NCBI RefSeq assembly: GCF_041146795.1
Contig: NC_135177.1
Coordinates: 2,201,560 to 2,265,559 of the forward strand
Direction of reading: 5' to 3'
Source of the DNA: Maylandia zebra
Taxonomy: Eukaryota; Chordata; Actinopteri; Cichliformes; Cichlidae
Length of the DNA stretch: 64,000 nucleotides
The notes under the pieces were generated by a model. That model searched no databases. It was not told where the DNA came from and saw only the letters and a program-made list of their open reading frames with translations. The translations under genes were made by a program, and so were the position numbers. Below are positions 1-64,000 of the stretch, in pieces (the first letter of the stretch is position 1; every line of letters starts with the position of its first letter).

Positions 1-1004
1 ATCCACTGAAGAAGCCGCCCAGTTCCACTTACTCCTCTGTCTGCACCACACAGCACAGAAGGTTTGACTGGTCTGACTCCCAGTTTATCTCATTATAGTG
101 AATCAGGGTTATCCATCCATTCTCCTCCACCTATCAGGGTTGCAGGTGGACTGGAGCCTATCACAGCCCTGCTCAGGCTGTCAATCTGACCTGGGCTAAC
201 ACAGAGACTCAACCAATCACACTCACATTCAGACCTGTGGGCAGTTTGGAGTCACCGAATAAGCTAACCCTAACTGAATCAAAAGACAAAAGTTTGCACA
301 CCCCATGATTCAAGCCTGTAGAGCCACCTTCATCAGCAAGTCATTTTCTCTGAGTCATTGCAACACCTTAGCTCTTGTCTTGGGATCATCGTCCTGCTGA
401 GTGAGCTAATACCAGATGCCCAGGTCCATCACTGTGCTGACAGGGTGTCCAACTGCAGGCCTCGAGGGCCGGTGTCCTGCAGGTTTGTGTGTCCTGTGTG
501 ACCAGATGCAATTTCACAAACCTACATTTGGTTGTTTTTGTTGTCGTTTGGTTTTTTAAACAGAGAAGAGCTTTTTCTTTCACACTTGCTGATGATTGAC
601 GCGTTGGATCAGCAGCACATTAAAAGCAGGGTGAATATACAGAGGTTTTTATTGGACTCCTGTGAAACTTCACATTTCTACAAAGTGAAAAATCACTTTT
701 CATACTCATTGCAATAAATACTTACAACTTTGACAATTCTGTGCTTTAAGCCACGTCTACACTACAAGTCACACGTTTGTCACACATCACTTTGAAGTGT
801 AGCCCGGTCGCATGTGAACATTGCAGGCTGTACAGGTATCCTTCACTTGTGCTCTTAAAGTTCTCTGAACATTTCCTTGACAAAGCATTAGCAGAAAAAC
901 GTCTGTGTGATGTCCTGGTAAATGTGCTTATTTTCTGCTCAACAGTATCAATGTCTAAAAGTAGTTGTCACACATGGACCGACAAAAACGTGTAAATCTG
1001 GAGG
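1..1004. other. tcaim 3' UTR and downstream intergenic sequence
   Basis: No coding sequence is supported here; the short open frames carry no recognisable domain or splice context. The stretch from 1004 down to about 630 is probably the 3' UTR of the minus-strand tcaim gene, because it follows the stop codon directly and contains a minus-strand polyadenylation hexamer near 650. The remainder (about 1-630) looks like diverged non-coding sequence. Confidence 0.5.
648..653 (-). terminator. candidate polyadenylation signal of tcaim
   Basis: The plus strand reads TTTATT, i.e. AATAAA on the minus strand, about 350 bases past the tcaim stop codon at 1005-1007. Position and orientation fit the end of that transcript. 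A single hexamer in AT-rich DNA is weak evidence without transcript ends. Confidence 0.4.
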
Positions 1005-4000
1005 TCAGCTCTTCCAGTCCCAGGGGACACACAGGTCTCCATCTTGCATGACAGAGTAGAAGTGAGAAACACAGATCTGGAGGCCTTGCATGTGGGGGGA
1101 GCGCTGCTCCAACAGTCTTTCACAGCATTGAATCATCTGGGCAGGGCTGACACTGGGCTCCTTAGACAAGCTCCTCAGAGACAGAGTCTCAAGACACAGC
1201 TTCACCACGGCCTCCTCCTCTGCCTGCAGTCTGCACACAAACAGGCAGGTGACAAAGTCAACATACAGACAAACAGGATTCTTAATAAGCACCAGATATC
1301 AAAACTCTCAGGCTGCGTTCACTCTGCAGGTCTTGATGCTCAATTCAGATTTTTTGATCAAATCTGATGTTTTTGTCTGCTCGTTCACACTACAAATAAA
1401 ATGCGACAGCAAACGCGCTCTAGTGTGAACGCTCAAAGCGGCGCATGCACAAAAGAAGACATCACACACAACACGCTCAGTTTAGACCCAGAGCAACAGT
1501 ATTGTTTGACTGATGGCCTTAATATAAAGACTTCAGACTTTATGTTTCCCAATTTTGCTTTAAGTTATTTTGTTATTTACATAATGATGTAAATAACCTA
1601 ATAATGATCCTTGTTGCTGTTTTAGAGGAGCGCTGCTTCAAAGGATAGTTTCTGTCAGAATCTGCAGATTATACAGGACAAAGAAAATGTTCACGTTTCT
1701 CCAACGTTGTCTTCCCAACAGTTTCACTGACATCTGGACAGGAAGCGTTCACGTCGTCTTCTCCGGCGCTGATATTTGGCGTCTGTCTTGTGTCAGTGAC
1801 GTAAAAGACGGATTCAATGCGACCTGACCATCAAACAGCAGTCGCTTTCTGAAACATCAGATATGTATCGCATTCAGCACCACATACGAAAGTGACCCAG
1901 ATCAGATTTGAAAATATCAGATTTGTGCCGTTCACACTGTCACCATGATCAGATAGATGGTCGCAGAGGGTCAAAAACATCGGATTTGATGCGCTTTCAC
2001 CTGCAGTGTGAACGCAGCCTAAGTATGTTTTGTCCTCATGATGTTGTATTCGTTTGTATTAGTGTTACCATGATTAAGTTCCTATAATGATCTCTGAGAG
2101 CTGCTTCAGCAGTTACCTGTGACCGATCACTGCCGTCACATATTCATTCTCTGGTGTCCTGGATTGTTGATTACCTGACAGGAAGACCACAATATGTACG
2201 TCTCCCACAGTGTGTGTCTGACAAGGTGATCAGCAACACAGGGGCACCACAGGGGACTGTCCTCTCCCCCTTCCTCTTCACCCTCTACACCACAGACTTC
2301 AGCCACTGCACAGAGACCTCCATCTTCAGAGGTTTCCTGATGACTCTGCGTACTGGCTAGTCAAACGAGCACGCTCAGTGAGAGACTGAGATTACCCATG
2401 ATGCACCACTGAACGACACAGGAAGTCATTCCTGCCCGTGGCCGTCTCCCCGTACAACTCCTCCATCCAACACACTGTGAACACTGCAATAGTTACACCC
2501 TTTTTACACACACTCTTTCTACTCTAATATTCTTGACATTTATTACTTGGTGACTTGTATATATTGTGCTATCCTCTGATCTTAACATATTGTGTTGATA
2601 AACAGTCTAGTTGGTTTTTGTTAATGTTACTTTACTGGAGCAACTGTATCCCGTCGGGATTAATAAAGTATTCTGATTGATTGAGCAAGTTGACAAGAAG
2701 ATCTCAAATTCTAACAGTAAACACAGCGACTGAATAGACTAAAAATAAAAACTAGTAATTTCAATCAACACCGTCTAGTTAAACTTGGGCAGTTGTAGGT
2801 GTGGTGGTCACATTGTATAAAGCAGTCATGGATGTAGGCGTGTGGGGGGTTCTATCACAGAGGCAGTGCTGGGTACGTGCTGCCCCATAAATCGGCCTTC
2901 ATGGAGTTCCAGCTGTAAATCGTATTACTGCTGGCAGGAGCAAAATCATTTATGATTGTTGCTTGACAAAGTTTTTGAAATTGTTTCTGCAAACATGCTA
3001 GCATCTTGTAAGAGAGGAAAAATACTAAATATGATATAAACTATAAAAAGACCCCTCCCGCCCCCCCAAAGAAAGACAGCATGCAAACAGACAGACTACG
3101 TCACACTCACTGGTTTTTGCGTTGGATGCGCCGTCGGGCTTCAGGGGCCTGGTTCTGAAGGAAGACCTGTAGTGTAGGAAGATCACATTTGATGGGAATA
3201 ACGAAGTGTCCCATCTCATGAAGACTGGGGTTGGAGCGGTCACTGGAAGAGACACAAACATTAAGTAAACTGCACGTGCTTGTGATGGTCAGTGGTTAAA
3301 AGGGTTTCGTACTTTTCCAGCAACATGGTGAGGCCCTGCAGACTCCTGGGGTGCAGACGAAGGTGGTGGGACATGAGACGTTTGTGGAAGGTGTTTAGGG
3401 AACTGTAGTGCTCAGCTATGGGCTGAACTGGTCCCAGTCTGTCCATGTGCACCACTTGGGTTCCACCCAGGAGGAGGCTGATCCTCTCCTTCAGCCAGTG
3501 TGTCTGCTGCTGCAGGCTGTGATAACCAGGCAGCTGCTCAAAAAGCTGGAGGCACACAGCAGGGGTCAGAAAACGAAAGGCAGCACAGAGACTATACATG
3601 CCAGCAGGACAGCGACAGCTGCATTACTTTTGTCCATTGATGATGAACATCCATGGTTCCCAGCATGACGTGTCCAGAAGCATTCATCCCTGACTGGTCG
3701 GCAAACACAACCGTATGTCCTGGTAAGAAGACGAGTGCGTGAAAACTGTTCTACACATCTACACGCAGTGGCAATGCTCCCAAAATGATGAGATACCCAC
3801 TCTTTCCACAGAAACAGGTCTCTAGGATATGATCACTGTCTGAAAACACATCAGAGGTCGATATGAAAACCTCACGCTGATGGAGGACGTGACTTTGTTT
3901 GGTGAAAACAGTGTTTGATTGAAATAATTGTGCTAAAACAAGAGTTTACATGTTCTTTAATACCGTAAATCATCTCTAATAACCAGAAATATTAATCAGA

Positions 4001-4313
4001 GTCTTACTGATATGCTGAATGAGTAATGATGGAGGATGTTTCGACCCTGGCAGATCAGGATGTGAAAGATAAGAAACGTGTCTCCAGCCCGTCGTTATGG
4101 TTGTATTTGCTCAACACAGAATCATAATATAAATGTGATTGTGGTCAAAGTTAATCATGCTTAACAGCTTAGAAACTGATCAGAAGATAATCGGTTATAA
4201 GTTCGACCATTACAACTAATAAGAAAATATAATCTATGACATGATTCTGATAAAAAGGACCTCACTGAGACTCCGTACAGAGCGGCCTGTTCGGGCAAAG
4301 ATGGCCTTGGCGG

Positions 4314-4348
<35 letters not shown>

Positions 4349-7300
4349 AGGATGGAGTGACACACTAAGAAGCCACTAACCTCAGAGAATCTCTGACTTT
4401 ACCATGTATCATTTTAAAACAAGTTATATAGTGATTAACAAACCACAAGCCAGTTTTGGAGGCCGTGGACTGGAGGGCCAGGTCCTCTGCCTGCCACCCA
4501 ATCAAGTAAGCACCAAACCCCTACGGCCCTCCTGTGGATGGTGAGCCCACAGGAGGAGGGAACCATGTCGCTATTCCTAGATGTGCCCAGCCAAGAAACC
4601 CCTGAATTGTTCCCCTTCAGGTTGGGGAACTTGTTCCCGAGTTAGGGATGAGTGGAACACAAGACTGACAGACAGTTCCAACCGTCGGTCACAAGCTCTA
4701 AAAGAACGAGGCTGATATAAGACATAAGCGTCAGAAACGAGTCTCCTTTGAAGAGTGGCTGGGCTGTGCCTTCCAGACAGAGGGAGGAGCTCACTCATTG
4801 GAGAGGCTGCGTTCACACTGCAGGTGAAAGCGCATCAAATCCGATGTTTTTGACCCTCTGCGACCATCTATCTGATCATGGTGACAGTGTGAACGGCACA
4901 AATCTGATATTTTCAAATCTGATCTGGGTCACTTTCATATGTGGTGCTGAATGCGATACATATCTGATGTTTCAGAAAGCGACTGCTGTTTGATGGTCAG
5001 GTCGCATTGAATCCGTCTTTTACGTCACTGACACAAGACAGACGCCAAATATCAGCGCCGGAGAAGACGACGTGAACGCTTCCTGGCCATCCAGTGAAAC
5101 TGTTGGGAAGACAACGTTGGAGAAACGTGAACATTTTCTTTGTCCTGTATAATCTGCAGATTCTGACAGAAACTATCCTTTGAAGCAGCGCTCCTCTAAA
5201 ACAGCAGTAAGGATCATTATTAGGTTATTTACATTATTATGTAAATAACAAAATAACTTAAAGCAAAAATTGGGAAACGTAAAGTCTTTATATTAAGGCC
5301 ATCAGTCACACATACTGTTGCTCTGGGTCTAAACTGAGCGCGTTGTGTGTGACGTCTTCTTTTGTGCATGCGCCGCTTTGAGCGTTCACACTAGAGCGCG
5401 TTTGCTGTCGCATTTTATTTGTAGTGTGAACGAGCAGACAAAAACATCAGATTTGATCAAAAAATCAGAATTGAGCATCAAGACCTGCAGAGTGAACGCA
5501 GCCTGAGAGTCGCTGTTCCTGCAGATGGAGCCTGTCGAGGTGGTTCAGCCCCCTGAGATACCTCCTAGGTGAGGTGGTCAAACAGCGTTATAGAAAGAAG
5601 AAGTGAGGAAAAGTGTTCTAATGTAGTGAGTCAAAACGAGGTCATGTTGGAAGCAAAACTAAATGTCATGACTCTGTGTGTTCAATTTATTTCGCTCATG
5701 TGAATGATCTCCAGTCCAAAGTTCATGTGAGTGAGGTAACGATAAACACTGCTGAAGTAAAGCAGCATTAACTGAATGAAGCATGAAGTATAACGTGTTC
5801 GATTTAATGTGTGATGGAATCAATGATAAGTAAGGTTAAAGTAAAATGGTTCTAATATAGAGCTTTGCTATTTTATTTGGAAACCTAAAGCACTTGATAC
5901 AACTTCTGTCAGTCACCCATTCACACAGAAAGAAAACACATTGGAAAAAAAAATCATTCACACACATTCATACTGTGATGGATGCATCAGAGAGCAACTT
6001 GGGATCAACAGCCAGGTATCGAACCACCAACCTTCGGGCCTGCCCTAGCTTAGGAGCTACAACGTAGAATAGAAGAAAATGTAAGGAAGTCCTTTTAAAG
6101 TTTCCATTTTGTTTTAAACCACGGTGAAGTATGGTGACGGGGGGGGGCTGACGATCAGCTGATTCAATGTCACAACGGGGGAGGCCAGACGCCATCTCAG
6201 ACGCTGTGACGCCCAGGAAGAGCAGGAAGAAAACTGAGAAAGTGAGATGCTGCTTTCCTGGTAGACGATTATTATCAACGTGACACAGAGTCCACTCAGG
6301 CCTCGATGTGCCCGTTTTCTCCGCCTTAGCTCACAGTAGGTAAATTAGATAATTCACGTATTTGACTCTGTTCATCTGGATGTTTTCAGTGGGAGAAACG
6401 TTTCATTCGTAAAACCTGTAAAAACCAGTAAAAACCTGCATATTATTATAATATCACTCAAAGGGTTCTTATAGGTCACTACTCTTAGAAATGAACAGAT
6501 CCTTGGGGCTAGTTTTCAGAGCCGCTACATTTAACCCAGTCAGTTACCAAGTGCACAGATTTCGAGGAGAGCTGCTTACAGAAGGCTGAATTCAAAGACA
6601 CCTTCAAAATCAATGTGGTGGAAGGTTAGTCCAACTCTGCCCCCTTATGTTCTTGTACACATGCCTGAATGTCAGGGCATGCTCCTAATGAGATGTCCTG
6701 TGGATCTCCTCCTAGATGTGGACCAGGACATCACTGAGTTCCTGCACGTGTTTCGTACTCTCACCACTGAGGCCGAGACCTGTTGTGCACCAGGAGGAAC
6801 CCAGAAGCACTGCACCAGCGTAGGGTCTAACAATGGGTCCAAGGATTTCATCTTCATACCGAATGACAGTCAGGCTGCTGTTGTACAGCCTGTAGGGGTC
6901 TAACAGTGGGGTACATCACAATAGCTAGAATCACCTGAACCTGTTAGAGACCATAGAGAATATGGAAACACTGCGGTGCTTTTTCTACCTGTGGTTAAGG
7001 GATCTCAAGATTTTGAGGGTATTTCCACGGCACTACATACATGTACGGAGAGTTACACAGTTGTTGTCCTTTTGCCTCTGTACACAACCAAATTATAAAT
7101 CAAATCAAAATATCACGTAAGTGTAGACTTTCAGCTTCAATTTAAAGGCTTGGTTTATGTAAAGGTTTAATATAAATATTTTGTAATTACAGCAATTTTT
7201 ATCTATGGTCGCCCACTTTCAAAGCTTCAAAAGTAAATGGACACTGCACTTCCTGTTTATACCTCATCTCTGTCTGACCAACCTAGCCAAATTATAAGAG

Positions 7301-10300
7301 CCAATCACAGGATCCCTCCAGCAGGTAAGCTGTCACTCATGAAGGGTCTGATCAACTCTGTACAATGATGTGTGGCAGCTAGCTTAAACGCTTTAACAAT
7401 GGGCATGGCTGTTAAAGCCACAGGAAATCTCATGATGCTTCTAAAACATGTACTGTTGCTAGCCGCCCACATGGAAAAGATCTATAAATCTTATAAAGTT
7501 TGTATCTGTCTTGTGTGAAACTTGTATGAAAAGCATACAAGAGTGAAAACAGATATAAGATCCCTTGAAAAATTATATAATGAAACTTGTATGTTTTGGA
7601 TACTAAAACAACATATGAAAGTGATGAGAAAGTGGCCACTTTCATGAGTAAATCATAGAAGCCTGATATGATTTACTCATGAAGTAGGCCACATCTGATG
7701 CAAGTCTTTTAGAAGTTTTTTTCTATTTCTTTTCCATATGGGTAGGGTTGCCTTTTCAGATAAAAACCGACTCAGTGACTCACAAAGTTCTTGCTCTCCC
7801 CTCACACGTCTACGGTGGTATGCAAAAGTTTGGGCACCCCTGATAATTTTCATGATTTTTCTTCAATAATCATTGGCTGTTTGGATCAGCAATTTCATGT
7901 AAATATATCATATAGCAGACGAACACAATGACATTTAAGAAGTGAAATGAAGTTTATAGGATTTACAGAAAGTGTGCAATATTACTGAAACTAAATTAGG
8001 CAGGTGCATAAATTTGGTCATGAAGCTCATCGAGAGGGCTGAGGGTTTGCAAAGCAAAGCGTGGCTACCTACAGCAATCTAAGAGCCCTCGATGGGCTGT
8101 TAGCAGACGCTCATAAATGTTACGCCTGATCATTGTATGTGTGTCTGTGTATTTAAAGAAGATGATGCTTAGAGATTTAATTTACAGTGATATGATCCTC
8201 GATCACAGTGTGTTACCTCTATAAATGAAATCGACTGTACATTTGAAAACACTACAGAGAAAAAAAGAAAAAGGAGAAAAATACACAGCATTAACAGAAA
8301 CAATGGTACCAAGCCATCAGTACTCAGCCTAAACACACTGTTGTATTTGGGTTTTTTGCACTACATAAGAACATTTTAAATCGGTTGTCTTTTGTAGACT
8401 TTGCTGTTTTGTTGCTGTATTTTTTGCACATCAGAAAACTTAAAACTAATTTAGCTATCAAGGTTATTTTTTGTACTGTTTAAATCTTTGAAAAAATAAA
8501 ATAAAATAAGCCTCTTAATCTATTTCCTCCATGGTATTTAAAATGGTGTTAAGTATTGTCTTTGTCATCTGTATCAGATTCTATCATCATAGCACCCTGT
8601 GAGCCCTGAGGCATCTGAAAGAAGAAAACAGAGTAAATCATGCTTTATCCAAGTACTGAAACAAACCTTATCATGCTTATGCAAGTTTGTCCAATTACTT
8701 TTGAGCTTCAGGAGGTGCTACAGATAACGATGGCTGGTATTCCTACAACAATGAATGCAGTACTTTTATTAAACCCTTGAAGTGAAGCTGAAAGTCTCCA
8801 TTTCAGTCACATTTTGACGGCTTAATTAAAAATCGACTGTGTTGGAGTGAAGGACTGTATCACACATAACAGGCACGTGACAGGACTGACGGTGGTAAAA
8901 GCCATGAACCTTTTTACCTGATGGACAGACAACAGTTCAGAGATCTGTGCTACTGTGTGTATTACTAATGAACGCAGCTTGCTTGTAACCTCTCAGTGAG
9001 ATTATTTACCTTGCAGGTTGATCAGAGCCTCGGGGTTCTGGTGAGACAGGCGGCTCAGACTTTGAAGCTGACAGTACCTGTGCGAGACTCCCCAGCTGCG
9101 CTGCCATCTGCACCACACAGCTGATCTCATCATTCAGTAACAGTAACATGTACACAGTTTCTTACAGTTCAGTGCACAGAATAAAGACCTCTGTGCCCTC
9201 AGGAACAGCAGACAGGGCAACCTCTGAAACAGTAAAGACGGCTGTACCTGATATCGGTCAGATTAAATCTGCGACACAGCTCCCTCTTCAGTCTCTTCAG
9301 TTCTTCTCTCCGAGGAAGACTCGCATTGTGTTTCTTTGAGGCTTCAGGTTCGTTGTTTCTCAACCACACACTGGCAAAAAAGATCGTGTACAAGTCATTA
9401 AATATAATTGCTGTAGTTATGAAAATCTGTCATCACCATCTTTGCAAAACATATTTGTGTTGTTATATATGTGACATTACTCTGACGTCTCCCTCTCTAG
9501 AACTGTGTGAACTATAAATAAAGTACTTTCACATTATTACATTTAAATATAAGTGACCATGTATGCACACATTAGCTTTAGCATGCCCTATTGCTATTTA
9601 CTGAATAGAAATAAAATCCACAGCAAACACAGCAGTGTGTCTCCGTGACTGATCACAAACAGCAGTGTTTGAGTTTAGAAGGTTTCAACACTTTCCTACA
9701 GTTGAGATGAGACAACCACAACCAGAGAGCCGAGCCTACCTGAGCGTAGGCTCGGCTCTCTGGGCCTGCTGCAGCTCCTGCTCGGGGTCTTTGAAGCCAG
9801 TGAAGGTGTAATAGCTTTTATCCCATTTGATGGTTCTGTAGAAAGGCTCCCCCGTCTCAGTGGGACTTTTACTTGCTGCTTTACTCGCCGTTAGTCCCTT
9901 CATGTGCTCCACAGGCAGGCTGCAGCTCGTCAAAACATCCATCACTGTGCTCAAAACATCATTTGTGTGCAAAGTAAAACTTACGGAGCGGAAGCCTGAG
10001 AAGCAAACAGGAGCAATTTTATGTTAAAACCCCCAAAAAACCTGACTGGTACTTTGAGCATTTTAAAAGAAATGCACCTGAGCTGATGAGTTCTGGCTGC
10101 ACCTTACTGCTGTACTTTGTGTTCCTTATATAAAAGGTGAGCTTCATGGGTTGAACTGAACGTGAGCCGGGCTTCTGCAAGTTTTCCAGATAGCCATTCA
10201 GCCTCTTTAGCGAGTTTTCATTCACCTCCTGTAACACAGAGGTACCAGAACTTACATCATGGCAGCTCATCCCAACAAACGTCTGACAGTGTTGTATGTG

Positions 10301-13300
10301 CACAGATTATTATCATTAAATATTATTTTATATCACATCATATTACTTTATATTGTATACGGATCCCAGAGCACATAGATGATAAGTATTCTGTACACTA
10401 TGGATTGCCTCTTCTTTGTTGTGCCTATAAGGCGTCACACACATGTAAACCTGGCAGTAAGTTTTCGAACTGTTACTTTACGATCACATGTTTCCAATAA
10501 CACATATTTGGATTTATGTCATGACAGATATGAGACCTACCCGTTCTTTGGGATATTTACCGAAGAAGTCTGGGTGGACTGCAAAATAAAAGGGCCTGAG
10601 AGCATTTACAGCCTCTGCCCCTGACAGAGCTCTCTGTTGCACAGCATGTGTGGCAAAATGCTTCCACTGCAGCCTGCAGAGAAAAGGACAGACATTACAG
10701 AAAAGAGACTATTTTACATCATTGAACCCTGCTCTCCAAAGCTGACATAGGCATAACTGCAGCTGCCTGCAACAATGGGCTTTTTGTCCAAACTGAGTAT
10801 ATACTGTCGTCCACTTTCACTGTGCACACAAGAAAAAACTCAGAGTTTTCTGCTATTGTTATTATCTGCCATGGCTGATTTCTTTTTCAAAGTGTCCAGA
10901 GTCAGGAGAGACTGAGAAATCCACAGCGTGACACGGCAGAGGTTTTCCACCCATAATGACACCCCAGGACAAATTCAGCAGTGTGTGAAGAAGAGGAGGA
11001 GGAAGAGGAACCAGCATCAGCTGGGAGATGAAGAATAGGACGAGAACAGACTGGGACTGGTGGGAACGTTTAAAACTATTTCTAGATACCTCTGCAAATA
11101 CAGGAAACGAGTATCTCCAACACAAACTTTAACAGCTGCATACAGAGAGTCACACAAAGACTCACTGATGTTTATCCTGCAGGACAGGATGTGATAGGGG
11201 AGGACGGAAAAATAAAGGGAACCACAACTTTGATAATACTTTTGTTTTATCCAGAATATATTTAGTTAAGAATTGTTTTAATCAGAATAGAATAGAATAG
11301 AATAGAATAATCCTTTAATTGTCTCACAAGGGGAAATTTGGTTGTAACAGCAGCAATAAAAACACACATACAAACAAACAGGACACCGAACAGAAACATT
11401 TTCTTACATATTTACATCATGGACAATAGTTACCAAAAACAGAGTACTGTACCGTTATTGAATTAAATAAAAGTAAATATGAGTTGGTGGTGATTTGGAT
11501 TAGGTGGCGAGGGAGGACACTGGACAGACCTGACACGCCCAAACGTACAGTGAGGGTGTGCTGGGAACGTTTAGCAGAGCCCCCGGTCTGCGAGATCTTC
11601 AACGGCACTCCGAGGGAGACTGGGGGCATTTGTCCGAGTGGACCATGTTCAGTATCTCCATTGCCGAAGCTGCTGCACTGAGCTGCGGATGCAAGGTGGT
11701 TGGTGCCTGTCGTGGTGGTAATCCCCGAACCAAATGGTGGACACCAAAGGTGAAGGGAGCCACCAGGCTGAAGAAGGAGTCCTATCTGGCCTGGTTAGCC
11801 TGTGGGACTCCCGAGGCAGCTGACAGGTACCGACAGGCCCAGTGGAATGCGGCCAAGTGTGAAGCGGTGGGAATGAGAATCAGCACCTCCAAATCTGAGG
11901 CCATGGTCCTCAGCCAGAAAATGGTGGAGTGCCCACTCCTGGTCAGGAACAAGTTCCTGCCTCGAGTGCAGGAGTTAAAGTATCTCAGGGTCTTGTTCAC
12001 GAGTGACGGAAGAAGGGAGTGGGCGATCAACAGACGGATTGGTGCGGCTGCAGTGCACTGTACCAGTCTGTTGTGGTGAAGAGAGAGCTGAGTGTAAAAG
12101 CGAAGCTCTCAATTTACCGGTCGATCTACGCCCCTACCCCCACCTATGGTCACGAGCTGTGGGTAGTGACCGAAAGAACGAGATCGCGGATACAAGCGGC
12201 AGAAATGAGCTTCCTCAGAAGGGTGGCTGGCCTCTCCCTTAGAGATAGGGTGAGAAGTTCAGCCATCTGGGAGGGGCTCAGAGTAGAGCAGCTGCTGCTC
12301 CACATCGAAAGGAGCCAGCTGAGGTGGTTCAGGCATCTGACAAGGATGCCTCCTGGTCGCCTCCTGGGTGAGGTGTTCCAGGCATGTCCCACCGGGAGGA
12401 GGCCCCGGGGCAGACCCAGGACACGCTGGAGAGATTATATCTCTCGGCTGGCCTGGGAACGCCTTGGTATTCCCCCGGATAAGCTGGAGGAGGTGGCTGG
12501 GGAGAGGGAGGTCTGGGCTTCTCTGCTTGGGCTGCTACCCCCGCGACCCGGCCTCGGATAAGCGGAAGAAAATGGATGGATGGATACAGATAAGAGGCAA
12601 ACCCATGTTGTAGTGTGAATCAGTTGATAAAATAGTGAAAGTTACAGCATTGATGTAAACATCTATGTTTGTTGGGAGCAGTTCTGATTGTACAGTCTGA
12701 CAGCTGCAGGGAGGAAGGACCTGCAGAAACGCTCCTTCATGCATCGAGGATGCAGCAGTCTGTCACTGAAGCAGCTCTGCAGTTCAGCAGCATTTACATG
12801 CATGAGCTGGGAGACTCTGTCCATCAGAGATGTTATTTTGGCCAGAGTCCTTCTGTCTCCCACCACCTGCACTGGGTCCAGGTGCATCCCAGAACAGAGC
12901 TGGCCTTCCTGATGTGGTTATCCAACCTCTTCCTCTCAGCTGCCGATAAACTGCTGCTCCAACATACCACACTGTAAAAAAAAAAAGACGGATGCCTCCA
13001 CAGAGTCATAGATGGTCTTTAAAAGCGCTCCCTGTACTCCAAATGACCTCAGCCGCCTCAGCAGGTAGCGTCTGCTCTGACCCTTCCTGTGAAGAGCATC
13101 AGTGTTGTGGCTCCAGTCCAGTTTATTATTCAGGTGAACACCCAGGTACCTATAAGAGTCCACTATCTCAATGTCCACTCCCTGGATGTTCACCGGTGTC
13201 AGTGTGGTGGGTCTGCGTCTCCGGAAATCCACCACCAACTCCTTGGTTTTCACGGCGTTGATCAGCAGGTGGTTCTGCTGACACCAGAGTCCACTGTCTG

Positions 13301-16300
13301 TACTCTGAGTCAAATCAAAGTGGGATTGTGTCAGTTTCAGTAAAAAACTATGCAGTCCCTTTAAATAAAAAGTCCAAAGACCTGTGAAAAGCTGTCCATT
13401 CATAAAGTTCAACTGTGTTTTATAAGGACGTCATGTGTCTCTATCATCTCTCTCCTGTTAGATCCTCTTCACAAAACACCAGCCTGTTCAATGCTCTGAT
13501 ATCTTTAACATCTTAAGAAAATTATATTGCACAATTTTCCCAGCGTAACAGCCAATAGGTGGTCCACAACCCTTTTGAGGACAAATGTGGGACTGCTGAC
13601 CATTAAACGGCTTCAAGGACACTTAAATAGTCCAGATGTTTTTCTTTCCAGGCTCCTTAGACCACAAACCTACACAAGGATCGCGTCTTTTTAGTTTATT
13701 TTTAGCTGTCACTCTGGGATACTACCCTTAAATATAACTAACTAAAGTTTTCAGACAGTTTTAGTGGTCACAGTATATTAATATTTGTCTGTGAGACGGT
13801 CACACAGGTACTAAAGTAACATGACATAGAAATAAATACCTTGAATTTGAACTAAAATGTAATATTTGAGACACCTAAGTTAAAATCCACCAGTGTAAAA
13901 CTTACTTACTGTTTGGCTAGCTGCACTGAGGCGGGAAAATCACCCTGTTAGCTGCAATATTTGAATGAGGACTGTGTGGAAAAGAGCCTTTTCGAATCAC
14001 GGGACCAACAATCTGGAGTCCAACACTACAACTTTTCCTTGACAGACCAGCTGCACCGAGGCACGCAATCAGCCAGCAAAGTACAGTGGGGCAAAAAAGT
14101 ATTTAGTCAGCCACCGATTGTGCAAGTTCCCCCACCTAACATGATGACAGAGGTCAGTAATTTGCACCAGAGGTACACTTCAACTGTGAGAGACAGAATG
14201 TGAAAAAAAATCCATGAATCCACATGGTAGGATTTGTAAAGAATTTATTTGTAAATCAGGGTGGAAAATAAGTATTTGGTCAATAACAAAAATACAACTC
14301 AATACTTTGTAACATAACCTTTGTTGGCAATAACAGAGGTCAAACGTTTACTATAGGTCTTTACCAGGTTTGCACACACAGTAGCTGGTATTTTGGCCCA
14401 TTCCTCCATGCAGATCTTCTCGAGAGCAGTGATGTTTTGGGGCTGTCGCCGAGCAACACGGACTTTCAACTCCCGCCACAGATTTTCTATGGGGTTGAGG
14501 TCTGGAGACTGGCTAGGCCACTCCAGGACTTTCAAATGCTTCTTACGGAGCCACTCCTTTGTTGCCCGGGCGGTGTGTTTTGGATCATTGTCATGTTGGA
14601 AGACCCAGCCTGGTTTCATCTTCAAAGTTCTCACTGATGGAAGGAGGTTTTGGCTCAAAATCTCACGATACATGGCCCCATTCATTCTGTCCTTAACACG
14701 GATCAGTCGTCCTGTCCCCTTGGCAGAAAAACAGCCCCATAGCATGATGTTTCCACCCCCATGCTTCACAGTAGGTATGGTGTTCTTGGGATGCAACTCA
14801 GTATTCTTCTTCCTCCAAACACGACGAGTTGAGTTTATACCAAAAAGTTCTACTTTGGTTTCATCTGACCACATGACATTCTCCCAATCCTCTGCTGTAT
14901 CATCCATGATCCTCCTCTGGCAAACTTCAGACGGGCCTGGACATGCACTGGCTTCAGCAGCGGAACACCTCTGGCACTGCGGGATTTGATTCCCTGCCGT
15001 TGTAGTGTGTTACTGATGGTGACCTTTGTTACTTTGGTCCCAGCTCTCTGCAGGTCATTCACCAGGTGCCCCCGTGTGGTTCTGGGATCTTTGCTCACCG
15101 TTCTCATGATCATTTTGACCCCACGGGATGAGATCTTGCGTGGAGCCCCAGATCGAGGGAGATTATCAGTGGTCTTGTATGTCTTCCATTTTCTGATGAT
15201 TGCTCCCACAGTTGATTTTTTCACACCAAGCTGCTTGCCTATTGTAGATTCACTCTTCCCAGTCTGGTGCAGGTCTACAATACTTTTCCTGGTGTCCTTC
15301 GAAAGCTCTTTGGTCTTGGCCATGGCGGAGTTTGGAGTCTGACTGTTTGAGGCTGTGGACAGGTGTCTTTTATACAGATGATGAGTTCAAACAGGTGCCA
15401 TTCATACAGGTAACGAGTGGGGGACAGAAAAGCTTCTTACAGAAGACGTTACAGGTCTGTGAGAGCCAGAGATTTTCCTTGTTTGAGGTGACCAAATACT
15501 TATTTTCCACCCTGATTTACGAATAAATTCTTTACAAATCCTACCATGTGAATTCATGGATTTTTTTTTCACATTCTGTCTCTCACAGTTGAAGTGTACC
15601 TCTGGTGCAAATTACTGACCTCTGTCATCATTTTAGGTGGGGGAACTTGCACAATCGGTGGCTGACTAAATACTTTTTTGCCCCACTGTAAATGTTCACA
15701 AAATGTGTTCAGCACTATTCTAATTTACAACCTAACAGCTTACTACACATCACACCACAAACATAACTGTGATTCAAAACATGATCAAAAATCCTGACAT
15801 CTATCAGCATGTCAGCAAGAGGGAACCCCCCCCCACCTCCACATTACAGTCTTCTTCATTTACATTTGAGCTTCACATTTCCTCACTTCTAAAATGAGGG
15901 AATCCAGTAAGTGAGATGACATGAGGTCTCCAAAAGGTGTGGCATCTCTCTGAAGTTTCCATGCTTCTCCATCAGTTTCTGAGTCCAGCTCGTCGGTCCG
16001 GTGAACCAGCTGTCATCTGACACAAACAGGCTCTCCTCCACGCGCTCACTTATAAAGTAAGTCAGTTAAACATTCGGGCTAACAGGTGAATTCTCCTGTG
16101 TTAATAATATTTATATTTAATCAACTGTATTCTAAGCACCAGCTGTCTGTTACAATTTTTGTTTTTTTAGAGTTTACTAAAATAAAAATAAAATCACATT
16201 AACATCTGTGTGGGGTTTTTGTTCAGTAAGCAGATGTTGGTGTTTCAGTCATGTTACGTTTAACTTTAAAGGCTTGTTAGAAACTATGAAACACACGATG

Positions 16301-18841
16301 CAGACTTCTGGACATTAGAAGAAAACTAATGCTGCTCATCAATAAGACTAAAGGCAGGAAGTTGTCCTTTATAACTACACATGTTAATAGCACCTCCAGA
16401 TTTATATGATAGTTTATGATATAGCACGTGTATTTTAGTAATAGTCTATTTATTTCAGTGTAGTGGTGTACAGTTCTTTCTTGTTTGTCCTTGGAAAGTC
16501 CGCACGAGTCCAGATTTCCGAGGACACACACATACTCCTAAACTAGAAGTTATCCAAGTTTACTTCAGTTAACCGAGTCAGACAGTTGTAATGAAAACAT
16601 AAACACGGTGACAGCTGTTTAATTTATCAGCAGCTTATCCAGTAACCATGGTAACCACGGACACTGCGCATCATCACCTCATGTCTCTTTGAAGCTAAAC
16701 GACAGACATTTATCAGCCGTGCGGTTAGTTTTCCAGCACTGCTGAAAAACTGTGAAACAAACTGAAACGTGCTGATGATGAAAATAATGCGTCTGCCTAT
16801 AAAGTCTTTGTTTCCCTGCTCGCCATCAGTAACAAAGTCATAGACACAACTTTACATTTCTCATGTTGGCTAAAAACAATCGTACATTTATGGTCTTGAA
16901 ACAGGACACAGACACTGTAACTGCCGACCTCACATCAAACACAGACTGAGCCCATGTTTGATGTTTTTATATCCAACCTTTACTCTCAAACCTTTAAACA
17001 GCAGCGAGTCTCAGCTGAGAGAATAAGTGTTTATATGATGGGGGAACATGTTTTATGAGCAGCAGCCGGCTGTACTGAAATCACTGAATGAAGAGCAAAC
17101 AGTGCGCCGCATTGTCACGGGAACATGAGTGTATTAATCTGGTGATTTATTACATGTGTTAGTGTTATTATACTTCATTCTAATCTGCTGCTGGGTCTTT
17201 TACACTGATGGAAGTACAGATAACACAGCATGAACAGCTGTTCAGCCAATCACATTCATTCCACTTTGACCTGCGACAAAATGAAGTCTTGCTCTTTTTA
17301 TAGCAGTGTTGCATTTGACTGGTATATTTATATGTCTTGGTGAAGCCCTGCTTCACATGATAGCTCTCTGCCACAGCAAACTAAGGGTAAGAGAGTAATG
17401 TCTTTAACAAAGGACAGACCCACCCAGAGTCACACAAAATCACAAAAGACAGAGATCCAACAGTAATGGCATGGAGTCGGACAGCAGTACCTGAGCAGAC
17501 AGACAGATCGATGAGGCACTGACAGCAAAAGAGTTCTAAGTGATATTAAAAGAAAACAAAACAAATGAACTGTCAGAATTCCAGCTGACTATCCCCCAGT
17601 AATGTTACTGGGGGATAGTCAGCTGGGGAATGCTGGGGGCGCTACTCGACCTGTAGAGACCAGAGATGACCATGTGACCATCATTCTGCTTGTTTCGCCC
17701 TGGTGTGTGTGTCTGTGTCCAGATTGTGTAGCAGTCACCATCACTGCTCACACCCCCCATCCAGCTTCTCTATGTGACACATCAGTACAATATTCTCACC
17801 TTTATATAAATAAAAAAATTTATTTTGAGTGCGCTGTTTGTCAAACAATGCGTTCTTACAGGGTACGTCATGTGTAATAAGAGAATGACACAGGGGGAAG
17901 TACTGAACACGTGCATGGAAGGTAGAGACAGCAGCTGAACTCTATCAGTGACCAGAAAGCAGCTCCGCAACTTGCAAATTAACATCAGCTGGTTTAGTCC
18001 CAACTGGGAACTTTTAGCTGGCTTTTGAGACGACTCCGCTAATATAATGATAATAAAAAATAATAATGAAAGCACTTTGAATTATCTGACATTGTAGAGT
18101 CTTTAACTGCCCTTAAACCTGTTGAATTCACTGACTGTGAAAAACGTTTGCTGTGCTATCCAGGACTGCAGGATAAAACTATCACTCTGTCATGTTTGGG
18201 CTAACGAGGCAAAGTGGAACTTTTCTGTGGCCAAAATGAGACCTTTGACCTACAGCTGTTAAACAAGATGTAAAATAATCACAAAGGTTTGGAAAATAAC
18301 GTTGATTTACATATTTCATAGATTTATGAAATATTTAAACGGAAGTGAACGGGATGATCATGTGACTTTGCAAGTTAATAATTTCAAGATAAAATTTTAG
18401 AACCTACTTTTAATGTCAAAATGTTTGCACTGAATTATATTAAAGACTGCATTAAATGTAAGTTATTACAGATGTGTCGATCCCAACAAAGGAAAATGAA
18501 ACCCAAAAAGCCTTTAGCAGCCTGATGTCTGGAGTGCAGGTTACGAGACGATCGTAAACTGCGACCCGTACTGTACCGCAGGAACACATCAAAGGAAAGA
18601 CTGTCACATTTTCTGTCCATTGCTGATAAAGCAAAAATCAAACTCGGTCATTTTGATACTTTTCTTAATATGCCTTCAAAATGCACATATTAGACTTTTT
18701 AAAATCAGTTTTAAAACTGTCATTATACTCCAGCCCGCACGTAATCTAGTGATCGTACGTGTTGGGACAGTTTTACCTGATGGTGCATCGCAGAAGGGGG
18801 ATTGCAGACATTGCTGACGCAGCTGGTCCAGAGATCCGCAT
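1005..18841 (-). CDS. tcaim: T-cell activation inhibitor, mitochondrial (TCAIM), ten coding exons
   Basis: Coding exons in transcript order: 18777-18811 (or to 18841), 10541-10673, 10078-10228, 9740-9995, 9248-9370, 9010-9107, 3628-3719, 3313-3545, 3111-3242, 1005-1230. All junctions are GT-AG and phases agree; the sum is 1479 nt (492 aa plus stop), close to the 496 aa I recall for human TCAIM. Matching blocks include [20 protein letters not shown] (J-domain-like DUF4460 part), [65 protein letters not shown], the [11 protein letters not shown] region and the C-terminal [16 protein letters not shown] (DUF4461 part). TCAIM is a mitochondrial protein implicated in damping T-cell and dendritic-cell activation. 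The start is ambiguous: an in-frame ATG lies 10 codons upstream at 18839-18841, with an in-frame stop further upstream. Two introns are very short (70 and 82 bp); intron 1 is about 8.1 kb and full of transposons. No lesion seen. Confidence 0.92.
1311..2019 (+). mobile_element. non-autonomous DNA transposon (hAT-like MITE), copy 1
   Basis: The element begins GGCTGCGTTCA and ends TGAACGCAGCC, forming terminal inverted repeats, and is about 709 bp long with no credible coding capacity. A second copy lies in opposite orientation at 4805-5503. It sits in the last intron of tcaim, between the exons at 1005-1230 and 3111-3242. The hAT assignment is tentative: I see no clean 8-bp target duplication. 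Confidence 0.7.
2130..2690 (+). mobile_element. 5'-truncated LINE fragment (RT C-terminal piece and 3' UTR)
   Basis: The frame at 2154-2360 reads [15 protein letters not shown] and then [19 protein letters not shown], a standard non-LTR reverse-transcriptase segment just before the catalytic FADD box, which is lost or frameshifted here. Downstream sequence to about 2690 (ending GGGATTAATAAAGTATTCTGATT) looks like a LINE 3' end. It lies in a tcaim intron, antisense to the gene. Probably Rex1/CR1-type and dead. Confidence 0.65.
4315..4346 (+). repeat. (GT)n microsatellite
   Basis: About sixteen GT dinucleotides in uninterrupted series inside a tcaim intron; a length-variable marker candidate. 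Confidence 0.9.
4805..5503 (-). mobile_element. non-autonomous DNA transposon (hAT-like MITE), copy 2, inverted relative to copy 1
   Basis: This is the same roughly 700 bp element as at 1311-2019, read on the opposite strand, with the same GGCTGCGTTCAC ends and matching interior (for example the segment around 5030-5110 corresponds to that around 1720-1810). The two copies flank three tcaim exons (3111-3719) as a long inverted pair. No coding capacity. Confidence 0.7.
5504..7814. other. tcaim intron without recognised gene
   Basis: Unique-looking or strongly diverged intronic DNA. A patch at about 7040-7270 (SINE- or DNA-transposon-like, AT-rich) resembles old Tc1/mariner interior sequence, but I cannot assign it. 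The open frames in this stretch have no domain signal and no splice-compatible conservation with TCAIM. Confidence 0.4.
7815..8010. mobile_element. fragment of Tc1-like transposon end
   Basis: The segment starts with TATGCAAAAGTTTGGGCACC, the form of terminal inverted repeat common in teleost Tc1-like elements, followed by AT-rich subterminal DNA. I found no matching opposite end nearby, so it is treated as a solo fragment. Low-complexity diverged DNA follows up to about 8830. Confidence 0.4.
11285..13420 (-). mobile_element. Rex1-like LINE fragment, split by a later insertion
   Basis: Minus-strand reading around 12936-13412 gives [20 protein letters not shown], then [14 protein letters not shown] and [10 protein letters not shown], the C-terminal part of a Rex1/Babar-type reverse transcriptase just after the catalytic box. 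More of its C-terminus and 3' UTR appear at 12600-12930. The simple tail (repeats of GAATA and a TTTAATTGTCTCAC-type end) appears at 11285-11400. The interval 11500-12590 belongs to another LINE of opposite strand, so this older copy was interrupted in its 3' region. Several frame breaks; not functional. Confidence 0.65.
11500..12590 (+). mobile_element. RTE/Rex3-like LINE, 5'-truncated
   Basis: Plus-strand pieces read [17 protein letters not shown], then [11 protein letters not shown] and, at 12019-12561, [55 protein letters not shown] and [20 protein letters not shown]. This is the RT C-terminus of a very common teleost RTE-like LINE. It ends in GGAAGAAAATGGATGGATGG, the GATG-rich tail expected of the Rex3 group. 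The catalytic domain is missing and there is a frameshift near 12070. It interrupts the older minus-strand Rex1-like copy. Confidence 0.7.
14084..15688 (-). mobile_element. Tc1-like DNA transposon with ~200 bp terminal inverted repeats
   Basis: The element starts CAGTGGGGCAAAAAAGTATT right after TA (14082-14083) and ends with its reverse complement right before TA (15689-15690), so the TA target duplication is intact. The inverted repeats extend about 200 bp (14084-14281 and 15489-15688) with few differences. The single gene inside runs on the minus strand. Total 1605 bp, the normal size for a complete Tc1 element; it lies in intron 1 of tcaim. Confidence 0.92.
14299..15323 (-). pseudogene. 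Tc1-family transposase, one frameshift
   Basis: The N-terminal part (15323 down to about 14900) reads [19 protein letters not shown] and SAPRKIS-type helix-turn-helix segments, including [18 protein letters not shown]; the C-terminal part (14907-14299) carries the DDE catalytic core: [22 protein letters not shown] and [15 protein letters not shown]. The two halves are in different frames, meeting near 14895-14910, so a single indel separates an otherwise full-length transposase of about 340 residues. The catalytic residues appear to be present. The element cannot make its own full transposase, but its ends might still be mobilised in trans. Confidence 0.88.
15890..16055 (-). other. unidentified open reading segment, possible exon
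   Basis: On the minus strand, a segment of about 55 codons from 16055 down reads [17 protein letters not shown], then [13 protein letters not shown], and ends HLTYWIPSF followed by TAG. It is preceded by an AG (TTTATAAG) that could be a weak acceptor. It has exon-like composition but no family I recognise, and it falls in tcaim intron 1 outside the TCAIM coding sequence. It could be an exon remnant of another gene, an alternative tcaim exon or chance. Confidence 0.2.
16056..18776. other. tcaim intron 1, no gene recognised
   Basis: Intronic DNA with no coding signal that I can support. The notable item is the perfect hairpin at 17581-17626. The open frames are short, AT-rich and without domains. 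Confidence 0.5.
17581..17626. repeat. perfect 22-bp inverted repeat with 2-nt loop
   Basis: CCAGCTGACTATCCCCCAGT followed by AA is mirrored exactly as its reverse complement after only two bases (TG, 17603-17604). The arms are 17581-17602 and 17605-17626. It lies in tcaim intron 1 and is not part of any transposon end I recognise. Confidence 0.9.
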
Positions 18842-19749
18842 GTAATCACGGCCTTTTCAGTCGGTCCATCTGCATTTCCTTTATCAAAGCACTTCCATAG
18901 TTTGTTACACTGGATCTGGCAGCAGCCTGGTACAGCTCAGCAGGGACTAAATCAGAGTAACTTCAGTTCGTCAGAAGAAAATCAACAGAAACCTAACGTT
19001 TCTACGGTGTTAGCTAACTCTAATTTGTATTTACTCCTTTGAATCCCATGCTATCATGTTTTTCTACCAATATTAACAAACATTTGAAAACAGAACAACC
19101 ACAGATTATAATGTCTCTGTAGTTTCCTTTGGGATTTCTAATCAATGACGGCAACAAAACATGGTTCCAGTTTGCTAGCCAGGCTAGCACATAAAGTTAG
19201 CATTGCTATGAGCTGCTGCTACGCCGCAAACAAAATCCTATAAACGACTTACAGTATGTTGTCAGTAACAATTTAACAACCAACCAAAGTGACCTGTAAC
19301 ATCCCTGCCGTTAAGGTAGGACCGTTTTAGTTAGCGGCTGTGGGTGTTCTTCTTCTGCGATTCCTAGTACCAGCCAGCCGCACCATTGCGCCACCAGGCG
19401 GACTGGAGCGTCAGGTTAGGTTGAAGCTTGACATCCAGAGTTTTCTTCTTCTGGCTCCACGTGTTTGGAAAGGAAAACCATCCAAGCAATCTTTGAATGG
19501 TGAATGTTTTGTTCGTGTATTTTTGCATTATGGGTTAATATAAAAGTGACTGTATTATTACTTGAATAATTTCTGTGAGATTAAAGATTGATGAATAAAT
19601 ACTAACAAGGTCCAGAGTAATTAGGTGAGTGAGCACGATTTTACTGTTAGGCATATAGTTTTTTTTTTTTTTTCTCCAGTCTTTGAAGATGAAATATTTG
19701 TGGTGGCCTACCACACCAGCTGTCAGATATCTATAATACAATCTTGAGA

Positions 19750-20400
19750 TCCTTTCCTAGGGGATTCAACTCTCACTCAAATCTTGATCCAAGTGACCTC
19801 ATTAATTAACAGGATGGCAGACGGGATCGCTCTCTTGCTACGAGTGTCGTCCACTCAATCGCACACACATTCAAACAGCACTTCATGCCTATGCACTTAC
19901 TATGATTGTCATTTACTGGTTTGTTTCGTATTATTGTCCTGCTGCATAACCTGAATGCACTTAAGCTTCAGAGCATGAAATGCTAGCTGGACATTCTCCT
20001 GTAGAGAACAGAATCCATGGTTTCATGTATTACAGCAAGTCTTCCAGGTCCCGAAGCAGCAAAGTAGCCCTAGAGCACCACACTACCACCGACAAATCTT
20101 GCAACAAGTTCAGCTTTGTGTCATGGATCCACAGAATATCTTCCCAAACGTGCCCTTTTTGGCTGGCACTGGTTTTCACCTTGAACTCTCCAATGGATGC
20201 CATTTGTACCCAGTCTCTTTCTTAGGTTTACCCCTGTTCCAAGTTCTCTCCATTGGTGCATAATGGCTCACAGCATGGTTCACTGGAGTAAAATGGCTTT
20301 AGAACCTTTTTCATACTCATAGATGTCAGTGACTTTGTTTCTCATCTCTTCTTGAGTTTCTTTAGAGAGTCTGATTGACAGCCACCTATATTATCCATGG
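19750..20400 (-). mobile_element. relic of a Tc1-like transposon
   Basis: The plus strand contains diverged antisense transposase text, for example CATGTATTACAGCAAGTCTTCC and AGCACCACACTACCACC, phrases recurring in antisense copies of teleost Tc1 transposase genes. No intact frame or clean inverted repeat remains. Confidence 0.4.
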
Positions 20401-22022
20401 GTGGCAGCCTGTCATTCATTGGCTTTAACTTATCCTTACAGGCCATTAGATCTTGGTGGGAGAATAATTGTGGTAAATTGCCTAACAATGTCCAGAGCCA
20501 GCGGGCTGGGTTTTCTATAGATATGTGGCCTGGACTAGTGAATCAGCTTATACTTTTAAAAAAGTACTACAAATTTTACCCCAGGTCTACTTCAAGTGGT
20601 GTCAAACGTTTGTGCTGATGGAGCCGAAACCACGTTTGTGCTGCAAAAATCATCATCTGTCCCGCTATCATTTTAAAGTCATTCCAGAGGTCATCAGAGG
20701 TCTTAACGACAGTGGTGTCAAACATTTGTGCTGCAGTCATTTTAAAAAATATTAATAAAAGAAAATTTCTAAAGAAATTTCAAAAGGGGCCCCTTTCAAT
20801 GTTCCACAACTCAGACTTAACACTTTAGTGTAGTTTCTAATATTTTATTTCAGAATATCAACAAAAATGTAACTAATGTTTCCTCAGTGGGTAGCTTCCT
20901 GCTGCAACTCTAAAGGTGTCGTGGACAGTTTACCTGACAGCCAGTGCTGGTTTTGTCAAAGGCATTCAAGTTTAGTCTGTTAATGCAAAATCAATTTAAG
21001 AGGCAAAGGTTTGCTAGTGCTACATGTGATCAAGCAAAATTAATTATTTGTTTCACTTCCATTCATTACGTTTACCTGAACGAACACAAGCCAAGTGAAG
21101 CTGGAAAGACATTGAAATGCAGACATTTTCTCCGTGACTGAAGCGCATCGCCCTCTGCTGTGTGATGGATGCAGTGTGTCAAAGTGACCATGCTGGTGGC
21201 CACTGACAGGCAAGGTAGCAATGTTAATGAGCACACAACTGCTTATTGATATGTGACACATCTGATAAATCACTGATAGAAACAGAAACATACTGCAATG
21301 CAAAGGTTCCAGAAATATTTGGTCACAAACTGAGACAAATGTTAATGACAATCTTTCAAAAATAAATCAAAAACACAGAATGCAGCCTTTAAAAGATGGT
21401 AACCTGTAACCTATTATCCATCTCATGACACGATTCAAGATTAACAATGAAAACTTTTAGATAAAACATGGAGAAATCAGTCTGAGTGGCATTTATTCCA
21501 ACAAATTAACAGCAGAATTCTGAGAAGGTTGCAACATCAGCACACTGAAGTATCACAGCTAAAGACACACAAGCTCATTATCCATTCATCTGTTTCCCAG
21601 CCTATTCCTATCACAAGGCTCACACACAAACACATGCTCTACCCAGAGCTGATCTTGTGCGTGCTGTTGTGTTTTAAGTCTAAGGAGCACCGTGGGCAGC
21701 TTGGTAATCAACCTGCCGAGAAAAATGTGAAGTTGGTCGTGTAGGTAACAAAAACAAATATAGCTGCCACAAAAGGCCCACGCTAAAACACAATTTCACT
21801 TATATAGATGTTATTGGGTGATTTGTTCCACGGTTTTGAAGCTCAGATTATACCTCGTTTTCATATGTGACAGTGGTTCAAGGGCTGGCATGGATACACA
21901 CTGAGTGGGAGAGTCAGTCTTTGTTGTGTTTTAACACGGGGATTTATTTTTCATCCTACACTGTTGGAAGCCTGGAAGAACTTTTTCTGACAGTTTGTAC
22001 AAATTGAAATGATAAAGGACTT

Positions 22023-22028
22023 TTTATT
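22023..22028 (-). terminator. candidate polyadenylation signal of gpd1l
   Basis: TTTATT on the plus strand (AATAAA on the minus strand) about 125 bases beyond the gpd1l stop codon, in the right orientation. Alternative hexamers lie further away (near 21943). Confidence 0.45.
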
Positions 22029-22153
22029 TTATGGGTGTTCTATTTAAAGCTGTTGGGGATTGTTTTTGACAGAATAAGAACCTAATGCAAACTTCACCTT
22101 AGAATGAAAATGATCAATGGAAAAACAACAGCTTCCTGAGACGCACCAGGCGA

Positions 22154-25100
22154 TCACATGTCCTCTGGGTGGCTTTGCAGGCAGGAAATCATTTCTTGGA
22201 CTGGCCTCTTCTCAAAACAAATCTGATAAACTGCTGTGAACAAAGGGAACCTGGAGAGAGGAAGGACAGAGTTAGAGCTTGACAAAGCAGAAAAGAGAAA
22301 ATTCAAGTTATTAATTTCACATGTAACAAACGTATATAGACTAGATAAACAACAACAATACAGAAGTAAATAAATTCAAATTTAAAGTCAGAAAGAAAGT
22401 TCTAAACACTGATGAGCCAAAGTATGACCATCTCTACGATCTCAAAACGACCCAGTAACATATTTCAGTTTGTTTCAGCGTAGAATCCTAGTGCGGTTCA
22501 TTACAGTAACTTCAATGAGTTTAGGGAGAGTTTGTTCTTTATTACCTATTTCTGCGTTTAAAAATAGTTCAAATCCTTTCGAAGTGTGTAGTTGTAGTAG
22601 TAATAATAATAATAATAATAATAAGCGGCTGAGAGGTGGCTTGTGGTAGCCATCGAACCACATGGGGGAGAAATGGCGCCGTCACATTTCAAGCATCTAC
22701 TCAATCCCACTGACATGACCTCCATACAGGAAGCAGATTCTGTGAGGAAAGGGATGACGCCCGTCACCGGGGGCAAGGTCACTTAGGCACTTAAACCACT
22801 CTTTGGTAAGGAGGACTTAATGCTGTGCTCCAGTTATGGAGAGAACACACTCCTCAACCTCCCCAGGAAAGTCCAGGTGAGGGCACTGGAAGCAAGAATC
22901 CATCATTAGTTGAACGTCAGATTCATTAATGTCGTTTTTGTCCTGGACAGGGGAATGCTGGACCAGCTCTTTATCAAGTCAGGGACATTCCAGTGCACGT
23001 GGGAGTTTGCCCAACCAGTCTACATGTGTTTTGTGGACTTGGAAAAGGAATTTCGACACATTCCTTAAGGGATTCAGTGGCAGGTGCTGAGGGACTAAGG
23101 GGTGTCTGGTCTGTTATTACAAGTCACATGGTTCCTGTACAACCACAGCGAGAGCTTGGACTACACCGGTGGCGGTAAGTCAGGCTTCTTCCCCTGGTGT
23201 TGGACTTCGCTAGGGTTTATCTTTGTTACTGATTCTGGCAGTTATATTGGGAAGTCTGCCTGGACACGGTTCTGTTGGCTTCATTTAGTGGTGAGCTCCA
23301 GCTCACAGTGGTCTGCAGCCCACCACTCAGGAATGAAAATCAGCACCTCCAGTTCCAAGACCATGGTTGTCACCAAAGAAGGCAGGGGCTGGTGCCCCAA
23401 GTGGAGTATCTTGGGGTCTTGTTCACGAGTGAGGGGAGGAGTGGACTGGGAGATTGACAGACAGGCTGATGTCGTCCATGGTGGTGAAGAAAGATCTCAA
23501 CATAAAAGTGAAGCTGTTGATTTACTAGTTTATTTATATCCCTGTGGTCACGAGCTCTGGTTAAGATCTATCTTAAATTCTTAATAAATCTCCAACCATA
23601 TCACCTGCTATGATGCCTGACAGCAGCGTCGCTGTTGTGCTGAGGCAGGCTATTGGTTGGTAGTTGGATGGGGGCCAGTCCCTTCTGGGGGATCAGGACT
23701 CTCTGACCTTTGGTTAGCCTGGTTCTTGTGCTGCCAGGCGCTCACAGAGTACAGTAGGTGTGAATCATATCAGGGACTGATACTTACCCTATCCTGTTCA
23801 GGAAGATTGAAGTAATCTGCTTTTAGATCATGTAGACATGATCTAATCATCTAATCTGTCCTATCCTGAGCGCAGAGTCAAGGGGCCATTTACGTGAAAA
23901 GGGAAAGACCATCTCTGAATCGAGGAGGGGCCTAAGGGTCCCTCTGTCACCATTTTATGTATATGTGTATTTTTGAGGCATTTCCCCACTGCTCCCAATT
24001 ATATGTAAAGATAAACTAAAATTGAAATCCCTAATTCAAGCTCTGTACTTGTTATACACTACCAGTCAAAAGTCTGGACACACCTTGTCATTTAATGGTT
24101 TTCCGTTATTTTCATGACTGTTTACACTGTAGATTCAAACCGAATGCATCAAAACTATGAATGAACACATGTGGAATTATTTAGTAAACAAAAGTGTGAA
24201 ATAACATATTTATATTTGAGATTCTTCCACGTAGCCGCCCTTTGCTTTGATTGCTGCTGCACACACTCTTCATTCTCTCCATGAGCTTCACGAGGTCGTC
24301 ACCTGAGACAGTTTTCCAACAGTCTTGAAGGAGTTCCCAGAGAAGCCGAGCACTCGTTGGTCCTTTGCCTTCACTTTGTTCTCCATCTCATCCCAAACCG
24401 TCTCCACTGGCTTTAGGTCAGGTGACCGTGTTTCGGGTCATTGTCATATTCAAACAAAGTAAATGATGGTGCAAGTAAAAGCAAACCAGATGGGATGGCA
24501 TGTGGCTGCTGTGGTAGCCATGCTGGGTTAGTGTGCCTTCAGTTTTGAATAAATCCCCAACAGTGTCACCAGCAAATCACCTCCACACCATCACACCTTC
24601 CCCTCCATGCTTCACAGTGGGAACCATGTGTAACATAGTTAAAAATGGTTCAAGTTACATCCTGCTAAATGGGACGATGGCACCACCTACTGTTGGAAAT
24701 GTCACGCTGCAGTGACTATGAAGGGCAAATGATGTTGGGTAATAATTAGAGTGATGGAGGATTCCCGTAGAGATAACGAATGGGTAAATTTCACGGACAG
24801 AAATGTTACTAGTCCGTAACAGAAATAGAAGTTGACCTGGCTATTTTTGATTAAATATATTTGCTGTGGGTTCCTTCTGTCATCCTTACGTTGGGTTAGA
24901 CATTCGCCTTTTCACACAAGGCTCACGCTGGTTGTCCACGAAAATGAGCCATTCTACTTTGTTGCCCTTCGTCATAAATGCGGATGCTGAGTAAAAGGGG
25001 CTAAACTGACCCAACCCCGTTTGTTCATTTAAAGAACCCGAAAAGACATAACACTGAGGTGAGATGCATGCATCCTCAGCAGTGGAGGCGACTCTTGGTC

Positions 25101-28100
25101 TTCCTTTCCTGGGGCGTCCTCAAGTTTTTGCAATTTTCTGGACTGAGCTTCAGTTCTTAAAGTAATGATGTCATTTCTCTTTACTTAGCTGATTGATTCT
25201 GTCAAACAGGGCTGTCAGCTGTGTACCAACCTGACTGCTGCACAACACAACTGATGGTCCCAAATTACACCAATGAACCCTGTCAGGCACACCTGTGAGG
25301 AAAACCATTTCAGGTGACTGCATCATGAAGCTCATTAAGAGAAGGATGAGGGTTTGCAGCTCTGTCAACAAAGCAAAGGGCAGCTACTTAGTAAAAATAA
25401 AGACAAACCAATAAATGTTCAAACTTTTGACAGGTAGTTTACAGTCAAAATATAGCACAGAGCTGCGTTACATGTCAAAAAAGAAAAAAAAAATACAATA
25501 GACAGACAAAGAAACTTGATTACAGACCTATTCACCAGGCACTTCTGTTGGAGGATGCGGTAAACCTCAGCTGAGGTGGCAGGACCCTGGAGCTTCTGAC
25601 CATTGAAAATCTCCTTCTCCAGCACTTCAATGCTCTATCAGCAGGTGTGACAAGAAGAAAATACAAGAAAGTGCACAATTAAAAAGCAGTTCGTCATTTC
25701 AAACCAAAAACAGTTCGAGCTAATAAAGCTTTACATAGTAATGCGTAATGAGGAAAGAGAGCAGATACACTACAACAACCAAACGTGACGGTGCACATAC
25801 CTTCCCTGTTCTAACAAAGGCCTCTGCTGCTCGTCGATTGCGGCCGCCATAGCACGTAGCGATGAGGTCGGCCACACCACAGCTCTCCAGAAAGGTCGAT
25901 GTGGAAACCACGCCATTCTTAGAAAAGAGTTGGGCGAAGGTTATCATCTCCATCAAGCCCAGACGGATCACAGCTGCCTTGGTGTTGTCTCCACACTGCA
26001 AGCCATCACAAAAACCTGCACTCACTGCAACGATGTTCTTCACCAGCAATGAACAAAACAAAAACACACATTTAGAAAATGATGTAAAGCTCTCAATGCA
26101 ACTAACAGAAGACTGAAAATCATGTACTGATGAGTGCATCACCTCACACCTAATAAAGCTCATTATTAACACGACTGTTCAAGTGTGTTGGTGCACCCAT
26201 GCTCCAATTTAAACACTACTCTTAAAAAATATATATACATATATATAGAGCTGGGCGATATGAGATTTTTTCATATCACGATGTTTTTTTCATTTCAGGC
26301 GATAACGATATCTATCACGATATAAGCCAAATAACTATATTTGTAAGATTTAAATGTGCCGTTGCTCACAAGTAAAATGTGAAATAATCAGCAGCTTGTT
26401 TTTATTTAAATATTTATTTCCCATAATAAGTTCAACAGGGTAGATGTACTTAAGGAACATGAGACTTTTTCAGATAAATAAAGGCAAATATTGCAAACTA
26501 CACAAAAGGCAGCCGCTAAAGCGTTTAAGTTTCAAAATAGAACAAACGAAACAGACTAAACTGTCAATTCCACTTAGAAACAAAATATTAATTCTAAAAA
26601 TAAATCTTAGTTTGTTTTACAGAAGAACAGACAAAACTGGCTAACTTTTGTCAATATCAAATAAACTGAGAACTAAAAGGAAATTCTCAATCTCTCCTTG
26701 TTGTATAGCTGAGCTTTTCAAACAGTTTTAACAGTTACTTTAGTCTGACAAAAGCCGAATGACGAATTAGCGCTTCCACTCAGAGACTGAGGCTACGTCC
26801 ACACGTACACGGGTATTTTTGAAAACGGAGATTTTCCGTTCTCGTTTTAAAAAATAATCCCGTCCACACATAAAGGCAGAAATGAAGGAAAACGCTGCTA
26901 TGAACATGCCAAAGCAGCAGGTGGAGCTAGATTCCTAACTGTGCAGAAATGTTGGCCAATCAGAAGTCTAGAAGCCTCGGTGGGAAAAAGTAAACAAAGC
27001 TGGGGCATAGAAGCAGAACCGAGTCGTATGTGTGGAGGGACAGTAACTGTGTGTATATGTAAGCATTTAAACACTGCAGAGAGTAGAATTAACAGTATTG
27101 TAGAAATTCATTTCACCGAAACAATAACGTGGCGCACAGTGTGACGCATGCACCAGTTTATTGTATTTCCAGACTTGCTGTCGGCACAATTTACAGTGCA
27201 CGCTACTCTGTTTTTTTGTCAGACTTGAAATAGCAGAAATACCTTCACACTACGGAACTTCTATGGCTCTTCCGTTCGACAATCTCTCCGGCGTTGGAAC
27301 CATCATCTGTTTTCTCTTCGGTCACGCTCGGTTGATTTTTCTAGTCGGCACACTCATTTCCTCCATTACCCGCTGGCTCCATTACCCGCTGGCTGCTTCC
27401 CAAACAAACACACGTGCGGCTTGGCACTTGTGCTGTACGTAACAAGTCACACGACGTGACGCTGCGGCTGTGATTGGTTCGGCTCTGCGCTGCTTAATTT
27501 GGATTGGCTGACCTTTTTTTTTTTTTTTTTTTTAAAGAGGACAAGAGCGGCGAGGTCTATCGCGATAGCTTAATTTCTCTATCGAGTAAAAGTTATATCG
27601 CGATACATATCGTTATCGTTCTATCGCCCAGCTCTACATATATAGTATAAAATGATGAAAATCATCGACGCTGCATTCACCAAACCACAGAGCATTTGGA
27701 ATATCAGTTTATTCATAGGTTCCATGCAGTCAACACCTGTGGCCAATTACATATCTGACACCCATTGAAAATATGACAAAAGAAGTCCCGGCGAAGGCGT
27801 CGAATCATATTTCAAGATGGAACGAAGGACAGTTTGGTTTCATAACCACAGACACTGGTTCTGCCTCTTTACCAGCAAAAGGTTTCACATTTCAGTGTTA
27901 CACAGACATTTAGACTCCAAACATCCTTACAGTCGACAGTAACTACAGAGAGACCGTGCTGGTAGCCATGTGATTATAGAGTATTTGATTCAGTGTCATG
28001 TGTAAGTGTTTACCTTCAAAGCTCCACACAGCTCCACTGTGTCAGCATCCTCCACTACTGTGATCCTGAAGTTTGGAGTCGTCAGTAACTCTTTGAACAG

Positions 28101-31100
28101 TAGACCATTCTCCACATTCCTGCTGCCTAACACACACACACACACACACGATCTGATGGTCAGAACTCGCTGAAATAAAGCATGTCAATAATCCAAAACA
28201 AACACTGGGTCACCAAACTCAGGACCATGACAGAAGGGAGCCAGTTGAGACGGTTCGGGCGTCTGGCAAGAATATGTCCCGGGTGAGGTGTTCTGAGGAG
28301 GACCCGGGGCAGACCCAGGACACTGTGCAGGAGGTGGCCGGGGAGAGGGAGGTGTGGGCTTCTCTGCTTAGGCTGCTGCCTACCGTACCTGGCCCCAGAA
28401 GATGGATGGACGGACAAATCACAGGAGATGTGGAAATCAGTCTAATCCAAGTATAATCTTTAGGCTCAAGTATACAAATAAGCCAGATCACTAATTACTA
28501 ATTTATTTGAACAGGTAAACTTGAAACTGTCTTATCGCATTACTGACCATTATGCTCATCAGTTCTCAAAATAGCCTTGAATAGATGATTAATCCCTAAT
28601 TGCTAATGCATGGCTTGGCTTCCTGCTAATGAAGCACAGAGCTGTTGGAGCTATTGGTTGGCAAGGTCCTGTTCCCAATCCACCCAAGGAGGCTCCCGAG
28701 CAGTCAATTGGGAGTCTACAGACATGCTCGAACAATAAATGAGTAACTTTGGTCTTTGTGATGCTTGGCATTACATCGTTCAGCTCTCAGGGACTTCTTT
28801 TCACTAGAACAGCACTCAGATTCTTGCTTAGACTACTTTTAGTTAGCAGCTCCATTATGAGGGATATCACAGACACTCAGACTGGTGTCTGTCTCTCAGA
28901 GACACAAAGGAGTTACACCACCAATGAGCAGATATTCTTAAAGAGCAAGTTATTTCACAAAAGAACAGGCAGTGTAAACACTGAGCGTCCAGTAATATCA
29001 CTGTGCGTTTAAAGGAAGCAGGAAAAGTAGTAACAGAATAATATTTTACTATTAAAACAAGAAAAATAATGAAAAAAACCTTCACCACAATAACATATAG
29101 TTAGCAATCTGAGAAAACTGAAACTGGAATTAAATGAAATAAGTGACAAAAAGACGATTTCTGGTGCAAAGGCTGAGTTTGGAGAACTTTGAACATGGCA
29201 ATAAATTAGGGCTGAACGATATATCGCATTTGCGATAATATCGCGACATGATCAAGTGCAATTTTCTAACCGCAAAGGCTGCGATTATACTCTGGACATG
29301 TCCAAATTCATGGGCTGCATCCTCCTGAGGCCGCATTTGTAGACCGATTACGTCACAGCGACGCGCCGAAGGCTGTCCAAATTACTACCATATCCCAGAA
29401 TTCATAGCGCGGCCCAGCCAAACTCCAGTTTCCAGCAATGGCGGCCGCTACTAAGTTTTAAAATTACTCATACTAATCTTTCTGGGTCACAAAATAAACT
29501 TTTAACATATTTTCAGGCGAGAAAGTAGTTGTGTAAACATCAAATATCTGCTCGGTTTATCAAGATATCCCATATTTGCAAAAGTGCTTCGACGTTTTCA
29601 GAGGCGTCTGCTACCCACCAGCTCGACAGCTAGCCGGGAGCTCGAGGGTTACTGATGCGGCCGAGAACGGCACAACTCCCGGCACATCATTTTCAGATCA
29701 CCGCGGAGTTTCGCTGCTCGGGTTAAACGTAATATATAAGTCACTTAGACAACCTAAAAATGTTATTGTTGGGCTTTTTTCAGTGTTTTGTTTGTTCGTG
29801 AGTAAATCGGTTTGGCTGAGATTAAAGTTATTAGATTAGATAAAATAAAACTTTATTAATCCCCCGGGTGGGTTCCTCCTTGGTTTTCACACAGCTGACT
29901 AAACGTCAAACAGAAGACTTATTAAACAGAAGTATGAGACAGTCGAGAATTTACACCAGTGTCTGGTTATATTTTAGATAGCAAGAAGCAGACGGCCGAG
30001 TTTATTAAACTCCACCGAGACAGCGGTGACGCTAATCAGAACTAGACCGTCCAATTTCACGCCTTTAAACTTTAAAGGCGTGTTTGTGTGTGTGTTTATA
30101 CAATTGCTATTATGTTTGCACTTTATGTGTAATGTTACTGACTGCAGAGATCAGTAAGATGTGTGTATTTTTTATTTATTAGTTTTATTTATTTAATATT
30201 ATTTTTTAATTGAATGACTGTCTAGTAGTTCACAGATGTCGAAAAACTGAGTGTGGTAAAGCCACTGATTTTGTTTATGTATATTTCTGCAATCTGCACA
30301 TTGTACTGACTTTCATTTTAATGTTTACACCAGGGTTCCTTGTCAGCACTTTATGCTCAGATGTTTGTAAGCTAAAAATAAACTATTGTGTATGTTCAAA
30401 TATACTGTTGTGATTGAAGAAGTTAAATAAAAATGTCAGTCATCAATTCATGCATCACCTCATGTCATCATAACAGAGGTCTGTCTTCCAGGAAAGAACA
30501 GTTTAAAATTAATGTAATATAGTATTGGCCATACTATATGATGTATTGCTTGTCTTTGTTTAATAATACAGAAGACAAATACCTTAAAAAAATAATCGCA
30601 TATCGCATCGCAATCGCAATATTGGGGCAAAAAAAATCGCAATTAGATTATTTTCCATAATCGTTCAGCCCTACAATAAATCCAGAAAATTCCAGGCTAA
30701 CCAGTTAAAGCTAAGTTAAGAAAAAACAACTAAAGACTCGCCTGGGAACATTACTCATGATCCGCAACAAATACATCTTTTAAAAGACTTTTCTGAAGCT
30801 TTATATGTATTAATGACGAATCCATCTGATGTTGTCCTTACATTATTACACAACGTGTGAATGCCATGAAGCCCACAGCATCTCCCAGCTCCAGCTCCAC
30901 ATGGTTTTCCAGCTCAGTTTTACACAATTTTGATCTTTGCTAGCACGCACTTTATTCAGAACGCTGACTCAAATTCAGATCACGCACCATCTCCCAGTAT
31001 GAACTCTGCCAGTATGAGTCTGCTTCCTAAACCAGGCAGAGACCCTACACTCCCATCCAATCAAGCCAAGGGGACAAAAAAACAAAACACATTTCTTCTC

Positions 31101-34100
31101 TTCCAGGTCCCGTTTGTTCTTTTTAAATCCACAACATGCCAGTTACAGCAGGCAGTAATAGAATCTACTGAATAACATTTTCCACGTGGATTCTACTCAC
31201 CGATGGTGGATTCACAGAACTTCTCAGCTGCTACTTCGTTGGCGATGTTTGCTCCCATCAGGACACTGACATCAATCTCCATCTTCTCACGAATGACGTC
31301 AGAGATCAGCCTCAGGCCCTCTGGACCCTCATATATACCCTGAGACAGTAATGAGAGGGGCGGTGGTGGATGAGCGATGGCATACAGGATGAGCCATAAA
31401 GGACACAGCTGCTTATACCCATGCTGTAGATGGATGCATGCAGAAAGTCAAGGGAGGAAACCAGCCTCCCCCTGATATGTTCCTTCTGACTGACCTCTTC
31501 ACCCCAAGGCTAAGCCCTTGAAATGAAGCTAATTTCTGATGTAGCCTGATTCTTCCAGTCACTACCCACAGCTTGCAGCCAAACACATTCACCAGCACCC
31601 TCTCTACCAAAACAGAGTCCAAATAACTGCAGATGATGAACCAGTCCATCTCACACTCACCTGTTCACCCACTTGTGAACAAGAGATATTTGAGCTCTTG
31701 ACTAGAGGAAGCAATTCTTCTCTAACCTGGAGTCTTTTCAGCTTCAGAGCCATGACGTGGGATTCTGAGGTACCAGTTCTGACTGATGATAGGGGGTTTG
31801 TGGAGATCAGCATTTGATGAGCCCAGTAGGACCACAGCATCCACAAAACACATAGATATGATCTACTTCCACCATGCGTTATAGTTTACACCCCTTATTG
31901 TGCCTAGAAATTTGTTAATGGCCTGTATTTATATGGCGCTTTACTAGTCCCTACGGACCCCAAAGCGCTTTACATATCCAGTCATCCACCCATTCACACA
32001 CACATTCACACACTGGTGATGGCAAGCTACATTGTAGCCACAGCCACCCTGGGGCGCACTGACAGAGGCGAGGCTGCCGGACACTGGCGCCACCGGGCCC
32101 TCTGACCACCACCAGTAGGCAACGGGTGAAGTGTCTTGCCCAAGGACACAACGACCGAGACTGTCCAAGCCGGGGCTCGAACTGGCAACCTTCCGATTAC
32201 AAGGCGAACGCCCAACTCTTGAGCCACGATCGCCCGTAATAGACCTCAGTGTCACCAAATGAGTCACACATGTTGATGGCAAATGCAAAAAATGACACTC
32301 GTGCCAAATTTGGACAGGCTACAAACAGCCTGTAACTACAGACCGAAGACTTCGAAACAACAGTGTTACACACTCAAATTGTACTGTTTGGTTAGGGGAT
32401 GGCCGAGGAATGGAGAAGTGCACTGGTACCAGTTTTTAAGAACAGAGTAATGTGCAGAGCTGTAGTAACTACTGAGGGATAAAGCCTGAGACAGATACCA
32501 TGGAGGTATGGGAAAGAGTGGTTAAAGGTGATGATCAGTGAAGGGGAGTGTGGCTTCATGCAGAGAAAGAGCACTACAGACGTGACGCTTGCTTTGAGTA
32601 CGCTGATGGACGCCTGCGATGTGACCCTGTGGAGCTAGAGAAAGATGAGGCACCAAGAGAGGAACTGTGGGATCTTACGTGGCAGCTGAGGGTGACAGAA
32701 AAGTAGGTGAAGGTGTTGCAGGTCATGTGATGACTAGTGTATGCGAATGAAAGAGACACATGGAAAAGTGCAAAAGAGAGGTGAAGAAGAGTGCAGGCAG
32801 GGTGGAGTAGGTGGATACGTGCCAGGAGGGATGTATGACAGACAAGACAGGCAGTGAGACCTGCTGGGACGCTTGGTTTGCCCTTCTTAGCGCTGGTTCA
32901 CAGAAGATCTGTAGTTTTGGTTTCCTTGTTTTTGATCTATATTATTTTGTACTTGGTATAAGCGTAACATTAAAAGACTGCTTGTGAGTTTACTTCTCAT
33001 TTCCCAAGTGCTGTATTGTGGCTCTTCCTGCCTGCCACGTAGCTCCAGGGTGCAGCCAAAGCTTTGACAGCAGCACTTACAGGCTGCCCTGCAAAATATG
33101 TGCTCAAAATATGTACTAATGCAATACACAGCCATGAATGCGTCATGAGTACTGAAACAGACAAACACTGGACTCTGAGTTTAGTGTGTTTTTGTTTACA
33201 GTGCTTGGATCAGAATGTTGGGGGGTCCCTGTGGAAGAGAGGCATCCAAACATCAAACTCACTCTTCAGCGCACACGCTCACTTTGTCGACATATTTGAT
33301 CACAAAATGAATACTGCACATCACCGGATCCCTGGCTACTGCAGTCTGTGTGCCAAATGTCCTTACACCTTTACTACCCCAAAGACCTTCGCTGTGTTTT
33401 ATGGATGGCTGGAGACACTTACTGGCAATATGAACCAAAAAACAGCTTTATGTGACCGCTTATCCTGATCATTAGGGATCCTGTTAGAAGCACACATAAC
33501 AAAGATACTCCGGGCATGTTCAGCTGAGTTTGTATGCACGGCTCAGATCCTGTGTCAGGTCTTTGCTCTGCAGAATTTGGAAAGTTAAAAGCAGCAGTGG
33601 AGTGTGAGATAGCGAGACGGTGAAATGGGCATCATTACCTTTATGAGCGTGATTCCTCGAGCTCTGGCAGAGACACAGCCCACCATTTCATCACAGAGTG
33701 TCCTAATGAACTGATGAGGGACGACAAACACCAGCAGGTCAGCTCCCATAGCAGCATCAGAGAGCTTTGGTACAGCCACCTACGGAGACGACAGAAGCGC
33801 CATTCAATTCAAAGCTGAGTAGGCTTTGAATAATCCTGTGAGTCTGGGTGATTTCCCCACCGTACTGTGTTACACACTTCCACCATATTGCCAAAAATAT
33901 TCACTCGTCTGTCTTCAGCCATACATGAACTGGGGTGACACCCCAGTCTTAATCTAAGGGTTTAATAGAAAGTCATCCAACCCTTTGCAACGATAACAGC
34001 TTCAGCTTTAACGAGAAGGCTCTCCACATTTCGTAGTGTGCTTATTTTCTCCAAATCTCGAGTCAACTCTACCAATCAGTAAGCTACGTGAATGCCGTCT

Positions 34101-37100
34101 TTTCCTTGTTACCCTCAGCTACAAATGCTATGCTAAGCTACCAGTACTACAGCCAGTCATGAATGCACAAACTGCTGACTATTTTCAGCCTGGCTTCACA
34201 CATGATGAAAGCCTTGTGTTATTAGCTGAATCACGTGGCGTCACTATCAGCGAACGAACTCTCGCAGGCGCCAATTTGTTGCGCTCCGGTTTTGAGCGCG
34301 CCATATCCTTCCAAGTAACAAGAAAATGACATTCATGTAGATTACTGACTGGCAGAGGTAACTCAAAATTTCGAGTTATGGATACATTTTTCTTTTTTAC
34401 TGGCAGAAACAAGCTTCCGTAAATTCTTGACCTCCTTCCTGAAGCGCGTTTGTGAAGTCAGACACTGATGTAAGGCCTGGCTCGCAGTCTCCACTCTAAT
34501 TTATCCCAGCGGTGTTCTGTCCGATTGAGGTGAGGACTCTAGTCGAGTTCTTCCACACCAAAGTCTCTCAACCATGTCGATATGGACACTGCAGTCATTG
34601 CGGTCAGACACGTATCGCTCTCCTGGCAGCCACCAAACGCCAGCTTGTCCATCATTGCACGATTTGTGACTCCAGTGAACTGCTCTAGAGTTCAGGTCAG
34701 CGTGCTTTACACAACTGCACCGGATGCTTTGCATTGTGCTTGGTGATGGATACAGCATCCATGGTGACCCATTCCATGAAGAACTCTATGCACTGTTCTT
34801 CAGCTAATCTGAAGGCAACATAAAGTTTGGAGGCCTGTAGCAGAAAGCCGGTGACCTCGGTGCACTGTGCGCTGACCCTGCTCTGTGATTTTATGGGGCT
34901 ACCACTCTGTGGCTGAGTGGTAGGCTTCGACTTTGTTAAAATACCACTAGAAGCTGACTGTGGAATATTTGATAAAGAGGATATTTATGACCGGCCTTGT
35001 TGCATCCCATCATCACACTGATCTATGATGTTTGCAGAAGCAGTCTACATGCCTGGGTTCTTGATGGAAGTGACTGGAACACCTGAATTCGATGACTTGG
35101 GTGAGTGAATACTTTTGGCAGTATAGTGCAGCTTTAGTGCTCTGCAGAGTTTAATGAGCTCAGCAAAAGAATGACATCATACTACTTCTCACCACATTCT
35201 CTGGTAGTTTGTATCCAGGAAGGTACTTAACGTTTTCATGCTCAGTGTTGATGATGTCGCTAAGCTTCCTGCCATTAATATTTTCTTCAAACACCCACAT
35301 CTTCACAGTGGTAGCAATATGCTGCAATGTCCTGGCATTATCTCCGATAATCCTGGCAATAGCAGAGCCCCTGCAACAAAGACACAGAGATCAGCAAATA
35401 TTTCTAGATGTTTCAAGGCATTGATCAATTAATCATTCAGTCAGCTAATCAATTGGACCATCCTAAACTACTTCGTTAGCTTCATTCTTGTGAATTTTTC
35501 GAGTGGAAGAGAGTTGGTGTGAGAGGTGATTAAGCATATTAAGGAGGTGTGCTAGTGTTCTTGTCCGGGAACACGATCCTACTGTTGCTTCATGTAAACA
35601 AAACAGATTCTGATCGAGGTGTTACACAGGTGAAAACATGCACTAAGAGTCCAGAGATGACAAAGGGAAGGTTATTGTTCACTAAACGCCACACTGATGG
35701 GCTGTAACACGCTCACTGATTTTATAGCAGAGTCTGCCACTGATGCCTTTTAAGGTTTATGGGGAAAATAAAATAACAAAACTCTGCTTTTGTTTCCCAG
35801 TGTAAGCACAATCTGACCCGACATCAGTCTACTCTGACAGCCATAGCTGAGTTACTAACAGAGGTGGGACCAAGTCATTGTTTTGCAAGTCTCAAGTAAG
35901 TCTCAAGTCTTTATCCTCAAGTCTCAAGTCAAGTCTCAAGTAATGTCAGGCAAGTCAGAGTCGAGTCTCAAGTCACTGGTGTAAAAGTCCGAGTCAAGTC
36001 ACAAGTCTGAAACTTTGAATTTCAAGTCCTTTCGAGTCTTTAAAAAAAACAAACGAAAAAATAATGTTGCAGTTATATGCTAAATGTAAATATTAGACCA
36101 TGTAATTTTAAAATCTGTGTTTTTCTCAACACATGACAAAATAGTGAACTTAGAAAATATACACAAATTGTGAAATTGCACCTCTTTAAAATGCAGCTCA
36201 ATTAAACCTAGCTCCAAGAATAATTTTCACCGACAGTTCTGAGATAAGCTGCATGTTATTCTTGGATGCGGTTGTAGGACCAGCTTTAAAATCGCATGAC
36301 AAAAATATCATACACATTAAAAAAAACTGTATCACCAACGTAGCCTGGACAACATTTGCTAGTTAGATGAAGTCAGCTATCTCATCGTAGCATATTTATA
36401 TGCATATTTATAATCATACGGTTCTTGGAGTGAGTGCATACACTCATGAAGTTTAGTAACTTCAGGTCACTGCAACAAGCCCAGGTACAGTTTACCGACG
36501 GATGGGTACAGGACCTTGAAATGCACCGTGTAGAACGAAAGACCATCGTACGTATCATAAGTTTACCAGTCTCACAAATCGTCGTCATAAATACACATTC
36601 ATTAACCGTTTATTAATATAACCTTTGAGCTCAACGGTAATTAATTAGTAGTGGAAATAATTTCTGGTACCCATCACAGAAATGTAGCAGTGACAATAAT
36701 ATTGTATGCTGTAATCGTACTGGGCAATTAGTGATACAAAAAACCTGTTTTATCCTGTGAATAAAAGTATATGTTTTTGTCAATGTACCATAATAACAGA
36801 AGCGAAACGCAATATTGTGTCAGGACAATTCACTATTTATGCACAATAAATAAAGGAGCATAGCGCGACAATTTCTGTTCAGCGCCAGACTTGCTTGTAA
36901 CCTATATCACTAATTATGTTATGAAAATGACGTATTAACTACTAAAAAACACTGACCTTCGTGTAAATGCTTGGAGCAGACTAACATGTGAGCTGGAGTG
37001 TTCTGGGACGTTATATTTGGTCTTTGAATGGCTGCAATCCAGGCCATCCGTCGCGTCTTTGTTACTTCGGAAACATGGCTTGAACAATTTCTCTTCAACG

Positions 37101-38776
37101 ACGTAATCCGATAACAACCGATCTCTTTACCCGTCGGCTTCCCGTGGCTGTCATGCGACCGGCTATTGCAGTTAATAATACAACAGCTTCTTGACATTTT
37201 TGTGTTTCTTTTTATTGCTGTATAACTGATTTTAATTGAAAGCCTGCGTGCGTTAGTACCGATTGCCACGAGTTCCCAGAATCCTTTGCGGTTCTACCCG
37301 TGAATGACGTCACATTTTCAATCTCTATATAATATGCATGTTAAATTTTATATTTGGGGTAAAATAGCAAGTCTTTTCAAGTAAACCGGTTCAAGTCCAA
37401 TTCAAGTCCCAAGTCATTGGTGTAAAAGTCCAAGTCAAGTCACAAGTCTTAGAACATTTTTTCAAGTCAAGTCTAAAGTCATAAAATTAATGACTCGAGT
37501 CTGACTCGAGTCCAAGTCATGTGACTCGAGTCCACACCTCTGGTTACTAAGCCCACTGTTACTGTTTTTACCATCTTACATTTCAATTAAAAACAAACAA
37601 ACAAACATTTGACATTTTTATCCTCAAGTCAAATGAGAAACTCTGGTCATGCGTGGTGAGTGTATGCTGTCAGTGGCGTCATAATCAATCTGGGAACTAT
37701 AATACTCTGTACAAGTCCAATCAGCAGGCTTCATTAAACATATTTATTTTTGAAGAAAACACTGTTTTGTAATGTTACCTGTAGTCATGTTGACATGGAC
37801 ATGCACTCAGGCTTGTATGAACTGGTGACGGTGACATTTTCAGTCTTTAGTCACATCAAACTTTGAGACACTTGTAGGCACTGAAGCTCGAGTTACCACA
37901 CGGATCAGTCCCTGAACTTACTACGGCGCGTGTTTCATGCTGAAATAAACAACACTTACTTACAGCCTACAGGAAACAAATCAAACAAACCCGGTTCTTA
38001 AAGTTTTGGTCTGTTTCTATGCTGACTGATGTCCAGCACGCCCTCCCTCTGTGCTCATGAAGCATATGGCACATTTCTTTATTTGTTTGTGAGGGGCTCA
38101 CAACATAACGCCATAGTTTCATGTTTATGGAGCAGGCTGCTGACCATCACCAGTGAACTTGTGCGCATATTTTAAATGAACAGCTGAAAGAGTGACCCGG
38201 ATGCAGGTAAGCTCGAGGTCCCTTCACTCAGCTGGTGTCAGGGGTAAATGTTGGCTTCAGATTTATCTCACCGAACCACATTATTATGGTTTAGCGGAAT
38301 AAAACATCGAATTTACTTTTTTTTTGCTGAGAATAATTTGTGTTTCTGTCAGAACAGAATGGAAATTCATATACGTGTCAATATTAACTACAGACTAGCT
38401 GTTGTTTTCAGCGAGCCCTGTATCATATGTCAAACCGCAGGATGCCGGCAGACAGAGGGGACAGCTGTTGGAAAAAGGCAAACTTCCGGATGTGTCACCT
38501 GAAACATGCAACACTTAAACTAACATCACCAGTTAATATGAAATTAAAAAGGAACACGACCAGGAAAGCACTGTGCTTATGCTGAAGAAGCTCTGTTCCA
38601 GCTCCTCGTAGCTGACTCCAGGAGGACGCTTACAAACCAGGTAGGCACTAACGACACTCCGCACACCGACAGATGCAACAACCTGTTTGCAGCACCGCGT
38701 CCGGCAACAACGTCAGCATCATAAGAGCTTACCAGTTTCCAGACCCGACTATGCACACTTTCAGTGGAGAGGCCAT
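22154..38776 (-). CDS. gpd1l: glycerol-3-phosphate dehydrogenase 1-like, cytosolic, eight coding exons
   Basis: Exons in transcript order: 38733-38776, 35193-35370, 33639-33779, 31201-31339, 28014-28126, 25801-26037, 25528-25634, 22154-22250. All introns are GT-AG, phases agree and the total is 1056 nt, i.e. 351 aa plus stop, the length I recall for human GPD1L. The enzyme interconverts dihydroxyacetone phosphate and sn-glycerol 3-phosphate using NADH. Visible signatures: N-terminal Rossmann motif [12 protein letters not shown] (residues 7-18), [22 protein letters not shown], the catalytic Lys at about 205 in [44 protein letters not shown] (substrate-binding Arg/Asn near 271-272) and C-terminal [18 protein letters not shown]. 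Start: ATG at 38774-38776 in a reasonable context. Similarity favours gpd1l over gpd1a/b ([35 protein letters not shown]), but a gpd1c-type paralogue cannot be excluded. No lesion seen. Confidence 0.93.
22598..22624. repeat. (TAA)n microsatellite
   Basis: Eight to nine trinucleotide units in the last intron of gpd1l. Confidence 0.85.
22795..23580 (+). mobile_element. degenerate RTE/Rex3-like LINE fragment
   Basis: Frameshifted pieces of the same LINE family as at 11500-12590 are readable: [10 protein letters not shown] (a decayed FVDLEKAF box near 23030), [21 protein letters not shown] (decayed), [25 protein letters not shown] and YPCGHELW. It lies in the last intron of gpd1l, antisense to it. 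Many frame breaks; inactive. Confidence 0.6.
24056..25440 (-). mobile_element. decayed Tc1-like transposon
   Basis: The left end reads ACTACCAGTCAAAAGTCTGG followed by ACACACC, and the right end reads GTTCAAACTTTTGACAGGTAG, a matching but diverged inverted pair. Inside are antisense transposase remnants (CACCATCACACCTTCCCCTC, TTTCGGGTCATTGTCAT). The length (about 1.4 kb) fits a whole element, but no frame survives. It is older than the copy at 14084. It lies in gpd1l intron sequence. Confidence 0.65.
26247..27635. mobile_element. hAT-like non-autonomous element with composite interior
   Basis: Terminal inverted repeats AGAGCTGGGCGATATGA and TATCGCCCAGCTCT, with subterminal repeats of CGATA/TATCG type (26280-26330 and 27560-27620). 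The interior has no transposase frame. A second repeat-like block (CTACGTCCACACGTACACGG, about 26790-26880) seems nested inside. Target duplications are unclear because the flanks are an AT microsatellite. Lies in a gpd1l intron. Confidence 0.65.
28225..28420 (+). mobile_element. short RTE/Rex3-like LINE 3' fragment
   Basis: The sequence GAGCCAGTTGAGACGGTTCG through GGAGAGGGAGGTGTGGGCTT and GATGGATGGACGG matches the 3' end of the LINE at 11500-12590, with a 60-70 base internal deletion. Only the tail of the RT reading frame ([17 protein letters not shown]) is left. Just upstream of a gpd1l exon. Confidence 0.6.
29207..30673. mobile_element. hAT-like element with perfect 8-bp target duplication
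   Basis: Ends TAGGGCTGAACGAT and ATCGTTCAGCCCTA are inverted repeats, flanked on both sides by CAATAAAT (29199-29206 and 30674-30681). Subterminal DNA is rich in TATCGC/GCGATA motifs. The interior includes a block (about 29310-29700) that resembles the promoter-like DNA around 44740-45200, a LINE-tail-like patch at 29830-29870, and a small palindrome at about 30058-30082. No transposase. Intron of gpd1l. Confidence 0.8.
31917..32238 (-). mobile_element. tRNA-derived SINE, copy 1
   Basis: Read on the minus strand, the head (32238 downward) starts GGGCGATCGTGGCTCAAGAG and contains a B-box-like GGTTCGAGCCC, as in tRNA-related RNA polymerase III promoters. A conserved middle (TGTCCTTGGGCAAGACACTT) and a tail ending in the AAAGCGCTTTGGGG / TAAAGCGC motif pair follow. 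A near-identical copy is at 43197-43501. In an intron of gpd1l, same strand as the gene. Confidence 0.8.
32385..32880 (+). mobile_element. degenerate LINE-like RT relic
   Basis: The plus strand contains GTGTGGCTTCATGCAGAGAA followed by AGAGCACTACAGACGTGAC, close to the CGFMxxxSTTD motif of RTE-type reverse transcriptases. Downstream frames are broken. Assignment is by one motif only. Confidence 0.35.
33885..35133 (-). mobile_element. decayed Tc1/mariner-like element with nested MITE
   Basis: Ends ATTGCCAAAAATATTCACTC and GTGAATACTTTTGGCAGTAT are inverted relative to one another. The minus-strand frame at 34501-34758 ([20 protein letters not shown]) is transposase-derived antisense to the surrounding plus text, with no start or catalytic motif preserved. 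A separate inverted-repeat element occupies 34052-34376. In a gpd1l intron. Confidence 0.5.
34052..34376. mobile_element. MITE with ~60 bp terminal inverted repeats
   Basis: The left arm (AAATCTCGAGTCAACTCTAC... to about 34115) is mirrored at about 34315-34376 (…GGCAGAGGTAACTCAAAATT). Arms are about 60 bp with moderate divergence; the interior is about 200 bp with no frame. It interrupts the Tc1-like relic at 33885-35133. Confidence 0.55.
35859..37542 (-). mobile_element. DNA transposon with 8-bp TSD, CAAGTC-rich subterminal arrays and a THAP exon
   Basis: The element begins CAGAGGTGGGACCAAGTCAT and ends GACTCGAGTCCACACCTCTG, flanked by an exact GTTACTAA duplication (35851-35858 and 37543-37550). 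The outer 150-190 bp at each end are packed with AAGTC/CAAGTCT repeats in inverted orientation. One minus-strand exon encodes a THAP-type zinc finger (36957-37197). THAP plus 8-bp duplications suggests the P-element superfamily; the CAGAGGTG termini look hAT-like. At 1.68 kb it is likely an internally deleted derivative. Located in intron 1 of gpd1l. Confidence 0.8.
36957..37197 (-). pseudogene. THAP-domain exon of a transposase
   Basis: From ATG at 37195-37197 the frame reads [16 protein letters not shown], then GKEIGCYRI, a Trp in [10 protein letters not shown] and [11 protein letters not shown]. This is the C2CH spacing of a THAP domain (Cys-x4-Cys ... Trp ... Cys-x2-His) of about 80 residues. 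It ends at a plausible donor (GAAG before GTCAGT at 36956), so the rest of the protein would lie on further exons, but none is recognisable in the element. Likely the remaining N-terminal exon of a transposase whose catalytic exons were deleted. Confidence 0.65.
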
Positions 38777-39078
38777 GGGAGCCGCTTCCTGCTCGTGATG
38801 GTCCGTTTGAAGCTGAAGCTCCGGCGCACGTGCCCCTTCAATGAAAAGTCACGTGACTCCAGGCAGAAGTCCAGGCCGCTAATGCGCAAAATACACAGGC
38901 TCATGTAATAGAGTTTAGGGTTACATCCTGGCACAATAGCGCCACCCAGTGTCAAATGTCGCCCTGCACCCACTAGGATTAGCAAGGGATTCTGGGTAAT
39001 CCTCAGGAGGGCTGTGTCCCTGCGTTCTTCGGAGGCCGCATGTGAAGGTCGATTACGTCACAGCGAGGCTCCTTTAAG
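38777..39078. other. gpd1l upstream region
   Basis: Contains the 5' UTR and probable promoter of gpd1l, with GC-rich sequence at 38775-38870 and no obvious TATA box. The segment 38985-39075 (AGGCCGCATGTGAAGGTCGA, TTACGTCACAGCGA) is a fragment of the repeat module also seen at about 29310-29400 and 44930-45010; the TTACGTCA is a CRE-like site carried by that module. Confidence 0.45.
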
Positions 39079-41640
39079 TGAATAGAATAGAATTCAACTT
39101 TATTGTCATTGCACATGCACAGGTACAGGGCAACGAAATGCAGTTTGCATCCATCCAGAAGTGCTTTAGTGATATAGATATATTACAATATATATTAGCA
39201 ATAATATAGATATGTGAGTATATTACAGAAATGGGTCTATTATGGTATGTTATAATGTACACGGTATGAAGTATGTTGTGAATATTCTATAACTATAAGT
39301 ATGTACAGGCTGTAGTGAGTACAAGCTATGTACAGGCTATGAACAGGATATAAATATGAAAAACTATACAGAATATGAAATAAATAACTTTACAGAATCT
39401 GGGATATACAGCTATACAGAAATGGGAACTATGCAAGTTGTAAACAGTTGTAGGATTAAAAATTATCGAATGTACAGAATGATTATTTACACAGAGCTAT
39501 ACAGTAGTGCAGTTAAGATAAGTGAGGGTGTAGATAGTTTCTACAGAGGCTATATAAAGTGCTAGTGGTTGTGAGTGGTGGTTCACTCCATGTTATTATT
39601 GTGTGTTTGAGGGTACAGTTGTCCATTGTGGGTGTGTGTATGTTCAGTCCATGAGTTTAACGTGGGTCAGATGTCAGGAGGCAGAGTTCAGGAGTCTGAC
39701 AGCTGTGGGGAAGAAGCTGTTCCGGTACCTGGTGGTCTTAGTCCGGAGGCTCCTGTGGCGCCTCCCAGAGGGCAGGAGGGTGAAGAGTCCATGTGATGGG
39801 TGACTGGGGTCTTTGATGATTTTCCCAGCCCTTTTCAGACACCGCTTCCTGTAGATGTCTTTTATGGCAGGAAGTGGTGCTCCGGCGATGCGCTGGGCAG
39901 TTTTCACGACCCTCTGCAACGCCTTCCGGTCCGAGGCAGAGCAGTTCCCGTACCAGACTGTTATACAGTTGGTCAGGATGCTCTCGATGGTGCAGCGATA
40001 GAAGTTCACCAGGATGTCTGAGGACAGGTGGTTCTTCCTCAGAGTCCTCAAGAAGAAGAGGCGCTGGTGAGCCTTCTTGACCAGCTTGGAGCAGTTGGTC
40101 GTCCAGGTGAGATCCTCGGAGATGTGGACTCCCAGGAACTTGAAGCTGCTCACACGCTCCACAGCCGTCCCCTTAATGTGGATGGGTGGATGTGGGTCAG
40201 CATTCCTCCTGTAGTCCACGATGAGCTCCTTGGTCTTCTCGGTGTTAAGCAGCAGGTTGTTTCTGTCGCACCACTCAGCCAGACGATCCACCTCCTCCCT
40301 GTAGGCGGCCTCATCGTTGTCACTGATGAGGCCAATCACCGTGGTGTCATCTGCAAACTTAATGATGGTGTTGGAACCATCAGCAGGTCTGCAGTCGTGG
40401 GTGAAGAGGGAGTAGAGGAAAGGGCTCATCACACAGCCTTGTGGTACACCGGTGTTCATTGTGATGGTAGATGAGCAGCGGTTATCCAGCCGGACATGTT
40501 GGGGGCGGTTGGTCAGGAAGTCCAGTAACCATTTGCAGATGAGGGAACTGATACCCAGGTCTGTCAGTTTCCTGATGAGTTGTCAGGGGTGGATTGTATT
40601 GAATGCTGAACTGAAGTCTATAAACAGCATTCTGGCGTAGGTGTTGTTGTTGTCCAGGTGTGAGACGACAGAGTGCAGTGCGATGGAGACTGCATCCTCT
40701 GTGCTCCTGTTCCGGCGGTATGCGAATTGGTGGGGGTCCAGGGTGGGGGGGAGACAGGATTTGAAGTGTGCTAGGACCAGTCGCTCTAAGCACTTAGTGA
40801 TGATGGGGGTGAGTGCTACTGGGCGGTAATCATTGAGGCAAGATGGGTTGGAGTTTTTGGGTATCGGGACGATGGAGGTGGATTTGAAGCAGGCCGGTAC
40901 CACAGCGTGGGCCAAGGACAGATTGAATATGTCTGTGAGCACTCCTGCAAGCTCCCCAGAACACGCTCTGAGAACACGCCCGGGGATGCCATCAGGGCCT
41001 GCAGCCTTGTGGACATTGATCCTGCTCAGCACCGCTCCTACATCGGTGGGGGAGAGAGTCAGAGGTTGGTGGTCTGGCGTCACGTCTGCTTTGGTTGTGG
41101 TTGTGGGGTTCCCTCGCTCAAAACGAGCATAAAAGTTGTTGAGCTCGTTGAGGAAGGAGACATCAGAGGATGCGGGGGAGGGTTTGGTGGTCCTGTAGTC
41201 TGTAATGGTCTGGAGTCCTTGCCACATGCGTCGGGGGTTGGAGTTGGAGAAGTGTTCTTCTACCTTCTTTTTGTAATGGCGTTTGGCTTTTTTGATGCCC
41301 TTCTTTAGATTAGCCCTGGCTGTGCTGTAGGCGTGTGCATCTCCTGACCTAAAGGCGGTGTTGCGGGCCTTCAGGAGGAGACGAACATCCCGGTTCATCC
41401 AAGGCTTCTGGTTGGGGTACATGGTGATCCGTTTCTGGGTGGTGACACTGTCTGTGGTTTTGGAGATGTAATCCAGTACAGATGAGGCGTACTGGTCCAG
41501 GTCTGTGTGGGTGAACATATTCCAGTCTGTGTTTTTAAATCTGTCCTGGAGCACTGCGTCTGTCCCCTCTGGCCACACTTTAATTGTCCTCACAGCAGGT
41601 TTCACACGTTGGATGAGTGGTGAATACCGAGGTGTGCTTC
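39079..41640 (-). mobile_element. Rex1/Babar-like LINE, 5'-truncated, RT region nearly intact
   Basis: The 3' end lies at low coordinates (AATAGAATTCAACTTTATTGTCATTGC at about 39083-39109), then the RT gene on the minus strand to about 41605 and diverged upstream sequence to about 41640. The RT frame has one stop. No endonuclease domain is visible, as expected for a 5'-truncated copy. Confidence 0.85.
39674..41605 (-). pseudogene. Rex1-like reverse transcriptase with a single in-frame stop
   Basis: One continuous frame of about 643 codons is broken only by TGA at 40583-40585, between SSAFNTIHP and a segment continuing LIRKLTDLGISS. The order of motifs is normal: [96 protein letters not shown], the catalytic IIKFADDTTVIGLI, LLNTEKTKELIVDYRR, FKFLGVHI and C-terminal PSGRRHRSLRTKTTRYRNSF. 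The state suggests a fairly recent insertion. The enzyme normally primes reverse transcription at the nicked target. Confidence 0.88.
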
Positions 41641-41859
41641 CTCCTTTTCCCGAATTTAAAGAACTGGTCGCGCTTCGTGACTATCAAAATTTTAAATGAA
41701 TGTCTTCAAATGTGGATCTCATGTTTCTCAGTGTTAGGTATTTTAGTACCATGGGAGCATTTACTGGATATTGTTTTATAGTGACATTATGCAGGAAAAC
41801 TCTGTCATTCAATAAGGCCCCTTTGTTTTAGTTATTTTTCTCTTTGACCCAAGAATTGA

Positions 41860-42270
41860 TGTGTGAGAATCACAGGCTGGTACAAGGTTGAAATACCACA
41901 GAGATCACTCCCTCAGCTACATTAGTTTCTTAATCTTTTAGGAGACGCCTGTTGAGGCCAGATGGTTTGTTTCAGATTTCACTAATGTAAGAACTCTTTG
42001 TTTTGTGCCTTGAAAATATGTCGCTGAGATAATCACAATTGTAGCTGAATTGATAAACTACACAAAGGATGCTTCTTCACCCAAGGGCAGGAAGACGCTG
42101 CCTTATCTTGGTCTGTACTGGTTTAAACTGATAATCTGCTGTCTCATGAATTTTACCCTCTATATAAACTGTTATACTTGTGAATAAAGTTGAGTCAATT
42201 TGGGAAGACAACCTGAAGCAGTCTCTGTTTTCTTGTTCTCCCAAGCTGCTCCCGAGCTCGTACTAACACG
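41860..42270 (+). mobile_element. possible solo LTR
   Basis: Begins TGTGAGAATCACAG and shows, in order, a TATA-like box (CTCTATATAAAC near 42160), a polyadenylation hexamer (GTGAATAAAGTTG near 42181) and a downstream TCTCTGTTTTCTTGTTCTCC tract. This U3-R-U5-like arrangement is typical of retrovirus-like or Gypsy LTRs. I could not confirm the 3' boundary or a target duplication, and no internal coding region is present. Confidence 0.4.
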
Positions 42271-43196
42271 CTGAATGGCATGCTTGAATATTACTTGAGA
42301 ATATATTTGACTGTGTTACAGACTAAGGGACATTCTCTGCTGATAGACGTCCACGCCTCGAAGGAAGTCGATCCACGGATTAGGCCTTGGAAACCGTTTC
42401 CTTCACTCAGAAACAAAAATTAGATAAAAATAAAAAATAAAAAAATCTGGTAATTCTTTGTTTTCAAATTCATCAGGTCCCAATCAACCCAAATAGCAAA
42501 GAAAAATAAAAAATACATGCCATGAAGGAGTTCGGGTCTTATTGGGTAATGTTAAAATACTTTTATCATTCAAGTGTTTTCAGTGTGGGGGAAAGTACTC
42601 GTGTACTTCCAGTAAAAAGTTCTGTATACAGAAACTTGATGTTTGTATCCAGAGTGTACCTTAAAATGAAAGTCAGTGTGTTTTCTTCGGTTATATGAAA
42701 CATGGAGTATTTTGGATTGATAGTATCGCTGTGTTGTTGCATAATATTGCTGTAGATGTGTATATGCTTTACATATTTTGAAGTAAGTTGATCTATATTG
42801 TTAACATCCTTATAAAATACGATGTGCTGTCTGCCCAGTTTGACCCATTTAGCAGAAGTCAGTCTGTTCATAGCTCATTTTTCATCTATTCTATTTGACT
42901 TAAAGCAGTTATGATATGGCATAATGTTCTCACCCAATAAACGAATATTAAAGATATCGGTCTACTCTTTATTCTATCAAAAACGAAGAGCCAATCACAG
43001 CTCGTAACAATATTTGTCTCTTTTATATACAATACGTCTGAAAGATACTTGTCTTTGAGATGAAGAGTAAGTGATAGGAAATATAAATAAATGCAACTTG
43101 AATCTTTACTGAAGCTAATTATTTGAAACAGAGTTCAAGTTCACAACTGCAAATTTGTAATAAAATACATTTCATTTATTAATATTAATCAAATGG
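42271..43196. other. AT-rich intergenic DNA, nothing recognised
   Basis: No coding frame with a domain, no clear repeat ends and no RNA gene that I can support. Confidence 0.5.
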
Positions 43197-43501
43197 TAAA
43201 TGGCCTGTATTTATATAGCGCTTTACTAGTCCCTAAGGACCCCAAAGCGCTTTACATATCCATTCACACACACAAACACTGGTGATGGCAGCTACATTGT
43301 AGCCACAGCCACCCTGGAGAGCACTGACAGAGGCGAGGCTGCCGGACACTGGCGCCACCGGGCCCTCTGACCACCACCAGTAGGCAACGGGTGAAGTGTC
43401 TTGCCCAAGGACACAACGACCGAGACTGTCCAAGCCGGGGCTCGAACCGGCAACCTTCCGATTACAAGGCGAACTCCCAACTCTTGAGCCACGATCGCCC
43501 T
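43197..43501 (-). mobile_element. tRNA-derived SINE, copy 2
   Basis: Same family and orientation as 31917-32238: minus-strand head GGGCGATCGTGGCTCAAGAG, B-box-like GGTTCGAGCCC, conserved TGTCCTTGGGCAAGACACTT and a tail with AAAGCGCTTTGGGG. It differs by a few substitutions and a small deletion near 43260, so the two insertions are of similar, fairly young age. Confidence 0.8.
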
Positions 43502-44102
43502 ATCAACAATCAACAATAATCATTAATAATAAATACGTTATTTACCAGTTAATCTTAAAATTACTGTTACTGGATACAGAAATGTAGCCCAACAATCATG
43601 TTTTCAGTCTCTCAGCCTCAGATACTCAATAAACTAAAAAACATTTAAGTAAAAAACAAACAAAAACAACAAATTTTCACTTCCATTCCTGTCAAACAAT
43701 GCCGTATAAAACGTGTCTAGTGGCTAGTATCGTGGCTGCTAGGCAACCTGAGCAGTGGATGAAGATAAGACTGTCACTTCCAGCCTTCGAAGGACCCGGC
43801 CTACATAGACCATGAATTGAGACACACCTTGTTTGACAGCAACAGTTAATCATTCCACTTTGTTAACCTTTGTCATAAATGTAGATGCTGAAAAAAGGAG
43901 CTGTTATTGCAAAACTGACCTGTTCCAATTTCATTTAAACAGCCCGAGAAGACATTACACATCAGTCACACTCAGCTGCTACTAAATGATAATGCACTGA
44001 TTCTTCTAAAGCACTTTCATACACGCCTGAAACACTCAAAGTGCTTTATACAACATGCAGCATTTGCCCATTGACACAAGCACTCTCTTCTATGCTTTAA
44101 GT

Positions 44103-44419
44103 CAGCGGTCCCCAACCCCCGGGCCTCGGACCGGTACCGGTCCGTGAGTCGTTTGGTACCGGGCCACGAGAGTTGAGGCTCAGGTGTGAAATGTCTGGTT
44201 TTCAGGGTTCTTATTGGTTTTCAGCGTTATTTTGTTATCGTTTTTATCGTTAACTTGGTTTTCCTGGGTCTTTTCACGTGTGTCATGAATAAATCATTTT
44301 TTCTGTACCGGTACTAGTTTTATTTTGTTGTATTTATCCGTGACACCTTAAAGGCCGGTACGTGAAAATATTGTCAGGCATAAACTGGTCCGCAGCGCAA
44401 AAAAGGTTGGGGACCGCTG
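44103..44419. mobile_element. hAT MITE with 8-bp target duplication
   Basis: Inverted ends CAGCGGTCCCCAACCCCC and GGTTGGGGACCGCTG, flanked by exact CTTTAAGT duplications (44095-44102 and 44420-44427). 317 bp, non-coding. A degenerate piece of the same family (CAGCGTTCCCCAACTTTTTT) is visible at about 57193-57240. Confidence 0.85.
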
Positions 44420-44739
44420 CTTTAAGTGCTTTCTCTCTATGGACGGCCAGGAATGACAAAACTAATTAATTATTGACACATTTAATTAATTAATTAATTA
44501 ATTAATTCGGGCCCTGTGGCTGTGTTCATGAGTTTATTTTATCTGTCATCCTCACGCATCAAAGTCAGGGGGCGGGGTTAACGCTGATGGAGTCAAAGCC
44601 ATTGCTTTGCCCTGGTGGCCATTCTTTTAGTGGGTGTTTCTCAGTGCCAACAACGGACATGTAGAAACTAACTGAACTGTACTTTGAAATACCCTGTTTG
44701 TGTGTCACCAAAAACGCTTTGAATATTCTTTTAGCTGAG

Positions 44740-46040
44740 AATGTAGTGGTTTATCTTCAGATTTCTGGTGGGTTTGTCAAGATAGAGCCTGTTTGCAAAA
44801 GTGCTTCGATGATTTCAGAGATGTCTGCCCAGCCCAGTCTCACTGTGAAGTGTGTGATAGACCCGCTTGAGCTGTTATATCACCGACAAAACGCAGGTCC
44901 CGGTACACAGCTGCCATAACCCCTGTTGAGCAATGGGTGTGTCCGAATTCAGGGGAAGGATGTTCCGAAGGACGCATTTTGAGGCAATGATGTCCCAGCG
45001 ACGCGACGAAGGCTGTCCGAATTCAAAAAGTGCTCAAAATGTGGCGACAAATGCGTCCTACTTTTCCCCAAATTTTAAGGATGGGTCCGATGTATCCTCC
45101 GTGTCTTACCATATCCCAGGATTCATTGCGGGCCACACAGGAGATTGTTTTCTGAAAACGATGGTGGTGAACCGGGAAAACACTTTCAAATGTAAGTATA
45201 TGAAAATCTGGCCGTACAAAAGTTAAATTGTCATAGCGCTTGTGTTGTTAAGCTTTGGGCAGCTGCATAGACATTTTTGTTTTTAATTCAAATAACCCTA
45301 AACTAGCTTGCAGCGTCCAGACGGTGTTCCTCTGGTGTTCTTTTGGATTTAGGGATTAACATAGTTGCCATGGTTTCCTTTCTTCTCTTATTCGTTGTGT
45401 GTGATCAGGACAATTCTGGAGAAGATGGGCCTGCAGGGGAAGTCACCCCCTTGCAGTCCAGAAGACGTGGGATAACTTTTAAAAATACAAAGTACGTATG
45501 TGTGTTATCAAGAAGCTGATTCTTAAGAACACAAGTTAATAAATGTGCAATTACTGAGAGTTGTTGTGGTGTTTTTATTTGCCTGCTGCCATTTTTTATT
45601 TCCTCTGCCTTTAGGATTGCAAGTATCCAGGCTCAGGAGAGGGGGTCAGTGGGAAGCCCACTGCTGCTACTTGGCCCTGGTTTGCCCACATGGATGAGGT
45701 GATAGGACAGAGACCTTCCATTAAGCCTCCTGTCCTAATGTCCTCTCTCCCGGAGGGCACCCCAGGGCCAAGCGCAGCAGTGGGTGACCAAAACGACAGC
45801 GACGACGAAGAGGATCAGCCACCTACGACAGGGAGGAAGAGGAAAAGAGATGATGAGCTGCTAGACTTCATCAGAGAGGACATGAGGCAGCAAAGAGAGG
45901 CTGAGGAGAGGAGAGCAGGGAGAGGATGGACAGACTGTTTTCACTTCTAGAAAGATCAGTTCCCAAATGAGTTATGCATTGAAAAATGTATTTGTTTGAA
46001 TATATTTGTAACATTGTTATGTGTTGCATTTAATTTAATT
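44740..46040 (+). mobile_element. remnant of a DNA transposon carrying a Myb/SANT-like gene
   Basis: Contains promoter-like DNA at 44740-45200 (GCAAAAGTGCTTCGATGATT; GTCCCAGCGACGCGACGAAGG) that also occurs in altered form inside the hAT-like element at 29207-30673 and upstream of gpd1l. Exons of a Myb/SANT-like transposon protein follow at about 45412-45950. Boundaries are not resolved; the downstream side abuts an L2-like LINE. Confidence 0.4.
45412..45950 (+). pseudogene. Myb/SANT-like transposon accessory protein, C-terminal exons
   Basis: Exon 2 (45615-45950, after CTTTAG) reads DCKYPGSGEGVSGKP, TAATWPWFAHMDEVIGQRPS, an acidic linker and GRKRKRDDELLDFIREDM ending at TAG. That linker-plus-coiled tail is characteristic of Myb/SANT-like DNA-binding proteins found repeatedly in fish genomes, some of which belong to Harbinger-type transposons. 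The preceding exon (about 45416-45493, donor GTACGT) is frameshifted between EKMGLQGK and the following TPLQSRRR, so the copy looks dead. The DNA-binding exon further upstream is not recognisable. Confidence 0.5.
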
Positions 46041-46758
46041 TAGAGGATCATCATTTAGCCTGGAGAAATAGTTTGCTGCTTTATAAGAAAGCCCTCCGCA
46101 AAGCCAGAACATCTTACTATTCATCACTGATTGAAGAAAATAAGAACAACCCCAGGTTTCTCTTCAGCTCTGTAGCCAGGCTGACAAACAGTCAGAGCTC
46201 TGTTGAGCCAACCATCCCTTTAACGTTAACTAGTAATGACTTCATGAACTTCTTCACAAATAAAGTTTTTATCATTAGAGAAAAAATGACCAGTAATCAT
46301 CCCACAGATGTAATATTATCTACAGCTACTCTTAGTACCATTGATGTTAAGTTAGACTCTTTTTCTCCAATTGATCTTTCTGAGTTAACTTCAATAACTT
46401 CACCAGTGTGTGAATGTGAGAGTGAATGAATAGTGGCATTGTAAAGCGCTTTGGGTGCCTTGAAAAGCGCTATATCAATCCAATCCATTATTATTATTAT
46501 AATAATTACTTCCTCCAAACCATCAACGTGTCTTTTAGACCCCATTCCTACAAAACTGCTCAAAGAAGTCCTGCCATTAATTAATGCTTCGATCTTAAAT
46601 ATGATCAACCTATCTCTAATGATCGGCTATGTACCACAGGCCTTCAAGCTGGCTGTAGTTAAACCTTTACTCAAAAAGCATCTCTAGACCCAGCAGTCTT
46701 AGCTAATTATAGGCCAATCTCCAACCTTCCTTTATATCAAACATCCTTGAAAGATAAA

Positions 46759-47341
46759 TGAGGGAGGATTCAAGCGCAGGCAGTCGTGAGGGTGTGAAGG
46801 TGTTTTATTGAGCACGAAATAAATATGGACAAACAGCAAACGGAGCACGAACTAAACTAGACTGGAAAACAACTAAACTACAAAGCACAAACCTGAATGA
46901 GAACGAGCAGAGGAGAATGACGATGGACATCAGGAGAACACACGGGTGAGACATGGTAGATACACAGACGGACCAGCAACTACAATGACGGAGGACACGA
47001 CTTAAATACACACAGAGAAACACGGGAATTACACACAGGTGGTGGACACAGGTGGGAATAATCAACAAGACGAGACAGAGGTAAAACTGAACACACTCAC
47101 ATGAGACGCAGACCTTCACAATAAAACATCACACTAAGACGCCGGCTCGACATAAAGAGACAGAAAATGACACATGAAACTAAACCCACATCTTAAACCC
47201 AAATAAACAGAAACATGGAACTCCAATAATAAACATCATCATTAACACAACAAGAGAACAAGAAAACAATCCCTGATGCAAACTTAAATCAAAACATAAT
47301 AAACTCAAAATACTGGGTCCAACGGACCCAGAACCGTGACA
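46759..47341 (-). mobile_element. solo LTR (Gypsy-like) inserted in the L2-like LINE
   Basis: Read on the minus strand it starts TGTCACGGTTCTGGGTCCG and ends CGCTTGAATCCTCCCTCA, i.e. TG...CA. It contains a TATTTAAG box (near 47003), a transcribed-looking R region and AATAAAACACC near the 3' side (46795-46805). No internal retrotransposon coding DNA is present, so it is most simply a solo LTR left by recombination. The interrupted LINE text continues on both sides. Confidence 0.6.
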
Positions 47342-47436
47342 AGTAGTTGTCAAACAGCTAACAGATCATCTGCAGAGGCTTATTTGAAGAGTTTCAGTCA
47401 GGTTTCAGAGCTCATCACAGCACAGAAACAGCTTTA

Positions 47437-48306
47437 GTGAAGGTTACAAATGATCTTCTTATGGCCTCTGACAGTGGACTCATCTCTGTGCTTGTCCTGC
47501 TAGACCTCAGTGCAGCGTTCGATACTGTCGACCATAATATCCTATTAGAGCGATTAGAACATGCTGTAGGTATTACAGGTACTGCACTGCAGTGGTTTGT
47601 ATCATATCTATCTAATAGACTCCAGTTTGTGCATTTAAATGGAGAGTCCTCTTCACACACTGAGGTTAATTATGGAGTTCCACAGGGTTCAGTGCTAGGA
47701 CCAATTCTGTTTACATTATACATGCTTCCCTTAGGCAGCATCATTAGAAGACATAGCATACATTTACACTGCTATGCAGATGACACCCAGCTCTATCTGT
47801 CCATGAAGCCAGATAACACACACCAATTAGTTAAACTGCAGGAATGTCTTAAAGACATAAAGACCTGGATGGCCGCTAACTTTCTGCTTCTTAATTCAGA
47901 TCAAACTGAGGTTATTGTACTCGGCCCTGAAAAGCTTAGAAATATGGTATCTAAGCAGATTCTTACTCTGGATGACATTACCTTGGCCTCCAGTAACACT
48001 GTGAGGAACCTTGGAGTCATTTTTGACCAGGACATGTCCTTCAACGCACATATTAAACAAATATGTAAGACTGCGTTCTTCCATTTGTGCAACATCTCTA
48101 AAGTTAGAAATATCCTGTCTCAGAGTGATGCTGAAAAACTAGTTCATGCATTTATTACTTCCAGGCTGGACGACTGTAATTCATTATTATCAGGAAGTCC
48201 TAAAAACTCCCTGAAAAGCCTTCAGCTGATCCAAAATGCTGCAGCAAGAGTCCTGACAGGGACTAGAAAGAGAGAGCAGATTTCTCCTGTTTTGGCTTCC
48301 TGTTAA
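47437..48306 (+). pseudogene. L2-like LINE reverse transcriptase, C-terminal half
   Basis: A 289-codon frame covering RT palm motifs: [35 protein letters not shown] and the thumb segment [11 protein letters not shown], ending where the frame shifts into the C-terminal extension. It lacks the endonuclease and RT fingers, which are separated from it by the solo LTR. YADD catalytic residues are intact. Confidence 0.75.
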
Positions 48307-48705
48307 ATCCAGAATTCAAAATCCTGCTCCTCACATACAAGGTCTTAAATAATCAGGCCCCATCTTATCTTAATGACCTTGTAGTACCATATCACCCTAT
48401 TAGAGCACTCCGCTCTCGCTCTGCAGGCCTACTTGTTGTTCCTAGAGTATTTAAAAGTAGAATGGGAGGCAGAGCCTTCAGTTTTCAGGCCCCTCTTCTG
48501 TGGAACCAGCTTCCAGTTTGGATTCAGGAGACAGACACTATCTCTACTTTCAAGATTAGGCTTCAAACTTTCCTTTTTGCTAAAGCATATAGTTAGGGCT
48601 GGACCAGGTGACCCTGAATCCTCCCTTAGTTATGCTGCAATAGACATAGGCTGCCGGGGATTCCCATGATGCATTGAGTTTTTCCTTTCTCAGTCACTAT
48701 GTCTT

Positions 48706-49170
48706 AATGGACGATCTGATATCCTCGTGTTGGCGTTGTTCCCACATCATCATAATTAATGTTGTTCCAGGGTCCACATTACAAGTAACCAATCACCTTC
48801 TTGTGACGTCATACTTTTGCGACTTCGAAAAATACCCGCCTTAAAAAAACAAATGTTCTTCGAGAAACCGCCTTTTGTCCGCCGATCCAGCAATTTCAAT
48901 TCCTCTCAAGATACTTTTCTTTAATAAACGGTAAGCATAATACATATGTTTTCCTTGAAATGGATAGCTGTTTGTTTGCTAGTGATAGGCTACTTGTGAA
49001 CCAGTGTTCTCCAGACAGAGAATTGCGTGTCAATGTATTATGATTTATTATGAAAGTACAGGTGAATATAGCTGTCATAACAATGTCAGGCAAAATTGCA
49101 GTAGCTTCCCTGATCATTTTACAAACATAAGTCAAGAGAATTTGAACTAAAAGGCCTAACGTAGAATTTG
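48706..49170 (+). repeat. block B, copy 1 (outer flank of MULE array)
   Basis: This block matches 57022-57444 in the same orientation: GACGATCTGAT...CCTCGTGT, TTTAATAAACGGTAAGCAT, CTGTTTGTTTGCTAG, GATAGGCTACTTG and AGGCAAAATTGCAGTAGCTT. Both copies lie directly before a 25-bp array of the same polarity. AAACG followed by GTAAGC would make a good splice donor, so the block may hold a promoter and non-coding first exon. Copy 1 has about 140 bases (48740-48880) not found in copy 2. Confidence 0.6.
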
Positions 49171-49267
49171 TCCCAGGGACATCGTGTAAATGTTGTCCCT
49201 GGGACATCGTGTAAATGTTGTCCCTGGGACATCGTGTAAATGTTGTCCCTGGGACATCGTTTAAATG
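49171..49267 (+). repeat. 25-bp tandem array, about 4 units (left end of MULE copy 1)
   Basis: Units of the type GTCCCTGGGACATCGTGTAA plus ATGTT. Each contains the perfect palindrome GTCCC-T-GGGAC. The polarity matches 57445-58135 and is opposite to 56833-57016 and 63884-64000, as expected for terminal inverted arrays. Confidence 0.9.
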
Positions 49268-49298
49268 TCTGGATGATCTAATTGAAACTTTTTTTCAG

Positions 49299-51575
49299 AT
49301 TTTTCCACCGCCTGAAATACCAGTTTTTATCTGGCTACAAGAATAGGCGTCTGGATGATCTGATTGAAGTGCTCCTAGGGAAGGCCGACGACTACTTCTC
49401 AGTCATAAAAAGCCTGCAAGATGTGGGCCGCATGAAAAACAGGTTTGCTGACACCTTGTCTCAAGTTTCAGACTCTGCTTCAAGACTGATGGAAAGTGGT
49501 TGGGCTCTTAAAATTACAGTCAAGAACAGCCATGGAGTTAATGCATATCAAGTCCCATCTGAGTCTAGAGAAGACATGGTGTATGATGTCTGCCCTGTTG
49601 AGTCCTACTGCAACTGTACATATGGCTTACGAGGACTTCTTTGCAAGCATCTAGTGTTACTTGCAAAATTAGCAGAGGTTGACAATGACATCTACCCAAA
49701 CATGGAAACAGACATTTCTACCTTGGCAAGTAGTGGCCACTGGTAGTGGCCACACAGTGGCCCACCACCATCATCAAGTTTGCTGACGACACCGTCGTGG
49801 TGGGCCTGATCTCTGATAACAACGAGACGGCCTACCTGAAGGAGATTAGGAATCTGGAGAACTGGTGCCAGAGGAACAACCTCCTTCTAAACGTCAGTAA
49901 GACAAAGGAGCTGATAGTGGACTTCAGCACTAAGCAGGAGAGGAACTACCAGACCCCCGTCATCAACGAGTGCCCAGTGGAGAGAGTGGACAGCTTCAAA
50001 TACCTCGGAGTTCACATCACGCAGGACCTGTCATGGTCCTGTCACATCAACACCGTGGTGAAAAAGGCCCGACAGCGTCTCTACCACCTCAGACGCTTGA
50101 GAGACTTCCAACTGCCCTCCAAGGTGCTCAGGAACTTTTACTCGTGCACCATAGAGAGCATCCTGGCGGGAAACATCTTAACCTGGTTCGGGAACAGCAC
50201 CATGCAGGACAGACGAGCTCTACAGAGGGTTGTGCGGTCAGCTGAGCGCACCATCCGCTCCGAGCTCCCTGACCTGCACTCAATCTACAGCAGGCGGTGC
50301 TGGACCAAGGCCAGGAAGATCGTGAAGGACCTCAGCCATCCCAACAACAGACTGTTCTCTCTGCTGAGGTCAGGAAAGCGATTCCACTCCCTGAAGACCA
50401 ACACAGAGAGACTGAGGAGGAGCTTCTTCCCGCAGGCGATACGGTCTCTCAATCACACCACCACACAGTACTGACCCACACATATGGTTCTTACACACAC
50501 ACTGGACTTTCTGGACTTTGGTTTTGCACAACACTGGTCACTATATTCTTCATTTCCAGTTAATACTTGTACAGCTGCTGTTATTGTGTATATATTTATT
50601 TATATTTCTTCATACATTCTTATATAGTTCTATATTGTGTATTGTGTATTTTGTTGTACAGTTATTTTATTTTCAACTTTAATTTATATATTTATCTTTA
50701 TCTTATTCTTCCCAGTTAAATTTACCCTTCATTCTAATTTGTGTTGTACAGTTATTTCATTTTTAACCTTAATTTATATTTTATTCCTTCCTAGTTAAAT
50801 TTACCCTTTTTAATTTTTCATATTTATTTCCTATCTTATTCATAGCCTTTTCCTTTTTTGTTCTCTTTAGGTCACGAGCAGTTGTCCAAGCATTTCACTA
50901 CATATCGTACTGTGTATGACTGTGTACGTGACAAATAAAAAATTTGAATTTGAATTTGAAGAATTGCAGTGAAAGAAAGGCATTACTTTGTACACTGTGA
51001 GGACTTGAAAGTGATAAAAATGCCAAGTTTGTTTGGAAATCTGTGGTTTTTTGCATCGGCTGAAACACTTCAGTGCACTTGTTGTACGTTCTCTCACTAT
51101 AACACATGTGCTTGCCTGAAGGTGGCTTGTAGCCATTTTAAACAAATGAAAAACTCTCTGAAAAGTCCTCTATCAACTTTGGATGACACTCCTGTAGTTG
51201 AAAGCACAGACAAAAAATGCACAGAAGGTGCAGTTGGAAAACTAAATGCTGTTTTAGACACAGTTAAACAGTGGGCATTCATTCCAGAGGGCATTACTGC
51301 AATGATAGATGAACTGCATACAAATGTCTTAAAAACAAAACAAGTAGGCAAAAGTATATGCCAGTACGAAATAAAGACGACAGATAATGCACGCAAAATT
51401 AGGCCATTGCATTCTAGCAAGAAACGTTCGGCCAGCATCGACATTCCAACAGTCTGAAAATGAATGTGAACAGTCGATAACCACTGAAAGAGAGACATCC
51501 TCTGGAGAAAATGAAAACCTTTTGGAATACAAAACAAAAAAGAGAAGAGTTAAAGCTAAGTATATGCACAAGTAG
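49299..51575 (+). pseudogene. MULE transposase C-terminal part with SWIM zinc fingers, split by a LINE
   Basis: An exon begins at 49299 after TTTTTTTCAG and reads FHRLKYQFLSGYKNRRLDDL, then GWALKITVKNSHGVN and CPVESYCNCTYGLRGLLCKH, a SWIM zinc finger (Cys-x-Cys-x8-Cys-x-His), the usual C-terminal module of Mutator transposases. A LINE (49746-50960) interrupts it. The frame resumes at about 50960 with RHYFVHCEDLKVIKMPSLFG and a second Cys/His cluster (QCTCCTFSHYNTCACLKVAC then SHF). After a frameshift near 51425 it continues to a basic tail KTKKRRVKAKYMHK and stop at 51575; AATAAA follows at 51810. The catalytic core is missing, with the array lying just upstream. Confidence 0.7.
49746..50960 (+). 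mobile_element. Rex1-like LINE insertion 1 in MULE copy 1
   Basis: Starts within the RT catalytic box (TIIKFADDTVVVGLISDN) and runs through NNLLLNVSKTKELIVDFS, FKYLGVHITQDLSW and the C-terminal SGKRFHSLKTNTERLRRSFF to a stop at 50474. A long AT-rich 3' UTR follows, ending in repeats of TTTGAA at 50940-50960. Severely 5'-truncated; the retained 240-codon frame is open. Confidence 0.85.
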
Positions 51576-51825
51576 ACTTTTGTGTGACATTTCAAAGGGA
51601 CTGCATCCATTACTTCTGTTTATTGAAACTAAAGCTGTCTTAACTTTCTGCCAAGGAACAGATGAAAAGAAATTGTTTGCTCTCTCAAGCAGTTGTTATT
51701 TATGTGTGTTATTCATTACTTTGGCTTGGTTGCTGTTTTTGATACAAACTCATCTGTGCCCATTGTAATATTTTCATATGTTACTATTTTTATATTGCTA
51801 TGTATTATAAATAAAGGATTAAATC

Positions 51826-52052
51826 ACAAATCAAATCAAATCACTTTTATTGTCACATCACATGTGCAGGTACATTGGTACAGCACATGTGAGTGAAATT
51901 CTTGTGTGCGAGCTTCACAAGCAACAGAGTTGTGCAAAATACAATAATGTAAACAAGCAAAATACAAGAATGGCTACATCTGAAACTAATAAATATATGT
52001 ACAATATATAATAGTATATGCATTTCTGGATGTGTATACCAAATATTTTTCT

Positions 52053-52104
<52 letters not shown>

Positions 52105-53721
52105 ACATATTTTACAAATTAAATAGAGTAAACAATAAATAAAATATATAAAAATATACAGAGTGAGACATGTGCAAAACAGTGGCATTACTGTACAGTA
52201 TGGAGTGCATAATGTTAAAGTTCCAGTAGTGAAGCTGAGGTGTCTATGACGTGTTCTGCAGTCTGATGGCCTGATGGAAGAAGCTGTCTCTCAGTCTGCT
52301 GGTACGGGACCGGATGCTGCAGAACCTCCTTCCTGATGGAAGCAGTCTGAACAGTTTATGGCTGGGGTGACTGGAGTCCTTGATGATCCTCCCCGCTTTC
52401 CTCAGGCAGCGCTTCCTGTAGATGTCTTGGAGGGAGGGAAGCTCACCTCCAATTATCCGTTCAGAGCACCGCACTACTCGCTGGAGAGCTTTGCAGTTGT
52501 AGGCGGTGCTGTTGCCATACCAGGTGGTGATGCATCCAGTGAGGATGCTCTCAATGGCACAGTGATAGAAGGTCCTGAGGATGCGGGGGCTCATGCCGAA
52601 TCTTTTCAGTCTCCTGAGAAAGAAGAGGCGCTGCTGCGCCTTCTTCACTGTTTTGTTTGTGTGTACTGACCACGTAAGATCCTCAGCCAGGTGTACGCCA
52701 AGGAAACAGAAGCTGCTCACTCTCTCCACAGCAGCGCCGTTGATGGTGATGGGGGTGTGTACTTCTCTGCACCTCCGGAAGTCCACTATCAACTCCTTTG
52801 TCTTTGCGACGTTGAGGGTGAGATGGTTGTCTTGACACCAGTGGGTCAGGGCGCTGACCTCCTCCCTGTAAGCCCTCTCATCACCGTTGGTGATAAGACC
52901 CACCACTGTAGTGTCGTCCGCAAACTTCACAATGATGTTGGAGTTGTTAGTGGCTGTGCAGTCGTAGGTGTAGAGTGAGTACAGGAGAGGGCTCAGTACA
53001 CACCCCTGTGGAGCACCAGTGTTCAGTGTGATGGGGGATGAGGTGATGCTGCCCAGTCTGACCACCTGGCGTCTGTCAGACAGGAAGCTAAGGATCCAGC
53101 TGCAGAGGGAGCTGCTCAGTCCTAGATCCTGCAGTTTCCTGTCCAGCTTCGAGGGAACGATGGTATTGAATGCTGAGCTGTAATCTACAAACAGCATTCT
53201 CACATACGTGTCTCTCTTCTCCAGGTGTGACAGGGCAGTGTGTAGTGTCAGGGCTATGGCATCATCAGTGGACCTGTTGTGGCGGTATGCGAACTGTAGA
53301 GGGTCCAGTGAGTCGGGTAGTGCAGAGCAGATGAAGTCCCTGACCAGCTTCTCGAAGCATTTGCTTACGATGGGGGTCAGGGCTACAGGTCGCCAGTCGT
53401 TCAATGAGAAGATGGTGGAGGATTTGGGTACAGGGACGATGGTGGCCATTTTGAAGCAGGCTGGGACTACAGACAGAGAGAGGGAAAGGTTGAAGATGTG
53501 TGTGAACACTCCAGCCAGCTGAGCCGCGCATGACTTGAGGACGCGGCCGGGAATCCCGTCCGGACCAGTAGCTTTGCGTGCGTTCACCTTCCTGAAGCAC
53601 CTCCGCACATCCTCCTCAGACACAGTGTGCGCACTGACGTCATCCGCGGTGCGCACACTGTCCGGTCTCATGGTGTTCGCTGTGTCGAATCTAGCGTAGA
53701 ATACGTTTAGATCCTCACACA
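51826..53721 (-). mobile_element. Rex1-like LINE insertion 2 in MULE copy 1
   Basis: The 3' tail on the low side (repeats of AAATC, then ACTTTTATTGTCACATCACA) is followed by a (GT)n tract in its 3' UTR and an intact RT frame to the 5' truncation at about 53721. It sits in what would be the last intron of the second MULE gene. On its far side that gene's terminal exon is not found. Confidence 0.85.
52055..52102 (+). repeat. (GT)24 microsatellite
   Basis: Uninterrupted GT dinucleotides inside the 3' UTR of the minus-strand LINE; expected to be length-polymorphic. Confidence 0.95.
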
Positions 53722-53767
53722 AATACGGGGAAATGACAAATAATACCAAAAAAGATACAACTTTCAT
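52244..53767 (-). CDS. Rex1-like reverse transcriptase, open, N-terminally fused to flanking MULE sequence
   Basis: A 507-codon frame whose last 490 or so codons are [90 protein letters not shown], catalytic IVKFADDTTVVGLI, LTLNVAKTKELIVDFRR, FCFLGVHLAEDLTW and C-terminal PSGRRFCSIRSRTSRLRDSF. The first residues (MKVVSFLVLFVISPYL) come from the intron of the MULE second gene, since the same bases occur at 61200-61247. The ATG is therefore accidental. No stop or frameshift, so this is a young, 5'-truncated LINE lacking endonuclease; unlikely to be expressed as drawn. Confidence 0.8.
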   Translation of the reverse strand: MKVVSFLVLFVISPYLCEDLNVFYARFDTANTMRPDSVRTADDVSAHTVSEEDVRRCFRKVNARKATGPDGIPGRVLKSCAAQLAGVFTHIFNLSLSLSVVPACFKMATIVPVPKSSTIFSLNDWRPVALTPIVSKCFEKLVRDFICSALPDSLDPLQFAYRHNRSTDDAIALTLHTALSHLEKRDTYVRMLFVDYSSAFNTIVPSKLDRKLQDLGLSSSLCSWILSFLSDRRQVVRLGSITSSPITLNTGAPQGCVLSPLLYSLYTYDCTATNNSNIIVKFADDTTVVGLITNGDERAYREEVSALTHWCQDNHLTLNVAKTKELIVDFRRCREVHTPITINGAAVERVSSFCFLGVHLAEDLTWSVHTNKTVKKAQQRLFFLRRLKRFGMSPRILRTFYHCAIESILTGCITTWYGNSTAYNCKALQRVVRCSERIIGGELPSLQDIYRKRCLRKAGRIIKDSSHPSHKLFRLLPSGRRFCSIRSRTSRLRDSFFHQAIRLQNTS

Positions 53768-53785
53768 ATTGTTTTACTAACTTAC

Positions 53786-56400
53786 TTTGTCATATCAGCA
53801 CTTGAATGGTCGATGCCTTTACAGACCATGTCTCATGTGACATCGCAGGCCAATCTTCCGGCAAACCCGAGGGCTAGCTCCCCAGCCTCCTCTTCACTCA
53901 GAACACTAAACACTGTTACTTTAGTTTTGGCCTTCTTAGGCCTGTCAAGAATCATTGTGGGCAGTTTGGCTTTGCGGCCCTAAAAAAGAAAAAGTGCAAA
54001 CACCAAAAGAGCAGAGAGAGACACACACGCACAAACAAAGTTAAATGCTTTTGTTTACATGGTGTAATTGTGTATATGTTGCAGCAAATGCACAATTTCC
54101 AGCCACATTGTCACTTCATTGATACGAGTAACCCGGATTTATTTCAGGTGACATCAAAATCACGAAATGTATACCTACCCCAATCAAACCTCTGAAAACA
54201 TGAACTGACATGTTCTCTGCGTTGATTCTGCGCTTGATCTCGTCTTCTGTTATTGTGTAGGTTTTCTTTTTTGAGCTTGGTACAGATAAGCGACCATGCA
54301 CTCTGTAAACTGTACTAGTTCCTTCTGAATCAGTTTGGAATTCTGTATCTGCATCGATCCTGTCAACATCAGCAGCAGCAGCATTATCTGTACTCAGACT
54401 TGTGCCGTATACTTTCTTTTTCTTTGTCTTCAGTCTGTGTACCTTCATCTCTTTCCGTCTGTGTACCTTCATCTCTTTCAGTCTGTGTACCTTCATCTCT
54501 TTCCGTCTGTGTACCTTCATCTCTTTCAGTCTGTGTACCTTCATCTCTTTCAGTCTGTGTACCTTCATCTCTTTCAGTCTGTGTACCTTCATCTCTTTCA
54601 GTCTGTGTGCCTTCATCTCTTTCAGTCTGTGTACCTTCATCTCTTTCAGTCTGTGTGCCTTCATCTCTTTCAGTCTGTGTACCTTCATCTCTTTCAGTCT
54701 GTGTACCTTCATCTCTTTCAGTCTGTGTACCTTCATCTCTTTCAGTCTGTGTACCTTCATCTCTTTCAGTCTGTGTGCCTTCATCTCTTTCAGTCTGTGT
54801 ACCTTCATCTCTGACTGTCAGTCCTCCTATCTCACTGTTACTTGTCGGTTTGCTGCAGATGTTCTCTCCCTTAGGAACTTTTCCTTTGTCATTCGCTGCC
54901 TGATGCTTTCCCTGATGACATTCTTCACTGGCTACTTCTATTGCTCCTCCTGTATAGTCACCTACTATGCTGCACAACTCCTTTCCCTCTGCTGTGCTGC
55001 ACTGTGCTGTTACATAACGAAGAATGATATAAACAGCACTATATCAATTTAATTGTGAAGAGAAATCCCCACAATACGACACAGTTATGTCTAAAATAGT
55101 TTTGTGTAAAAACTGGATCTTGAAACGTCCACTTTAATTACACAGTCCTGGTGTGCAAAGGCAAAATTACGAAATTTTTTTCACTTTAAACATTTTTGGA
55201 CATTGTTTAGTTATATTGTGACTTACTCTCACAGAAGATACAGATGCCACAAACAGACTTTGAACAACATGTGCTTGTATGCACCACATTTCTGGCACTG
55301 CACCTGTGAATTAAAAAAAAGAAAAAAAAGAAGAAGAAATAAACAAACAAAAAACAAATGAACAAAGTCCATTAAATAAACAATCTATATGGCTAAGGAC
55401 ATGTCATAGTGTACCCGGTCTTTGGCTGCAATCACACACCAGCACTGACTGCACTTCCTAGTTCGATCTGCAAAATATAATTTGTTTAAGTACAAGTTAC
55501 ATTTTCCAATGTTAGAGAAAAAGAAGGCGGCTAATTTTATCTTTACCTATTGAGGAAAATAAGTAGTGGCAAAGTCGGGACCTGAGCTTTGTGATTTCAG
55601 TGTTGTACTCCTCCACTTGTGTTTTACCCTCAATGAGAGATTGGGCAAACTAATAATTGACGAAGAAGAAAAAAAAAAAAAAAAAGAACAAAAAGAATTA
55701 GATTAACAAAGAAATGTTTGTTTGTTTTTACCCCCCCCCCCCCCCCCCCGAGAAAAAAAAAAAAAAACAGAGCAACCAAAGCAAAGCATTACTGCTGAAA
55801 TGGTTCAATCTACAAAAAAAATTGAGATTTTACCATCCTGCCTCTAAGGCTTTAAAAACTGAATAGGCAAAAATGTAAACATTACTTATATAGGTTAAAG
55901 CTATAGTTTTCAGTACCATTATGACATGCACTCCACATGAGTTCCCATCCTGTTGATGTGGGTGGCTCACATGTGACAAGGTCCACTCTCCAGCGCAGCC
56001 TCTTGCTGAAGCAAATGAGCTGAGAGATCGCAGTTATTACAAATAAAAAGCATATAGAGAAATCAATAACCACGTTCGGTAATGATTTCAATTAAATTAA
56101 ATATGTTATGTTAAATATGTTAATTAATTACCTCCAGTTTTTCAACACCGCACTTTTTCTGACCTCCGACTCGCCAAATGAATTCATATAGACTATGGTC
56201 CTCTAGGGTATGTCACAAAATTGTTTTGTAAAAAGATGGATATGGTAGGCTTGGGCCTTGAGCTTTCCTAATGAGGGACACTGAAAAGTATCATGCACTA
56301 GAGAGAGTGCAAAATCTGTGCAACTTACAAACAAGGTCCAGTGGCTGCCGTTTTCCAGACAGGCTCCAATCAATTTCTCATACATCTGAAAGATGTTTTT
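53786..56400 (-). pseudogene. second MULE gene (AP-2-like), copy 1, last exon missing
   Basis: Same exon series as the plus-strand gene at 58568-61433, read on the minus strand: first recognised exon 56329-56400, Cys-rich exons around 55200-55500, the RDEGTQTE repeat exon (54429-54812, 16 units) and an exon at 53786-53979 bounded by AG and GTAAGT. The terminal exon (QTLLKIQ... in copy 2) should follow beyond 53721 but has been replaced by a LINE. Without it the predicted AP-2-like domain loses its last helix region, so this copy is probably non-functional. Confidence 0.6.
54429..54812 (-). repeat. 24-bp coding minisatellite, 16 units of RDEGTQTE
   Basis: Sixteen consecutive 24-bp units differing at one or two positions (GTACAC/GCACAC; CTGAAA/CGGAAA). 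Because 24 is a multiple of three, the repeat is open in several frames on both strands, which creates long false frames here. The intended frame is set by the upstream exon (ENICSKPTSNSEIGGLTV). Confidence 0.9.
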
Positions 56401-56832
56401 CTGGAAATAAAAAGAATGTGACAAGTATGTTTTTCTGTCAAGAATGACACTGCAAAACTGCAAAAGCTTGTCAGGTGAGACTTGTAATTAATTCTGCAGA
56501 TACACAAACATATAGAAAGTGTCATTTTTGGTTTACATTAATTAATTTCTATAGTGTGTACAAAACAAATCAAGACCACAGACTCAACACGCACCACTCA
56601 ATTTTTGGTGTTCTTTATCAGTTGGCCAAGACAGAAATGTTTTAATCTGTGTGCATTGCTTTTGAACAAGTCTTTACACAGAAAAGGTTTCAGAAAGGTG
56701 TTTTTCAGGTTCTTCTGACAAGGCTTCAATTTTGGAAAATGCTGTTTGTTTATAGTGGCAACTTATAAACCCTTTGTGATAAGAACATAGTTACCACAGT
56801 CCAAGTCATACCTTCAAAAAGTATGCACTTTG

Positions 56833-57016
56833 TTACACGATGTCCCAGGAACGACATTTACACGATGTCCCAGGAACGACATTTACGCAATGTCCCAGGA
56901 ACGACATTTACACGATGTCCCAGGGACGACATTTACGCGATGTCCCAGGAACGACATTTACGCGATGTCCCAGGAACGACATTTACACGATGGCCCAGGA
57001 ACGACATTTACGCGAT
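56833..57016 (-). repeat. 25-bp tandem array, about 7 units (right end of MULE copy 1)
   Basis: Units of the form CGATGTCCCAGGAACGACAT plus TTACA/G, the reverse complement of the 49171 and 57445 arrays. Many units carry GGAAC in place of GGGAC, breaking the palindrome. The same variant units occur at the proximal end of the 57445 array (58040-58135), so the two arrays share their inner ends. Confidence 0.9.
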
Positions 57017-57021
57017 GGAAC

Positions 57022-57444
57022 GGGACGATCTGATTTCCTCGTGTCAGCCTGTCCGCCGAATTTGAAGTCAATTTAGGATACTTTCCTTTAATAAACGGTA
57101 AGCATTATACATATGTTCCTCACTTGGCTTGCTGTTTGTTTGCTAGCGATAGGCTACTTGACGACAGCATTAGCTAACCAGTGTTCTCTAGACCAGCGTT
57201 CCCCAACTTTTTTGGTGTTTCGTGGCCCGGGGGTTGGGTCAGGCAAAATTGCAGTAGCTTCCCTGATCATTTTACAAACATAAGTGAAGAGAATCTGGAC
57301 TAAAAGGCCTAGACTTATGGTTGTGTGCTGAATCTATGAATCAAACTATCACCTGGAAACATAATTAACTGGTCCATAGCTGTGAAACTGGACATGAGTT
57401 CTTGATTCTATGGAGATTAACAGTAATCCAGAAATTTACAAATT
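57022..57444 (+). repeat. block B, copy 2
   Basis: Direct-orientation copy of 48706-49170, lying between the right array of MULE copy 1 and the left array of copy 2. It keeps the TTTAATAAACGGTAAGCAT donor-like site and AGGCAAAATTGCAGTAGCTT. About 45 bases of hAT-MITE-like DNA (57193-57240) replace a stretch seen in copy 1. Because both copies precede arrays in the same polarity, the block may be the true outer end of the transposon or a recurrent insertion flank. Confidence 0.55.
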
Positions 57445-58135
57445 TGTCCTGGTACATCGCGTAAATGTTGTCCCAGGGACATCATGTAGAATTTGCCCTG
57501 GGACATCGTGTAGATGTTGTCCCTGGGACATCGTGTAAATGTTGTCCCTGGGACATCGTGTAAATGTTGTCCCTGGGACATCATGTAGAATTTGCCCTGG
57601 GACATCGTGTAGATGTTGTCCCTGGGACATCGTGTAAATGTTGTCCCTGGGACATCGTGTAAATGTTGTCCCTGGGACATCGTGTAGATGTTGTCCCTGG
57701 GACATCGTGTAAATGTTGTCCCTGGGACATTGTGTAGAATTTGCCCTGGGACATCATGTAGATGTTGTCCCTGGGACATCGTGTAAATGTTGTCCCTGGG
57801 ACATCATGTAGAATTTGCCCTGGGACATCGTGTAGATGTTGTCCCTGGGACATCGTGTAAATGTTGTCCCTGGGACATCGTTTAAATGTTGTCCCTGGGA
57901 CATCGTGTAATTGTTGTCCCTGGGACATCGTGTAAATGTTGTCCCTGGGACATTGTGTAATTGTTGTCCCTGGGACATCGTGTAGATGTTGTCCCTGGGA
58001 CATCGTGTAGATGTTGTCCCTGGGACATCGCGTAAATGTCGTCCCTGGGACATCGTGTAAATGTCGTTCCTGGGACATTGCGTAAATGTCGTTCCTGGGA
58101 CATCGTGTAAATGTCGTTCCTGGGACATCGTGTAA
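57445..58135 (+). repeat. 25-bp tandem array, about 27 units (left end of MULE copy 2)
   Basis: Units GTCCCTGGGACATCGTGTAA plus ATGTT, with variants (GTAGATGTT; a 24-bp GTAGAATTTGCCCTGGGACATC type recurring every few units, giving a higher-order pattern at 57480-57835). The inner end (58040-58135) has the GTTCCTGGGAC variant seen in the copy 1 right array. The frames of over 100 codons in this array are artefacts of the repeat. Confidence 0.92.
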
Positions 58136-58567
58136 CAAAGTGCATACTTTTTGAAGGTATGACTTGGACTGTGGTAACTATGTTCTTATCACAAAGGGTT
58201 TATAAGTTGCCACTATAAACAAACAGCATTTTCCAAAATTGAAGCCTTGTCAGAAGAACCTGAAAAATACCTTTCTGAAACCTTTTCTGTGTAAAGACTT
58301 GCTCAAAAGCAATGCACACAGATTAAAACATTTCTGTCTTGGCCAACTGATAAAGAACACCAAAAATTGAGTGGTGCGTGTTGAGTCTGTGGTCTTGATT
58401 TGTTTTGTACACACTATAGAAATTAATTAATGTAAACCAAAAATGACACTTTCTATATGTTTGTGTATCTGCAGAATTAATCACAAGTCTCACCTGACAA
58501 GCTTTTGCAGTTTTGCAGTGTCATTCTTGACAGAAAAACATACTTGTCACATTCTTTTTATTTCCAG

Positions 58568-61433
58568 AAAAACATCTTTCAGATGTATGAGAAATTGATT
58601 GGAGCCTGTCTGGAAAACGGCAGCCACTGGACCTTGTTTGTAAGTTGCACAGATTTTGCACTCTCTCTAGTGCATGATACTTTTCAGTGTCCCTCATTAG
58701 GAAAGCTCAAGGCCCAAGCCTACCATATCCATCTTTTTACAAAACAGTTTTGTGACATACCCTAGAGGACCATAGTCTATATGAATTCATTTGGCGAGTC
58801 GGAGGTCAGAAAAAGTGCGGTGTTGAAAAACTGGAGGTAATTAATTAACATATTTAACATAACATATTTAATTTAATTGAAATCATTACCGAACGTGGTT
58901 ATTGATTTCTCTATATGCTTTTTATTTGTAATAACTGCGATCTCTCAGCTCATTTGCTTCAGCAAGAGGCTGCGCTGGAGAGTGGACCTTGTCACATGTG
59001 AGCCACCCACATCAACAGGATGGGAACTCATGTGGAGTGCATGTCATAATGGTACTGAAAACTATAGCTTTAACCTATATAAGTAATGTTTACATTTTTG
59101 CCTATTCAGTTTTTAAAGCCTTAGAGGCAGGATGGTAAAATCTCAATTTTTTTTGTAGATTGAACCATTTCAGCAGTAATGCTTTGCTTTGGTTGCTCTG
59201 TTTTTTTTTTTTTTTTTCCTCGGGGGGGTTAAAAACAAACAAACATTTCTTTGTTAATCTAATTCTTTTTGTTCTTTTTTTTTTTTTTTTTCCTCGGGGG
59301 GGGGGGTAAAAACAAACAAACGTTTCTTTGTTAATCTAATTCTTTTTGTTCTTTTTTTTTTTTTTTTTTTTTCTTCGTCAATTATTAGTTTGCCCAATCT
59401 CTCATTGAGGGTAAAACACAAGTGGAGGAGTACAACACTGAAATCACAAAGCTCAGGTCCCGACTTTGCCACTACTTATTTTCCTCAATAGGTAAAGATA
59501 AAATTAGCCGCCTTCTTTTTCTCTAACATTGGAAAATGTAACTTGTACTTAAACAAATTATATTTTGCAGATCGAACTAGGAAGTGCAGTCAGTGCTGGT
59601 GTGTGATTGCAGCCAAAGACCGGGTACACTATGACATGTCCTTAGCCATATAGATTGTTTATTTAATGGACTTTGTTCATTTGTTTTTTGTTTGTTTATT
59701 TCTTCTTCTTTTTTTTCTTTTTTTTAATTCACAGGTGCAGTGCCAGAAATGTGGTGCATACAAGCACATGTTGTTCAAAGTCTGTTTGTGGCATCTGTAT
59801 CTTCTGTGAGAGTAAGTCACAATATAACTAAACAATGTCCAAAAATGTTTAAAGTGAAAAAAATTTCGTAATTTTGCCTTTGCACACCCGGACTGTGTAA
59901 TTAAAGTGGACGTTTCAAGATCCAGTTTTTACACAAAACTATTTTAGACATAACTGTGTCGTATTGTGGGGATTTCCCAACACAATTAAATTGATATAGT
60001 GCTGTTTATATCATTCTTCGTTATGTAACAGCACAGTGCAGCACAGCAGAGGGAAAGGAGTTGTGCAGCATAGTAGGTGGCTATACAGGAGGAGCAATAG
60101 AAGTAGCCAGTGAAGAATGTCATCAGGGAAAGCATCAGGCAGCGAATGACAAAGGAAAAGTTCCTAAGGGAGAGAACATCTGCAGCAAACCGACAAGTAA
60201 CAGTGAGATAGGAGGACTGACAGTCAGAGATGAAGGCACACAGACTGAAAGAGATGAAGGTACACAGACTGAAAGAGATGAAGGCACACAGACTGAAAGA
60301 GATGAAGGTACACAGACTGAAAGAGATGAAGGCACACAGACTGAAAGAGATGAAGGTACACAGACTGAAAGAGATGAAGGTACACAGACTGAAAGAGATG
60401 AAGGCACACAGACTGAAAGAGATGAAGGTACACAGACTGAAAGAGATGAAGGTACACAGACGGAAAGAGATGAAGGTACACAGACTGAAAGAGATGAAGG
60501 TACACAGACTGAAAGAGATGAAGGTACACAGACTGAAGACAAAGAAAAAGAAAGTATACGGCACAAGTCTGAGTACAGATAATGCTGCTGCTGCTGATGT
60601 TGACAGGATCGATGCAGATGCAGAATTCCAAACTGATTCAGAAGGAACTAGTACAGTTTACAGAGTGCATGGTCGCTTATCTGTACCAAGCTCAAAAAAG
60701 AAAACCTACACAATAACAGAAGACGAGATCAAGCGCAGAATCAACGCAGAGAACATGTCAGTTCATGTTTTCAGAGGTTTGATTGGGGTAGGTATACATT
60801 TCGTGATTTTGATGTCACCTGAAATAAATCCGGGTTACTCGTATCAATGAAGTGACAATGTGGCTGGAAATTGTGCATTTGCTGCAACATATACACAATT
60901 ACACCATGTAAACAAAAGCATTTAACTTTGTGCGCGTGTGTGTGTCTCTCTCTGCTCTTTTGGTGTTTGCACTTTTTCTTTTTTAGGGCCGTAAAGCCAA
61001 ACTGCCCGCAATGATTCTTGACAGGCCTAAGAAGGCCAAAACTAAAGTAACAGTGTTTAGTGTTCTGAGTGAAGAGGAGGCTGGGGAGCTAGCCCTCGGG
61101 TTTGCCGGAAGATTGGCCTGCGATGTCACAACAGACATGGTCTGTAAAGGCATCGACCATTCAAGTGCTGATATGACAAAGTAAGTTAGTAAAACAATAT
61201 GAAAGTTGTATCTTTTTTGGTATTATTTGTCATTTCCCCGTATTTGGGTTATTGGTGTAACATTGTTAATCTTACTTTCTAATAACAGACAGACTCTTCT
61301 CAAAATCCAACACAACCTTAAACATGAGCTGACTGATTCCTCAACCTTCAGTTTGCTGGCACACACCTTTGGCCCCGCTGCACTGGATTCTGTCATTTCA
61401 TTCCTGTGTGAAAAACTTGATCTTGTTTCTTAA
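58568..61433 (+). CDS. second MULE gene: Cys-rich, RDEGTQTE repeats, TFAP2-like C-terminus
   Basis: Recognised exons: 58568-58639 (NIFQMYEKLIGACLENG), 58768-58836 (SLYEFIWRVGGQKKCG), about 58949-59060 (FSKRLRWRVDLVTCEPPTST), about 59390-59496 (SLIEGKTQVEEYNTEITKL), about 59572-59622 (KCSQCWCVIAAKDR), about 59736-59810 (a Cys cluster TCCSKSVCGICIFCES), 60032-60787 with 13 RDEGTQTE units (60226-60537), 60987-61180 and 61289-61433 (stop at 61431). The last three exons carry EDEIKRRINAENMSVHVFRG, VFSVLSEEEAGELALGFAGR, then QTLLKIQHNLKHELTD and FSLLAHTFGPAALDSVISFL. Order and spacing resemble the TFAP2 helix-span-helix domain (ALLTSLVEGEAVHLARDFGY; LLATKQICKEFTDLL; FNLISHGFGSPAV). A frame change at about 60540-60590 and one unresolved junction (59622/59736) mean the model is incomplete; upstream exons may exist (an open stretch at 58230-58370). 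Confidence 0.6.
59205..59370. repeat. duplicated poly-T/poly-G segment
   Basis: A unit of about 85 bp (poly-T, CCTCGGGGGG, AAAAACAAACAAAC, TTTCTTTGTTAATCTAATTC) occurs twice in tandem, whereas the corresponding place in the left arm (55655-55770) has one. It lies in an intron of the second MULE gene. The homopolymers here and at 55658-55770 could also be prone to assembly error. Confidence 0.7.
60226..60537 (+). repeat. 24-bp coding minisatellite, 13 units of RDEGTQTE
   Basis: The counterpart of 54429-54812 in the right arm, with three units fewer. It encodes an acidic, Thr/Gln-rich linker between the Cys-rich and AP-2-like parts. TQTE resembles the short linear motif bound by dynein light chain LC8 (TQT core), so it could form a multivalent LC8-binding rod. 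Confidence 0.88.
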
Positions 61434-62309
61434 ATAATGAAACCTTTTGTTTGTTCTGTAAATCAGAATCTTGAAAATTGTTCATTGTTGTTCTAAGTTT
61501 GTGTTAACTATTTGGCAAAAATGATTGGTTCCTAATCCAAACAGCATAATGACTGTTCTAACACATATCTTAAAAATGCTACAAAGAAAGAAAATTATCA
61601 CATATGTTTCAATATGAATGTAATTGTGTCACACTCGGTTTGTAGTAGCTTTCCTGTTTTATTTTGAGTTTTGGTATGTTTACACTGTTATTTTTATTTC
61701 CCGTGTGTTCATCTTCCCTTATTAGTTTTACTGTATTTAATTAGTCTGATTTAATAACTTATAATTATTGGAGAGAGAGACAGAGGAGCAGCTGTACAAA
61801 AAGCATAAAAGAAAGCTGACGTCCAAAAATAACTTTGTCACTCACTGGACAAGAGGACCTGTGCATTACAGAAATCAACCAGGCAAACATATTTTTAAAT
61901 GTCAAAAAGAGCTTTGGGAAGCAGCCACCAGAAGATGAGTGCACTGTGGTCTTAAATGGATGGACATAGTCACTCAACATTTTATCCCTTTATATTCATT
62001 AACCTGAGTAGGTGAATATCACAATGAGGCAAATCATAACAACAGGACCCTGTTGTAAAAATGTGTTTCAGGTGCATCTTAGACAACGTGAAAAGAAAAC
62101 AATGTGGTTTACCTGCAAGACATGGTACCAGCATAGAAGGATAGCTGACTCTGGAAAAACCTTCTGCAAAGCATTTATTTCCGCAAAGTCTTTGTCAACC
62201 ATAAATGCTCTACAGAAAAAAAGAAAACACTAAATGAGATTAAACAGTATGAAAATGTTTTTGCTATCTCAAAGCACCACTTCAATGCCAAATTAAACAT
62301 TTCAACTCA
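61434..62309. other. MULE copy 2 interior between the two genes
   Basis: Non-coding DNA downstream of the second gene's stop codon. No transposase exon with SWIM motif is visible on either strand. The stretch 61620-61760 looks like an unrelated repeat end (T-rich, CACACTCGG...). The short open frames here have no domain. Confidence 0.4.
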
Positions 62310-62640
62310 CAAGTAGATATATCTTTTATTGCTCAATGTTCCATTTGCCAGAACTGAACTGGGAAAGAGGGCTTTTACTTATGCTGCCCCTTTCACATGG
62401 AACATGATGCAAAAAGACTGGAAGATAGCAGATCTTATTTCATTAAATGCTTTTAAGTCCAGATTGAGAGAGCCAGAGAAAAATGTTTTTAAAATGTAAT
62501 TGTTATTTATAATATGTATGTAACTTTGTAATTTCAACGTGTTGTCGCCTCTTGGCCAGGACTCCCTTGCAAAAGAGGTTTTTAATCTCAATGGGACTTT
62601 TCCTGGTTAAATAAAGGTTAATAATAATAAATATAAAATA
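62310..62640 (+). mobile_element. LINE 3' fragment (L2-like) inserted in MULE copy 2
   Basis: Plus-strand text AGAACTGAACTGGGAAAGAG and LISLNAFKSRLREP is the C-terminus of an L2-type LINE protein. It is followed by a 3' UTR with GCCTCTTGGCCAGGACTCCC, AATCTCAATGGGACTTTTCC and a short ATTAATAATAATAA tail. Only about 330 bp is present, and it lies where the transposase gene would continue. Confidence 0.7.
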
Positions 62641-62789
62641 CTGCATACAGCCTATAGGAATAGCTTTAACAACTGGAAAGGAAAGTTTTTTGCAGCCCAT
62701 GCTGCAGCTATAGCATTAGATTCTGGCATGTTATAACTTTTTTGAAAAGGAATTATTTCAAAATTAATAGCTGTCAATGTATTATTTAC

Positions 62790-63696
62790 CTCGGGGAAGT
62801 TGGGAAATGCTCACAAACTATTCCAAGAACAGTTTCCAGGGTTTTCTGACTTTCGTTGCTGACAATAGCATAGGCCACAGGGACTCCATGCCCATGATCA
62901 TCTCTTACAACAAGTGTGAATAAGGGAAATGAATACTGGTTAACGCAGTGCGTGGTGTCAACAAATACTAACTGTTTTGCATAGTTCTCCATGTTTGATT
63001 TCATTACAGGTGTCTGCAAAACAATCATTAGTTCTTGGTCAGATGTGTATGGTTGATAGAAGAGAACATGTTCTTGATGTTTTCCATTAAGTAAGGTATG
63101 TACACATTGACTGTCTCCACAGTTAAAGTGCTTCTTCCTCATCATGCAGGTTCTAACACTGTCAATGTCACGTGGTGTGACAAAATGCTCTCTGTTGTGA
63201 AGATCTCTGTGTCCATGTTCTTTGGCCCATTTATGACATTCAGTTAGTAGATGGCTGGCTTAGTTCCAAGGGAAAGCAGTTCCTCAATCTTCCTCCTCAA
63301 ATCACTGGAAATATTGTTGAAATGTGCGTCTTTTGGGTCCGAAGGATCATGCCCATCATGCTTATCATATGTACGCTGCACGATGACTGTGTGGTCTTTC
63401 CAACATTTGAGTACTTTAAATGAAACATAGGCCTTACAGCCCACTGCTCTGTAGCTGTTTCGACTTTTTTCCCCAGCTCTGATGCAGTTGAATTTGTAAT
63501 AGTCTCTTTTCCTGTCTTTACCTGAGGCAACATTTAAACATTTATAATGTCCATGAAGGGTTAATGAGTTCAATTTTTCTAACACAACACTGAATGGGTC
63601 CTCCTGGCATTGTGACACATGCACACAAAGTTGTGTGTCTTTTCCAGTTCTTTTTTTTTCGTCATTCAGAACACTTCTTCTAATTATGTCGTCCAT
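62790..63696 (-). pseudogene. MULE transposase, N-terminal module and start of catalytic core
   Basis: From ATG at 63694-63696 the frame reads MDDIIRRSVLNDEKKRTGKD and a Cys/His module (NCIRAGEKSRNSYRAVGCKA ... VQRTYDKHDGHDP) like the FLYWCH/FAR1-type DNA-binding heads of MULEs. It stops at 63244 through a one-base frame change near 63258. The next frame (to 62790) continues TECHKWAKEHGHRDLHNRE, then the MULE core QLVFVDTTHCVNQYSFPLF and VRDDHGHGVPVAYAIVSNES; the Asp in FVDTT would be the first catalytic residue. It ends at a good donor (CGAG before GTAAAT), so later exons with the other catalytic residues and SWIM finger are expected, but I cannot find them before the second gene. Probably inactive here. 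Confidence 0.75.
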
Positions 63697-63883
63697 TTCT
63701 GGTGGAAAAATAACGAAGGTTTAATTAGTCAATATTCATTAATTCATTTTAACTTGTTTTGGTTTTTTTTGCAATACAATGTAAATATTAAATATAATAT
63801 TAAAAAATATATATATATAAAATAATATAAAACAAACAGGGGCTAAAAGAAGCTAAACTTTCATATGGTATGTCTCTGGCAAC

Positions 63884-64000
63884 TTTAACATGATGTCCCA
63901 GGGACAACATCTACACGATGTCCCAGGGCAACTTCTACATGATGTTCCAGGGACAACATTTACGCGATGTCCCAGGGACGACATTTACGCGATGTCCCAG
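63884..64000 (-). repeat. 25-bp tandem array (right end of MULE copy 2, truncated by the window)
   Basis: At least four units (ACACGATGTCCCAGGGCAAC; GCGATGTCCCAGGGACGACA), inverted relative to the 57445 array. It continues to the last base of the window, so its length and the outer boundary of the transposon are unknown. Confidence 0.88.

Follow-up and report, generated by a model that had tools for sequence, protein, structure and literature searches.

A probable recently active two-gene MULE transposon of teleosts, with foldback-type ends and a second gene carrying Ulp1-like and AP-2 domains

The occurrence of two inverted sets of 25-bp tandem arrays, each enclosing pieces of a MULE transposase and of a second multi-exon gene, raises the question of whether a fish genome harbours a mobile element of this plan, and of what the second gene might do for it. 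The window, by which the whole analysed stretch of 64,000 nucleotides from Maylandia zebra is meant, was found to contain two decayed and mutually inverted copies of a DNA transposon of about 11 kb, which confirms the two inverted copies claimed in the initial annotation; between positions 53717-57017 and 57951-61249, the two copies form inverted repeats of 98% complementarity in three long blocks. They are considered here, with a probability of about 0.6, to represent a teleost DNA transposon of the MULE type, recently active and with two genes and foldback-type ends, the second gene of which (hereafter gene 2) possibly encodes a self-targeting and anti-silencing protein. The features of the two copies are given in Table 1.

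Table 1. Features of the two transposon copies in the window
Feature	Positions	Strand	Remarks
Outer inverted-repeat segment, copy 1, transposase side	48709..49167	+	GGACGATCTGATATCC...
25-bp array, copy 1, transposase side	49168..49268		4 units
Transposase exon 5, copy 1	49306..51575	+	SWIM-like segment, second Cys-rich segment and C-terminus; split by retrotransposon fragment
Non-LTR retrotransposon fragment within copy 1 exon 5	49734..50474	+	
Insertion in copy 1: reverse-transcriptase ORF of a non-LTR retrotransposon	52244..53773	-	
Gene 2, copy 1, decayed	53784..56403	-	pieces 3-7 and 9-11 of 12 peptide pieces; stop in two
25-bp array, copy 1, gene-2 side	56833..57017		adjoining outer end of copy 1 missing
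Outer inverted-repeat segment, copy 2, gene-2 side	57023..57439	+	internal deletion
25-bp array, copy 2, gene-2 side	57440..58135		28 units by TRF
Gene 2, copy 2	58565..61433	+	pieces 3-7 and 9-12 of 12 peptide pieces; one stop, in piece 4
Transposase exon 2, copy 2	62113..62208	-	VDKD...LLCWYH
Transposase exon 1, copy 2	62789..63696	-	FVDTTH; frameshift near 63250
25-bp array, copy 2, transposase side	63880..64000		runs on to about 64779, beyond the window

The arrays had been taken to bound each copy, and they are indeed present, but they are not the ends: the element starts outside them, with GGACGATCTGAT... at 48709 in copy 1 and at 57023 at the gene-2 end of copy 2, and its long inverted repeats consist of an outer segment and a variable array of 25-bp units. 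The terminus of copy 2 on the transposase side lies at 65317, outside the window. The proposal that the two copies hold complementary parts of the transposase was borne out, since none of exons 1-4 was found in copy 1 and none of exons 3-5 in copy 2, exons 3 and 4 being in neither. When both copies are pooled, the window contains the DNA of gene 2 exons 4-12; in copy 2, gene 2 comprises Ulp1/C48-like, Cys-rich and linker-repeat parts, with the end of the linker and the AP-2 domain at 60554-61433. Nesting of copy 2 into the array of copy 1 was considered and rejected, because no repeat is shared by the flanks of copy 2 (on the 57022 and 65318 sides) or by the two flanks outside the pair; an origin of the pair by rearrangement is more likely.

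Rearranged, interrupted and with no target duplication seen, the window pair would by itself suit the view that chance has brought together three unrelated repeats, namely array, transposase and gene 2, but this view is refuted by the rest of the genome and is left with a negligible probability. Transposase and gene 2 occur together at 24 genomic loci, the window included, which in genome-wide counts correspond to 24 of the 27 gene-2 loci and 24 of the 26 transposase-domain loci; these locus counts are lower bounds because the underlying searches score only part of their candidates. The MULE domain was found at 24 places in the genome, at least two gene-2 exons accompany the transposase in all 20 copies fetched, and ends in both orientations are present at 14 of 33 clusters. 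Thus, the linkage of the two genes elsewhere, on which the initial annotation had staked its proposal, is observed. Complete copies measure about 11.2 kb, and the target duplications of 8-11 bp anticipated for them were found in perfect form, with lengths of 10, 9 and 9 bp (GTCGCATTCC, TGTAACAAG and AGGTTTCAC), at all three copies that could be read to both termini.

Fuller parental copies had also been expected elsewhere, and an open 776-aa transposase is carried by three of the 20 fetched copies. Among the three copies read end to end, the transposase is open in two, and gene 2 is also fully open in one of them, L020, a copy of 11,177 bp with a deletion in one end and a perfect 9-bp duplication. 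The ends of L014 (11,248 bp) are 766 bp in length and 97% alike. The combination of foldback-type ends with two convergent genes in a vertebrate MULE is confirmed, gene 2 lying on the strand opposite to the transposase and facing it.

The transposase is of the MULE type and is encoded by five exons. Exon 1 of copy 2, in which a MULE core had been recognised, matches the ZSWIM1-3 RNaseH-like family PF21056 (2e-15) and MULE PF10551 (7.7e-9), both over the cut-off, and PF10551 is also matched by the homologues P0002 (7.5e-18) and P0016 (6.7e-17). The contexts of the D, D and E residues and a CxxH motif are visible by eye in the open copies. A SWIM finger had been claimed for copy 1; a CxCx(n)CxH pattern can be seen by eye in its exon 5, but the Pfam match (E 0.019) is under the cut-off and not significant, and SWIM is not among the Pfam matches of P0002 and P0016 (E<=0.01). 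A PHD finger was likewise absent from the Pfam matches of these two homologues (E<=0.01) and from those of the transposase exons (E<=1). Comparison of transposase exons 1-4 of L009 with three young copies gave pN/pS values of 0.30-0.35, from few changes, and the remaining pairs are uninformative (L010-L020, 0.76; L027-L020, 0.38; L014-L015, 0.00 from one change). The frameshifts in exon 5 of L025 were considered as tiny introns, which was rejected as its 8-bp and 2-bp deletions are absent from other copies. Such a transposase would cut and paste the element via its ends.

Gene 2, which had been left unidentified, has a product in which a Ulp1/C48-like part and a Cys-rich part are joined to an AP-2 transcription-factor domain at the C-terminus. 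In L020 the gene is open across 12 exons, aligned with the restriction to GT-AG introns, with a start codon upstream in the open frame. Pfam scores of both domains exceed the cut-off in P0026, a cichlid homologue (TF_AP-2 1.1e-7, Peptidase_C48 4.1e-7) and in Astyanax P0044 (2.4e-8 and 3.5e-17, respectively). Of the seven gene-2 proteins that were scanned, five reach or exceed the cut-off for AP-2, P0051 and P0052 falling short of it, and six exceed that for C48; no other Pfam match was obtained for the seven at E<=0.01, the VANC domains DUF1985 and DUF287 being absent. For C48, the exon in the window (E 0.14) and a draft string (E 0.1) both remain under the cut-off. An alignment profile of the AP-2 part matched AP-2 beta (4.8e-7) and AP-2 alpha (4.1e-6) in the PDB as its sole matches at E<=1, and a single-sequence PDB search returned nothing at 0.1. 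In the presumed C48 triad, assigned by eye, His and Cys are kept and Asp is replaced by Asn in the cichlids (YMNSFGE); the presumed catalytic position is Asp in Thunnus and the otophysan relatives.

MULEs often pick up pieces of genes, according to the available text of PMC8277862, and gene 2 could be a passive captured passenger of the Pack-MULE kind that does nothing for the element; its decay would suit both the replacement of Asp by Asn and the two predicted proteins that skip the protease core (P0030 and P0031). This is improbable in view of the open frame through 12 exons in L020, the domain matches in most of the seven scanned proteins and the recurrence of the gene pair in other fishes. 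Both proteins co-occur in six non-cichlid fishes, on equally sized contigs in three of them (Triplophysa, Misgurnus and Astyanax), and the Triplophysa pair is listed under the consecutive gene numbers LOC130407814 and LOC130407815. A tree of 16 of the 25 homologues, subject to a long-branch warning and with Engraulis filling 47% of the columns, joins Maylandia with Alosa and Engraulis (support 97/96), a grouping that is odd given the host relationships. Horizontal transfer was considered and not accepted, identities of 64-68% proving nothing.

The arrays are the candidate target of the AP-2 domain. The 25-bp unit holds a 13-bp palindrome, TGTCCCWGGGACA, and this core palindrome is intact in 215 of the 285 array units chosen by likeness to one template with at most 7 changes; an equally long palindrome was present in 747 of 100,000 shuffled units. 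The number of units per end ranges from 1 to 25, with 0 in three copies for which no left end could be located (L014, 8 and 12; L020, 21 and 8). The strict AP-2 site GCCN3GGC occurs nowhere in L014 or L020, arrays included, and GCCN4-5GGC occurs once in each, outside the arrays in both. The array carries TCCN3GGA, with the half-site TCC and not GCC, and the looser pattern that was tested had been picked with the unit already in view. The palindrome may just as well be a site for the transposase.

The AP-2 domain would steer the gene-2 protein to the element's own arrays with the 13-bp palindrome, and, judged from sequence, such aiming is on balance the favoured expectation. The array-bound Ulp1-like part would then strip SUMO from silencing complexes, or otherwise upset them, and the element would stay expressed; this countering of silencing, which would resemble that by the Ulp1-bearing VANC proteins of plant VANDAL MULEs, is part of the favoured mechanism yet somewhat doubtful. 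The complete proposal is of a vertebrate transposon with an anti-silencing enzyme of its own, self-targeting through an AP-2 domain that brings a SUMO protease to palindromic arrays in the ends of the element; it is at present an unlikely one. It would require an AP-2 domain taken from, or common with, a host transcription factor, and the removal of SUMO-dependent silencing would make the element an independently assembled animal counterpart of the Ulp1-bearing VANC systems.

Gene 2 may instead be a transposition helper, with the AP-2 part binding the arrays so as to mark or pair the ends or to drive transcription from them and the Ulp1-like part maturing or de-SUMOylating the transposase. The joint retention of both genes at most gene-2 loci, their co-occurrence in other fishes and the presence of arrays in both ends, where a helper would be expected to act, agree with such a role, but we know of no MULE that needs a helper of this kind. 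The helper role is not probable, as the Ulp1-bearing plant relatives are linked to anti-silencing in the available part of PMC13317346. There, Ulp1-bearing VANC genes are described as recognising motifs within their own family, the role of Ulp1 being unknown.

A parallel to the self-targeting reading is found in plants. In the available passages of PMC2528002, KI-MULE and the KIU-carrying VANDAL MULEs combine, like the fish element, a MULE transposase with an Ulp1 domain in reversed orientation, and VANC targets form tandem repeats (available text of PMC5735166) comparable to the arrays. They differ in their plant hosts and in KI-MULE being a non-TIR MULE (PMC2528002, same passages), while the fish element has no VANC domain found, AP-2 as its DNA-binding part and long foldback-type repeat ends. 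Maize MuDR has, like the fish element, two convergent genes, a 9-bp duplication and long ends, but to our knowledge mudrB is not a Ulp1/AP-2 protein and 25-bp arrays are lacking. Composite inverted repeats, variable tandem unit numbers and 9-bp duplications are shared with Tm1 of root-knot nematodes, a foldback-type MULE, which differs in its 496-aa transposase and units of about 14 bp, and a term search of the accessible text gave no mention of Ulp (PMC3169594). FB4 of Drosophila, also of the foldback type, is similar in its 9-10-bp duplications and ends of about 700 bp (PMC8277862, available text). Rehavkus, as far as described in the accessible part of PMC6446971, has a minisatellite near one end and a 9-bp duplication, and differs in its PHD-finger transposase and in the minisatellite preceding the 3' end; the fish element has a SWIM-like segment in the transposase and arrays at both ends.

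The open-access literature matches listed, with Repbase outside the coverage, did not include any fish MULE in which the transposase is accompanied by a second gene; for MULEs bearing AP-2, absence from the literature is weakly tested because no query named AP-2. The available part of a 2019 MULE survey asks whether vertebrate genomes are truly without MULEs and deems the Repbase vertebrate entries mis-identified (PMC6446971), while MULE-MuDR and MULE-NOF counts are given for teleosts in the accessible text of PMC4746887 and 437 MULE-MuDR pieces for human in that of PMC9004415. The young cichlid copies, in one of which both genes are open, bear on these disputed vertebrate MULEs, as do the relatives seen in other fishes. 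The association of Ulp1, DNA binding and tandem arrays, reported from plant MULEs only in the portions of the literature covered, would appear here for a second time, and can be tested in fish and cell culture. The vertebrate ZSWIM1 and ZSWIM3 are host genes that are not known to be mobile, and they have PF21056 in common with the transposase, a kinship that offers a lead to the origin of the ZSWIM genes. Of the two transposase loci without gene 2, one lies at a contig end and the other (C11:6386872), with a match to PF21056, is probably a host ZSWIM-type gene.

The element is, by the tests of superfamily membership, a member of the Mutator-like (MULE) superfamily and represents a new form within it. 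MULEs are considered rare among animals (PMC8277862); PMC6446971 describes limited evidence for them in chordates, regards the vertebrate entries of Repbase as mis-identified and raises the question of whether vertebrates truly lack MULEs, while repeat annotations assign teleost sequences to both MULE-MuDR and MULE-NOF (PMC4746887) and human sequences to MULE-MuDR (PMC9004415). Foldback-type MULEs such as Tm1 (PMC3169594) and plant MULEs carrying Ulp1 (PMC2528002) are already known; the present combination of features was not found in literature searches performed without AP-2 as a term and with Repbase entries outside the comparison.

The MULE domain was identified at 24 places in the genome, including the window, and PF21056 matches at 26 places, among them C11:6386872, a putative host gene. 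Twenty of the 24 MULE-domain places were fetched, with 10 kb around each and flanks. Among the matches listed, the longest matches to the reference copy L025 show 97.7-99.6% identity in 17 of the other 19 copies, the remaining two being L009 and L028. L009, which is an older subfamily, shows 93.5-96.9% identity across four blocks, and three stretches, together about 2.8 kb, are present in it and absent from L025. The left end was located in 14 of the 20 copies and the right-hand side was viewed in eight. L014, L020 and L024 extend to the terminus with perfect target duplications (TGTAACAAG, AGGTTTCAC and GTCGCATTCC); in L011, L016, L018, L019 and L028 other sequence starts before it. L014 measures 11,248 bp, with ends of 766 bp that are 97% identical and arrays of 8 and 12 units, and L020 measures 11,177 bp; one of its ends carries a deletion, and its arrays number 21 and 8 units. 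A 241-base end piece matches at least 42 places (40 of 567 candidates scored). Identical left flanks are shared by L019 and L020 (C12:31.05 and 31.09 Mb) and by L021 and L022 (C15:3.03 and 3.09 Mb); each pair probably arose by segmental duplication and not through two independent insertions, which would make copy counts exceed insertion events.

The transposase comprises 776 aa from five exons and is open in three of the 20 fetched copies (L014, L015 and L020), the others carrying an early stop or frameshift (13), a partial exon (three) or lacking an exon (one). The surroundings of the DDE residues, assigned by eye, are FVDTTH, FMVDKD with CxxH, and ETNNVIE. Homologues (n=25) include those of Alosa (64%), Astyanax (51% and 33%), Misgurnus (48%), Triplophysa (46%) and hemichordates (32-37%), and Maylandia, Alosa and Engraulis group at 97/96 in an 18-row tree that carries a long-branch warning. 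For exons 1-4, pN/pS is 0.30-0.35 between L009 and L020, L014 or L015 (9-10 synonymous and 12-14 other changes), and 0.76, 0.38 and 0.00 in three pairs of other copies with very few changes each.

A second gene facing the transposase had been proposed in the initial annotation, and this orientation was confirmed. Spliced alignment of the cichlid homologue P0026 to L020, with introns restricted to GT-AG, gives 12 exons with zero stops and an upstream ATG in the same open frame; L014 has a frameshift close to the start. In the gene-2 protein, a Ulp1/C48-like part and a Cys-rich part are connected to an AP-2 domain by a linker that contains GTQTERDE repeats; the Pfam scan of P0026 gives 1.1e-7 for AP-2 and 4.1e-7 for C48. 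Among the seven gene-2 proteins scanned, AP-2 reaches the cut-off in five (P0043 barely; P0051 and P0052 fall below) and C48 exceeds it in six (P0043 falls below). At E<=1, the sole PDB matches to a profile built from five AP-2 parts were AP-2 beta and AP-2 alpha. The GTQTERDE repeats of the linker form a coding 24-bp minisatellite (window 54429-54812 and 60226-60537), which ranges from 2 to 16 units among the copies with a TRF call and recalls the tandem peptide motifs described for VANC proteins (PMC5735166).

The two genes travel together. All 20 fetched transposase copies carry at least two gene-2 exons (range 2 to 12). The 33 genome-wide clusters include at least 27 gene-2 loci, at least 26 transposase-domain loci and at least 24 with both, the window among them, these being lower bounds because 85 of 250 gene-2 candidates were scored; element ends occur in both orientations in at least 14. 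Three gene-2 loci had no transposase match in the genome-wide search: both element ends are present at C21:5.34 Mb, and no scored end falls at C4:3.99 Mb or C16:3.87 Mb. Outside cichlids, seven named gene-2 proteins with C48 or AP-2 were considered (Astyanax, Pimephales, Labeo, Triplophysa, Misgurnus, Brachyhypopomus and Thunnus), leaving out the partial Labeo protein P0053, P0054, for which no species is given, and three short matches (P0045-P0047). In the protein records, the same species also yielded a transposase for six of the seven, and in three of these six both genes lie on contigs of identical size; the Triplophysa pair is numbered consecutively (LOC130407814, LOC130407815).

What is claimed beyond the existence and joint travel of the two genes we infer. 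The palindrome TGTCCCWGGGACA is kept in 215 of 285 array units (174 with T, 41 with A). The units come from the window and from the ends of fetched copies, were selected for resemblance to a single template, and belong in part to copies that are segmental duplicates. A palindrome of equal length occurs in 0.7% of letter-shuffled units, and the symmetric [GT]CCN3GG[CA], a pattern picked post hoc, in 0.9%. The AP-2 beta binding site is GCCN3-5GGC (PMC9877354); the array core differs from it by a G to T change in each half-site, and hence the resemblance is suggestive only. Since one element combines repeated palindromes with a DNA-binding and a SUMO-protease-like domain, the simplest reading is putative self-targeting, in which the gene-2 product would target the arrays of its own element. 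It would thereby counter silencing of the element, a tentative role by analogy (probability about 0.35); that gene 2 is instead a transposition helper is only slightly less likely. The anti-silencing role is favoured because VANC proteins of plant VANDAL MULEs are reported to cause methylation loss and to have targets that are often arranged as tandem repeats (PMC5735166), and Ulp1-bearing VANC genes to act on their own family (PMC13317346).

In the window (C11:2201560-2265559; genome size 962 Mb), two inverted copies, 98% identical in common blocks, span 48709-65317, the final 1.3 kb lying beyond the window. The positions initially annotated for the 25-bp unit arrays were borne out by tandem-repeat analysis. 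Gene 2 is decayed in both copies, and copy 1 is further interrupted by two non-LTR retrotransposon pieces. The pair is probably a rearranged composite. Its junction (57017-57023) is without target duplication, and the outer flanks (48700/65318) do not repeat each other; both outer ends belong to the L009 type (GATATCC), and the inner one to the young type (GATTTCC).

Transposase exons and retrotransposon open frames in the window
Feature	Location	Basis
Transposase exons 1 and 2 (frameshift in exon 1)	copy 2	
Transposase exon 5	copy 1	
Non-LTR retrotransposon reverse-transcriptase ORF	39674-41680	by eye
Non-LTR retrotransposon reverse-transcriptase ORF	47362-48306	domain scan
Non-LTR retrotransposon reverse-transcriptase ORF	49734-50474	domain scan; also Pfam ALKBH8_N match
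Non-LTR retrotransposon reverse-transcriptase ORF	52244-53773	domain scan; also Pfam ALKBH8_N match

A 236-aa open frame at 14299-15009 resembles, by eye, the C-terminus of a Tc1/mariner transposase.
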